From contig NZ_QZWI01000023.1 in NCBI RefSeq assembly GCF_003614975.1, positions 1 through 45,298 on the forward strand: DNA of 45,298 nucleotides, written 5' to 3'. Under the pieces are notes generated by a model. It made no database searches, was not told the DNA's origin, and saw only the letters and a list, made by a program, of their open reading frames with translations. Origin of the DNA: Rahnella bruchi. GTDB taxonomy: Bacteria; Pseudomonadota; Gammaproteobacteria; Enterobacterales; Enterobacteriaceae. Shown here one piece after another: positions 1-45,298 of this stretch (position 1 is its first letter; each line of letters opens with the position of its first letter). The translations under genes were made by a program, and so were the position numbers.

Positions 1-62
1 GTGGTGGCCTCAGCCCGCAACAGTTTGAAAACCAGAACCTCGCTTAGGGCCGTGTCCACATT

Positions 63-1259
63 ATGTGGGTAGGATCAAAAATTCGGCACCCGGATGGACG
101 AACATCCTACCTGCGTATTGAAAATACCCTGGAAGGGTTCAACCCACTGCTTGCGCTCACCGCTTCACCCCATGAAGATATTATCGCTGCATTTGAACCT
201 ACAGCTGATTATCACCGTAACATCGCATGGTGGTTACATAAGCAGGGAGTTCAGTGCCATCTTGTTTCCTCTGTCAGATGTGCGCGAGCTCGTGAGATGC
301 TGTTTTAAGACCTGGGATAAAAATGATCGCAAAGATGCCAGTGTCATTATGTATTTGCTCGAACAAGGATTATCTTCACCATTTTATGATCCTCTGGCGA
401 ATGGCATTATCGATATACAGGAGATATCAAACACATACCAACAGGGTACTCTGGCACGAACACGATGTCTGAACAGCCTGGTTAACCACTATCTGACCCT
501 ATATTTTACCGACGCTGAGCAGTTTCTGCATATGGCCGGGCAGAGTGGTTCTGCCAGTTTTTACTTCAATTCCCTACACCGTCTTGTATCACGTCACTTA
601 CCCGGGATGTGTTTTTAAAACAGTCATGGGATGTTGTTGGGCAGAAACAGTATAAACAGCAGTTTCTTGAACATCTCTATGATGTTGCTACGAATTCCAT
701 TGCATTACCGTTGCCAGATGATTCTCTGGCAGTGGCCACGTTCAGATTACAGCTTCATCGATATATCGAACTTTCGGCCCAACGATTACAACTTGAGAAA
801 CAAGCAGAAAAATATTTGCAGGAACGAAGTGACTACCAGCATTTACGTACGATCCCGGGGATTGGACCTGTCATTGCCCTTATGGTTATTGTTGAAAGTG
901 GCAATTTGACACGTTTCGCTCATTATCGGCAGTACCTCAACTATTGTGGTTTTAATCTCTCCGCCATTCAGAGCGGGCAAAAGCACAGTGGTTACAGAGT
1001 ATCAAAACGTGGAAATGCGCGGTTAAGATATTCCTTCTGGCTTGCCGCCACAGTAGCAGTAAGAACGAGGGAAAACAGTTTCCGGTACAAATATGAACGC
1101 TATCTTCGGGATAATGGAGACAAGCCTGATCAGAAAAGAAAAGCCATGACGGCTGTGGCAACAAAAGTCGCCAGAGTGGCGCATGCAATTGTAAAGCAGA
1201 ATATTGATTACAAAGGATATTATGGAATATGCCATGGGACGTTATTCAACGGGCCGTAA
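63..1259 (+). pseudogene. Degenerate IS110-family transposase
   Basis: Remains of a DEDD/serine transposase of the IS110 family. The reading frame is broken twice, near 300 and near 610, so three overlapping frames together make one protein. The first piece has the FEPTADYH segment, the second the KNDRKDAS segment, and the third the helix-hairpin-helix IPGIGPVIAL and the C-terminal serine region (SGQKHSGYRVSKRGNAR) typical of the family. The N-terminal DVSK-type motif is missing, and stops in all three upstream frames show a 5' truncation. It should be inactive. No IS ends were identified. Confidence 0.85.
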
Positions 1260-1464
1260 GGCGCATCGCGACCAGACGATAATGCACAACGTCCATGGTT
1301 TCCCAAAAATGCTGTGTTAAGTCCTGTCGGGCCATTTCGGACCCTTGTATGTCATGGTAAGCATATTTATAAGCCGAAAGGAAATGTGGGCAGTATCGGA
1401 TATTAAAATGAACTATCGTCTTTGTATTAGATGGCAGTATCCCTGCGTGTAAAATAGTTGACTC

Positions 1465-2015
1465 AGACGGTGGTCCGTTATCCATCCGTATTTTCAGCGG
1501 ATATCCACGGTTTGCCACTATCCTGTCCAGCACCCGCACGACCCGTTGTGCCGGGATATTCAGGGCAATTTCGATAGCCAGAGCTTCACGGTTAAAATCA
1601 TCGACGACATTGAAAGTCCGAAAACGTCGGCCACATGTCAGCGCGTTGTGCATAGAATCGATGGACCAACTCTGATTGAGAGCTTCCGGCGTTGCAAGCG
1701 GAGCCGGATTGCGCACCGGCAGGCGTTGTTTACCCTTACGACGAAAATTAAGTTTTAACAGACAGTAAATTCGGTGTACCCGCTTGTGATTCCAGACGTG
1801 CCCCTGCCTGCGAAGCACCTGAAAAAGCTTCTAAAATGCGTAGCGAGGATAGCGTTCAGCTGCCTCAGTCAGCCTTGGGATCACCGGTTCATCACGTCAC
1901 GTATCCAGTTATTAACGAAACACTGTCCTGCTCAGCGATAACGTCCTGTATGCCTGGCGTATGCTCATCGTAAATTGCGTGGTCAGATAGTCGACGAGCT
2001 CACGCTTTATCGCTG
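1465..2015 (-). pseudogene. IS3-family transposase orfB, truncated and frameshifted
   Basis: Reading leftward, fragments match the IS3 OrfB (rve/DDE integrase) order: an N-terminal stretch like YLTTQFTMSIRQAYRTLSLS, then YPRYAF after in-frame stops, then NHKRVHRIYCLLKLNFRRKGK, then the catalytic core with WSIDSM, VVDDFNRE and DNGP. Homology stops just after DNGP, before the catalytic Glu region, so the 3' end is lost. An open frame continues to about 1246 but looks unrelated. Stops and frameshifts make this a dead copy. It belongs with the adjacent orfA. Confidence 0.8.
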
Positions 2016-2027
2016 GTTTTAAAACTT

Positions 2028-2325
2028 TTATTCGGTGACGTCTTTCAACGTCCGGCATTCCAGACTCAGGTCTATAAACATCTGCTTCAGACTACGATTT
2101 TCGTCCTCCAGATCTTTGATTTTTTGATATCAGCCGCTTCCACCCCGCCATATTTCGCCTTCCAGTTGTAATAGCTGGCTTCAGAAATAGCGGCCTCGCG
2201 ACACACATCTTTGACGGTCTTGCCCGCTTCGTCTGATTTCACGACGGCGATGTTCTGGTGCTCGGTGATTCGGATCTTACGCTTAACGATCTCCTCAGGT
2301 GACGTAATCAGTATGTCGGAAGATC
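2028..2325 (-). pseudogene. IS3-family transposase orfA remnant
   Basis: The leftward frame encodes an IS3-type HTH protein: KRKIRITEHQNIAVVKSDEAG, then TVKDVCREAAISEASYYNWK and AKYGGVEAADIKK. A one-base frameshift follows before LEDENRSLKQMF, and the reading ends at a TAA. The start region is degraded. Gene order (orfA then orfB) and spacing fit one ancestral IS3 element. Confidence 0.8.
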
Positions 2326-2339
2326 TCTAAAAGTGAATG

Positions 2340-2730
2340 GGCCGGTTATGCGGGATGCTTGCAATCGCGCTTCTATTGATTTTAGAGCGATAAACTAACC
2401 AGATATCGCTTCATTTAGATCTTTATGTTGTTATTTTTGTTTATACGATCTATTGATCTAAAGGATTGTTGTTTTGTAGTTATTTGTGCTGTTTTTTGTG
2501 GGTGTTTTGTGTATTTTTAGTTCAATCGATGAGAATCGTCTTATTTTTAAGTGCATTGTCGCGTTTTTAATCAATGCAATATATATATGTTTATTTTTTG
2601 TTTCATTTTTACTATATTTTACGTCATTGAACTTACCTTTCTTTACTTAAATATATTTCTTTTATTTTTTACACAATATTGTATTACTTATAATTCTCCT
2701 TTACCCCTGGCTAATCAGGGAGGGATACGT
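2340..2730. other. AT-rich non-coding stretch upstream of adhesin locus
   Basis: Very T-rich sequence with no convincing gene; a longer frame starting at 2551 translates into low-complexity Phe/Ile-rich peptide and lacks a ribosome binding site. A short hairpin (CCCTG/CAGGG) lies near 2706-2721 just before a Shine-Dalgarno-like GGAGGG. Such base composition often attracts H-NS in enterobacteria; that is inference. Confidence 0.4.
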
Positions 2731-2895
2731 ATGAGAATAAAAACTTTAAATTTTGATGAAATCTCAGTTCAATTGCCACTGCATAACCTGTTCTCTTTTT
2801 GTGTTCGCGAAAGAGTGAATGAAAGTTATTCAAAGCATGATCACCATAAATCACAAAATTTTTGCCAGTTTTTTATTACGCATGCGTTTCAATGA
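2731..2895 (+). CDS. Hypothetical 54-residue protein
   Basis: A small frame with a good Shine-Dalgarno (GGGAGGG) about 6 bases before ATG, ending 45 bases upstream of the adhesin-associated lipoprotein gene. I recognise no domain; the peptide is rich in Phe, His and Ser with no clear membrane segment. It could be a leader peptide, a remnant of a regulator, or chance. Support is only the ribosome binding site and the position. Confidence 0.3.
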   Translation: MRIKTLNFDEISVQLPLHNLFSFCVRERVNESYSKHDHHKSQNFCQFFITHAFQ

Positions 2896-2940
2896 TGCTT
2901 GCCTGACTGATTTTCACCTCTAAAAAATTAAGGCTCTACT

Positions 2941-3765
2941 ATGATGCCCGAGAAATTTATACTTTCTGCCGCTCTCATGACTACGCTATTAATAGGATGT
3001 GACAGTGATCAGTATGCAGAAGCTAGTACTACATCCACGACCTCAGTTAGTATTAATGCCATGCCAATTATTATGAACGTAATAGCTGGTAAGATACCTG
3101 AAATAAATAGAGGCAACCGTGAAAATGTACTCAATCAGGTTTGTCGGGTTGCTTATGGGGAAATTAAACCAGCGGCACTTAGAGGTGAAATCAACCAGGC
3201 AGGTCTGATTCAAAAAAATAATGAGAAAGCAGACGCTTTCACGCAACTTATGCAAGATGAAGACGTAGTTCCCTATCAAGTTGCATGTGCAGCCTACATG
3301 ATTGGGTCAATTGAGGCTATCCCTGACGTAAACCAGTATGTGAGTCAGAAAAAGGATGCCAATGGACAGCCTGCAATGGAGGCTAACGAAGAGGCTGTTA
3401 TCAACCTGATGCCATTCAGGGTTGCTGTCGCAAGAGCCACGACTGAGTTGTATGGGAAAATCGCGGCGGACCTACCAGAGAAAAAGGCGCAATCAATGGA
3501 GATGTATAACCAGAAAATCAATCGTTTATTTTCCCAATCCGCTGCAAGTTTTTTAACTACCGTCAGGAAATATAATCAGGAAGAGATGAGTCACCATTAT
3601 CAGTTGCTACTCTTACAAAAAGGTAAGTTTATTTTTAAGAGTTCAACTGGGTATTTGATAGATGTTAGCCCCGAAGGTGTAAATCTATCCCTATACGGTG
3701 CGCCATGGATGGGAGGTGGGTATATTATGGGTGTGAGGCGCAGTATTTATATTGCACTCAAGTAA
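2941..3765 (+). CDS. Putative lipoprotein, SadB-like partner of trimeric autotransporter
   Basis: A 274-residue protein with a short lipoprotein signal: hydrophobic residues 6-18 followed by the lipobox LIGC with Cys20. A Ser/Thr-rich linker and a mainly helical middle follow, then a C-terminal part with beta-like, Gly-rich sequence (STGYLIDVSPEGVNLSLYG). AAGG lies about 8 bases before the tandem ATGs. It sits immediately upstream of and codirectional with a YadA-like adhesin. In Salmonella, sadB encodes a lipoprotein next to the adhesin gene sadA and assists its surface export. The shared arrangement suggests the same role, but I cannot show sequence homology by eye, so the function is inference. 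Confidence 0.6.
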   Translation: MMPEKFILSAALMTTLLIGCDSDQYAEASTTSTTSVSINAMPIIMNVIAGKIPEINRGNRENVLNQVCRVAYGEIKPAALRGEINQAGLIQKNNEKADAFTQLMQDEDVVPYQVACAAYMIGSIEAIPDVNQYVSQKKDANGQPAMEANEEAVINLMPFRVAVARATTELYGKIAADLPEKKAQSMEMYNQKINRLFSQSAASFLTTVRKYNQEEMSHHYQLLLLQKGKFIFKSSTGYLIDVSPEGVNLSLYGAPWMGGGYIMGVRRSIYIALK

Positions 3766-3836
3766 TTAAAAATTTAGTTATTAATAAGCGTTTCTAATCT
3801 TATTAATTGTGCTCTTATACTAAGGGTAAATTTACT

Positions 3837-6800
3837 ATGTCTATATCAAAAAAAACAACACCGCTGCATTGGGTAAAGTTACCCCCAACTTTCGCACAGA
3901 AAAAAAATAAATTTAGTCTGTTAATTAGTGAGGTTGTCCTACTTTCGCTCTGTGGTTGCGGGAACGCTTTTGCTGAAGCCACATTAAGTGATGGGGCTTA
4001 TAAAGTGATTTCCATACAGTCATCTACCGGGAATGCTAGTTCTTCTGGACCCGGCTCGATAGCAATAGGTAGTGCCGCAGCAGCAATTGCATCAGGTCAA
4101 GCAGCTACTGCTGTGGGATATATGGCTTCAGCCACTGCGTCAGGCGCTACCGCTATTGGGCGTGATACTAGTGCGGCCGCAACTAATGCGTTAGCCCTCG
4201 GGAATGGTGCTTCATCGACGCTAGCGAACAGCGTTGCTCTCGGCAGCAACTCGACGGCCTCTGCCGTATCTGCTACCACCGCAAATACTGTGGCAAACTC
4301 ATTTATCAGTGGCAAAACCCTCTCAGTAATACAGGCTCCCACTAATGGTGTGGTGGCTATTGGTAACCGGCAGATACAGGGAGTCGCTGATGGACAGTTA
4401 TCCAGTACTTCGACTGATGCCGTGAACGGGTCACAGCTTTACCAGGTAACTACCGGGCTAAACAGCAATACAAATGCGCTGGGTTCCAGTACCGCCAGTG
4501 CGCTGGGTGGCGGTGCGGCTTATAACAGCACGACTGGTGCTTGGACTGCCCCGAGCTATTCTATTCAGGGCACAACTTTCAGTGACGTCGGCAGTGCATT
4601 GACAAAAGTAGACAGCGGGCTGACGGCACTAAACGGCGGCAATACTGGTCTGGTGCAGCGCACTGCCACCAGTAACGTGGCGACAATGACCGCCACTGGA
4701 GGCTCCGCGACAACGCCGGGTACGGCGCAGAAGCTGACCAATTTGGCGGCAGGCAATCTGGCGGCAGACTCCACCGACGCGGTAAACGGCAGTCAGCTGT
4801 TTACCACCAATACCAAAGTGGGTACGAATGCCACGAACTTAGCCAATCTAGGCACCAGTACGGCTAACGCACTGGGTGGCGGGGCAGCCTACAACAGCAC
4901 GACCGGTTCGTGGACCGCCCCGAGCTACACCGTGCAGGGGAGCAACTACAGCAACATCGGTGATGCCTTTGGCGGCGTAGACGGCAGCCTGACGGCGTTA
5001 ACCAGCAGCATTTCAGAGGGAACCACCGGCGTGGTGCAGCGTACCGATACGGCGAATAAAACCGTCCTGACAGCGGCCAACGGCACCGCCGCCGCCCCCG
5101 GAGAGACGCAGACGCTGAGCAATCTGACGGCGGGCAATCTGGCGGCAGACTCCACCGACGCGGTAAACGGCAGTCAGCTGTTTGCCACCAATACCAATGT
5201 GGGCACGAATACCACGAACTTAGCCAACCTAGGCACCAGTACCGCCAGCGCACTGGGCGGCGGGGCAGCCTACAACAGCACGACCGGTGCGTGGACCGCG
5301 CCGAGCTACACCGTGCAGGGAAGCAACTACAGCAACATCGGTGATGCCTTTGGCGGCGTTGACGGCAGCCTGACGGCGTTAACCGGCAGCATTTCAGAGG
5401 GAACCACCGGCGTGGTGCAGCGTACCGATACGGCGAATAAAACCGTCCTGACCGCGGCCAACGGTACCGCCGTCGCACCCGGGGAGACGCAGACGCTGAG
5501 CAACCTGGCGGCCGGTAATCTGGCGGCGGGATCCACCGACGCGGTCAACGGCAGCCAGCTGTTTGCCACCAATGCTAACGTGGCAACCAGTGCCACTAAT
5601 CTGGCTAACCTGGGTACCAGCACCGCCAGCTCGCTGGGCGGGGGAGCGGCTTACAACAGCAGCACCGGCGCGTGGACCGCGCCGAGCTACACCGTGCAGG
5701 GGAGCAACTACAGCAACATTGGTGATGCCTTTGGCGGCGTAGACGGCAGCCTGACGGCGTTAACCGGCAGCATTTCAGAGGGAACCACCGGCGTGGTGCA
5801 GCGTACCGATACGGCAAATAAAGCGGTGCTCACCGCCGCCAACGGTACCGCCGTCGCACCGGGGGAGGCGCAGACGCTGAGCAACCTGGCGGCCGGTAAT
5901 CTGGCGGCAGACTCCACCGACGCGGTGAACGGCAGCCAGCTGTTTGCCACCAATACCAATGTGGGCACGAATACCACGAACTTAGCCAACCTGGGTACCA
6001 GTACCGCCGGCGCGCTGGGCGGCGGGGCAGCCTACAACAGCAGCACCGGCGCCTGGACTGCGCCGAGCTACTCTATTCAGGGGAGCAGCTACGGGAACAT
6101 TGGTGATGCCTTTGGCGGCGTAGACAGAAGTCTAACGAGCCTGAGCAACAGCGTGGCGTCGGGCACCAACGGCGTTGTGCAGAGAACCGGTACGACTAAC
6201 GTCGCGACCTTAACCGCCGCCGATGGAACAGCCTCAGCGCCGGGTGCGGCACAGACGCTAACCAATCTGGCTCAGGGGCAGTTGACTGCAGACTCCACTG
6301 ATGCCGTCAACGGCAGCCAATTATATGCAGTGGCTGACCAGGTGTCTAAAAATACTACCGACATTTCTGGTCTGACCACCATTGTCAACAATGCAACCGA
6401 GAGTAATCTAGTCAAACAAAACAGTGAGGATAACAGTATCACTATCGGTGCTAGTAAGGCGGGGGCAACTGTGTCGATAGCGGGTACACAGGGTAACCGA
6501 ACGCTGGGCGGCGTGGCTGATGGTATCGCTGCCAATGATGCGGCTACGGTGGGGCAACTTCAGGGTGTAGCCGGTAATATCAGCAGCCGTGATGATACCG
6601 GTTTGGGCGTAGCGAAGGCGACGGGAAAGAACGGATTAGCGGTCGGTGCGGGAGCGGTGGCTTCGGGCGACTTCAGCACAGCTAACGGTGCAGGCGCGCA
6701 GGCAATAGGTACAAACAGCAGCGCCAGCGGAAGTGAAGCCAAAGCGACCGCCGCAAATGCCACTGCGGTCGGTCAGGGGGCGACGGCCTCGGGAGCAAGC

Positions 6801-7310
6801 ACGCTGGCGGCGGGGCAGGGCAGTAGTGCCACGGGCTCACAGGCCGTGGCGTTAGGTGTGGGTAGCGTCGCCAGTGGTTCACATTCAGTGGCGTTGGGGT
6901 ATGGCTCCGTGGCGGAAAGGGACAACAGCGTTTCCGTTGGCAGTGCAGGTCATGAGCGCCAGATAGCCAACGTCGCGGCGGGTACGTCCAGAACCGATGC
7001 TGCGAACGTGGGGCAGGTCAATGACGCATTCCAGAGTTTGGATAAGAGCGTCAATAATAAGATTAATGACCTGGATGATAAGCTGACCGGCGGCATTGCG
7101 TCGGCAATGGCGATGTCGGGAATCCCCCAAGCATACTTGCCTGATTCAAGCCTGATAGGCGCGTCGGCTTCTACGTATAACGGCCAGTCGGCAATATCGG
7201 TCGGCGTCTCTAAAACATCTGAGAGTGGCAAGTGGATAATGAAAATTAGCGGTAGCGGGAATACTCAAAGCGACTTTGGCGCTTCAGTTGGGGTCGGATA
7301 CCAGTGGTGA
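3837..7310 (+). CDS. YadA-like trimeric autotransporter adhesin
   Basis: A type Vc secreted adhesin of 1157 residues. The start was set at the ATG preceded by TAAGGG rather than an in-frame ATG 30 bases upstream. There is an extended signal sequence (charged N-terminus, hydrophobic core around residues 28-40, cleavage probably after AFA). YadA-head repeats of AIG/ALG type follow (about residues 65-140), then six neck-like STDAVNGSQL segments alternating with GGGAAYNSTTGAWTAPSY modules, then a second head block (GLAVGAGAVASGDFS onward). The end is a coiled stalk and a four-strand YadA anchor finishing VGYQW. The protein should sit in the outer membrane as a trimer and mediate adhesion or autoaggregation. 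It lies downstream of a SadB-like lipoprotein and upstream of a regulator/EAL pair. Confidence 0.95.
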   Translation: MSISKKTTPLHWVKLPPTFAQKKNKFSLLISEVVLLSLCGCGNAFAEATLSDGAYKVISIQSSTGNASSSGPGSIAIGSAAAAIASGQAATAVGYMASATASGATAIGRDTSAAATNALALGNGASSTLANSVALGSNSTASAVSATTANTVANSFISGKTLSVIQAPTNGVVAIGNRQIQGVADGQLSSTSTDAVNGSQLYQVTTGLNSNTNALGSSTASALGGGAAYNSTTGAWTAPSYSIQGTTFSDVGSALTKVDSGLTALNGGNTGLVQRTATSNVATMTATGGSATTPGTAQKLTNLAAGNLAADSTDAVNGSQLFTTNTKVGTNATNLANLGTSTANALGGGAAYNSTTGSWTAPSYTVQGSNYSNIGDAFGGVDGSLTALTSSISEGTTGVVQRTDTANKTVLTAANGTAAAPGETQTLSNLTAGNLAADSTDAVNGSQLFATNTNVGTNTTNLANLGTSTASALGGGAAYNSTTGAWTAPSYTVQGSNYSNIGDAFGGVDGSLTALTGSISEGTTGVVQRTDTANKTVLTAANGTAVAPGETQTLSNLAAGNLAAGSTDAVNGSQLFATNANVATSATNLANLGTSTASSLGGGAAYNSSTGAWTAPSYTVQGSNYSNIGDAFGGVDGSLTALTGSISEGTTGVVQRTDTANKAVLTAANGTAVAPGEAQTLSNLAAGNLAADSTDAVNGSQLFATNTNVGTNTTNLANLGTSTAGALGGGAAYNSSTGAWTAPSYSIQGSSYGNIGDAFGGVDRSLTSLSNSVASGTNGVVQRTGTTNVATLTAADGTASAPGAAQTLTNLAQGQLTADSTDAVNGSQLYAVADQVSKNTTDISGLTTIVNNATESNLVKQNSEDNSITIGASKAGATVSIAGTQGNRTLGGVADGIAANDAATVGQLQGVAGNISSRDDTGLGVAKATGKNGLAVGAGAVASGDFSTANGAGAQAIGTNSSASGSEAKATAANATAVGQGATASGASTLAAGQGSSATGSQAVALGVGSVASGSHSVALGYGSVAERDNSVSVGSAGHERQIANVAAGTSRTDAANVGQVNDAFQSLDKSVNNKINDLDDKLTGGIASAMAMSGIPQAYLPDSSLIGASASTYNGQSAISVGVSKTSESGKWIMKISGSGNTQSDFGASVGVGYQW
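4410..6320 (+). repeat. Tandem 381-bp modules inside adhesin gene
   Basis: The neck-encoding sequence for STDAVNGSQL recurs at 4410, 4770, 5151, 5532, 5913 and 6294. The first interval is 360 bp and the next four are exactly 381 bp (127 codons). The three central modules are almost identical at the DNA level, indicating recent duplication or gene conversion. This array is a likely site of copy-number variation and of assembly error. Confidence 0.9.
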
Positions 7311-7363
7311 GGAAAGGGCAACGGGCATGAGACCGGGGATATTGAGGGTTAGTTAACCGCGCG

Positions 7364-7382
7364 GGCGGCCCGCTGGGCCGTC
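7364..7382 (+). terminator. GC-rich hairpin after adhesin gene
   Basis: GGCGGCC and GGGCCGTCC form a tight stem with a GCT loop about 55 bases after the adhesin stop. No clear U-run follows, so termination efficiency is uncertain. Confidence 0.45.
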
Positions 7383-7498
7383 CATTATCATATTAACGTA
7401 AGGAAGACGAATACATAGAGTACCGGTAAAGAATGCACAAGTACTAGTGAGTGAATAAGTCCAATACATCAGAGTATATCCCACTACTGAGGAGCGTT

Positions 7499-8242
7499 AT
7501 GATGGATAAAACTTGCACCCCCACGATTGTGCCACGAGGAAGTTTTGCACCTTATTTTCATGAGATCTCGGTGATTTCATCGTGTTCCTACGTGTCACTG
7601 GGATTGTTGCAACTGTGTCACGGGGTTAGATGTATCGGCCGCCCTTACATGATTGACCTCTTCTCCGCTTACTATTTATCTAACGACACCCACACGATGA
7701 CTCATGAAAAGCGCGTTATTCCTCATCACCATTATGTCGTGCATCTGTCGACAGTGCTCGAGAGTATGCTTGCTGAACTGATGACGCTTGTCGTGCTTGT
7801 CAATAACCTGCCGTTAAGCAGTACGGTCACCGTATTAACCAACTGGCCACCGGATTTTATTTATCACACGCTTCGCCTTAATTTGCAAAAACGGATTGCT
7901 CTCGCTAAATGCCGGTGGATACTTGCAAAAAGTCCACTGTCTGATCTTTGCTCGAAAATACCGTATGCAGGCCCTCACGCGGCTGCGGTCATGCTTGAGA
8001 GGCATGTTGATAATGTGGAGGTACAAAGCCGTTATGTTGGATTAACATATTTTGAAATCAAAATGTTGTCAGGTTTTTTTTCTCATGCACACCCAGAAAC
8101 AAGGAGCATAGAGATGAAAAGCAAAAATTTTCATCACCATAAGATCTCGGGTCTGAGAAAACTCGCGCAGTTGCCAGGCAGAGAAGGGCGAGCCTTTGCA
8201 GGACTCATTCATTCAAGAAAAAAGTCCCTATGCATCCCTTAG
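7499..8242 (+). CDS. LuxR-type HTH transcriptional regulator
   Basis: About 247 residues from an ATG (second ATG three bases on) preceded by GAGGAG; an upstream in-frame GTG at 7451 has weaker support. The N-terminal part has no domain I can name. The C-terminal part reads like a divergent LuxR/GerE helix-turn-helix: LTYFEIKMLSGF at the start and HHHKISGLRKLA where the recognition helix and its follower would be. Such stand-alone regulators are common beside fimbrial and adhesin genes in enterobacteria. The gene overlaps the next one by 13 bases, so the two are probably co-translated, and a role in controlling the adhesin is likely by position. Confidence 0.65.
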   Translation: MMDKTCTPTIVPRGSFAPYFHEISVISSCSYVSLGLLQLCHGVRCIGRPYMIDLFSAYYLSNDTHTMTHEKRVIPHHHYVVHLSTVLESMLAELMTLVVLVNNLPLSSTVTVLTNWPPDFIYHTLRLNLQKRIALAKCRWILAKSPLSDLCSKIPYAGPHAAAVMLERHVDNVEVQSRYVGLTYFEIKMLSGFFSHAHPETRSIEMKSKNFHHHKISGLRKLAQLPGREGRAFAGLIHSRKKSLCIP

Positions 8243-8967
8243 TCAGCGAGGCGGCGGCCTTTGACGCGTTAGCGAGTGGGGATATTTTTCCATATTATCA
8301 ACCCGTCGTGAACAGCGATAAATATATTCTGGGTTATGAATTGCTGATGCGCTGGCAGATAGGGGAAGACATTCTTTCACCGGCGGCGTTTATGGCAAAC
8401 TTTCATTCTACCCGGCTATGGCAGCAACTCACGGAAATGATGATACATTCGGCGATTAATACTATCCTGCACGTTCCAGGGAGTATTACCTTTGCGGTCA
8501 ACCTACCGGATTGCCTACTCTACACGGAGTGGGTTGAGCATATTATGAGGCAGGTACGGTATCATTTAGTGGACAAAACTTTGATGTCACGCCTAGTATT
8601 TGAGATTAATGAGCGTACGACTCTTACGGAACTTTCACAAGGCGCGCGGGCAATTACCCTGCTCAGAGACAGTGGGTGCCGGGTCTATCTGGATGACTGT
8701 TTTGGGGAAACCAGCGTTTTCTTTCCGATGAAAAATATTCCGCTCGACGGGTTTAAGATAGACAAAAGCATTATCGATACTTTTCAGTATAACACCTATC
8801 ATGAATACTTTATCCGGTCGCTGATTTATTTCTGTAGTCTTAGCCAAACAATTTGCATTGCCGAAGGCGTCGATACGCAGGCAAAGCTTGAGGCACTCAA
8901 AGTGTTGGGCATCAACGGTTTTCAAGGGTATTTGATAGGAAGGCCGGGGACACTGGGTTTTGACTGA
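8230..8967 (+). CDS. EAL-domain cyclic-di-GMP phosphodiesterase
   Basis: A 245-residue protein made almost entirely of one EAL domain, which hydrolyses c-di-GMP to pGpG. The metal and substrate residues appear present: Glu37 (ELLMR in place of EALLR), Asn91 (NLP), Glu125 (FEINE), Asp155-Asp156 (LDDCFGETS, where the usual DDFGTG loop has an extra residue), Lys176 (FKID), Glu212 (AEGVD) and Gln232 (QGYL). It has no sensor domain, GGDEF domain or membrane segment. The start lies inside the end of the upstream LuxR-type gene, which indicates coupling. Loop 6 is unusual, so reduced activity or a binding-only role is possible. The setting suggests that c-di-GMP controls the neighbouring adhesin. 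Confidence 0.85.
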   Translation: MHPLVSEAAAFDALASGDIFPYYQPVVNSDKYILGYELLMRWQIGEDILSPAAFMANFHSTRLWQQLTEMMIHSAINTILHVPGSITFAVNLPDCLLYTEWVEHIMRQVRYHLVDKTLMSRLVFEINERTTLTELSQGARAITLLRDSGCRVYLDDCFGETSVFFPMKNIPLDGFKIDKSIIDTFQYNTYHEYFIRSLIYFCSLSQTICIAEGVDTQAKLEALKVLGINGFQGYLIGRPGTLGFD

Positions 8968-9031
8968 AGGGCGAGGGCCGATGAAAACAGGAGCCGTAAG
9001 GTAGGGGAGAGGAGTTTGTGCTGAAAAATTT

Positions 9032-9100
9032 GAGTGCCACCGTTTCGGTAGATATATTCTGTCCTCACGATGAGGCCTTTTCGAAGGCCACAGAGCTAAT
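9032..9100 (-). mobile_element. Decayed IS200/IS605-type right-end remnant (copy A)
   Basis: The region between the EAL gene and namZ (about 400 bases) holds no convincing gene. Part of it aligns with the orphan IS200/IS605-like end at 25753-25860: both share GAGTG, CTCAC, TGAGGCCT, TTCGAAGGCC and GCTAAT in the same order. This copy has substitutions and a small deletion. The hairpin AGGCCT/AGGCC around TTCGAA is kept. Confidence 0.4.
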
Positions 9101-9331
9101 CTCCTCCTGGAAATGCGAATAAAATTATCTATTGAAGTGCCCGATATTTTATCGTGCAAGTCTGAAAGTAATTTACATGCAAAAAGAAAGGGGTGATGAG
9201 AAATACAGATCATCAATATCGTTGAAATTATATGTGATGGCCTATTGGTTTGACCTGAAAATCAGTCAGGGTTGGTATTTGCCCTTGATAAGAGTACGCC
9301 GTGGCAGGATCTGATAGTGTCGTTAATAATA

Positions 9332-9358
9332 AAGGGTAACGATACTGCCGCTACCCTT
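9332..9358 (-). terminator. Terminator of the nagZ-like/porin/namZ operon
   Basis: AAGGGTA and TACCCTT form a perfect 7-bp stem 13 bases beyond the namZ stop. On the minus strand it is followed by TTATTATTAA, a moderately U-rich tail. Confidence 0.6.
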
Positions 9359-9371
9359 GAGAGCCGGTAAC

Positions 9372-10691
9372 TTATTCGTAGAACCGATATTTTTCTCTTA
9401 GTTTGAGATACCTGTCGATACCCGGCTGCCAATGGGTTTCAACCATTTTTACCGTATCATCCACGTTCAGGCCCTGCAGGTCAGCCTGCTGCAGAAGCTC
9501 CGGCAATTTGCTGGTGCCGGTCAGTTTAGCAAGCCAGGTGGGACGCAGCAGGAATATCGAATCCTGGTAGTCTAAATAGTTTTCTTCTTGCGTTGGGTTA
9601 GCAACCATACTGTAACCCGCCTTATTAAAGCGCTGCCACCAGTCGACAAAATTGTAAATACTCGGCCTGATAGACGTGAGCTCCTGGGCGTTAAACCGCT
9701 CGCCGCAGACTTCTTTTCCCGCCTGAGGCCAGCCAAGTTTTTTCTGTTTTATATCAACATGATAACATGTGTTGATATAAAACTGACGATCGGGGAATCC
9801 CAGTTGCTCAAATGGATAATCGGATCCTCTGCCGCTATTCAAACTGGTTGCTTCAAATAGCCCTAATGACGGGTAGAGTTGCACAGCCAGGTCGCTGCGA
9901 AGATTCGGCGAAGGCCAGACCGGCAGCGAATAGGGCATGTCATGCTTGTAGCCACTCATCTCAATCACCTTTACGTCCTGGGGTGTAAACCGCCAGTTGC
10001 TATCGCCATAGGCGGCACTATGAATATCGGCAAACTGCGTAAGCCAGCCTTCGCCCACAATCATGCGGGCGAACTCACCTGAGGTCAGACCGTGCACCAT
10101 GGGGATCGGATGTATCCCGATGCCAGAGATATTGTTCGCTTCCAGAATCGGTCCGTAAACATATTGGCCCAGCGGATTTGGCCTGTCGAAAACCATAAAT
10201 TGCTTATGGTGCAACTGCAGACTTTCCAGCATGTGGTGCATCGAGATCGTGTAAGTGTAAAACCGTACACCGACGTCCTGCAGGTCGTAAATGACAATAT
10301 CGACATCCGCTAACTGTTCCGCCGTTGGGTGAGCCCGCGAGCGCCCATCGGCATCCTTTCCATATAGCGAAATAATCGGTAGCCCGGTTTTCACATCCTT
10401 ATGATCATCATCGCCGAGGCCAGTATCGGCATTGCCGCGAATGCCATGTTCAACGGAATATAACGTGGTGACCTTGAAGTGATATTTTTCCTGCTCGCTT
10501 AACAATTTATCTATGGTGTGTAACCTGTCTTTATTGAGCGAACTTTGGTTAACCATCAACCCTACCCGTTTATTAAACAACAGCGGTCCATATATGTTGT
10601 CCCGATCAACGCCTAATTGAATATCACTCCCTGCGTTAGCAGAGTTCACCATCGTGATCAGTAAGAGCAAACCGAGTAAAACGTGTCGCAT
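9372..10691 (-). CDS. namZ: NamZ-type exo-beta-N-acetylmuramidase (DUF1343)
   Basis: A 439-residue exported enzyme of the DUF1343/YbbC family, which removes terminal MurNAc from the non-reducing end of peptidoglycan chains (NamZ of Bacillus subtilis and Tannerella). Residues 1-20 are a signal peptide (cleavage after ANA). The family signature EHGIRG carries the expected catalytic Glu81, followed by family motifs DLQDVGVRFYTY and FDRPNPLG. AGGAG precedes the ATG. It is the last gene of a three-gene operon, 17 bases after the porin gene. Working with the NagZ-type enzyme upstream, it would split GlcNAc-MurNAc chains into monosaccharides in the periplasm or outside, feeding MurP/MurQ encoded nearby. 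Confidence 0.85.
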   Translation of the reverse strand: MRHVLLGLLLLITMVNSANAGSDIQLGVDRDNIYGPLLFNKRVGLMVNQSSLNKDRLHTIDKLLSEQEKYHFKVTTLYSVEHGIRGNADTGLGDDDHKDVKTGLPIISLYGKDADGRSRAHPTAEQLADVDIVIYDLQDVGVRFYTYTISMHHMLESLQLHHKQFMVFDRPNPLGQYVYGPILEANNISGIGIHPIPMVHGLTSGEFARMIVGEGWLTQFADIHSAAYGDSNWRFTPQDVKVIEMSGYKHDMPYSLPVWPSPNLRSDLAVQLYPSLGLFEATSLNSGRGSDYPFEQLGFPDRQFYINTCYHVDIKQKKLGWPQAGKEVCGERFNAQELTSIRPSIYNFVDWWQRFNKAGYSMVANPTQEENYLDYQDSIFLLRPTWLAKLTGTSKLPELLQQADLQGLNVDDTVKMVETHWQPGIDRYLKLREKYRFYE

Positions 10692-10708
10692 TCCCTATCT
10701 CCTGATGG

Positions 10709-11785
10709 TTAGAAATTATGCCGTAGCTCCAGAGCCCAGAACCAAAAATTGTTACTGGTACGCTCACCGTTAGCCCAAGTGCGCTCCGGGCGATAATAAA
10801 CATCGGTGAAAATGGAGGTTTTTTGGGTAAAGGGATAAATAGACTGGAAACCAAAACGGCTACGGTCTTTTTCTTTATAAGTAAACTCTTCATTATTTGA
10901 ATTGCGGAAACTTTGCGTTCCACGGGTTAACGCCAAACGCGTATAAGGCATAAGGAGGAATCCGTCATCAAATTTATAACGATAAGTAGCCCAAAGGAAA
11001 TGCTCCTTATTATAGAGTGTATTTACCAGCTGTTCATCGATAAACAGATAGTTCAGCCACAGTGAGTTCTTTGAGTTAAAGGTGATATTAGCACCAGCGA
11101 AATGCTCATTAATCTGGCTCCAATCGCGTTTATATACCCCATATTCACCCTGTGCACGCGCATAGTCTAATTTACGGTCAATCAGACGAAATGACAGGCT
11201 GACGTTAAAACTGAGACTATCAGAATAGTGATACAGCGCCTGCGGGCGAATCCAAATCTCGTGACGTTCTTCCCCTTTACGAATATCCCCTTTATACTCC
11301 GGCGCCGCCAACGCCGGAGTATTGATAGAGGCAAAATGCCAGTTATCGTTACGGTAGCCGACGCGTAGCTTAGTATTGCCGCTTTTGCCATTAATGGTAA
11401 AAGGGAAGGTGCGCGTTACCCCTGCCTGCCAACGCGTGCGGTCATACTCCTGGCTATTATCAATATAGGTTTTCAGGAACTGTACATCGTAAAGCCACAG
11501 GGAGTCATCCTGATAAATCCAGGCACCGGCGTAAGGCGAAGTCGCCATACTGCCTTGCAAAAACTTCCAGTTGTCGTCGCTGTCAATCTCCTGCTCGGTA
11601 CCTAAATAGGCTTCAATGTTCCAAGTTTGCTGCTGAGACTTTTCTTTATTATTCTTTTCTAACTGCTGAATATGTTGATTGAGCTTAAGGATTTCCTGGT
11701 CGTAATCAATTTCGAACTCATCCGCGTTAGCCGTCCATGCAAAAAAAAAGCTGCTGCACAGAACTAATTTCGCTGTAGTTTTCAC
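10709..11785 (-). CDS. OmpG-like outer-membrane porin
   Basis: A 358-residue outer-membrane protein with a GTG start (AAGGAG nine bases upstream) and a signal peptide ending ANA (residues 1-21). A short coiled-coil-like stretch (about residues 28-50, EILKLNQHIQQLEKNNKE) comes before a barrel rich in alternating aromatic strands, ending in RHNF, a Phe-terminated signal for the BAM complex. Size and pattern fit an OmpG-type monomeric porin for oligosaccharides, but I cannot confirm the family by eye. It lies 21 bases after the nagZ-like gene and 17 before namZ, so a role in admitting muropeptide sugars is likely. The N-terminal coiled coil is unusual for OmpG. Confidence 0.65.
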   Translation of the reverse strand: MKTTAKLVLCSSFFFAWTANADEFEIDYDQEILKLNQHIQQLEKNNKEKSQQQTWNIEAYLGTEQEIDSDDNWKFLQGSMATSPYAGAWIYQDDSLWLYDVQFLKTYIDNSQEYDRTRWQAGVTRTFPFTINGKSGNTKLRVGYRNDNWHFASINTPALAAPEYKGDIRKGEERHEIWIRPQALYHYSDSLSFNVSLSFRLIDRKLDYARAQGEYGVYKRDWSQINEHFAGANITFNSKNSLWLNYLFIDEQLVNTLYNKEHFLWATYRYKFDDGFLLMPYTRLALTRGTQSFRNSNNEEFTYKEKDRSRFGFQSIYPFTQKTSIFTDVYYRPERTWANGERTSNNFWFWALELRHNF

Positions 11786-11806
11786 TATCCAAAACTCCTT
11801 TTTTAA

Positions 11807-13675
11807 TCAGAATGTTAATCCATGGCCACGGGAATAAAGTAATCGGCTATTATCGGGTGTTTTAATCTCTACCGGTAATTTACCCTGGGGAGAAGCAAGC
11901 ACAGTGCTTTTTCCTGCCGGCCCCATGAACAGTGTTCTTAATCCGCTACGAATATTTGTCTCGAGGCTGTTTCTAATATTATTGGTCACGTCGAATCCCG
12001 TGATGCCATAGATTGCAATATTGGCATCTACGTTGGTTAAATAAGCGATGTCATACGGATTACGGGAAGAGATAACCACCAGTGGAATTTTATGTTCTTT
12101 TGCGACATCGATAATTCTCTGCGCGTTAGCCGGGTTGGTTTTCAGATTGTAAGTGGTAAGAATAATAAATTGTTGACCCGCAATTTGTTTTTCAATTTCA
12201 TTCTTTGTGAGTTGGTCCTGCCCAAGATTAACCACCTCATCGCTAACGTTCATGATGACGTGTAATTCTTTGCCAATCTGCGCCAAATGTTTATTGATTA
12301 ACTGATTACGTGGCTTTTCATCGGAGTAAACCAGTATGTTGTTCTCAGCTTTCAGCGGGAACGGCAATACCTGGTTGTTAACAATCAGTGTGATAGCTTG
12401 TGCCGAGATAGCATTTTCGAGCGATTTATGCATTTCAGAGCCGACAATTTTTTCTGCATGCTCGGCATCATGAGGGGCGGCAGAGATTTGCTTATTCAGT
12501 TTGGTAAACACGATGCGTTCAGCTGATTCGTGGATCCGTTTCCTGAGCTGCGGATTTTTCTGGGCTTCTTCTTTTAACGAGGCGTAGACCGCACCCAACT
12601 GCTCAATACTGGCGTCATCCTTGATTTCAAGTGGCATCAGAACGATGTCATTTCCTGCCAGAATGGCTTGTTTAATTGACCACAGGCGATCAAAATTACC
12701 GCTGATGGCGCCCATATCCATGGCATCCGTCAGAATCAAGCCTTTGAAATGGAGTTGATGACGCAAGATATCGGTCAGTATGGGTTTAGATAGCGTCGCA
12801 GGGGTACCAATTTTCTCACCGGTGATACTGGTAAGTTCAGTATTATCCAAAGCCGGTACAACAACGTGTGCCGTCATGATGGCGTCGGCGACGGGCATAA
12901 CGTCGACAAAGGGCTTGAGCTCGGTTTTATGCCATGAGGCTTTATCGGTATTGACAGTGGGTAATGCAAAGTGCGTGTCCGATGCCACGTTGCCATGGCC
13001 AGGGAAGTGCTTAAGCGAGGTCAAAACCGGATAATGGTGAATACCTTCGATATAGGCTTTAGCACTATTGCCGACGAGAAGAGGATCGTCAGAATAGGCT
13101 CGCACCCCGATGACAGGATTGTTTTGATTATTATTAACATCTACTACCGGGCCAAAGTTAAAATTAAACCCCAGGCTGGAAAGCTCATAACCATGAATTT
13201 TACCCGATTGCTCTGCGAGTTTTTGCGAGCCAGTGGCGCCTAATGCCATATTGCCTGGCATTTCAGTCCCTACTTGCAGGCGAGTTACATAACCACCTTC
13301 CTGGTCAGTACTAATAAATAACGGTAGGTTACTGCGGGCCGCCTGTAACGCATTGATTAGTTCTACCGTCTGAGGGGTATTAATAAGGTTTTCCCGAAAT
13401 AAAATCACGGAACCAAGATGGAACTCGTTGATGAGTTTTTTAACAGAATTATTCGCGACAGTAAATGGGCTCTTATCTGCGTTATTATTTTCACGCCATG
13501 AACGAATATCAATCATGAACATTTGGCCTAACTGTTCATCAAATGACATATTATTAACAATGTTTTTTGCGCTATCTTCAGGTGAATGCCAAAGTTTTTT
13601 TAATTCTATATCTGACAGTGTTGTTCCATGGCTGTAACTACTAAGTACTAACAACAGGGGTAATAAATTTTTCAT
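11807..13675 (-). CDS. Exported NagZ-type GH3 beta-N-acetylglucosaminidase
   Basis: A 622-residue glycoside hydrolase family 3 enzyme. Residues 1-17 look like a signal peptide, unlike the cytosolic NagZ of E. coli (about 340 residues). The catalytic TIM barrel shows KHFPGHG (222-228), the Asp-His dyad DTH (Asp233, His235) and nucleophile Asp317 in LTDAMDM. These positions correspond closely to the long, exported two-domain NagZ of Bacillus. A C-terminal alpha/beta domain of about 230 residues follows. It should release terminal GlcNAc from peptidoglycan chains outside the cytoplasm, alternating with NamZ. It is the first gene of the operon, and its leader carries a CRP-like site. Confidence 0.85.
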   Translation of the reverse strand: MKNLLPLLLVLSSYSHGTTLSDIELKKLWHSPEDSAKNIVNNMSFDEQLGQMFMIDIRSWRENNNADKSPFTVANNSVKKLINEFHLGSVILFRENLINTPQTVELINALQAARSNLPLFISTDQEGGYVTRLQVGTEMPGNMALGATGSQKLAEQSGKIHGYELSSLGFNFNFGPVVDVNNNQNNPVIGVRAYSDDPLLVGNSAKAYIEGIHHYPVLTSLKHFPGHGNVASDTHFALPTVNTDKASWHKTELKPFVDVMPVADAIMTAHVVVPALDNTELTSITGEKIGTPATLSKPILTDILRHQLHFKGLILTDAMDMGAISGNFDRLWSIKQAILAGNDIVLMPLEIKDDASIEQLGAVYASLKEEAQKNPQLRKRIHESAERIVFTKLNKQISAAPHDAEHAEKIVGSEMHKSLENAISAQAITLIVNNQVLPFPLKAENNILVYSDEKPRNQLINKHLAQIGKELHVIMNVSDEVVNLGQDQLTKNEIEKQIAGQQFIILTTYNLKTNPANAQRIIDVAKEHKIPLVVISSRNPYDIAYLTNVDANIAIYGITGFDVTNNIRNSLETNIRSGLRTLFMGPAGKSTVLASPQGKLPVEIKTPDNSRLLYSRGHGLTF

Positions 13676-13729
13676 TCCTATCTCCGCTATTTATTTTGGC
13701 CAGATTTTACGTGGCACTGCGGTTAATAA

Positions 13730-13745
13730 AGTGATGGTTATCACA
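13730..13745 (-). promoter_or_regulatory. CRP-like site upstream of nagZ-like operon
   Basis: AGTGA-N6-TCACA, one base from the TGTGA-N6-TCACA consensus, lies about 55 bases before the nagZ-like start. It suggests catabolite control of the operon. Confidence 0.5.
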
Positions 13746-13857
13746 GTTGTTCTATTCGTGCTTTAAGGGTTTTGGGGAATAAATACCTTTCTTTTCATAA
13801 TTAATATCATAAAAGGCGCACAGATCAGCGCTGAAATTAAGAATATTAAATCTTAGG

Positions 13858-13868
13858 TTGGAATAATT
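13858..13868. promoter_or_regulatory. TTGGAAT motif, possible MurR-like half-site
   Basis: TTGGAATAATT resembles the arms of the inverted repeat in front of the divergent regulator/murQ genes, suggesting the same repressor acts on both operons. A single half-site is weak evidence. Confidence 0.3.
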
Positions 13869-13933
13869 ATTGTGCTTTTCAACAAAAATTAGCCACTGAA
13901 GTACAGTTAGCGATCACACTTTTCGCGGCACAG

Positions 13934-14794
13934 TTAATCATTAAGCCTATTAATGGCCTGATGAGCATTCAATACCAGCGGCTTAGCGACCTCTTTACGA
14001 TGTTGCATAAGTGCCAGAAAAATTAAATCGCTGATCGTATTTTGTGCCGTACGTGAAGAGATAGAAGAGCTACGCCATTCGTTCTCTTCAGAGACACTTT
14101 CCAGTACATAGTCAGCTATCCTAGCGAGGGGGTTCTCTTTATCACCAGTAATAACAATCACTTTAGCTCCCCTAGATTTGGCCGACGTGGCGGCAATGCG
14201 CATGTCTTTTTTAGTGCCACTGAACGAAATGACAATTTGTACATCCTCCGCTGTGAGTGTGAGTGCAGTAGCAATCTGGACATGAAGATCGGCCTCTGAG
14301 AGACTGAAAATACCTATTTTCTGTAGTTTGTAGCTCAGATCTTTCGCCGTCAGTCCTGAGCCCCAAATACCGATGATTTGTACCCGGCGAGCCGCGTTAA
14401 TTGCCTCAACGGCCCTTTGTAAAATGGGGAAATTAATGCGGCGGGTGGTTTCTTCTATGGCGGCAGTTTTTTCATGAGCCAGTTTTTGTGCCATTAGCAT
14501 CAGCGAGTCCTCCGGAGAGATAGCATTGTGCAGTGCATGATGGGGATTATTCTTGTAAAGATTGTTGCGGCATAGCTCCCGGCTGAGGGCGAGCTTCATC
14601 GCAGGAAATCCCTTCATACCAATCTTCTGGCTGAATTTAACTATTGCTGACTGGCTTACGCCGGTCACTTCAGCGAAGGAGGAGGAGGACATATCCAGTA
14701 CTTTTTCGGGAAAATTAAGAATGTATCTGGCAATCTTCTTCTGGTTTTCAGCTAATTCTGGCAGTAGCCAGGTGATCTCATTTAGGACAGACAT
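13934..14794 (-). CDS. RpiR-family regulator, MurR-like
   Basis: A 286-residue protein with an N-terminal RpiR HTH (LNEITWLLPELAENQKKIARYIL, then SFAEVTGVSQSAIVKFSQKIG) and a C-terminal SIS sugar-phosphate-binding domain (about 125-250, with IIGIWGSG and ISFSGTKKD). The start was set at the ATG; an in-frame GTG 12 bases upstream lacks a better ribosome site. RpiR/MurR proteins repress MurNAc genes and respond to MurNAc-6-phosphate. It is divergent from murQ-murP and codirectional with the nagZ-like operon, so it probably controls both. Confidence 0.85.
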   Translation of the reverse strand: MSVLNEITWLLPELAENQKKIARYILNFPEKVLDMSSSSFAEVTGVSQSAIVKFSQKIGMKGFPAMKLALSRELCRNNLYKNNPHHALHNAISPEDSLMLMAQKLAHEKTAAIEETTRRINFPILQRAVEAINAARRVQIIGIWGSGLTAKDLSYKLQKIGIFSLSEADLHVQIATALTLTAEDVQIVISFSGTKKDMRIAATSAKSRGAKVIVITGDKENPLARIADYVLESVSEENEWRSSSISSRTAQNTISDLIFLALMQHRKEVAKPLVLNAHQAINRLND

Positions 14795-14833
14795 ACAAAT
14801 TCTCACAAGTTAAGTGGCGGATTATTCCATTGC

Positions 14834-14853
14834 TATTGGACATCATTCCAATA
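14834..14853. promoter_or_regulatory. Candidate MurR-like operator
   Basis: TATTGGA-N6-TCCAATA is a perfect 7-bp inverted repeat between the divergent regulator and murQ. A further ATTCCA lies just before it. Confidence 0.5.
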
Positions 14854-14916
14854 ACGTAATGTTTTGAAATAAAACACAAATATAATGTTTCCGCGCTTTC
14901 AAAACGCTGCTCTATT

Positions 14917-14933
14917 CTGTGTGAGACACACAG
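14917..14933. promoter_or_regulatory. Perfect palindrome upstream of murQ
   Basis: CTGTGTG-AGA-CACACAG, seven-base arms around three bases, lies 17 bases before the CRP-like site. It could be a second operator or a transcript-start hairpin. Confidence 0.4.
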
Positions 14934-14949
14934 CGAGAATACATTTTAT

Positions 14950-14965
14950 CGTGATGATTATCACA
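14950..14965 (+). promoter_or_regulatory. CRP site upstream of murQ
   Basis: CGTGA-N6-TCACA, with AT-rich flanks, matches the CRP consensus at nine of ten core positions and lies about 58 bases before the murQ start. This fits the known cAMP-CRP control of murQP in E. coli. Confidence 0.6.
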
Positions 14966-15022
14966 TAATTAAAATAAATAATTCCCTAACCTGATTGATA
15001 TATTTAACGAATGGAAGTCCTG

Positions 15023-15931
15023 ATGAACATTAATTTAAGCAAGATGGTGACTGAAAGCCGTAACCCGGCGACTGCGGCAATTGATACACTGCCGACCCTG
15101 GAGGTATTAACTGTTATCAACCATGAAGATAAGCAAGTGCCGGTGGCAGTAGAGGCTACCCTGCCACAGATAGCCAAAATAGTAGATAAAGTCGTCGAGG
15201 CTTTCGCTCAGGGTGGCAGACTTATCTATAGCGGTGCGGGAACCTCCGGACGTTTGGGGATCCTCGATGCCAGCGAATGTCCGCCGACCTATGGCACTCC
15301 GCGCGAGCAGGTAGTGGGTTTGATCGCGGGAGGACAGATAGCGATTTTGCAAGCGGTAGAAAATGCAGAGGACAGCCGTGAAATGGGGGAACAGGATCTA
15401 CGCAACCTGAATTTCAGCGCCCGCGATATCCTGGTGGGAATTGCGGCCAGTGGGCGCACACCCTATGTTTTGGGGGCCATGTCCTATGCGAAAAGCGTTG
15501 GCGCGACGGTTGCCTCTATCTCATGTAACCCGGGAAGTGAAATGAGCCAGGCGGCAGATATTGCTATCGAAGCCATTGTGGGGCCGGAAGTAGTTACCGG
15601 TTCATCGCGCATGAAAGCAGGTACAGCCCAAAAGCTCCTCCTCAATATGATTACCACCGGGGCTATGATCCGCAGTGGCAAGGTGTATGGCAACCTGATG
15701 GTGGATGTTGAGGCGACCAATGCCAAACTTTTCCAACGCCAAATCAATATCGTGGTTGAAGCAACACAATGTAGCCCGTCAGAAGCAGAGAGCGCACTTG
15801 AAGCGTGCAATCGCCATTGTAAAACGGCAATTTTGATGATTATCAGCGGCCTGTCTGCCGATGAGTCTGCAGAATTATTGAAGAAAAATAAGGGCTTTAT
15901 CCGTAATGCGCTCCAGGGAGTAAAGAGTTAA
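15023..15931 (+). CDS. murQ: N-acetylmuramic acid 6-phosphate etherase
   Basis: A cytoplasmic lyase that cleaves the lactyl ether of MurNAc-6-P, giving GlcNAc-6-P and D-lactate. It is 302 residues from the ATG preceded by GGAAG (another ATG lies 12 bases upstream). A SIS domain shows [20 protein letters not shown] with catalytic Glu85, the second acidic site in AVENAED (about Glu116), and [12 protein letters not shown]. Length fits the family (about 298). It lies two bases before murP, so the two form an operon. Its sugar phosphate supply comes from MurP, with MurNAc released by NamZ. Confidence 0.95.
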
Positions 15932-15933
15932 TC

Positions 15934-17385
15934 ATGGCTAAAATTACTAGCTCACTAATACAGCAAATTTTGCTCTTCACCGGAGGGCGTGAAAACATCA
16001 TAATTTGCGGTAACTGCATGACGCGGTTAAGACTGACGCTAAAGGACCGAAATCTAGTTGAAAATGACAACCTGAAAAAACTCCCAGGGGTGATGGGGGT
16101 AGTCAATGGTGATGACCAACTGCAAATAATTCTCGGCCCTGGTAAGGCCCAAACGGCCAGTGAACTGCTGAACAAAGAGTTACTGATGACGGGCGGAGAA
16201 CCGGCTGAACAGGACAGCAATGCCGATTTACAATCCGTTGCCAGCCAACAAAAACAGCAGATGAAAGCGAAACAAAACAGCGCAGTGCATAACTTTCTGA
16301 CTAAGTTTGCCACTATTTTTACCCCGCTAATCCCAGGTTTTATCGCCGCTGGCCTGCTACTGGGCATTGCAACGCTGATTCAGCAGACGATGATAGTGGA
16401 GGACGTAGCCCCTTCTGCCTGGCTATTGCATCTTATCGCCTACATGAAAGTGTTCAGCATTGGGCTCTTTACCTTCCTTAGCATCCTGATTGGCTTTAAT
16501 ACTCAGAAAGCCTTCGGAGGAACGGGAGTAAACGGTGCAATTATCGCTTCGCTGTTTATCTTGCGCTACGTCCCTGAGGGGACAGTAGGTTACTACGCCG
16601 GGATGGATAATTTCTTCAGCCTTACCATTGATCCACGCGGAAATATTATCGGTGTGTTGTTGGCGTGTATTTTCGGAGCGTGGATTGAGCGTCAGGTACG
16701 TCGGGTTATTCCTGATAACCTGGATATGATCCTGACTTCGTCGATTACATTACTCATCACCGGCGCGGTAACTTTCGTCGTGATCATGCCTATAGGGGGG
16801 GAACTCTTCAAAGGCATGTCTTGGTTGTTTATCCATCTTAACGGTAATCCTTTTGGCACTGCCGTTTTAGCCGGGGTATTCCTGATTGCCGTCGTCTTCG
16901 GTATCCATCAAGGTTTTGTGCCAGTTTACTTCGCGCTGATGGATGCTCAAGGCTTTAACTCACTGTTTCCCATCCTTGCTATGGCCGGTGCAGGGCAAGT
17001 CGGGGCCGCACTAGCGCTGTTTGTCCGCTCACCCAAAGGCTCTGTGCTGCGCACTCAAATTAAAGGTGCTATTTTCCCGGGGCTTCTGGGAATAGGTGAA
17101 CCGCTGATTTATGGCGTTACATTGCCGCGTCTGAAACCTTTTATCACCGCTTGTATCGGCGGCGGCATAGGCGGTTTCTTTATCGGTCTGGCTGCCTGGC
17201 TTGGAGTTCCGGTAGGGCTAAATACCGTGTTCGGTCCGTCTGGTCTGGTATCTATTCCGCTGATGACCTCTCATCAGGGCATTTTCATTGGTATGGCGGT
17301 ATATGTAGTGGCTCTCCTTATCGCTTACCTCGCCGGGTTTATTCTCACCTGGTTCTATGGTAGTAAAAATATTGATTTAAGCTAA
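15934..17385 (+). CDS. murP: PTS N-acetylmuramic acid transporter IIBC
   Basis: A 483-residue inner-membrane permease that imports and phosphorylates MurNAc. The N-terminal IIB domain (about 1-90) carries the phospho-Cys28 in GNCMTRLR. A Gln/Lys-rich linker (about 95-120) follows, then a IIC domain of some ten membrane segments with the PTS signature [14 protein letters not shown]. There is no IIA domain, as in E. coli MurP, which borrows IIA-Glc (Crr). It is the second gene of the murQP operon. Confidence 0.92.
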
Positions 17386-17394
17386 TGGCTTTCT

Positions 17395-17420
17395 TCCCCC
17401 TTCATTAAAAAGAAGGGGGA
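17395..17420 (+). terminator. Hairpin after murP
   Basis: TCCCCCTTC and GAAGGGGGA form a perfect 9-bp stem with an AT-rich loop, 10 bases beyond the murP stop. No U-run follows, so it may stabilise the 3' end rather than terminate alone. Confidence 0.55.
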
Positions 17421-17820
17421 GTAGCGACTTTAATTCTGCCCTTGCGTTCTCTGCTCCTCCCTTTACCCTCCCCTCGGTATATGTAGTGGCATAGTGAACT
17501 TGGTTACCAAAATAGAGGGGTAACATCACCTCATAGTCAAAACAAGTGACATTATGATCCGACGTAACAGATGTACTCCGCCGGTAATTTTATTAATGCT
17601 CAACTGTTTGGATAATGAAAGAAACCTACCTTGTAGGGCTTGCGAAAATAACGTAAGCAATCCGTAATTCATTGTCATATTTTCCGAAAATCAAATATTG
17701 GCCGCTGAACCTCCGATATATCCCACAGTCTGTTAGCGAGGTTGTTTCTTCTGATAGCAAAATCTTTTGTTAACAGGAATTTTTGTTAGTTGGAAAACGG
17801 CGAGCACGTATCACATGACA
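17421..17820 (+). other. 400-base gap between murP and bamA paralogue, with possible sigma-E promoter
   Basis: No gene is visible. TGAACCT at 17706 and TCTGT at 17729, 16 bases apart, resemble a sigma-E promoter (GGAACTT, TCTGA) and would start transcription near 17740. A 16-base stretch at 17475-17490 repeats part of murP (17297-17312). The promoter is inference, drawn from the known sigma-E control of bamA genes. Confidence 0.3.
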
Positions 17821-20238
17821 ATGAAAAAATTACTCTTAGCGTCGCTGCTGTTCAGCAGCGTTCCAGTTTTCGCTGCGGGCGGGTTTGTCGTCAAAGACAT
17901 TCACGTCGAAGGATTGCAGCGGGTCACTGTCGGTGCGGCGTTGCTGAGCATTCCGGTGCGCGTGGGCGATTCGGTATCGGATGAAGATATCAGCCAGACG
18001 ATCCGTGCCCTGTTCGCCACCGGCAATTTTGAAGATGTGAACGTACTGGAAGATGGCAACACGCTGATTGTGCAGGTGAAAGAACGCCCGACGATTGCGA
18101 GCATCACGTTTTCGGGTAACAAAGCCATCAAAGATGAGATGTTGCAGCAAAACCTGGAAGCCTCTGGTGTCCGCGTGGGAGACGCGCTGGACCGCACCAC
18201 GATTTCCTCGATTGAGAAGGGAGTGGAGGATTTCTATTACAGCGTCGGCAAATACAGCGCCAGCGTAAAAGCCGTGGTCACGCCGCTGCCGCGTAACCGC
18301 GTGGATGTGAAACTGGTCTTTACCGAAGGCATGTCGGCGAAAATTCAGCAAATTAATACCGTGGGTAATAAAGCCTTTGCCACTGACGATTTAATCGCCC
18401 ATTTTCAGCTGCGCGATGAAGTGCCGTGGTGGAATGTGATTGACGATAAGAAATATGAAAAACAAAAACTGTCCGGCGATTTAGAAACGCTGCGCAGTTT
18501 TTATCTCGATCGCGGTTATGCCCGTTTTAATATCGATTCCACGCAGGTCAGTTTAGCGCCAGATAAGAAAGGGATTTATATTACCGTGAATATGAGTGAG
18601 GGTGAGCAATATAAAATTTCCGGCGTGGTGGTCAGCGGCAGCATGGCCGGGCATTCGTCAGAAATCGAAGCGCTGGCCGCCATTCCTGCCGGGGAGTTGT
18701 ACAACGGCGCGAAGATCACCAAAGTTGAAGGTGATATTAAAAATCTGTTGGGGCGCTACGGTTATGCTTATCCGCACGTCACCACACAAAGCGACATCAA
18801 TGACGCGGATAAAAGCGTGAAACTGCGTATCAGCGTGGATACCGGTAACCGGTATTCGGTGCGCCACATCCGCTTCGAAGGTAACGACACGTCGAAAGAT
18901 GAAGTGCTGCGCCGCGAAATGCGTCAGATGGAAGGCGCGTGGCTGGGCAACGATCTGGTGCAGAAAGGTAAAGATCGCCTCAACCGCACCGGCTATTTCG
19001 AAACGATAGATGTGGATACGCAACCGGTGCCGGGCTCAAACGATCAGGTGGATGTGATCTACAAAGTCAAAGAGCGTAACACCGGCACCTTCAACATCGG
19101 CGTGGGATACGGCACCGACAGCGGCATCAGTTATCAACTGGGCGTGACGCAGGATAACTGGCTTGGCAGCGGCAATACGGTCAGTTTCAGCGGTACACGT
19201 AACTCGTACCAGACCTATGTCGAAGTCTCGGCAACCAACCCGTATTACACGGTTGATGGCGTCAGTCTTGGCGGCAAAGTGTTCTATAACCACTACGACG
19301 CGGAAGATGACGATCTGGCGGCATATAACCTGCAAAGTTACGGTGCAGGCATGAATTTGGGTCTGCCGGTCAGCGAAAACAACACGCTGAATCTGGGGCT
19401 GGATTACGTCCACAGCACGCTCACTGACATGGAGCCGCAGGTGGCGGTCTGGCGTTATCTTAATGCCAGCGGCGTCAAGCCGGGGCTGGTGACCACCTCC
19501 ACCAACAGCGATGCCGAACTGCGCACCAACGATTTCTTCGCCAGCGTCGGCTGGGCGTATAACGACCTGAACCGTGGCTTCTTCCCGTCTTCAGGCACCC
19601 GCGCCAGCCTGGCTGCCAAGGTGACCATACCGGGTTCAGACGAAAGTTATTACAAAATCACCTTCGATGCTAACCATTACATTGCGCTGAGTGACACATC
19701 AGACTGGGTGCTGATGGGCCGTGCCAAAGCCGGTTATGCGGCAGGCATCGGCAGCAACGACGTGCCGTTCTACGATAACTTCTATGCGGGCGGTTCCAGC
19801 TCGGTGCGCGGCTTCTCGTCCAACACTATCGGGCCGAAAGCGGCGTATTACAAATGCAGCAGCGCAGACAGTTCGTATTCCACCTGTCCGGTGAGCAAAT
19901 CCACCGATGCGGTGGGCGGTAATGCGATGGCGATCGCCAGTGCGGAATTGTATGTGCCGACACCGTTTATCAGCGAGAAATACACCAGCTCGGTGCGGAC
20001 TTCATTATTTGTTGATTCCGGTACGATGTGGGACACCAGATGGCAAAATACAGCAGCCACTGAAGCTGCTGGTATTCCGGATTACAGTGATCCGATGCAT
20101 ATCCGTGTTTCCAGCGGTATTGCGTTGCAATGGCAATCACCGCTCGGCCCGCTGGTATTCTCTTATGCACAACCGCTGGTAAAATATGAAGGCGACAGTG
20201 CGGAACAATTCCAGTTTAATATCGGGAAGACATGGTAA
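17821..20238 (+). CDS. BamA-family outer-membrane assembly factor (paralogue)
   Basis: An 805-residue protein aligning with E. coli BamA from end to end: signal peptide (1-20, cleavage after VFA), five POTRA domains (about 21-420; [14 protein letters not shown] to KVKERNTG), and a 16-strand barrel with the loop 6 motif VRGF, two loop cysteines (YKCSS and STCPVS) and the terminal [10 protein letters not shown] chromosomal bamA normally lies between rseP and skp in the lipid A gene cluster. Here the gene stands alone between murP and msrB, so this is probably a second copy. It inserts beta-barrel proteins into the outer membrane, perhaps with altered clients or conditions. The barrel looks more diverged than the POTRA part. 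Start: ATG codons at 17815 and 17821 are both possible. Confidence 0.9.
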
Positions 20239-20320
20239 TAACCATGGCGTCTTACAAACTAATTACTTTTTACAGACGCAATGAAAATAGAAAGAAAATC
20301 AGATCCCTTTATAATGACAG

Positions 20321-20419
20321 CATGATGTTTATTGAGCGACCTTAGGGTTAAACATCATGCCATTATTATATTGTTGGAGTTCTTCCTTTTAAGGGCTGCC
20401 CCTGTGCGGCCCTTTTTTT
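20321..20419 (+). ncRNA. Candidate small RNA with Rho-independent terminator
   Basis: A TATAAT box at 20311-20316 lies just before an 11-bp perfect stem (CATGATGTTTA/TAAACATCATG, 20321-20359). A single-stranded AU/GU-rich stretch follows, and then a strong terminator (GGGCTGC/GCGGCCC plus seven Ts). The layout (promoter, 5' hairpin, open region, terminator with U-tail) is that of an Hfq-type sRNA of about 100 nt. I see no good -35 element. It matches no sRNA I know. The alternative is simply 3' structure of the bamA-like transcript, or a terminator shared with convergent msrB. Confidence 0.4.
20391..20419 (+). terminator. Rho-independent terminator
   Basis: GGGCTGC and GCGGCCC pair around CCCTGT and are followed by TTTTTTT. 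It ends the candidate sRNA or the bamA-like transcript and lies in the 3' region of convergent msrB. Confidence 0.75.
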
Positions 20420-20437
20420 ATTCCGCTTTATACCGGT

Positions 20438-20824
20438 TCACTCCGCTTTATGATAATTCCCTTGCTCGTCGGCACTTTCAAAAACCATTGAAACGGAATT
20501 CACACAGTGACGCAGATTCTTCTCGGTTAGATATTCTCCCTCAAAGACATGCCCCAGATGCGCCTTGCAGTTGGCACAGACGATTTCAGTTCTGCGGCCA
20601 TCGGCGTCAGGCACACGCTCTACCGCGCCAGGGATTTCGTCATCAAAAGCGGGCCAGCCGCAGTGAGATTCGAATTTATGTTCAGAAGAATACAGCGGCG
20701 CAGAACATCTTTTGCAGACATAACGGCCCGGTGAAAAGTGTTCGTTATATTCACCGGTATGAGGGCGCTCGGTCCCTTTATTTTCAATAACAAAACGTTC
20801 GAATTCGTTGAGTTCTTTATTCAT
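20438..20824 (-). CDS. msrB: Peptide-methionine (R)-S-oxide reductase
   Basis: A 128-residue cytosolic repair enzyme that reduces methionine-R-sulfoxide. Zinc ligands are in CKRC (37, 40) and CANC (83, 86), the core motif is HCGWPAF, and the catalytic Cys107 is in LRHCVNS. Family length is normal. The motif variants (LRHCVNSVS for LRYCVNSAS) suggest it may not be the orthologue of E. coli yeaA but a paralogue. It stands alone, between the bamA-like gene and an orphan TRAP binding protein. Confidence 0.9.
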   Translation of the reverse strand: MNKELNEFERFVIENKGTERPHTGEYNEHFSPGRYVCKRCSAPLYSSEHKFESHCGWPAFDDEIPGAVERVPDADGRRTEIVCANCKAHLGHVFEGEYLTEKNLRHCVNSVSMVFESADEQGNYHKAE

Positions 20825-20936
20825 TCTGATGACTCCTCAGATTACAGACATTGCAGGTGCTGACTTACAGTTTACACGAGAAACCGGCCTGCGTGGCATA
20901 CGCCACCGTGCTTAGGCACCTGCTGCTAAGCGCCGG

Positions 20937-21980
20937 TCAGTCAGGTTTCATCGTCTGCGACATTATCGCGCTGACTTTTTCCATCATCGGCCCGGCGTCT
21001 TTATTACCCAGCGCTTCCTGCTGTTTTACCCACAGCGCCTGAGCATCCTGATAACGGGTAACCTGCTGCCAGTGCGCCACTTCACTGTGTCGCAGAACAC
21101 GCACCTTCGCGCCGTCTTTGCGCAGGGCATCCAGCTGCGGGTCAAAGTGGCTGTCCATGACGGAACCGGCGATTTTATTGGCGATATCCGCCGCGCGGGT
21201 AATGGCCGCTTTATCTTCCTCTGCCAGCCCGTTCCAGACTTTCAGGTTCATCACCAGCAGATAAACATGCCCCAGCCACAGCTCTTTCGAGACCAGAACA
21301 TCAGGTGCCATCTTCTGAATTTTCAGGTCATATCCGCTGTCGACGTTGACCATAATGCCGTCCAGCTTACCGGTCTTGAAGGCTTCCACCGTTTGCGGAC
21401 CCCACGGCATTGTGACCGGTATGGCTCCGGCATTGCGCAGAAAATCCTGATGCCAGAAGCTGGCCGAACGCCAGGTTGTTCCTCTAATATCCTCAAGGTT
21501 TTTCAGCGGATGTGTGCTGAAAAAGGCGACCGGATAACCGGTCGCAGAGAAGATATTCACTACGCCGGCTTTTTCTAATTCAGCAGGGAAGGCGGGTATT
21601 TCGGTGAAAACACGGCGAAAGAAAGCGATTTGTTTATCGCCGGAAGGCCCGACCGGAAAGCTTTTAAAAATCTGATGCAGCGGCAGTTCTTTGGCGGCGT
21701 ATTCCGGCACCACAATGCCGATATCTGCCGTTTTTCCCTCGCGCACGGTAAGCAATGCGTCATAACCGGTTGAGAGTTCGCCCCCCCAGTGTTCTTCAAT
21801 TTTCAGGCGTCCCTGAGACTCTTTTTCGATAGCAGGAAAGAACACATCGTGGATAAAGCGGGTACGCATTGTGCCCAGCGGTTCATGATCGGTGTACCGC
21901 AAGGTGGTGGTGGCAGAAGCGGCAGCCGGTAACAGGAGCAGAGTGAGAACCAGCGCCAGAGGTTTTCTGATTATTTCCAT
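20937..21980 (-). CDS. TRAP transporter substrate-binding protein (DctP family)
   Basis: A 347-residue periplasmic binding protein with signal peptide (1-23, cleavage after ASA). It shows the TRAP solute-receptor pattern: LRYTDHEPLG at the N-terminus, ADIGIVVPEY, then DIRGTTWRSA and the conserved PWGPQTVEAFKTGKLDG segment around residues 200-215. DctP proteins deliver organic acids to DctQM membrane subunits. No dctQ or dctM gene is next to it, so it is an orphan here, using subunits from elsewhere or serving as a sensor. Substrate unknown. Confidence 0.85.
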   Translation of the reverse strand: MEIIRKPLALVLTLLLLPAAASATTTLRYTDHEPLGTMRTRFIHDVFFPAIEKESQGRLKIEEHWGGELSTGYDALLTVREGKTADIGIVVPEYAAKELPLHQIFKSFPVGPSGDKQIAFFRRVFTEIPAFPAELEKAGVVNIFSATGYPVAFFSTHPLKNLEDIRGTTWRSASFWHQDFLRNAGAIPVTMPWGPQTVEAFKTGKLDGIMVNVDSGYDLKIQKMAPDVLVSKELWLGHVYLLVMNLKVWNGLAEEDKAAITRAADIANKIAGSVMDSHFDPQLDALRKDGAKVRVLRHSEVAHWQQVTRYQDAQALWVKQQEALGNKDAGPMMEKVSAIMSQTMKPD

Positions 21981-22069
21981 GTAATTTCACATTTCGGTAG
22001 GCAAAGCCTGAGTGTAGCGGATCACCCGATTTGTGAATGTGCGTGAAAACAGGTTCTTAGCGCGAAACC

Positions 22070-22100
22070 AAAAAAGGCGCCATGCGATTGCATGACGCCT
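22070..22100 (-). terminator. Terminator of the TonB-dependent receptor gene
   Basis: AGGCGTCATGC and GCATGGCGCCT (minus strand) form a long stem followed by TTTTT, about 20 bases after the receptor stop. Confidence 0.75.
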
Positions 22101-22121
22101 CGGGTTCTTATCGGTTAGTGG

Positions 22122-24542
22122 TTAGAAATCAACATTCACACCCAGCTGGAAGCTTCGGCCCGGCATGACGGCCAGCGCTTTGTTGTACTCGTCCTGATTA
22201 GTGGTTTCAGTCAATGTACGGCTGCTCAGGTAATCCCAGTATTTGCGGTCGGTGATGTTGTAAACGCCACCGCTGAGTTTGACGTTTTTCGCGACTTTCC
22301 AGTAAGCCGTCGCATCCACCATCCCATAACCTGGAACGTTCATGTATTTTTCAGTGGAATCTGCAAGGGGAGTACCACTGTTGTTGTAACTCTGGCGAGA
22401 GGTTGCTTCAGCTCTTTTACCTTTAACAAAGGTTGCTGTCAGTGCCGCACCGTAGAGAGTTGATGGGGCATCCCATGCAATACCTGCGACAAATTTCATC
22501 GGCGGCACGCTGTCGAGGTCAACATACTTGTCGCCATCATAGCTGGACTTGGATTGCCCCTGGGCATAACCGAATGCGAAGGTCGTGCTCAGGCCATCCA
22601 CGCTGTTAAACCAGGTGCCGTAGTTGACTTTGGTGCTCACGTCACCGCCGTAGATATACGCTTCATCGCGGTTTTCGGCCTGATAAATGGTATAAATATT
22701 GGAAGGCACATTGGTGAACAGCCCTGGGTTTGCTGAACGCGAATAACGCGTATTGGCGATGAAGTTTTTATAAGTATTGTAGAAAACGGATGTCTTGAAG
22801 GTTACCCCTTCCGTGGCTTCACCTTTCATGCCCCATTCGAAGTTGTTACTGGTTTCAGTTTTCAGATCGGTATTACCGATAAGGGCGTACTGAGCGCGTC
22901 CTGCATAGTTAGATCCGAGATTCCATGAGCCGTATAGCTGGCTGGCGTCTGGGAACTGTGCACCGCGCTGATACTGCACATAGGTCATCAGCTTTGGCGT
23001 GATGTCATACGTAAAGGCCAGTGATGGCAGAGCCTGGGTGTCTGAGTTGGCCTTGTTATAGAGTGTTGAAACCTGATCACCGGTTACCACGCCGTTCGCC
23101 AAGCTCGACAAATCTTGTGGTTTGGTATTTTGATAAGCAACGCGAACAGCAGGTATCACAGAGAGGTTGTGGCCATCGAGGTCAAACTTCATGGTGTCTT
23201 GCAGGAAGCCGCCCAGGATATAGGTTCGGCTGTTGGCTTCCGGCTGCATGATGGTAGTGAACGCCCCTTGTTCTGGGTTTTGACGGAATGGACGTTCAGT
23301 GTTGGATACACGACCGTTGATCCCCGCGCTCAGTTCATGACGCCCCAGGGTTTTTAGCCAACTGGTTTCCGCGCCATAGGTATTCACGTCATAGTTGGAA
23401 TAGACGTTCATCATCTGCTTACTGTCGTTCGGCATATAGGTATTGTCGTGCGCCTGCGTGTACTGGTAATAGACCTTGGACACGATGGCATCGACGTAAT
23501 CGTTGAACGGAGTCCATTCGTCTTTCAGGCTTGCACCCCAGCGGCGCGTATTACTTTGCTGCTGTGAAGTCCCCAGGATAGCGCTGCCCGAGCCATTCCA
23601 GGTGTCATAGTGGGTGTGGTTCACTTTTTCGTAGTAATCGAGCGTGCCGGTAACTTTATGTTCGTCATTCGGCTGCCAGATAACAGATGTCATCACGGCA
23701 TCTGAGTGCCAGTTAGCAGGGTAGGCATCATGCGTGCCGCTGTTGTTGCTGGTTTCCTGTCCGTCGCGGCGGCTAATAGCAATCAATCCACGCAGCGTTT
23801 CATCGCCCGCAGCGGCCGTGATACCGTTATGCCATGAGCGGTCTGAGGAATCATAGTCTGACTGGTAACCGAAATAGGTTTCCTTGCCCGGACGCAGATA
23901 ATCGTCGGCTGATTTTGGCAGGAAGGACACTGCACCACCGATAGAGGTGTTGGCACGTTCGGCTGAGGTGGCACCGGATTCGATATCCACCTGGCCGTAA
24001 ATATAAGGGTCGATGTAGTCGCGGCCAATACCAAAGGTATTGAGGCCTGCGCGGCTGACATAGCTGCGACCGGTGGCGCTCGGTTGCGGAATGCCGTCAA
24101 CGTCGATACCGACACGGTTGCTTTCCAGACCCCGGATGTTATAGCCGGTGTAACCGCTGCGGTCGAAACCGCTTTTCCCGTTACCTGACCCCCCGCTGGC
24201 GCCGGTTGCGCTGATCAGTGGCTCATAACGCATGATGGTGCCGAAATCATTACCGCCTTTTTTCTGCATTTCGGCTGCGGTGATGCTAGTTTTCGAGCCC
24301 GGTTTTTTATCCGGCATCGTTTCGGTGACGGTCATCACCTCTTCGTTACTTTGCGCCAAATCTTGCGCCGTACGTACCACTGGCTTCTTCTTGATGGTTT
24401 CAGAGGCTGGCGTTTTATTCGCGGCAAGATCGCTGGTGTCTTTGATAGCTTCCGCTGCATTGACGTTAAAGGTGGTGGTGAGAATCGTTCCCATGAAAAT
24501 GACGTTTTTCACCAAACCCTGCTGTGTAAAGGATTTGAACAT
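22122..24542 (-). CDS. TonB-dependent heme/hemoglobin-type receptor
   Basis: An 806-residue outer-membrane receptor. Signal peptide about 1-29 (cleavage after VNA), then an unusual Lys/Thr-rich spacer, a TonB box (EEVMTVTE, 67-74), a plug domain (SGYTGYNIRGLESNRVGIDVDGIPQ) and a 22-strand barrel ending LGVNVDF. The plug and barrel resemble the hemoglobin/transferrin/lactoferrin receptor family, so heme or hemoprotein is the probable substrate. A divergent Fur-box region lies upstream, shared with yqjH. ChuWXY encoded near the right end could process the imported heme. I could not identify a FRAP/NPNL motif, so a siderophore substrate cannot be excluded. Confidence 0.8.
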   Translation of the reverse strand: MFKSFTQQGLVKNVIFMGTILTTTFNVNAAEAIKDTSDLAANKTPASETIKKKPVVRTAQDLAQSNEEVMTVTETMPDKKPGSKTSITAAEMQKKGGNDFGTIMRYEPLISATGASGGSGNGKSGFDRSGYTGYNIRGLESNRVGIDVDGIPQPSATGRSYVSRAGLNTFGIGRDYIDPYIYGQVDIESGATSAERANTSIGGAVSFLPKSADDYLRPGKETYFGYQSDYDSSDRSWHNGITAAAGDETLRGLIAISRRDGQETSNNSGTHDAYPANWHSDAVMTSVIWQPNDEHKVTGTLDYYEKVNHTHYDTWNGSGSAILGTSQQQSNTRRWGASLKDEWTPFNDYVDAIVSKVYYQYTQAHDNTYMPNDSKQMMNVYSNYDVNTYGAETSWLKTLGRHELSAGINGRVSNTERPFRQNPEQGAFTTIMQPEANSRTYILGGFLQDTMKFDLDGHNLSVIPAVRVAYQNTKPQDLSSLANGVVTGDQVSTLYNKANSDTQALPSLAFTYDITPKLMTYVQYQRGAQFPDASQLYGSWNLGSNYAGRAQYALIGNTDLKTETSNNFEWGMKGEATEGVTFKTSVFYNTYKNFIANTRYSRSANPGLFTNVPSNIYTIYQAENRDEAYIYGGDVSTKVNYGTWFNSVDGLSTTFAFGYAQGQSKSSYDGDKYVDLDSVPPMKFVAGIAWDAPSTLYGAALTATFVKGKRAEATSRQSYNNSGTPLADSTEKYMNVPGYGMVDATAYWKVAKNVKLSGGVYNITDRKYWDYLSSRTLTETTNQDEYNKALAVMPGRSFQLGVNVDF

Positions 24543-24711
24543 TTTTTTAGCCCTGCACTATTTTTTAAAGTTCTGCTCGCATTTACTGCCTTTCGACAAA
24601 TCAGACGCGCTGGTCATCTGCTTTCAATTCTTCCGTAAAAAAGCCCTTGTCCTTATAAAATATGGGTTTATTCAACATCCTTACCCATTTAGGCTTTGTG
24701 AGAATGATAAT

Positions 24712-24730
24712 GATACTGATAACTATTATC
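24712..24730. promoter_or_regulatory. Fur box upstream of receptor gene
   Basis: GATACTGATAACTATTATC matches the 19-base Fur consensus at 16 positions, and overlapping GATAATGAT units precede it. It lies 170 bases before the receptor start. Confidence 0.7.
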
Positions 24731-24866
24731 AATAAATTGATAAACAAAAATGCGCTTCTTAACGAAATCTTTGCAATGCGTTGGTGAAAATGAACTAAAG
24801 GAAGGTGAAAAGGGCAGAGGACAAGGTTTTTCCCCTACGTTTTTCAGGGTTGCGGAAAATATAGCT

Positions 24867-24878
24867 AAGATATATCTT
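24867..24878. promoter_or_regulatory. AAGATATATCTT palindrome before yqjH
   Basis: A perfect 12-base palindrome 29 bases before the yqjH start. YqjI of E. coli represses yqjH through repeats in this interval, and a yqjI-like gene lies 3 kb away, so this is a candidate YqjI operator. A GATATC lies before the yqjI-like gene itself. Confidence 0.4.
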
Positions 24879-24907
24879 TCGACAAGCCTTACTTCAAAAG
24901 AGAAAAC

Positions 24908-25723
24908 ATGATGACCCAACATCGCACTGAAACCCCGGCCCCAAACTTGCCGGTTCGTGTCAAAAACGAACTGGCTTTTCGTCATCTCACGGTCAAAAGC
25001 AGCGAAAACATAGCCGGCTGTTTTCAGCGCATCGTTTTAAACGGCGATGAACTGAAAGGTTTTACCTCGCGTGGCTTTGATGACCACATCAAACTGTTTT
25101 TCCCGGCGAATCCGGGTGATGTGATCACCCCGCCCACCGCGACCGAGGATGGCATTGTGTGGGGCGAAGGGCCGCGTCCGCTGAACCGCGAATATACGCC
25201 GCTGCATTTTGATGTGCAGACCCATGAACTGACGCTGGATTTCTATCTTCACGACGGCGGTGTTGCCAGTGAATGGGCAGCTGGCGCGAAACCGGGCGAC
25301 AAACTCATCATCGGCGGGCCGCGCGGTTCTTTGATTATTCCGACGACTTACAAATGGCAGCTGTATGTGTGTGATGAAACCGGTCTTCCGGCGGTAAAAC
25401 GTCGTCTGTGCGAGCTGAAACAGACCGCTTCTGACGCGAAAGTGACGGTGCTGGTAAAAGTGAAGGATGTCAGCTGTGCCCGCTATCTGTCCGAAGAAAA
25501 TGATTTCGACATCGAGTGGATTGTCAGCGAAGAACAAAACGGGTATCAGAAGGATGACGCGGCGGTGAAAAAGCTGAAAAGCCTGTACCTGCCGGAAAGC
25601 GATTACTACATCTGGGCGACGGGCGAAGGGAAATTCGTTAAAGGCCTGAATGATTACTTCGTCGAAAATCGCGGGTTGGATGCGAATTTAGTTCGTTGTG
25701 TCGCGTACTGGCACAATAAATAA
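24908..25723 (+). CDS. yqjH: Siderophore-interacting protein, NADPH ferric-chelate reductase
   Basis: A 271-residue flavoprotein closely resembling E. coli YqjH, which reduces ferric siderophores in the cytosol using NADPH. The FAD-binding domain shows FTSRGFDDHIKLFFP and the R-x-Y-T motif REYTPLHFD. The C-terminal domain has YVCDETGLPAVKRRL, IWATGEGKFVK and the ending AAYWHxK-like CVAYWHNK. It starts at tandem ATGs without a strong Shine-Dalgarno. In E. coli the gene is divergent from yqjI; here yqjI-like lies beyond an IS scar and a tannase gene. The Fur box and the GATATATC palindrome upstream fit iron and YqjI control. Confidence 0.92.
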   Translation: MMTQHRTETPAPNLPVRVKNELAFRHLTVKSSENIAGCFQRIVLNGDELKGFTSRGFDDHIKLFFPANPGDVITPPTATEDGIVWGEGPRPLNREYTPLHFDVQTHELTLDFYLHDGGVASEWAAGAKPGDKLIIGGPRGSLIIPTTYKWQLYVCDETGLPAVKRRLCELKQTASDAKVTVLVKVKDVSCARYLSEENDFDIEWIVSEEQNGYQKDDAAVKKLKSLYLPESDYYIWATGEGKFVKGLNDYFVENRGLDANLVRCVAYWHNK

Positions 25724-25752
25724 TTCAAATTGCCCGCTATGTTTAACCGCAG

Positions 25753-25860
25753 GAGTTGACATACTCCCCGCCCTAAATGGAGTGACCTCGATTCCGTAAA
25801 CAGTTCCTGTTCTCACGGTGAGGCCTGTTCGAAGGCCTCAGGGGCACTCCACGGGCTAAT
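25753..25860 (-). mobile_element. Orphan IS200/IS605 right end with omega-RNA-like scaffold (copy B)
   Basis: Read leftward this resembles the 3' end of enterobacterial tnpB elements: a GAGGCCT/AGGCCTC hairpin, CACCGTGAGAAC, a GTGGAGTGCC/GTCACTCC pairing, and the end GGGCGGGGAGTATGTCAAC. In active elements this part makes the scaffold of the omega RNA that guides TnpB. No tnpB frame is present on either side, so this is an orphan end. A similar but more decayed copy is at 9032-9100. The whole 25724-26081 gap holds no other gene. Confidence 0.5.
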
Positions 25861-26081
25861 TATCACTGTCCAGGTTTATGGGGGCAGTTCAAAAGGGCGA
25901 AGTTTTACGCGCAACTTGATAAAGCGTTATTGCCTTTTATTTGCTGCGGTATTTAATTAATACTTTGTTGCAACTACCACCGGAATCATTACGCCGGGCA
26001 CGGTAAACGCCATTATTTATTATTTCCGCCATCATTATAATTCTTATGACAAATTCTGAGTTTTTATTCAAAGGAATGGTT

Positions 26082-27809
26082 ATGAAATTAATAAGCCTCA
26101 AAGAACACTGGCGCGCGCTGTGTCTGATACCTCTTTTGTTTGCGGGATATTCTTCTTTAAGTTCAGCGGCTGAAAATACACCAGCCCCGTCAATGGATAT
26201 TGTTAAACCGGTAAAAGTGTGTGCCGATCTCAATAAGGTGTCGCTGACTGACATCGGCGGCGAGGGCAGCCGAATCACCTCAGCGAAAGAGATTACCATC
26301 AACGACGCAACGGCCTGCGAAGTGGAGGGTAATGTGCACCCGACCATCGGCTTTAAAGTTCTTTTGCCGGTATCTTCCTGGCAACAGCGTTATATGCAAA
26401 TCGGTTGTGGGGGGTTGTGCGGCAATATCTCGCTGCAAATTGGCGCGGCAGCCGGTTGCACACCATTACAAACCAATGGTTTCGTGATGGCCGCCACCGA
26501 CATGGGCCATTCGATGCAGGAAGTGGATTTCGGTAAAGATCCACAAATGCGCAAAGATTTCGCCTACCGCAGCCAGCATCTGATCGCTGAAGTGTCGAAG
26601 AAACTGATCGCGGAATACTACGGGCGTGCGCCTGCGTATTCCTATTTCAACGGCTGTTCGGACGGAGGTCGCGAAGCCCTGATGGAAGCGCAACGTTTCC
26701 CGCATGATTTCAACGGTGTGATTGCCGGGGCGGCAGCGATGAACTTCCAGTCGCAAAATGCCGTTTATCACGCGTGGCAGGCGCTGGCGAATACTGGACC
26801 AGATGGAAATGCGGTGATAGTTGCTTCCCGTTTGCCAGTGATCCATAACGCCGTGTTGAAACAGTGCGACGCACTGGATGGCCAGACCGACGGCCTGATT
26901 GCCGACCCGCAAAGCTGTCATGTGAATATTGCCTCGATGGCCTGCAAAACGGATGCTGCTCAGGAAAACTGCCTGTCAGCCGCTGAAATTGCCACTTTAA
27001 CCAAATTGTACGCTGGACCGGTTGATCCGAAGACCGGTGCAAAACTGACCGTCGGTGGTCCGCAACCGGGTTCTGAGCTGGCATGGGAAGGCGTATTTGT
27101 GCCGGAAAAAGCCAGCGATCCGATTTTCAGCTCGTTTATCGCGCTGCCATCGCTGAAATTCCTAAATTATGAAAAAAATCCGTCAGAACATTTTACGTTG
27201 AAAAACGTGAAATTCACCGAAGCCGGATTTGATGAACTGCGTAAAATGCACCCCCTTTATGATGCCACCAACCCGGATCTCTCTGCATTCAAGGCTGCGG
27301 GCGGCAAGCTGATTATCTGGCATGGCTGGGCAGATCCGCATATCTCCCCGCTTAATTCCGTGGCGTATCATCAGGCAGTAGGCCATGTGATGGGCGCGAC
27401 GAGCCGCGATCAGTTTGAGCGTCTGTATCTGTTGCCGGGCGTGCATCACTGCTCCGGCGGTGAAGGTCCGAGTCTGGTGGATTTCCTCACGCCGATGATG
27501 AACTGGGTGGAGAAAGACATCGCGCCGGACAGCATTACCACTTATCAGGCGGCGAAAGAGCAGAAGATCCAGTTCGGCCAGCCGATACCAGAGCGCGGCA
27601 AACAGCCAGCGACCGATATCCGTCTGGAGAAAATCCCGATGGGTGCAGTGTCACGTCCTGTCTTCCCGTATCCGGATTACGCGGTGTACGGCGGAAAGGG
27701 CGATGTGAATGCGGCAGCCAGCTATATTCGCAAACCGCTGGCGACGCAGCCGGCGGCGTATCACTGGTTGGGCGAGGATTTCTATCAGCCGTTAACGTTT
27801 ATGAATTAA
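26082..27809 (+). CDS. Tannase/feruloyl esterase family protein
   Basis: A 575-residue exported esterase that would hydrolyse gallate or hydroxycinnamate esters. The start was set at the ATG preceded by AAGGAA, giving a signal peptide cleaved after SSA (about residue 29). Tannase-family catalytic parts are present: GCSDGGRE with the serine nucleophile beside Cys, WHGWADP with the Asp, and VHHCSGG with His-Cys, the CS-D-HC arrangement, which allows the disulphide that joins the active site. Several more cysteines suit a periplasmic or secreted protein. It interrupts the yqjH/yqjI pair known from E. coli. With the gallate-decarboxylase-like genes at 34.6-36.8 kb it could form a tannin route. 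Confidence 0.88.
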   Translation: MKLISLKEHWRALCLIPLLFAGYSSLSSAAENTPAPSMDIVKPVKVCADLNKVSLTDIGGEGSRITSAKEITINDATACEVEGNVHPTIGFKVLLPVSSWQQRYMQIGCGGLCGNISLQIGAAAGCTPLQTNGFVMAATDMGHSMQEVDFGKDPQMRKDFAYRSQHLIAEVSKKLIAEYYGRAPAYSYFNGCSDGGREALMEAQRFPHDFNGVIAGAAAMNFQSQNAVYHAWQALANTGPDGNAVIVASRLPVIHNAVLKQCDALDGQTDGLIADPQSCHVNIASMACKTDAAQENCLSAAEIATLTKLYAGPVDPKTGAKLTVGGPQPGSELAWEGVFVPEKASDPIFSSFIALPSLKFLNYEKNPSEHFTLKNVKFTEAGFDELRKMHPLYDATNPDLSAFKAAGGKLIIWHGWADPHISPLNSVAYHQAVGHVMGATSRDQFERLYLLPGVHHCSGGEGPSLVDFLTPMMNWVEKDIAPDSITTYQAAKEQKIQFGQPIPERGKQPATDIRLEKIPMGAVSRPVFPYPDYAVYGGKGDVNAAASYIRKPLATQPAAYHWLGEDFYQPLTFMN

Positions 27810-27836
27810 CCACCAGATCGGTGTTCAGGCCGGTTT

Positions 27837-27864
27837 CATCAGGCAGGCTACGGCCTGCCTGATG
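27837..27864 (+). terminator. 12-bp perfect hairpin after tannase gene
   Basis: CATCAGGCAGGC and GCCTGCCTGATG pair around TACG, 27 bases after the stop. It has no U-run. Confidence 0.55.
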
Positions 27865-27942
27865 TGTTATGGCATTGTGAAAGAGGGCTTAACCCGTTAT
27901 CTTTAAGGGATATCTGTACGCACTTTTTACGTAATTCTGACT

Positions 27943-28497
27943 ATGGTTCTGATGAAAAATAATCCTTTGGGTAATGACCGTCCTCCAGCCACATCCGGCC
28001 ATAAACCGAACTGCGTTGCGGCGAAAAAACATCGCCGCGAAAGAATGTTCGAAACAGGTGATATCCGCCTGCTGATGCTGCATTTTTTGCAGCAACGTTC
28101 TGCGCATGGTTATGAGCTGATCAAAGCCATCGAAGACTTGTCCAAGGGTGAATACACACCGAGCGCCAGTATTATTTATCCGAACCTGACGTTTCTTGAG
28201 GAGCAGGGTCTTATTACGGCGAATCAGGAAGAGGGTGGTAAGAAGCAATACTCGATTACGCATGAAGGAACGCAATCGCTGGCCGGACAGGGCGATCTGC
28301 TCGGTTCAGTGACCGAAAAACTGTTTTCACTGGCGATTTTATCCAATAACCGCAGCATTCCGGAAATGCAGCGGGCGATTAACAATATGCGCATGGCGCT
28401 CAATCTGCGTTTGGCGAAAGGGCCGATCGAACAGGAAACGCTGTATAAAATCACCGATGCATTAGACAAAGCGACGAAAGAAATCGAGCGTAGCTAA
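27943..28497 (+). CDS. PadR-family regulator, YqjI-like
   Basis: A 184-residue PadR winged-helix repressor. The DNA-binding domain (about residues 38-115: GDIRLLMLHFLQQRSAHGYELIKAIEDLSKGEYTPS..IYP) is very close to E. coli YqjI, and a helical C-terminal dimerisation domain follows. E. coli YqjI has a His/Cys-rich N-terminal extension that senses nickel or iron; here that part is short, with only scattered His and one Cys, so metal sensing may be altered. The start is uncertain (ATG at 27943 or 27952). It probably controls yqjH, now separated from it by the tannase gene, and may control the tannase as well. Confidence 0.8.
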   Translation: MVLMKNNPLGNDRPPATSGHKPNCVAAKKHRRERMFETGDIRLLMLHFLQQRSAHGYELIKAIEDLSKGEYTPSASIIYPNLTFLEEQGLITANQEEGGKKQYSITHEGTQSLAGQGDLLGSVTEKLFSLAILSNNRSIPEMQRAINNMRMALNLRLAKGPIEQETLYKITDALDKATKEIERS

Positions 28498-28514
28498 ACG
28501 GATTATCAAAAACT

Positions 28515-28540
28515 ATAAAGCCTCCGACCGGAGGCTTTAT
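28515..28540. terminator. Bidirectional terminator
   Basis: ATAAAGCCTCC and GGAGGCTTTAT pair around GACC, between the convergent yqjI-like and map-like genes. Confidence 0.8.
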
Positions 28541-28564
28541 ACGTTCAGGAAATATCACGGGAAA

Positions 28565-29365
28565 TCAGTTTTCTTCAGGCCACGGCGTCAGAATTTCATA
28601 ACCCGTTTTCGTCACCGCAATCATATGTTCCCACTGCGCGGACAACGAATGATCTTTCGTCACCACCGTCCAGCCGTCAGGCAGCACTTTGTTCTGCTTT
28701 TTACCGGCGTTCAGCATCGGTTCGATGGTGAATAACATGCCTTCCTGCAAGACCAGGCCGCGGCCTTTTTCGCCGTAATGCAGCACCTGCGGATCTTCGT
28801 GATACCCCATGCCGATGCCGTGACCGCAATATTCTTCCACAATGGAAAACCCTTCGCGTTTCGCAACAGCAGCAATGGCATAACCCACATCGCCGAGCGT
28901 TGCGCCGGGGCGAACCACTTCGATACCGGCCATCATTGCTTCAAAGGTGGTATCCACCAGACGGCGCGCCATAATGCTCGGTTCACCGGCGTAATACATG
29001 CGGCTGGTGTCGCCGTACCAGCTGTCTTTGATCAGCGCCACGTCGATGTTCACGATATCGCCTTTCTTCAAGGCTTTATCGGAAGGAATACCGTGGCAAA
29101 TGACATGGTTGACGGAGGTGCAGGTGGTTTTCTGATAGCCGTGGTAACCGATATTGGCCGGGATCGCCTGCAGTTCATTGACGATAAAATCGTGGCAGAT
29201 GCGGTCCAGTTCGTTGGTTGTGACGCCGGGCACCACGTAAGGCGTGATCATGTGTAACACGCGCGCAGCGAGTTTACCGGCGATACGGGCTTTATCGATG
29301 CCTTCCGGCGTTTTGACCATGCGGTTATTGTTGACGAAATACCGGCTGTCTAAACCATTATTCAT
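28565..29365 (-). CDS. Type I methionine aminopeptidase paralogue
   Basis: A 266-residue metalloenzyme of the family that trims initiator Met. All five metal ligands are present: Asp108, Asp119, His182 (GHGIG), Glu215 (TIEPM) and Glu246 (WEH), each offset by 11 from E. coli Map. His91 in CHGIP is also kept. The housekeeping map gene is normally beside rpsB. This one overlaps by eight bases, and is probably translationally coupled to, a ParD-like antitoxin gene, so it is likely a second, specialised copy. Whether it works as a toxin, as a peptidase for special proteins, or as back-up cannot be told from sequence. Confidence 0.88.
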   Translation of the reverse strand: MNNGLDSRYFVNNNRMVKTPEGIDKARIAGKLAARVLHMITPYVVPGVTTNELDRICHDFIVNELQAIPANIGYHGYQKTTCTSVNHVICHGIPSDKALKKGDIVNIDVALIKDSWYGDTSRMYYAGEPSIMARRLVDTTFEAMMAGIEVVRPGATLGDVGYAIAAVAKREGFSIVEEYCGHGIGMGYHEDPQVLHYGEKGRGLVLQEGMLFTIEPMLNAGKKQNKVLPDGWTVVTKDHSLSAQWEHMIAVTKTGYEILTPWPEEN

Positions 29366-29612
29366 TGCTTGCCTTCCTCTGTGTGCCGCCGACGTTTAAC
29401 AGCGTGCGGATACTTCCGGTGTTTTCTTCCGATTCCATGCTGCATCGCACCAGCAGTTGCGAAATCTCACTGTGCGTCATGTCCGGGTGCGTCTCCATCA
29501 GCATGCCAATCTTCATCCAGTGTTCGGCCTGGGCGTTGATGGAACGCGTATACGCCAGACTGGCGATACGCAGATTCTCATGCATCAGTTCAGAAATTTT
29601 GATGATACCCAT
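29358..29612 (-). CDS. ParD-like antitoxin-family protein
   Basis: An 84-residue protein beginning MGIIKISELMHENLRIASLAYTRSINAQAEHW, the typical ParD-like (ribbon-helix-helix) start, where a beta strand and two helices bind DNA as a dimer. Its C-terminal half is helical and acidic, as expected for a partner-binding tail. No ParE or RelE toxin follows; the next gene, overlapping by eight bases, encodes a methionine aminopeptidase. It is first in the operon and a near-palindrome lies in its promoter, consistent with autoregulation. Confidence 0.75.
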   Translation of the reverse strand: MGIIKISELMHENLRIASLAYTRSINAQAEHWMKIGMLMETHPDMTHSEISQLLVRCSMESEENTGSIRTLLNVGGTQRKASNE

Positions 29613-29624
29613 CGGGCGTCCTCA

Positions 29625-29658
29625 GTAGTATACGAATCATATATGTTTTATATACTAC
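29625..29658 (-). promoter_or_regulatory. Operator candidate for the ParD-like/map operon
   Basis: GTAGTATA and TATACTAC are perfect 8-bp inverted arms, 18 bases apart, enclosing CATATATG and AT-rich promoter-like sequence just upstream of the ParD-like gene. This is the layout of a self-repressed antitoxin operon. Confidence 0.5.
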
Positions 29659-29771
29659 GTGTAATGAACGCTAAACTCAACCTGCGCATTTCATGACACC
29701 TGTCGGGCAATGGCGTATATTGTGGCGAGTTTTCAATCTCTTATCCCAAATTATAAATTCAAAAGGTTCAC

Positions 29772-30161
29772 ATGAAATCTACACGTAAGTTACTTATTGG
29801 CCTGGTGTGCATTTTTTCAATGGCAGGATGCTCGCGTACCGAACCGGTATTAACGCCACACACCACCATTACGACGCACAATTCTGAAGACCAGATTAAA
29901 ATCGCCATCATGAGCGCCGGATTGAATCGTGGCTGGATCATGACCGCTGCCGGTCCGGGCGTGATTAATGGCCGTCTGAACAACCGTGATCACGTGGCGA
30001 ATATCCGCGTTAATTACACACAAAACAGCTACACCATTAATTATGTGAGCAGTACTAATCTGATGGCGGATAAAGGTGAAATCCACCGCGGTTATAATCA
30101 CTGGGTGAATAACCTCGATAACGATATTCAGATCCGTCTGGCGTCCAGCGCCGCGAAATAA
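29772..30161 (+). CDS. Small putative lipoprotein
   Basis: A 129-residue protein with lipoprotein signal peptide ending SMAGC (Cys20). The mature part has a beta-rich sequence (RVNYTQNSYTINYVSS) and is followed by a strong terminator. AAAAGG precedes ATG by about 7 bases. I cannot assign a function; the pattern resembles small enterobacterial lipoproteins of unknown role. It stands alone between the ParD-like operon and the molybdoenzyme cluster. Confidence 0.75.
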   Translation: MKSTRKLLIGLVCIFSMAGCSRTEPVLTPHTTITTHNSEDQIKIAIMSAGLNRGWIMTAAGPGVINGRLNNRDHVANIRVNYTQNSYTINYVSSTNLMADKGEIHRGYNHWVNNLDNDIQIRLASSAAK

Positions 30162-30186
30162 CATTGTCTGAATCGTATAAAAAATA

Positions 30187-30219
30187 AAACGCCCCCGCTG
30201 AACAGATGGGGGCGTTTTT
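30187..30219. terminator. Bidirectional terminator
   Basis: AAACGCCCCC and GGGGGCGTTT are paired and followed by T-rich sequence on both strands. It separates the convergent lipoprotein and MXKDX genes. Confidence 0.85.
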
Positions 30220-30244
30220 GCTACATGGCCGGGTTTAGTGGCGC

Positions 30245-30526
30245 TTACTGGCTCGAGGTGTCTTTTTTCATCGCGTCTTTTGACATGTTGTCTTTAGACA
30301 TTGAGTCTTTAGACATGCTGTCTTTCTTCATATGATCTTTAGACATGCAGTCTTTGCCCATGCTGTTTTTCGCCATTGAATCTTTGCCCATGCTGTCTTT
30401 TTTCATGCAGTCTTTCGACATATGGCCCATGGTATCTTTCTTCGCCATTGCGTCAGCAGCATAAGTGGTGCTCACCGCGCCCATCATCAGACAAGCAGAC
30501 ATCATCATTACGGTTAACTTTTTCAT
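30245..30526 (-). CDS. Pentapeptide MXKDX repeat protein
   Basis: A 93-residue exported protein. Residues 1-23 form a signal peptide (cleavage after TYA), and the rest is a run of Met-x-Lys-Asp-x units such as KDSMSKDSMSKDNMSKD with a few Cys and His. The known MXKDX family has no settled function. The dense Met, Asp, Cys and His pattern suggests metal binding, perhaps copper, in the periplasm (inference). It is downstream of the molybdoenzyme/cytochrome genes with a 70-base gap and its own AAGGAA site, probably the same operon. Confidence 0.85.
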   Translation of the reverse strand: MKKLTVMMMSACLMMGAVSTTYAADAMAKKDTMGHMSKDCMKKDSMGKDSMAKNSMGKDCMSKDHMKKDSMSKDSMSKDNMSKDAMKKDTSSQ

Positions 30527-30596
30527 GGTAATTCCTTCTTTTAGGTTTTGAGGTACAAAGGTTGTTGTGGACAGTGTTGATCCCTATGGATCATGT

Positions 30597-31400
30597 TCAG
30601 CTTCCGCCGAACCAGTTGTAGCCCTGATCTTCCCAGTAGCCACCGGTGAACTTGTTGGTTATTTCAATGACTTCGATATGTTTTGGATTCTTATAGCCGA
30701 GTTTGGTCGGCATTCTGAGCTTCATCGGGAAGCCGTATTTACGCGGTAAAATCTGTCCGTCATAAGTCAGCGCCAGCAGGGTTTGCGGGTGCAGCGCCGT
30801 CGCCATATCAATGCTGGTGTAGTACTGGTCGGCACATTTAAAACTGACATATTCCGCTGTGAGATCGGCCCCAATCAGGCGCAGAAAATCACCGAACGGC
30901 ACGCCGCCCCATTTGCCAATCGCGCTCCAGCCTTCGACACAAATGTGTCGGGTCACCTGGCTGACCTGCGCCATTTTGTACAGCGTCGGCAAAGACCATT
31001 CGCGTTTATCCAGCGCCAGACCGGCGATTTTCAGGCGATAAGCGTTGCCGTCGACTTCCGGTGCGTCGTCTTCGGCATAAAACGCATTAAACGGAAACGG
31101 GCGGGTGATCATCGATTCCGCATATACCGGCGCGAGACGTGTCGAACCGAACAGCCAGCCCTGCACGCGGTCGTTAAAGCCGGAGATTTTGCTCAGTGCA
31201 GTTTCTACGCTGGCGTTATCGCTGATGTCGCAACCGGTCAGCATCGCGACGCCGCCGAGTGTCAGCCCGCGTTGCAGGAACAGGCGGCGTGAAGGCGCAT
31301 CCAGTTCGCGGATAATCTGTTTTTTCGCTTCCTGTAAAATCGCTTCGCTGTCGGAAGGACTGAATATCTGGCTGATACTTTTTTTGAGGATATTTTTCAT
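30597..31400 (-). CDS. Molybdopterin-dependent oxidoreductase, MsrP/YedY type
   Basis: A 267-residue protein of the sulfite-oxidase-like molybdopterin fold. The N-terminus has a Tat motif (SRRLFLQRG, Arg38-Arg39), and the hydrophobic segment ends in LTGC (Cys57), so it could be a Tat-exported lipoprotein. Mo ligand Cys154 lies in RHICVEGW, and family motifs follow (GGVPFGDFLRL, LTYDGQ, YGFPMKLRMP). It is ten bases after a cytochrome b gene, its likely electron donor. The substrate is unknown: MsrP reduces methionine sulfoxide in periplasmic proteins, and this may do the same or something related. Confidence 0.85.
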   Translation of the reverse strand: MKNILKKSISQIFSPSDSEAILQEAKKQIIRELDAPSRRLFLQRGLTLGGVAMLTGCDISDNASVETALSKISGFNDRVQGWLFGSTRLAPVYAESMITRPFPFNAFYAEDDAPEVDGNAYRLKIAGLALDKREWSLPTLYKMAQVSQVTRHICVEGWSAIGKWGGVPFGDFLRLIGADLTAEYVSFKCADQYYTSIDMATALHPQTLLALTYDGQILPRKYGFPMKLRMPTKLGYKNPKHIEVIEITNKFTGGYWEDQGYNWFGGS

Positions 31401-31410
31401 CAGGTCTTCC

Positions 31411-32037
31411 TTAACGTCCGCGGATCATGGCAATCAGGGTTTTCGGCACCAGCGCCACCATCACGATATGCAGCACCACAAATCCCACCAGTGACGCCAT
31501 CGCCAGAAAATGTACGTAACGCGCCGTATCAAAGCCGCCCATCAGTTCGCGCAGCAGCGGAAATTGCACGGATTTCCATACCACCAGCCCGGAAAGCACC
31601 AGCACGATGCCGTCGAACATCACGAACACATACGCCGCACGCTGCACCATGTTGTAGTGACGTAAATCGTCGTGTTTCAGCTTTCCGCGCAGGGCGGCCA
31701 GCAAATCATTGAAGATGCCGCGCGGCGTCAGCGGCCAGAATTTCTTTTTCATCCGGCCGGTAAAAATGTTCATCAGCAGATAAAACAGACCGTTGATTCC
31801 AAACAGCCACATACCGGCGAAGTGCCACTGAATACCGCCGCCGAGCCAGTCACCCAGCGTGACCGCACGAGGAAAATCAAAATCAAACAGTGGGGAGGCG
31901 TTATAAATCTGCCAGCCGCTGGTCACCATAATCAGCACGGCCAGCGCGTTCAACCAGTGCGTCAGACGCAGCCATAATGGATGTACGATGGCGGGTTTTT
32001 GTTTTGCCTGATCGGGTAAATCCGTGTGTATTGTCAT
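31411..32037 (-). CDS. Cytochrome b561-type membrane subunit
   Basis: A 208-residue integral membrane protein with four predicted membrane segments and conserved heme-ligand-type histidines: His19 and His27 (PLWLRLTHWLNA), His72 in QWHFAGMW and two near the end (YVHFLAMA, VLHIVMV). It resembles the di-heme cytochrome b subunits that feed molybdoenzymes. It is the first gene of the leftward operon and stands back-to-back with a two-component system, so it probably responds to that system. It would carry quinol electrons to the periplasmic oxidoreductase. Confidence 0.85.
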   Translation of the reverse strand: MTIHTDLPDQAKQKPAIVHPLWLRLTHWLNALAVLIMVTSGWQIYNASPLFDFDFPRAVTLGDWLGGGIQWHFAGMWLFGINGLFYLLMNIFTGRMKKKFWPLTPRGIFNDLLAALRGKLKHDDLRHYNMVQRAAYVFVMFDGIVLVLSGLVVWKSVQFPLLRELMGGFDTARYVHFLAMASLVGFVVLHIVMVALVPKTLIAMIRGR

Positions 32038-32190
32038 GTTGTCATCCGGCTGTCCGTCCTGTGATGAAACGAGTATTGAACGGATTTGTTCCCCGAGACC
32101 TCACGCAAAGTTAAATAAAATGTGATAACTCGCAGGCGGTTGCTTGTGTAGACTCAAACCATTGGGAAGTGCCACGTTTTGGGATAACAC

Positions 32191-32913
32191 ATGGATAAGA
32201 CGAAGAAGATCCTGATTGTTGAAGATGACGGAGATATCGCCGAACTGTTAAGCCTGCATCTGCGCGATGAAGGTTATCAAATCACTCACGCCGCAGATGG
32301 CAATCTGGGCGTGGCGCATCTGGAAAAGGGCGGCTGGGACGCGCTGATCCTCGACCTGATGCTGCCGGGCGTAGACGGCCTGGAAATCTGCCGCCGCGCC
32401 CGCAACATGACGCGTTATACGCCGATCATTATTATCAGCGCGCGTTCCAGCGAAGTGCATCGTGTACTGGGGCTAGAACTGGGCGCGGACGATTATCTGG
32501 CCAAACCTTTCTCGATGCTGGAACTGGTAGCGCGGGTCAAAGCGCTGTTCCGGCGGCAGGAAGCGATGAGCCGCAACATGAAAATGGACGCCGGAACGCT
32601 GAGTTTCTCCGGGCTGGTGATCGACCCGATTGCGCGCGAAGTAATGCTCAGTCAGCAGCCCGTAGAACTGACGCCGCGCGAGTTTGATCTGCTGTATTTC
32701 TTTGCCAAAAATCCCGGCAAAGTGTTCTCGCGTCTCAGCCTGCTCAATCAGGTCTGGGGCTACGAACACGAAGGGTATGAGCATACGGTGAACACCCATA
32801 TCAACCGGCTGCGCATCAAGATAGAAGCTAATCCGGCTGAGCCGGAACGTATTCTGACCGTGTGGGGAAAAGGCTATAAGTTCGTGTCTTCTGCTGAAGA
32901 TGCGCAAGGGTAA
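32191..32913 (+). CDS. OmpR-family response regulator
   Basis: A 240-residue regulator: receiver domain (1-120) with acidic pocket ED at 11-12, phospho-acceptor Asp55 (LILDLMLPG) and Lys105 (AKPFS), then a winged-helix DNA-binding domain (about 135-232, VELTPREFDLLYFF, VNTHINRLRIKI, VWGKGYKF). It lies three bases before the histidine kinase gene and divergent from the cytochrome/molybdoenzyme/MXKDX operon, its likely target. The arrangement resembles HprSR (YedWV) next to msrPQ in E. coli. Confidence 0.93.
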   Translation: MDKTKKILIVEDDGDIAELLSLHLRDEGYQITHAADGNLGVAHLEKGGWDALILDLMLPGVDGLEICRRARNMTRYTPIIIISARSSEVHRVLGLELGADDYLAKPFSMLELVARVKALFRRQEAMSRNMKMDAGTLSFSGLVIDPIAREVMLSQQPVELTPREFDLLYFFAKNPGKVFSRLSLLNQVWGYEHEGYEHTVNTHINRLRIKIEANPAEPERILTVWGKGYKFVSSAEDAQG

Positions 32914-32916
32914 ATC

Positions 32917-34383
32917 ATGAAAAATCTCACGCTGGCACAAAGACTGACCCTGGTATTTACGGTGTTACTGATCGCCTGCTGCGCGCTTTCCGGCTATATG
33001 CAGGTGCGTTCCAGCAATCAGTACAGCCAGTCGGTTATTCAGCGGCTGTCGGTCAATCTGGCGACACAGATTGCGGCGAATAATCCGCTGCTCAGCGAGG
33101 GCAACTGGGATCCGAAAGTGGTTCATACCCTGTTTGACCAGCTGATGGCGGTGAATCCAAGCGTTGAGGTTTATCTGCTGGATAAAGACGGCAATATTGT
33201 GGGCAATGCAGCGCCGGCAGGCAGACTGCAAGAAAAACGCATCGATCTGGCGCCGGTGAACGCGCTGCTGCATGGCGCAAAAATGCCGGTGTATGGCGAC
33301 AATCCACGGGATCCGCAGACTCCGCAGGTCTTTAGCGCTGCGCCGTTGGAGGTTAATGGCCAGACAGAGGGCTATGTGTATATCGTTTTGCTCGGCGACG
33401 CTTACACCGCGCTGACCAGCGACGCGCAATATCAGTCGGCGATATCGCTGGCGCTGCGTTCGATGGGGCTGGTGGCATTATTTGGTTTGCTGGCCGGTGC
33501 GCTGGCATTCCGCTGGGTAACACGCCCAGTGCGCAAATTGACCGCGCAGATTGCCCGGCTGGATACCGGCGGAATGGAGGCAATTCAGGCGCTGGCGAAA
33601 GCGGATGTGCCGGAAGGCGCTGCCCGTGATGAAGTCACGCAGCTGCAACAGGCGTTTATCGCGCTGGCAAAGCGTATCGATCAGCAATGGCAAAGCCTGA
33701 TGGTGCAGGATCAGCAACGGCGTGAATTTATCGCCAATATCTCCCACGATCTGCGCACGCCGCTGACTTCGCTGCACGGCTATCTGGAAACGTTGTCGGT
33801 GAAATCAGACAATCTGAGCAACGAAGACCGCCAGCGTTATCTCAATATCGCCCTGACGCAGAGTAAAAAAGTTGGTCGTCTGGCGCAGGAATTATTCGAA
33901 CTGGCGCGCCTCGAATACGGCGTGGTGAAACCACAGAAAGAACCGTTCTCGCTGAGTGAATTAGTGCAGGATGTTTTCCAGAAATTCGAGCTGGCAACCG
34001 AAACCCGTGGTCAAACATTACTGGCCGATATCACACCGGGTATTCCGCTGGTGAATGCCGATCTCGGCATGATTGAGCGGGTGCTGACCAATCTGCTGGA
34101 TAACGCTATCCGCTTCACGCCCGAAGACGGCACGATTGAAATCAAACTGTGGACCCAGGCAGGGCAGGTGATGGTGCAACTCAAAGACAGCGGACCGGGC
34201 ATTGCGCCAGAGCTGAAAGACAATCTGTTTGTGCGTCCGTCAATTCTCAGCACCAACAAACACCGCGCAGGCGGGCTGGGGCTGATGATCGTGCGCCGTA
34301 TTCTGCAACTTCACGGCAGTGATATCCGCCTGATTGAACAGTCAAAACAGGGTGCCTGTTTTCAATTTTCAGTGCCGGTCTAA
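32917..34383 (+). CDS. Sensor histidine kinase
   Basis: A 488-residue inner-membrane kinase. A membrane segment (about 10-28) is followed by a periplasmic domain of about 140 residues with PAS-like sequence (VEVYLLDKDGNIVG), a second membrane segment (about 180-200), and a HAMP region. The H-box is NISHDLRTPLTSLHG (His277), the N-box NLLDNAIRFTPEDG, the G-boxes DSGPGI and GGLGLMIVRRI. The ligand is not identifiable. It is the cognate partner of the regulator just upstream. Confidence 0.93.
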   Translation: MKNLTLAQRLTLVFTVLLIACCALSGYMQVRSSNQYSQSVIQRLSVNLATQIAANNPLLSEGNWDPKVVHTLFDQLMAVNPSVEVYLLDKDGNIVGNAAPAGRLQEKRIDLAPVNALLHGAKMPVYGDNPRDPQTPQVFSAAPLEVNGQTEGYVYIVLLGDAYTALTSDAQYQSAISLALRSMGLVALFGLLAGALAFRWVTRPVRKLTAQIARLDTGGMEAIQALAKADVPEGAARDEVTQLQQAFIALAKRIDQQWQSLMVQDQQRREFIANISHDLRTPLTSLHGYLETLSVKSDNLSNEDRQRYLNIALTQSKKVGRLAQELFELARLEYGVVKPQKEPFSLSELVQDVFQKFELATETRGQTLLADITPGIPLVNADLGMIERVLTNLLDNAIRFTPEDGTIEIKLWTQAGQVMVQLKDSGPGIAPELKDNLFVRPSILSTNKHRAGGLGLMIVRRILQLHGSDIRLIEQSKQGACFQFSVPV

Positions 34384-34402
34384 ATTCCAATTTATTAATT
34401 TG

Positions 34403-34426
34403 CGTTACGGTGTGATGGCCGTAACG
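34403..34426 (+). terminator. Hairpin after histidine kinase gene
   Basis: CGTTACGG and CCGTAACG pair perfectly, 20 bases after the stop. No U-run; the rest of the 246-base gap to the ubiD-like gene is AT-rich and holds the promoter. Confidence 0.5.
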
Positions 34427-34501
34427 TAAATAGCGTAAAATGACGTCGGAAAGTTATTATTCTGTATTAATAAGTGTTAAATAATAATTATAGTTTTGAT
34501 A

Positions 34502-34518
34502 TAAACCAAAAAGGTTTA
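34502..34518 (+). promoter_or_regulatory. Palindrome upstream of ubiD-like gene, possible LysR operator
   Basis: TAAACC-AAAAA-GGTTTA, perfect six-base arms around five A, lies about 112 bases before the ubiD-like start. A LysR gene lies at the far end of the operon. Confidence 0.4.
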
Positions 34519-34629
34519 GCGCCTGTATTTAAACGGTACTTTTTGAATGACGGCAGTAAATATATATTTAATCCGGCGATGAAATAATTTTCTCATTATG
34601 TGGAATATTAATTTACCTGGATAAAGAAT

Positions 34630-36129
34630 ATGTCTAAGAAAGAAACCTCCCCTCAAAATAATAACGTGCATGACCTCCGGTCTGCGATTGAATTTTTAGA
34701 AAGCCTCCCAGACGAAATGGTCAGTACCGATGTGGAAGTCGATCCGCATGCAGAGCTTTCCGGCGTATACCGTTACGTCGGTGCCGGGGGCACCTGTGAA
34801 CGTCCGACCCGCAAAGGCCCGGCGATGATGTTCAATACCATTAAAGGGTTCCCCGGCGTACGTGTCGTGACCGGCCTGATGGCGACCCGCGAACGTACCG
34901 GTTATCTGCTGAACTGCGAACCTGAAAAACTCGGTTTCCTACTGAGGGATTCCGTGAAAAATGCCATTCCACCGGTGGTTATTGACCGCGGCACGGCGGT
35001 CTGCCAGGAAGTGATGTATCTGGCTGATGATCCGAATTTTGACCTGCGCACCTTGCTGCCTGCGCCGACCAACACCGAAGAAGATGCCGGTCCGTATTTC
35101 ACTATGGGCATGTGTTATGCCTCTGATCCTGAAACCAAAGAATCCGACATCACCATTCACCGCCTGTGCATTCAGAGCCGCGACGAATTGTCGATGTGGC
35201 TGACACCGGGCCGACATATCGATGCGTTCCGCGAAAAAGCCGAGCGTGCTGGCAAACCACTGCCGATTTCAATCAGCATTGGCGTGGATCCGGCGATTGA
35301 AATTGCAGCCTGCTTCGAGCCGCCAACCACGCCGCTGGGCTTCAACGAATTGAGCATCGCCGGTGCGTTGCGCGGTAAAGCCGTCGAGCTGACCCACTGT
35401 GTGTCCATCGATGAAAAAGCCATTGCCCACGCAGAAATCGTCATTGAAGGCGAGTTGCTGCCAAACGTCCGTGTGCGCGAAGATCAGAACACCAATACCG
35501 GCAAAGCGATGCCGGAATTCCCGGGCTACACCGGTGAAGCCAAAGCCGAACTGCCGGTGATTAAAGTGAAAGCCGTCACGCACCGCAGAAATCCGATCCT
35601 GCAAACCACGCTCGGCCCGAGCGGCGAGCACGTCAGCATGGCGGGTATTCCGACTGAAGCCAGTATCCTGGATATGATCGACCGCGCCATGCCGGGCCGC
35701 GTGCTGAATGTGCATGCGCACACCTCCGGCGGCGGTAAGTTACTGGCGGTATTGCAGTTTAAAAAATCCTCTCCGGTGGATGAAGGCCGTCAGAGACAAG
35801 CGGCGTTGCTGGCGTTTGCGGCATTCTCTGAGCTGAAACATGTGATTCTGGTGGATGAAGACGTGGATATTTTCGATACCGACGACATCCTGTGGGCGAT
35901 GCAAACCCGCTATCAGGGCGACGTGGATACCGTCACCATTCCGGGCGTCCGCTGCCATCCGCTCGATCCTTCGCAAAATCCGGCCTACAGCCCGAGCATT
36001 TTGCAGGAAGGCATGTCATGTAAAACCATCTTCGACTGTACGGTGCCGTTCCACCTCAAAGCGCATTTCGAACGTTCCAAATTTAAAGAAGTCGATGTGA
36101 AGAAATTCTTACCTGACTTTAAATACTAA
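34630..36129 (+). CDS. UbiD-family decarboxylase, gallate decarboxylase (LpdC)-like
   Basis: A 499-residue prenylated-FMN-dependent decarboxylase. Sequence such as [83 protein letters not shown] and [19 protein letters not shown] resembles what I remember of LpdC, the gallate decarboxylase of Lactobacillus plantarum. Related enzymes decarboxylate protocatechuate (AroY) and 4-hydroxybenzoate (EcdC). It needs prenyl-FMN from the UbiX-like gene 53 bases downstream. Substrate could be gallate, protocatechuate or 4-hydroxybenzoate; gallate is favoured by the similarity and by the tannase gene 7 kb away. I see no gene for the small LpdD/EcdD subunit. Confidence 0.85.
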
Positions 36130-36182
36130 CAGCAATAAGCCAGCGCACCTGCGGTGCGACGTTTCAAAAGCGGAGAGGTGAA

Positions 36183-36752
36183 ATGAAGAGAAGGCGGATA
36201 ATTGTCGGAATAAGCGGTGCTTCCGGGTTTCAGTATGGAATGAAGGCGCTGGAAATATTGCGCGATATCGATATCGACGTGCACCTGATTATCAGTAAAG
36301 GTGCCGAAATGACGCGCAGTCTCGAAACCGATATCGAACGGCAGGAGGTGATCCGGCTGGCCGATGAAGTGCATTCCATTAATAACCTCGGGGCATCGGT
36401 TTCCAGTGGTTCTTTTAAAACCATCGGGATGATTATTGCGCCGTGTTCGATGAATACGTTGGGTTCTGTTGCTCATGGACTGACCAATAACTTACTGACC
36501 CGCGCCGCAGATGTCGTTTTAAAAGAGCGGCGCAGGTTAGTATTAATGGTCAGGGAAACACCGCTGAATCTTTCGCATCTGAAAAATATGCAGTCGGTGA
36601 CGGAAATGGGCGGAATTATATTCCCGCCGGTTCCCGCGCTGTACCATAAACCCGACAGCGTGGATGATATTATTCACCACAGCGTGGCGCGCGCGCTGGA
36701 TTTATTTGACCTGGATGTCGCCAATATTAAACGCTGGGGCGAAGATTTATAG
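36183..36752 (+). CDS. UbiX-family flavin prenyltransferase
   Basis: A 189-residue flavoprotein making prenylated FMN, the cofactor for the UbiD-type enzyme encoded before it. It shows [21 protein letters not shown] at the N-terminus, [17 protein letters not shown] in the middle and [18 protein letters not shown], all typical of UbiX/Pad1. It starts after GGAGAGG. A housekeeping ubiX is expected elsewhere, so this is the dedicated catabolic copy (as in EcdB/LpdB). Confidence 0.9.
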
Positions 36753-36792
36753 CAGAATATTTAAAAAAATATCTCAAAATAACGGAGTAGAA

Positions 36793-37506
36793 ATGTTAAT
36801 TGGACCTATCGTTAACAGCGGCGCCATAATTCTCGGCGGCCTGTTAGGGGGCTTTCTTGGCGTAAAAATGCCAGAGCGGTTGCGAACCTCGCTGCCCCAG
36901 ACTTTCGGTTTGTGTTCCATGGCGCTTGGCGTCGTGCTGCTGGTTAAAATGCACAGTATGCCGGTGGTGATTTTGTCGGTGATCCTCGGTGCCGCCATCG
37001 GCGAAATGTTTTATCTCGAACGTTACATTGCCCGTCTGGGAAATATGGCACGCGGTATCGCCGCAAAATTTGCGCCGGATACCGGCATGGATCAGAACGT
37101 CTTCACTGAAAAGTTCGTGGCCATCATTGTGCTGTTCTGCGCCAGCGGCACCGGGATTATCGGGGCGATGACCGAAGGCATGACGCACGACCCGAACATT
37201 CTGTTCGTCAAAGCCATCATGGATCTATTCACCGCCGCGATTTTTGCCACCGTGCTGGGATACGCCGTCGCTCTGATTTTTATTCCGCAGTGGGTTGTTC
37301 AGTTCCTTATCGCCTCGGCGGCGGTCTTTATTCTGCCGCTGACCAATCCGCAAATGATGGGGGATTTTACTGCCGCAGGTGGCTTTATTATGCTGGCCGC
37401 CGGTTTCCGTATCAGCGGCATAAAATCCATCGCGGTTGGCAATTTATTACCGGCGTTAATTCTGGTGATGCCCATCTCGCATTACTGGAGCCTGTTCATC
37501 CACTGA
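36793..37506 (+). CDS. DUF554 integral membrane protein
   Basis: A 237-residue membrane protein with about seven hydrophobic segments starting MLIGPIVNSGAIILGGLLGG, the DUF554 (YdfK-type) signature. The start was placed at the ATG after CGGAG; a longer frame reaching back into the ubiX-like gene is not credible. DUF554 proteins have no proven role. Its place as third gene of the decarboxylase operon, 40 bases after ubiX-like, suggests transport of the phenolic acid or its product, which is inference. Confidence 0.8.
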   Translation: MLIGPIVNSGAIILGGLLGGFLGVKMPERLRTSLPQTFGLCSMALGVVLLVKMHSMPVVILSVILGAAIGEMFYLERYIARLGNMARGIAAKFAPDTGMDQNVFTEKFVAIIVLFCASGTGIIGAMTEGMTHDPNILFVKAIMDLFTAAIFATVLGYAVALIFIPQWVVQFLIASAAVFILPLTNPQMMGDFTAAGGFIMLAAGFRISGIKSIAVGNLLPALILVMPISHYWSLFIH

Positions 37507-37517
37507 CGGATGTCCGC

Positions 37518-37549
37518 AAAAAGCCACGTCAGTGCGAAGTGGCTTTTTG
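37518..37549. terminator. Bidirectional terminator
   Basis: AAAAAGCCAC and GTGGCTTTTT are perfectly paired. It separates the decarboxylase operon from the LysR gene. Confidence 0.9.
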
Positions 37550-37590
37550 TATACTGGGTGTGACACAGCCAGACTGACAGGAAGGGAAAG

Positions 37591-38454
37591 ATGGATCTCA
37601 AAAGAATGCGCTACTTCTGTACCATCGCCGAGCAGGGTTCTATCAGCAAGGCGGCGAAGGTGCTGAATATCGCGCAACCCCCGCTCGGCCAACGTCTGCA
37701 CGAGCTTGAAGAAGAAATCGGTTCGCCGCTGTTTATCCGCACCAGCAAACAAATGGTGCTCACCGAGGCCGGACGTTTTCTGTATCGCAAAACCAGTGAA
37801 ATTCTCAATCAGGTGAACAGCGTCACTAAACAGGCGATTGATATCGCGTCGCAAAAAAAACGCACGGTGCGTATCGGCGTTTCCTACCTGTATCTGCGCT
37901 ATTTTAACACCGTTTTTCTCGAGCTGTACCGCAAAAACCCGGACTGGGATCCGAACCTGTTAGTGTCCGAATCCACCTATCTGGAAGAACTGGTGATGAA
38001 CAAAACGCTGGATATGGCGATGATCCAGACGCCCGCCGACGTGCGCTCTTTCTACGTGCGGGAATTCGAGCCAATCAAACTGGTGGCTGTGGTGACCAGT
38101 GAACTGGCCGACACCCTGCCGGATCGCACACTGACTTTTGCTGATCTCTCCGGTTTTCCGCTGGTGATGCTGCACCGCATGGGCGGCGAGGGCACCTATG
38201 AAATGCTGCTCAACCGGCTGTATGAAGAAGTGAAAGACGTGAATGTGATCATGAAAGTGTCCGAACCGCGGCTGGTGATCGAGATGTTCCGCGACGGGAT
38301 GGTCGGCGCGGCGCTGATGCCGGTATCTGAAGTCGGCGAAAGCCGGCATTTCCGCACCTTTGAAATCGAACAGAAAGGCAAACTGTTCCGTCCGGCGATC
38401 ATTACGCTGCATACCGAAAAGGATTCGTTTCTACCCGCAGACCAGACGCTGTAA
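37591..38454 (+). CDS. LysR-family transcriptional regulator
   Basis: A 287-residue regulator with an N-terminal winged helix (MDLKRMRYFCTIAEQGSISKAA, NIAQPPLGQRLHELEEEIG, LFIRTSKQMVLTEAG) and a two-lobed effector-binding domain. The start follows AGGAAGGG. LysR proteins next to aromatic-acid decarboxylase genes usually activate them in the presence of the substrate. Here it lies downstream of and codirectional with the ubiD/ubiX operon behind a terminator, so control is by position only; the palindrome at 34502 is a possible site. Confidence 0.9.
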   Translation: MDLKRMRYFCTIAEQGSISKAAKVLNIAQPPLGQRLHELEEEIGSPLFIRTSKQMVLTEAGRFLYRKTSEILNQVNSVTKQAIDIASQKKRTVRIGVSYLYLRYFNTVFLELYRKNPDWDPNLLVSESTYLEELVMNKTLDMAMIQTPADVRSFYVREFEPIKLVAVVTSELADTLPDRTLTFADLSGFPLVMLHRMGGEGTYEMLLNRLYEEVKDVNVIMKVSEPRLVIEMFRDGMVGAALMPVSEVGESRHFRTFEIEQKGKLFRPAIITLHTEKDSFLPADQTL

Positions 38455-38497
38455 AGGCATGAAAGAGTGAACTATACTCCTTCACTCTTCATGCTGA

Positions 38498-38541
38498 CTG
38501 GACGACCAGAGACTCAGCCATCTTATACAGGGACGACCCTG
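38498..38541 (+). promoter_or_regulatory. Guanidine-II (mini-ykkC) riboswitch
   Basis: Two tandem hairpins with identical ACGA loops: CTGG-ACGA-CCAG (38498-38509) and CAGGG-ACGA-CCCTG (38528-38541), 18 bases apart, then an AAGGA ribosome site and the gdx start. Two short stems with ACGR loops are the definition of the mini-ykkC class. Guanidine binding would expose the ribosome binding site. An AGAGTGA/TTCACTCT hairpin at about 38464-38488 precedes it. Confidence 0.92.
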
Positions 38542-38560
38542 AAGATATTAAGGAAACACC

Positions 38561-38881
38561 ATGGCCTGGGTTTACCTGTTTTTAGCCGGCATTTTTGAAG
38601 TGGTCTGGTCTACCGCCATGAAAGAATCCCACGGATTCACCCGCCTGCTCCCCAGTATCATCACCGCCGTTTTTATGCTGCTCAGCGTAGTTTTACTGGC
38701 GATTTCCATGAAAACCCTGCCGCTCGGCACCTCTTACACTGTCTGGGTCGGTATCGGCGCCATCGGTGCTTTTATTCTCGGCGTAGTGATGTTTGGCGAA
38801 AGCCTCAACTCGCTGCGTGTCATCGCCGTGCTGCTGATTTTCTCCGGCGTGATTTTGCTGAAAGTGGCAACGAAAGAGTAA
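38561..38881 (+). CDS. gdx: Guanidinium exporter of the SMR family
   Basis: A 106-residue, four-helix inner-membrane protein, formerly SugE. Glu13 in the first helix (GIFEVVWSTAMK), the motif TLPLGTSYTVWVGIG and the end GVILLKVATKE fit the Gdx branch of small multidrug resistance proteins, which export guanidinium against protons. The guanidine-II riboswitch just upstream fixes the assignment. Confidence 0.95.
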   Translation: MAWVYLFLAGIFEVVWSTAMKESHGFTRLLPSIITAVFMLLSVVLLAISMKTLPLGTSYTVWVGIGAIGAFILGVVMFGESLNSLRVIAVLLIFSGVILLKVATKE

Positions 38882-38898
38882 AAGCCGGACGCTGAACA

Positions 38899-38931
38899 CG
38901 ACAAAACCGCTCTAAAAGGAGCGGCTTTTGT
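38899..38931. terminator. Terminator, left copy of a repeat flanking hipAB
   Basis: Stem AAAACCGCTC/GGAGCGGCTTTT around TAAAA, serving gdx on one strand and hipB on the other. It is nearly identical to the terminator at 40887-40921. Confidence 0.9.
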
Positions 38932-39405
38932 TTATTGCTTATTGAAAAAGAGTGTCGAGAGCAGCTGCTGAGAAACCGGCACCAGCCCGACTTTCAGACC
39001 AAAGGGTTTGAACAGTTTGTTGATAACATCGGAGGTATAATTTCCTTTATCATTTTCCACTTCCGACAGTGTTTTCCGCGACACGGAAACCATTTTAGCG
39101 AAAGCATCTTGTTTTAGCCCCAGCACATTGATCCGCAGTGCTTTTAACGCTTCCCCCTGGCTTATTTCCCCGGATATCAGCGCGCGCATGACCTGGAGTC
39201 TGGCTTCATTCCTTTCATTGGCGCTGACGGGTTTCGTCAGATGAGAGACTCTGCGGCGGGTGCGTGTTTTGACAGCACGGTCCCTCTCTGCCTGGTTTGT
39301 GATTTCTGCAGTGGCGCTTTGGGTTTTCTGCGCGGCATTTTTTTTCGCCCGTATTTTAGCGATGGTGCTTTTCACTGAATCGGCCGCAATCAGAGGTTCT
39401 TTCAT
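38932..39405 (-). CDS. HipB-like HTH antitoxin
   Basis: A 157-residue protein with a C-terminal XRE/Cro HTH (about residues 92-140: LKQDAFAKMVSVSRKTLSEVEND), as in HipB antitoxins. It has an extra, strongly basic N-terminal extension of about 70 residues (Lys, Arg, Ala, Thr, Gln; RTRRRVSH), which could bind DNA non-specifically or the toxin. The gene follows hipA and overlaps it by four bases, the reverse of the E. coli hipBA order. It presumably represses the operon and neutralises HipA. Confidence 0.75.
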   Translation of the reverse strand: MKEPLIAADSVKSTIAKIRAKKNAAQKTQSATAEITNQAERDRAVKTRTRRRVSHLTKPVSANERNEARLQVMRALISGEISQGEALKALRINVLGLKQDAFAKMVSVSRKTLSEVENDKGNYTSDVINKLFKPFGLKVGLVPVSQQLLSTLFFNKQ

Positions 39406-40751
39406 AAAAGCCCCCAGCGGCGCAATTTTTCGGGAATAAAACTGAAACTTATTGCGGGCATGTTCAGGATCTGTTGCGGGATACCCCGGGCGGCAAGCCG
39501 GTCTTTCAGACCTGTCAGTTGCTCAGCAGTTTCATTGAGCGCCCGGAGTAAGTTTTGTGCCGGAATGAGATCATCCAGAGTTTGCGCAATAGCGGGAAAA
39601 TCATATTCACCGCCAACTTCCAGCGGCGTTTTCCATTTCGTCGTTCTGGCAATCCCTTCAGGATCGGCCTTCATGGGCGCGAAATCGGAGATCGGGGCGA
39701 GCCGGATGCTGCCTTCATCTTTGAGAAAAGAGGTATTTCGACCATGGTTATCGCTGTTGCCAAAAATAATATTGAGCAGATCCCGTCGGACCCATTCGGT
39801 AACAAACGCCGGGATATCAAAAGAAAAACCCTGCTCTGTCACCATATGGCTGCGGGAAATTTGATTAATCAATGTCCTGAGGGTCTCTTCATGATAGAGC
39901 GTGACGCCGGGTGCCTTGCGCAGCAGAGAATAGACCGATTCCATTCCAAACCGCCTGACGACACCTCCTTCTTCAAAGGCAATATCAAAACGTGGCAACC
40001 ACAGTGACGGATAAGTCAGTCCTTCTTCAAGCCGCATATTGTGCGTCGGGATTGTCTCAAATCCCATCGCTTCCAGTTCATGATAGAAATGGAATTCAGC
40101 CCGCAAAATATTGCAGTCCACTTCAGTCCTTGCCCCGCGTGGATATTTGACCAGATAAGGAATATCCCGGTTGGCGGGATCACTCTGGTAGGTATCGATC
40201 CAGATTTGCTGTTCCCGGTTACAACGGAGCAGCAATTTTGGTGCTTCCCCGCCCGCACCTGTCGCCCCTCCGGCAGCGGCACCGCGTTGCTGGGCATAAT
40301 CCAGAAAGTCTCCCGCCCGGTTTATCACGTCGTCGACGGTGAAAAAGAGTTGTTCAGCAAGGGGGTTATGTTCCGGCAAGGATTCTTTAATGCGCAGGTT
40401 GCCGACAGGGGATAGGGTCCCATGCTTGAGCAATACAAAATTTTGCTCATCTGGGGTCAGCCCTTCGAGATCAAGATAGTTGGCCCAATAGCGACGGCTG
40501 GAGCCGCTGGGAATGATGTCATCGAGAAACTTCAGCCATCCGCGCTGCCCGTCATCATCGAAAAAGAGGGCGACCGGATGGTTAAGTGATACGGCGCGGT
40601 TATCGTCACGGTCGAGGTTATCAATCGCATAATCGAAAAGATAATCAAGTTCAGTCAGGCGATAGTTGTTTTGTTCGCTGTCGGGAAAAGTGATGTTAGC
40701 AATATCCACCCACTCATTATTGAGAAAAGCCTGTAACGTTAACTGTTCCAT
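39402..40751 (-). CDS. HipA-family serine/threonine kinase toxin
   Basis: A 449-residue kinase of the HipA family. The start was set at the ATG after AAAGGGGG, 54 bases inside a longer frame. A glycine-rich loop (GAAAGGATGAGGEAPKLLL, about 157-175) binds ATP; the catalytic motif SDNHGRN has Asp334, and the metal-binding Asp356 lies in SDFAP. Kinases of this family phosphorylate tRNA synthetases or other targets and stop translation. It forms an operon with the downstream HipB-like protein. The target cannot be read from sequence. Confidence 0.85.
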   Translation of the reverse strand: MEQLTLQAFLNNEWVDIANITFPDSEQNNYRLTELDYLFDYAIDNLDRDDNRAVSLNHPVALFFDDDGQRGWLKFLDDIIPSGSSRRYWANYLDLEGLTPDEQNFVLLKHGTLSPVGNLRIKESLPEHNPLAEQLFFTVDDVINRAGDFLDYAQQRGAAAGGATGAGGEAPKLLLRCNREQQIWIDTYQSDPANRDIPYLVKYPRGARTEVDCNILRAEFHFYHELEAMGFETIPTHNMRLEEGLTYPSLWLPRFDIAFEEGGVVRRFGMESVYSLLRKAPGVTLYHEETLRTLINQISRSHMVTEQGFSFDIPAFVTEWVRRDLLNIIFGNSDNHGRNTSFLKDEGSIRLAPISDFAPMKADPEGIARTTKWKTPLEVGGEYDFPAIAQTLDDLIPAQNLLRALNETAEQLTGLKDRLAARGIPQQILNMPAISFSFIPEKLRRWGLL

Positions 40752-40775
40752 AAGACCCCCTTTACTTATGAGTGG

Positions 40776-40873
40776 TATATTACTCGTTAATGAAGAATAG
40801 TCCATTTAACGTTACCTAAAACACCCATTAGAAGGTTTTTTTGAATTTACTGCGTTTTATATCACTCGTTAAT
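40776..40873 (-). promoter_or_regulatory. Repeated 16-base elements upstream of hipA
   Basis: TATATTACTCGTTAAT (40776) and TATATCACTCGTTAAT (40858) are direct repeats differing by one base, 82 bases apart. The first lies within an imperfect GAGT...ACTC palindrome. They are probable HipB operators. Confidence 0.55.
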
Positions 40874-40886
40874 TTTCGTTACTCAA

Positions 40887-40921
40887 CGACAAAGCCGCTC
40901 TGTAAAAGGAGCGGCTTTTGT
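40887..40921. terminator. Terminator, right copy of the repeat flanking hipAB
   Basis: Stem AAAGCCGCTC/GGAGCGGCTTTT around TGTAAAA, downstream of the DUF1471 gene on the minus strand. It is the 35-base counterpart of the 33-base copy at 38899, with one substitution and a two-base insertion. Confidence 0.85.
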
Positions 40922-40944
40922 CTTGGAGCACAAACTTCAGCAAA

Positions 40945-41166
40945 TCATTTGTACAATACGGCGGTACCGTGAATGCGGTTCTGACCACCGGCTTCGATGA
41001 TTTTATAAGAGCTTGCACCGGCAGCAGCGGCCTTGGCGGCGAAAGTGGATTCCAGGCCATCTAGGGTATTGTCAGAGGCCGATACGGTGCCGATTTCAGC
41101 CGCGAAGCTACCGAAAGAAACCGTGGCGAGTGCAGCAGCAATAACGAAAGTTTTGATAGATTTCAT
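40945..41166 (-). CDS. DUF1471 (YdgH/BhsA/McbA) family periplasmic protein
   Basis: A 73-residue protein with signal peptide (1-22, cleavage after SFA) and the DUF1471 domain seen in the pattern LDGLESTFAAKAAAAGASSYKIIEAGGQNRIHGTAVLYK. Members such as BhsA and McbA are small periplasmic stress proteins linked to envelope stress and biofilm. AAGGAA precedes the ATG. It is transcribed alone. About 165 bases upstream to the chuY terminator contain no other gene. Confidence 0.88.
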   Translation of the reverse strand: MKSIKTFVIAAALATVSFGSFAAEIGTVSASDNTLDGLESTFAAKAAAAGASSYKIIEAGGQNRIHGTAVLYK

Positions 41167-41306
41167 GATGTCATTCCTTCTTAATGTTTGTTTGGTGAAG
41201 GCCGTGTGCCTTCGATGAGAAGAAGAATAGCGACGGGAGCTCTGAAGGGATAGCGAAGTGATTTGCTTATTTTGTTCGAAAAAATTGAATTAAACACCGG
41301 GGGATT

Positions 41307-41329
41307 AAAAAGCCCCGTTTCCGGGGCAT
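41307..41329 (-). terminator. Terminator of the chuWXY operon
   Basis: GCCCCGG and CGGGGC around AAA with TTTTTAAT on the minus strand, just after the chuY stop. Confidence 0.9.
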
Positions 41330-41333
41330 GCGA

Positions 41334-41957
41334 TCAGAACTTTTCCCCTTCCAGGGTCGAATCACACAGCGCAAAGATCTCGCCCCAGCCTTCGCCTGAG
41401 GCCAGCAGTTGCTGAATGTGCAGCGCGACATCGCTGCGGCGCACGCGGCCGTGGGCTTCGGTTTGGATCAGATGCGCTTTGCCTGTCGCATCGCCATTCA
41501 TCAGGCCGCCGGGACGCAGGATGCACCAGTCCAGCGTGCTGGTTTGCAGCCAGCTTTCGGCAAGCGATTTCTCACGCACCGCCTGCCCGAACGCCTGTTT
41601 TGCGCGTGTGGATAATGTCGGCCAGCTGTCGCCGCAGCCAATTGAGGTGACCAGTAACATCTGGCGGATACCGGTGTGTTCCGCAGTATCTGTGATCAGC
41701 CGGTTGGCGGTGTAATCAGAAAGCTTTCCTCCCAGCGTGGAGACGATCTGCGCTTTATCGCCCGCCATCTCGCAGGCCTGCAACACGTCGGCAGGGTTAA
41801 GTGCATCGCCTTCAATCACGGTGACGCCCAGTGCGCGCACGCTTTGTGCCTGTTCAGGATTGCGGATCAGCGCCACGACCGGGCATTCCTGCGCCGTGAG
41901 TGCCACCAGTTCAGCGCCGACGCCGCTGCCTGCGCCAAAAATCAGCAATGTGTTCAA
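41334..41957 (-). CDS. chuY: NAD(P)-binding protein, ChuY-like anaerobilin reductase
   Basis: A 207-residue Rossmann protein of the atypical short-chain/NmrA type, with GAGSGVGAELV at the N-terminus and LVTSIGCGDSW, CILRPGGLMNG further on. ChuY reduces the anaerobilin made by ChuW. It overlaps the upstream chuX by four bases, a tightly coupled operon end. Symbol assigned on gene order and fold. Confidence 0.8.
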   Translation of the reverse strand: MNTLLIFGAGSGVGAELVALTAQECPVVALIRNPEQAQSVRALGVTVIEGDALNPADVLQACEMAGDKAQIVSTLGGKLSDYTANRLITDTAEHTGIRQMLLVTSIGCGDSWPTLSTRAKQAFGQAVREKSLAESWLQTSTLDWCILRPGGLMNGDATGKAHLIQTEAHGRVRRSDVALHIQQLLASGEGWGEIFALCDSTLEGEKF

Positions 41958-42466
41958 GGTTGGTTCTCTCTCTCAGCCAGAAGGGCGGGAAGGGCACGAA
42001 ATGCATTCAGCTGATCGGTCAGTAATCCACGATGGCTGTCGCGCCCGACGAAAACCTTGAGCATGGCATAACCAGAAGCGTTTAAAAACCAGACACTTGC
42101 TGTGCTCATCCCCATAAATGGCCGTTCAACCAGGGCAATATGCCGGCAGTGTGTGGCGCGGATATGCCCGCTCATTCCCTGTTTGCCACGCAGGTTAAAA
42201 TAGCCGTGACGGTGCGTGCCGGTGGGTAATTCGCCATGGAACTCGAGGATCAGATCGTCATTATTGACCAACGTCGTCACATCGCCCCATCCGGTGATGT
42301 TGTCCCATACGGCGTCGAAATGTGTCCCGGCAAACAGATAGCTCCCCGGCAGGTTCTGGATCACTTCCAGCGGGGTGATTTGGAATTCGCGGGCGATATC
42401 TTCGACGGTTCCGTCGGGCTGAGTGGCGAGAAAGTCGATCAGGGACTGAAGTTTATCCGTTGGCAT
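41954..42466 (-). CDS. chuX: Heme-handling protein, ChuX/HutX family
   Basis: A 170-residue cytosolic heme carrier: MPTDKLQSLIDFLATQPDGTVEDIAREFQITPLEVIQNLP, then GELPTGTHRHGYFNLRGKQGMSGHIRATHCRHIALVERPFMG, matching the ChuX/HutX family. It passes heme to the ChuW enzyme. It overlaps chuW by 14 bases at its 5' end and chuY by four bases at its 3' end. Confidence 0.88.
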   Translation of the reverse strand: MPTDKLQSLIDFLATQPDGTVEDIAREFQITPLEVIQNLPGSYLFAGTHFDAVWDNITGWGDVTTLVNNDDLILEFHGELPTGTHRHGYFNLRGKQGMSGHIRATHCRHIALVERPFMGMSTASVWFLNASGYAMLKVFVGRDSHRGLLTDQLNAFRALPALLAERENQP

Positions 42467-43778
42467 GGTGGGTATTCCGTAAAGTCAGTTGTGGGATGAG
42501 GGTTTGCAGCGCCTGCAACATGTTGCTGGCCCAGAATCGTCCGGCAGGCGTGAGGTTAAAACTCGGGCCATCGCTGTGCATCAGGCCGCACTGTTGCCAT
42601 TGTTGTAACAGCGGTTCGAGCGGGAAAGGATCGGTGATAATGCGGCTCAGATCATAGCGCCCGGCTTCGATACCGCCCTGTAAATCCAGGCGCCAGCGGT
42701 GTTCGCTGGCAGTCGCGGCCGTCATCATCATGATCGGTTTCAGTCCGGCGTCCAGTTGCTGGTAATACGCTTCCAGACTGCGTGCTGTCATATAGGATTG
42801 CCCGCCCAGATTGCCGCCCGCGCTGCTGCCAAAGGCCAGACAGTCCGCGCCTTTTTTGATCAGCAGATTGTAGAGGTTACGCTCGCGCGTGTTGCGCGCC
42901 CAGTGACTGTTGCTTATCTGATGCCAGCCGTCGCGCGCCAGAAAGGCTTCGCCTTCGAGGTAAAAGTCACGACGCATCGCGACATCCGGCAGCGACACAC
43001 GTTTATTTTCCACGGCTTTGCCCAGCGGCGTGGAAGGCAGCAGGTTCAGGGCGTAAAGGTCCACGCCGTCCAGCGGTAAATCGCGGACGATCTGCAAATC
43101 CTCCCGCCAGCTTTCCGGTGTCTGTTCCGGTAATCCGAACATCAGATCGCAGACCACCGCAGCGCGGTCACGCTCCCCGAGTTTACGCAGGAACTGTATC
43201 GCTTCTTCCCGTGTGGCGCGCCGTCCCATCCGCTGGCGGACGCGGGTATCAAAGGTCTGAATGCCGACAGAAAAACGGTTAGCGCCCGACTCCAGACAGG
43301 CGTCGATGCGTTCGTCATCGAAATTAAGGATCCGCCCTTCGACAGTGATTTCGCAATCCGGTGCCAGCGGCAAACGGCGACGCAGCGTACTGATGATCCG
43401 GTGTAATTGCTTTGCGCTGAGCGCCGTCGGTGTGCCACCGCCAAAATAGACGGCGTGGATAGGCGCGGACTGATGCAGCGGCGAAGGGGCTTCCTGTTCA
43501 ATCTCCCGGATCAGGTAATCGCAGTACTGTTCTGTGGCTTCCGCTTCCAGTTTGTTCTGGTAGAACCCGCAAAATTTACAGTGCGTCGCACAAAAGGGGA
43601 TATGCAGATAAACCAGACGCTTATTGGCTGGAAGCTGGCGCTGACAAAGCGCCTGCCACTGAGCGGGGATCTCCTGCGGCGGAACCGGCTGCTGTGGCCG
43701 CCAGGGCATCACTGCCCAGCGGTCAGGGAACGGCAGTCCGTCTGCGGCAGCGTAAAAACGCGTGAGGTCTAAGCTCAT
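42453..43778 (-). CDS. chuW: Radical SAM heme-degradation enzyme ChuW/HutW
   Basis: A 441-residue radical SAM enzyme of the HemN-like branch. The iron-sulfur motif CATHCKFC (Cys63, 67, 70) is followed by AVYFGGGTPTALS and FSVGIQTFDTRVRQRMGR. ChuW opens the heme macrocycle without oxygen, giving anaerobilin and free iron. The start was set at the ATG of MSLDLTRF after AGGAGAAG; a longer frame begins 27 bases upstream. First gene of the operon; a Fur box is 50 bases before it. Confidence 0.92.
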   Translation of the reverse strand: MSLDLTRFYAAADGLPFPDRWAVMPWRPQQPVPPQEIPAQWQALCQRQLPANKRLVYLHIPFCATHCKFCGFYQNKLEAEATEQYCDYLIREIEQEAPSPLHQSAPIHAVYFGGGTPTALSAKQLHRIISTLRRRLPLAPDCEITVEGRILNFDDERIDACLESGANRFSVGIQTFDTRVRQRMGRRATREEAIQFLRKLGERDRAAVVCDLMFGLPEQTPESWREDLQIVRDLPLDGVDLYALNLLPSTPLGKAVENKRVSLPDVAMRRDFYLEGEAFLARDGWHQISNSHWARNTRERNLYNLLIKKGADCLAFGSSAGGNLGGQSYMTARSLEAYYQQLDAGLKPIMMMTAATASEHRWRLDLQGGIEAGRYDLSRIITDPFPLEPLLQQWQQCGLMHSDGPSFNLTPAGRFWASNMLQALQTLIPQLTLRNTHHANG

Positions 43779-43828
43779 TGAGTTTGTCTTCTCCTGAAGA
43801 AACAATCATTCATTCGCTGGTATTAAAC

Positions 43829-43847
43829 GATAATGATTATCATTCGA
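43829..43847. promoter_or_regulatory. Fur box upstream of chuWXY
   Basis: GATAAT-G-ATTATC is a perfect 6-1-6 Fur site core, with CATTCG following. It should repress chuWXY when iron is plentiful. Confidence 0.85.
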
Positions 43848-44010
43848 TCAAATCCAAAACGCATTTGTGATGATCTGTATCAAGTTTGGAAAAGTGATCG
43901 ATGGTGAGAGGAATACGGAGAAAACCGATCCGGCCTGTCCTGTAATTTTCTAAAGCGAATGCTTATGATAGAACTTCTTGAGGTTTCCCCGGCACAACGA
44001 CAGGGCAGTC

Positions 44011-45129
44011 ATGGCAGCAGAATACTTTCTCTTCCGGCAGATAAAACAGCGTCTGAAAGACGGCAGTGCGCATTATTTTTACATCGAACCTGATCTGAGT
44101 GAAACAGAGCAACTTAAAGCGCTATGCCGCCATTACAACGGACATATCCGGCAACGTGCGGTGCTGTGCCTCGGACTGAAGCGCGAGGTGTCGGCTCTTG
44201 TGGAACTCGTTGAGCGGGTTAATGACTGGGTGGAAGAAGTTGCCCGTTCGGCGTGCAGCAGTCTGCGGCGCTGGATGCGTCCGGAGTTTGCTGGTGTTTT
44301 TGTCGGGGGGCTGCCGGATATCTTCGGGTTGCTGAAATGTACCCGCGCTGATCATCGCGGAATCGTCAGTGAAATCGTGGATTATCTCGGGCGGGAGGAA
44401 AATAACCTCGCTTTACTAACCGGTCTTAAGACCAGTAATCCTCATGTCGCCCGTCTTTGCCTGCATTTGTTGCTCGACAATCCCCGGTTTTCAACTGAAA
44501 GGATCTTCAAGCTGGCGATGCATCAGCATGATCCTGTCGTCAGGTATCACGCCGCTCAGTTTATGCTGAATAAGCCTGAGCGTGTAAATGCTGAGGTATT
44601 TGCGTTGCTACTCGCCGACCGGTTTGCGCCAGTAAAACAACGGGTTTTGCAGTACGCGGAGAATCACTCGTTGCCTGTTGCCGAGAAAGTATTAAAAGGT
44701 TTGTTACTGGATAGTAATAGCCTGGTACGCCAGCGTGCCTGCCGTTTATATAGCCAACATTATGGTGATCCGCAATCCATTTATCTGGCTGCTTTTCATC
44801 ATGCAGATTCGCGACCAGCTACGCGTAAAGCGGCATTGCTCGGGTTGGGTGAACTGCGCTATCCGCAGGTGCTGGCACTGGCGGAAGCTGTCACTGAGGC
44901 ATACCCTTTTGGACTGTATTTCGCAGCACTGAATATCCTCGTAAAGCATCACGGCGAGGATGCGCGTGACCGTTTAATCCAAAAACTCAGCCATCCTGAA
45001 CTGGCGATTGCCAGACTGGCGCGGCGTATTCTCCTGCGGGATAAACTGCTAGTGACTTTGGCTGACCTTCAGTCCTCTTATGAGAAAGCGCCATCTAATG
45101 AACATGCACTTTTAGCATTTGCCCCGTAA
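44011..45129 (+). CDS. HEAT-repeat-like protein of unknown function
   Basis: A 372-residue all-helical protein built of repeated helix pairs with Leu/Ala, Arg and Asp-Pro patterns (HDPVVRYHAAQFMLN, SNSLVRQRACRLYSQH, RPATRKAALLGLGEL, HPELAIARLARRIL). These suggest HEAT or PBS-lyase-type repeats, a protein-protein scaffold. The start was set at the ATG; an upstream TTG frame start lacks a ribosome site. No signal peptide or membrane segment. The last codons (FAP-stop) may lie in the end of an IS200-type element, so the C-terminus could be altered. Function unknown. Confidence 0.7.
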   Translation: MAAEYFLFRQIKQRLKDGSAHYFYIEPDLSETEQLKALCRHYNGHIRQRAVLCLGLKREVSALVELVERVNDWVEEVARSACSSLRRWMRPEFAGVFVGGLPDIFGLLKCTRADHRGIVSEIVDYLGREENNLALLTGLKTSNPHVARLCLHLLLDNPRFSTERIFKLAMHQHDPVVRYHAAQFMLNKPERVNAEVFALLLADRFAPVKQRVLQYAENHSLPVAEKVLKGLLLDSNSLVRQRACRLYSQHYGDPQSIYLAAFHHADSRPATRKAALLGLGELRYPQVLALAEAVTEAYPFGLYFAALNILVKHHGEDARDRLIQKLSHPELAIARLARRILLRDKLLVTLADLQSSYEKAPSNEHALLAFAP

Positions 45130-45163
45130 ACCCTCGCCCAGTCGGACGGGGATATAAGGGGTG
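45125..45163 (-). mobile_element. Right end of IS200/IS605-type element
   Basis: Between the tnpA stop and the HEAT gene, read leftward, the sequence has CCCCGTCCGACTGGGCGAGG, a stem-loop of the kind found in IS200 right ends, then GTTTACGGGG. The element appears inserted against or in the 3' end of the HEAT-repeat gene. Confidence 0.5.
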
Positions 45164-45298
45164 CTAATCAGGGGGTTTCTGCGATTCAACATACGCTTTC
45201 AGTGTTTCAATTGTTGCTCCACCAGCGCTACAGGCAAAGTAGGAACGTGACCAGAGCACTCCGGCATTACTTTGCTTGCAAAGATGGGTATTTAAAAT
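45164..45298 (-). CDS. tnpA: IS200/IS605 TnpA transposase, C-terminal part (cut by window edge)
   Basis: The last 44 residues read ILNTHLCKQSNAGVLWSRSY, then FACSAGGATIETLKAYVESQ and KPPD, ending in TAG. This is the C-terminus of the small Y1 HUH transposase TnpA (usually LWSxSYFAGSxGGAPIExxKxYI). The rest lies beyond the window. The catalytic Tyr region cannot be judged here. Confidence 0.85.
   Translation of the reverse strand: MLNTHLCKQSNAGVLWSRSYFACSAGGATIETLKAYVESQKPPD

Follow-up and report, generated by a model that had tools for sequence, protein, structure and literature searches.

A nagZ-porin-namZ locus of Rahnella bruchi with predicted MurR/CRP-type control and a proposed role in peptidoglycan glycan utilisation

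Introduction

What use might an enteric bacterium have for two apparently exported enzymes of peptidoglycan-sugar removal whose genes lie on either side of a porin gene? Wall recycling in the Enterobacterales is, in the textbook view, an internal, cytosolic process. The question is raised by six genes in 45,298 nucleotides of Rahnella bruchi DNA, the whole of which we call the window, and in which an earlier note had described a complete system for scavenging peptidoglycan sugars from outside the cell. Our analysis confirms the observation behind that description and partly supports its interpretation. We think it probable that the locus is a MurR/CRP-controlled regulon for the use of peptidoglycan glycan as food. 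The sequence provides the gene set, the export signals (by a simple rule), the conserved catalytic positions, the fixed operon and the common composite operator; the enzyme activities, the substrate of the porin, the inducer and the origin of the glycan, foreign or self-shed, are what we infer. The locus predicts that some Enterobacterales feed on peptidoglycan glycan through a porin of their own, and that the trait moves between genera, plasmids included. It also offers a candidate for a wall-sugar-specific porin, and a predicted MurR-type operator that appears precise enough for finding further members of the regulon.

Gene content of the locus

All six open reading frames lie in the window where the earlier note had placed them (Table 1). 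The minus strand carries namZ, the porin gene, a long exported-type nagZ and the gene for a MurR-type regulator; murQ and murP diverge from them on the plus strand.

Table 1. Features of the locus, in window positions
Feature	Position	Strand	Basis
namZ, exported exo-beta-N-acetylmuramidase family, 439 aa	9372..10691	-	Pfam NamZ_N + NamZ_C
Outer-membrane porin gene, 358 aa, predicted barrel plus helix 28-49	10709..11785	-	AlphaFold2, profile comparison
nagZ, long two-domain exported GH3 beta-N-acetylglucosaminidase type, 622 aa	11807..13675	-	3bmx match
Predicted MurR-type operator and CRP-type site, upstream of nagZ	13731..13781	-	Composite-pattern match, kept in relatives
MurR/RpiR-type regulator gene, 290 aa, HTH_6 + SIS	13934..14806	-	Pfam, NCBIfam
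Predicted MurR-type operator and CRP-type site, upstream of murQ	14913..14964	+	Composite-pattern match
murQ, N-acetylmuramic acid 6-phosphate etherase	15011..15931	+	TIGR00274
murP, N-acetylmuramic acid PTS transporter IIBC	15934..17385	+	PRK09586
Terminator-like hairpin just 3' of namZ	9332..9358	-	Consensus scan only

Family membership and conserved catalytic positions bear out the enzyme assignments, much as the note had them, and the activities are those that these predict. The NamZ protein matches NamZ_N (214 bits, cut-off 26.9) and NamZ_C (45 bits, cut-off 25), a family that we take to be GH171; its Glu81, in the motif SxEHGxRG, is invariant in 11/11 aligned sequences, is aligned too in 4jja and 4k05, and is presumably the catalytic residue. 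Residues 36-621 of the GH3 protein match B. subtilis NagZ/YbbD (3bmx) at E 7.8e-107. Asp233, His235 and Asp317 are invariant in 10/10 sequences, and in the alignment to 3bmx Asp317 falls on the TDA motif; we assume that the first two form the catalytic Asp/His dyad and that Asp317 is the nucleophile. MurQ (TIGR00274, 431 bits, cut-off 302) and MurP (PRK09586, 830 bits, cut-off 516) score above their thresholds. The regulator is of RpiR/MurR type and, at 236 bits, falls below the cut-off of 408 for the E. coli MurR equivalog PRK15482.

We reject the idea that chance alone brought these genes together, the nagZ-porin-namZ trio being kept intact across loci and genomes. The hairpin 3' of namZ is weak evidence, because the consensus scan finds fewer terminator-like sites (5) than are expected in shuffles (8.5); a promoter scan likewise gave a number of sites no higher than in shuffles.

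How far does the likeness to the MurNAc cluster of B. subtilis go, whose enzyme set the note recognised here? We take the genes called ybbC, in B. subtilis and in Tannerella forsythia alike, to be namZ. The B. subtilis cluster is described as murQ-murR-murP-amiE-nagZ-ybbC, so that, like the window, it holds exported two-domain NagZ, NamZ, MurQ, MurP and a MurR-type regulator in one locus, together with an amidase gene, amiE (PMC5061867). The comparison stands for these five proteins but fails for amiE: no amidase is found among the six genes by open reading frame and Pfam analysis, and to call a cluster without one complete was an overstatement. Peptide removal must therefore come from other genes or from the surroundings; Amidase_2 genes do occur elsewhere in the genome in 7/7 trio genomes tested. 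The window locus also differs in having a porin, in its Gram-negative host, and in its layout as two divergent units with one predicted composite MurR/CRP-type operator each, and the enterobacterial trio is found unlinked and on plasmids as well.

T. forsythia is also Gram-negative, and in its muropeptide/MurNAc operon (ybbC, ampG, murTKQ) ybbC is reported to be co-transcribed with MurNAc uptake genes for environmental wall, the organism being a MurNAc auxotroph with AmpG, MurT and MurK under GppX (PMC5388701). The window, by comparison, has a PTS transporter, MurP, with MurR/CRP-type sites, and its trio operon joins an exported NagZ to a porin. In E. coli murR-murQP-yfeW, murR and murQP are divergent as they are here, but no NamZ, exported NagZ or porin lies beside them, and yfeW (PBP4B) follows murP instead.

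The exported hydrolases

Is the long GH3 protein simply the NagZ of wall recycling? This identification we reject: on the cytosolic-NagZ model PRK05337 the protein scores 174 bits, under the cut-off of 207, and the true recycling enzyme is encoded separately (G000:C1, 517 bits) and is kept in 11/11 genomes. The long NagZ is therefore an addition. Signal peptide-like N-termini were flagged in 21/21 long NagZ, 20/21 NamZ and 18/20 porin sequences (locus L033 left out), against 0/11 MurR and 0/11 MurQ controls, by a simple rule made for this analysis and not a trained predictor; the proposal that both hydrolases are exported is thereby supported.

Exported enzymes might of course act on the cell's own wall. 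AmiA/B/C-type amidases would strip septal glycan, NagZ and NamZ would finish the denuded chains to monomers for MurP, and the porin would be an accessory or a non-specific route of sugar exit or entry. The exo-action of NamZ and NagZ fits peptide-free chains. There is also a genome, assigned by us to the Serratia group, in which genes for a long NagZ, a porin of the OmpG family and a lipoprotein of GHL10, the family of the denuded-glycan hydrolase DigH, stand side by side. E. coli is reported to form and degrade peptide-free chains at division (PMC12288456). Against such recycling, the cytosolic NagZ, present in every one of the 11 genomes, already serves the cell's own wall, and further points come from the porin, the CRP-type site and the distribution of the trio.

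The porin

The porin had been called OmpG-like, and it is only distantly so, as judged by profile similarity. At E up to 1 the window protein matches 0 Pfam families, nor does it match any NCBIfam family; a Pfam scan of 17 porin members gave just weak, scattered matches, with OmpG (PF09381) not among the families listed; and a PDB profile search gave a single chance match (E 2). The likeness that survives runs through sister porins of the OmpG family, with which profile comparison gives a probability of 89.8 and E 1.8e-6. The AlphaFold2 model (pLDDT 80.5) has 16 DSSP strand segments, merged by hand to 14 strands, which would put the count near that of OmpG; the absence of a direct Pfam or PDB match and an extra N-terminal helix set the two apart. 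We found no literature match linking OmpG with N-acetylmuramic acid.

Distribution and linkage

The porin gene lies between nagZ and namZ, in the same operon, in 18/18 loci found via the porin and on 2/2 Providencia plasmids. When the search starts from NamZ instead, 11 of 392 genomes of the family bear it and 10 of these 11 have the trio. Linkage to murRQP is looser: these genes adjoin the trio in 10/18 loci, are absent beside it in seven, and a contig end cuts one. Kosakonia oryziphila, a rice endophyte, has the linked cluster. MurR orthologues (62-76%) are encoded elsewhere in four genomes with an unlinked trio; for the unlinked trios of Providencia, Moellerella and the plasmids, the three genomes concerned have theirs at 62-64%, likewise away from the trio.

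The trio is sporadic even in the window's own genus (1/14 genomes, the own one). More widely, NamZ occurs in 25/369 gammaproteobacterial genomes, own included. For 16 of the 24 others we obtained wider neighbourhoods, with a crude choice of open reading frames; a NamZ relative is listed in 13/16 (L089, L091 and L095 gave no NamZ row), and one of the 13 (L090) has a long-NagZ relative and MurQ nearby. The note's statement that E. coli lacks NamZ extends to the trio at the DNA level: megablast and distant blastn, the latter with a 3,879-base query of namZ, porin and most of nagZ that left out murQP, gave no match to any complete E. coli genome in the collection covered. E. coli, one of 14 control genomes, had no NamZ match, and NamZ alone as query against genome contigs gave five stretches, none a relative. 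The literature matches listed, a set in which subscription papers were mostly out of scope, hold no description of the enterobacterial trio.

A sporadic and partly plasmid-borne presence would be odd for a housekeeping function, and the operon porin in 10/11 NamZ-bearing genomes, together with the CRP-type site, points to carbon from outside. We therefore consider recycling of own glycan unlikely.

A composite operator common to both operons

The strongest new evidence is regulatory, namely a predicted composite site common to the two operons. An inverted repeat, TATTCY-N17/18-GAATM, with a CRP-type site after it, stands upstream of nagZ and of murQ alike; at murQ the repeat is a perfect 6-nt one, TATTCT/AGAATA, its halves spaced by 17 nt. 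The composite pattern has only two matches in the window's genome of 5.5 Mb, one before each operon, and 12 further genomes hold 18; by coordinates, all 20 in these 13 whole genomes are directly upstream of murQ or nagZ, and the reversed pattern gave 0 matches. The MurR box is found in 17/21 nagZ upstreams and in 16/16 upstreams of murQ paired with this MurR type, where shuffles expect 0.03 in each case, numbers that are no blind test, since the pattern was derived from these same loci. The pattern is tested more fairly by the lack of matches at other places in these genomes, and by the loci in which the two operons are unlinked. In Yersinia rohdei, where the trio and murRQP occupy separate regions, the composite site is kept at both, and the MurR box is retained before the trio in Providencia, in Moellerella and on the plasmids, where the trio is unlinked too. 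The note's inclusion of MurQ and MurP in the system is supported by linkage and by this predicted common control.

These observations bear on whether the hydrolases might act on other GlcNAc glycans, such as chitin oligomers or host glycans, with the linkage to MurQ and MurP incidental. GH3 NagZ-type enzymes can cleave other GlcNAc glycosides, as is generally known. The pairing with NamZ, the murRQP genes beside the trio in 10/18 loci and a common operator kept even when the operons are unlinked speak against it, and we regard it as extremely improbable.

How would the regulon for peptidoglycan glycan work? The porin would admit peptide-poor glycan fragments across the outer membrane, and in the periplasm the exported NagZ would take GlcNAc and NamZ MurNAc, alternating from the non-reducing end. 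MurP would import and phosphorylate MurNAc, and MurQ would convert MurNAc-6-P to GlcNAc-6-P. MurNAc-6-P may release the two operators from the MurR-type repressor, and a requirement for cAMP-CRP would make expression depend on scarcity of better sugars. In V. cholerae, murQP is reported to be under CRP control and MurNAc to support growth as sole carbon source (PMC10328515). MurP might instead import the disaccharide MurNAc-GlcNAc, an uptake ascribed to MurP of S. aureus (PMC6262408), so that exported NagZ merely primes chains and NamZ has another purpose. That route needs the 6-phospho-muramidase MupG, which is not among the cluster's six genes, and NamZ is in the operon in 18/18 loci; we hold this reading to be very unlikely.

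One might go further and see in the trio a self-contained, horizontally mobile locus for peptidoglycan-glycan utilisation, its porin reserved for the passage of wall oligosaccharides through the outer membrane and its own operator the means by which it plugs into a resident MurR/CRP circuit. Enterobacterales in guts and on plants would then feed on wall debris released by host lysozyme, phage and competitors. We put this forward as a tentative possibility.

Exceptions and other sites

The four nagZ upstreams without the box are one contig end and three of a group comprising Klebsiella BIGb0407, Cedecea and a MAG, which has a different palindrome at this place. Outside the 16 murQ loci, the box is absent at the second murQ of L056 and L057, two genomes of that group, at E. 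coli murQ, and at L051 and L052, the two murQ loci that the window's genome has in addition. In three trio-only genomes the compact palindrome GGAATANNNWATTCC stands before the trio (3/3), before a lipoprotein NagZ (3/3) and before the second murQ (2/2). It is less specific, because it occurs at four other places and each genome holds 1 to 3 matches to the reversed sequence used as control; two of the four, labelled by eye, are one intergenic site upstream of a fimbrial-looking operon and one within an open reading frame.

Two Yersinia loci have a second MurR box before murQ, and in L047 a MurR box precedes a porin-murQ operon.

The gene set and its predicted export

The window is one entire contig (45,298 bases) of a 5.50 Mb genome. 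The six genes named in the earlier note, for a long NagZ, a porin, NamZ, a MurR-like regulator, MurQ and MurP, lie as open reading frames in the stretch it had given, with positions, strands and family matches as tabulated.

Features of the locus and its neighbours in the window
Feature	Positions	Strand	Remarks
Autotransporter	3807-7310		YadA-type, trimeric
Orphan ORF	7451-8242		no family; low GC; follows the autotransporter
EAL protein	8230-8967		stand-alone; low GC; follows the orphan ORF
namZ	9372-10691	-	NamZ_N and NamZ_C
porin	10709-11785	-	no Pfam match
long nagZ	11807-13675	-	GH3
murR-type gene	13934-14806	-	HTH_6 and SIS
Inverted repeat	14834-14853		perfect TATTGGA/TCCAATA, near murR start
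murQ	15011-15931	+	MurQ family
murP	15934-17385	+	MurP family
Omp85 gene	17767-20238	+	second complete BamA-type gene, directly 3' of murP
HipA/HipB-like pair	38932-40805	-	HipA_C domain and HTH protein

The B. subtilis NagZ (3bmx) is a full-length relative of the long GH3 protein (E 7.8e-107). That the latter is simply the cytosolic recycling NagZ was considered and rejected; the recycling enzyme is encoded separately on contig C1 (517 bits). The proposed catalytic residues of NamZ (Glu81) and of the GH3 protein (Asp233, His235 and Asp317) are invariant in alignments of relatives. Export of both hydrolases, also claimed in the earlier note, is predicted by a simple signal-peptide rule of our own, which is positive for NagZ in 21/21 loci, NamZ in 20/21 and the porin in 18/20 (a set that excludes L033, where the porin was not located), and for MurR and MurQ in 0/11 each. 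Judging by the ORFs of the same genome, the porin and NamZ misses in Moellerella (L038) result from a start codon placed too far downstream. The inverted repeat near the murR start is possibly an autoregulatory site.

A fixed operon with a sporadic distribution

NamZ is found in 11 of 392 genomes of the family, and in ten of these nagZ, porin and namZ are consecutive; the exception, G273, has a single lipoprotein-like NamZ and a fragment. A porin-based search gave 18 loci, at least eight of them in assemblies also counted in the family survey: nine Yersinia species, Serratia sp. H1w, Kosakonia oryziphila, Pectobacterium versatile, two Providencia, Moellerella, Klebsiella sp. BIGb0407, an uncultured Cedecea and one MAG. 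NagZ and NamZ adjoin the porin in all 18, so that nagZ-porin-namZ is a fixed operon. Next to the trio, murR-murQP is present in ten loci and missing in seven; a contig end cuts one.

Within the genus the porin occurs in 1 of 14 genomes, the present one. Of 72,556 plasmid records, just two, both Providencia plasmids, matched the porin, and an E. coli collection (20,395 records) gave no DNA match to the trio at either of two search sensitivities. GC content in the window is 0.44-0.49 for the trio, 0.46-0.52 for murRQP and 0.50-0.55 for those genes of the right flank that were measured. On the left, the neighbours at 7451-8967 are also GC-poor (0.45-0.47), and the autotransporter stands at 0.58. 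In relatives, trio GC is mostly, not invariably, under that of its locus. The trio reads as a horizontal gain. From their strain names, we take several hosts to be gut, insect or plant isolates. On both plasmids (L042, NZ_CP145926.1; L043, NZ_CP086258.1) the trio is flanked by fimbrial genes and an lpxL gene, and traI is nearby, yet the plasmids are typed as non-mobilizable.

The porin and related arrangements

The porin had been called OmpG-like. The window protein matches no Pfam family, and searches of the PDB with it produced nothing sensible. OmpG is matched, in contrast, by sister porins encoded next to other long nagZ genes (77 and 69 bits against a cut-off of 26.5; E 4.2e-7 against PDB OmpG). 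Aligning these sister porins with the window-type profile gives a probability of 89.8 and E 1.8e-6, although the profiles are shallow. The window porin is thus only distantly OmpG-like, short of OmpG membership. Two AlphaFold2 models have pLDDT 75.4 and 80.5; the latter contains an N-terminal helix (28-49) and 16 DSSP strand segments, or 14 strands once we merged two broken pairs.

Three genomes that share a genus have a second locus (L044, 5965-12656; L045; L046), which encodes a long NagZ lipoprotein, an OmpG-family porin, a MurR-type protein, MurQ and MurP; the porin assignment rests on Pfam for one, to which the other two are 94-96% identical. In G273 a long NagZ, a porin of the OmpG family and a glycosyl hydrolase lipoprotein of the GHL10 type are encoded in a row that lacks NamZ (L050, 4265-9582), GHL10 presumably being DigH's family too. 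No MurR box was found within 400 bases upstream of this row. DigH is described as degrading peptide-free glycan in a passage of PMC12288456. At L090, in another family of the order, NamZ adjoins murQ, with a GH3 relative of long NagZ and a Na+/H+ antiporter-family gene nearby; no BLAST relative of the window porin was found there. Together these loci indicate that the pairing of exported NagZ with a porin and MurNAc genes recurs. In a tree that carries long-branch warnings, the trio NamZ proteins group with the lone G273 NamZ in a single clade (22 rows, support 100/100), to which none of 24 further gammaproteobacterial NamZ belongs.

Two further loci have a Porin_4 porin: at L052 (G000:C22:8000-26000), another MurQ/MurP locus of the present genome, its gene and one for a DUF2057 protein lie upstream of murQ, with a divergent MurR-type gene, and the same porin and DUF2057 genes precede murQ at L047.

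A shared, predicted MurR/CRP-type site

Are the two operons regulated together? Upstream of both nagZ and murQ lies a composite of a putative MurR box (TATTCY, 17-18 bases, GAATM), 6-10 bases, and a CRP-type site, GTGA-N6-TCAC. In genome-wide scans the composite occurs twice in the present genome, once before each operon, and 18 times in 12 further genomes; by coordinates all 20 matches are directly upstream of murQ or nagZ, at both operons in seven genomes and at a murQ only in six. A reversed-pattern control gave 0 matches. The box alone precedes 17/21 nagZ genes and 16/16 murQ genes (those of linked loci, that of the window, and five with the trio unlinked or on another contig) against a shuffle expectation of 0.03 per set, a comparison that is not a blind test, since the pattern was derived from these same loci. 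Outside the 16 are L044-L046, whose murQ genes are preceded by the composite, and L056, L057, the E. coli murQ and two other murQ loci of the present genome (L051, L052), where no MurR box was found upstream.

In Yersinia rohdei the composite is kept at both operons although the trio sits away from murRQP, adjoining genes that we read by eye as pst-phoU. We consider this case, and the absence of the composite elsewhere in the 13 genomes, more telling than the shuffles as an indication of shared control. Providencia and Moellerella trios, also unlinked, retain the box, and their genomes encode a MurR orthologue (62-64%) next to murQ elsewhere. No MurR gene was found on either Providencia plasmid, so a plasmid-borne box would rely on a chromosomal regulator. 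Counting against one regulon is the Klebsiella BIGb0407, Cedecea and MAG group, where the trio has a different, less specific palindrome in place of the box and the closest regulator is only 42% identical.

A proposed route and the source of the glycan

How might the locus work? Most likely, the porin would admit glycan fragments, NagZ and NamZ would alternately remove GlcNAc and MurNAc in the periplasm, and MurP and MurQ would convert MurNAc to GlcNAc-6-P; the MurR-type repressor and CRP would induce the two operons in response to MurNAc when better sugars are lacking. Passages in the literature cover extracellular NagZ and NamZ (PMC13204101), a T. forsythia operon (PMC5388701), periplasmic muramidases (PMC10465942), MurNAc-GlcNAc uptake by MurP in S. 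aureus (PMC6262408) and CRP action at murQP in V. cholerae (PMC10328515). No account of an enterobacterial nagZ-porin-namZ trio was among the matches listed by our search. The B. subtilis cluster, given as murQ-murR-murP-amiE-nagZ-ybbC in PMC5061867, includes the amidase gene amiE, whereas amidases for the present route must come from outside the cluster; Amidase_2 genes lie elsewhere in 7/7 trio genomes tested. Chains might be shed by the cell itself, but we favor a supply from outside: the operon has a porin and a CRP-type site, the cytosolic NagZ is retained alongside, and the distribution is mobile and sporadic.

Among the neighbours, the Omp85 gene is 76% identical to the other copy (G000:C12:23178-25595), and no BLAST relative of it was found in 31 related loci searched. 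The HipA/HipB-like pair is a possible toxin-antitoxin module.
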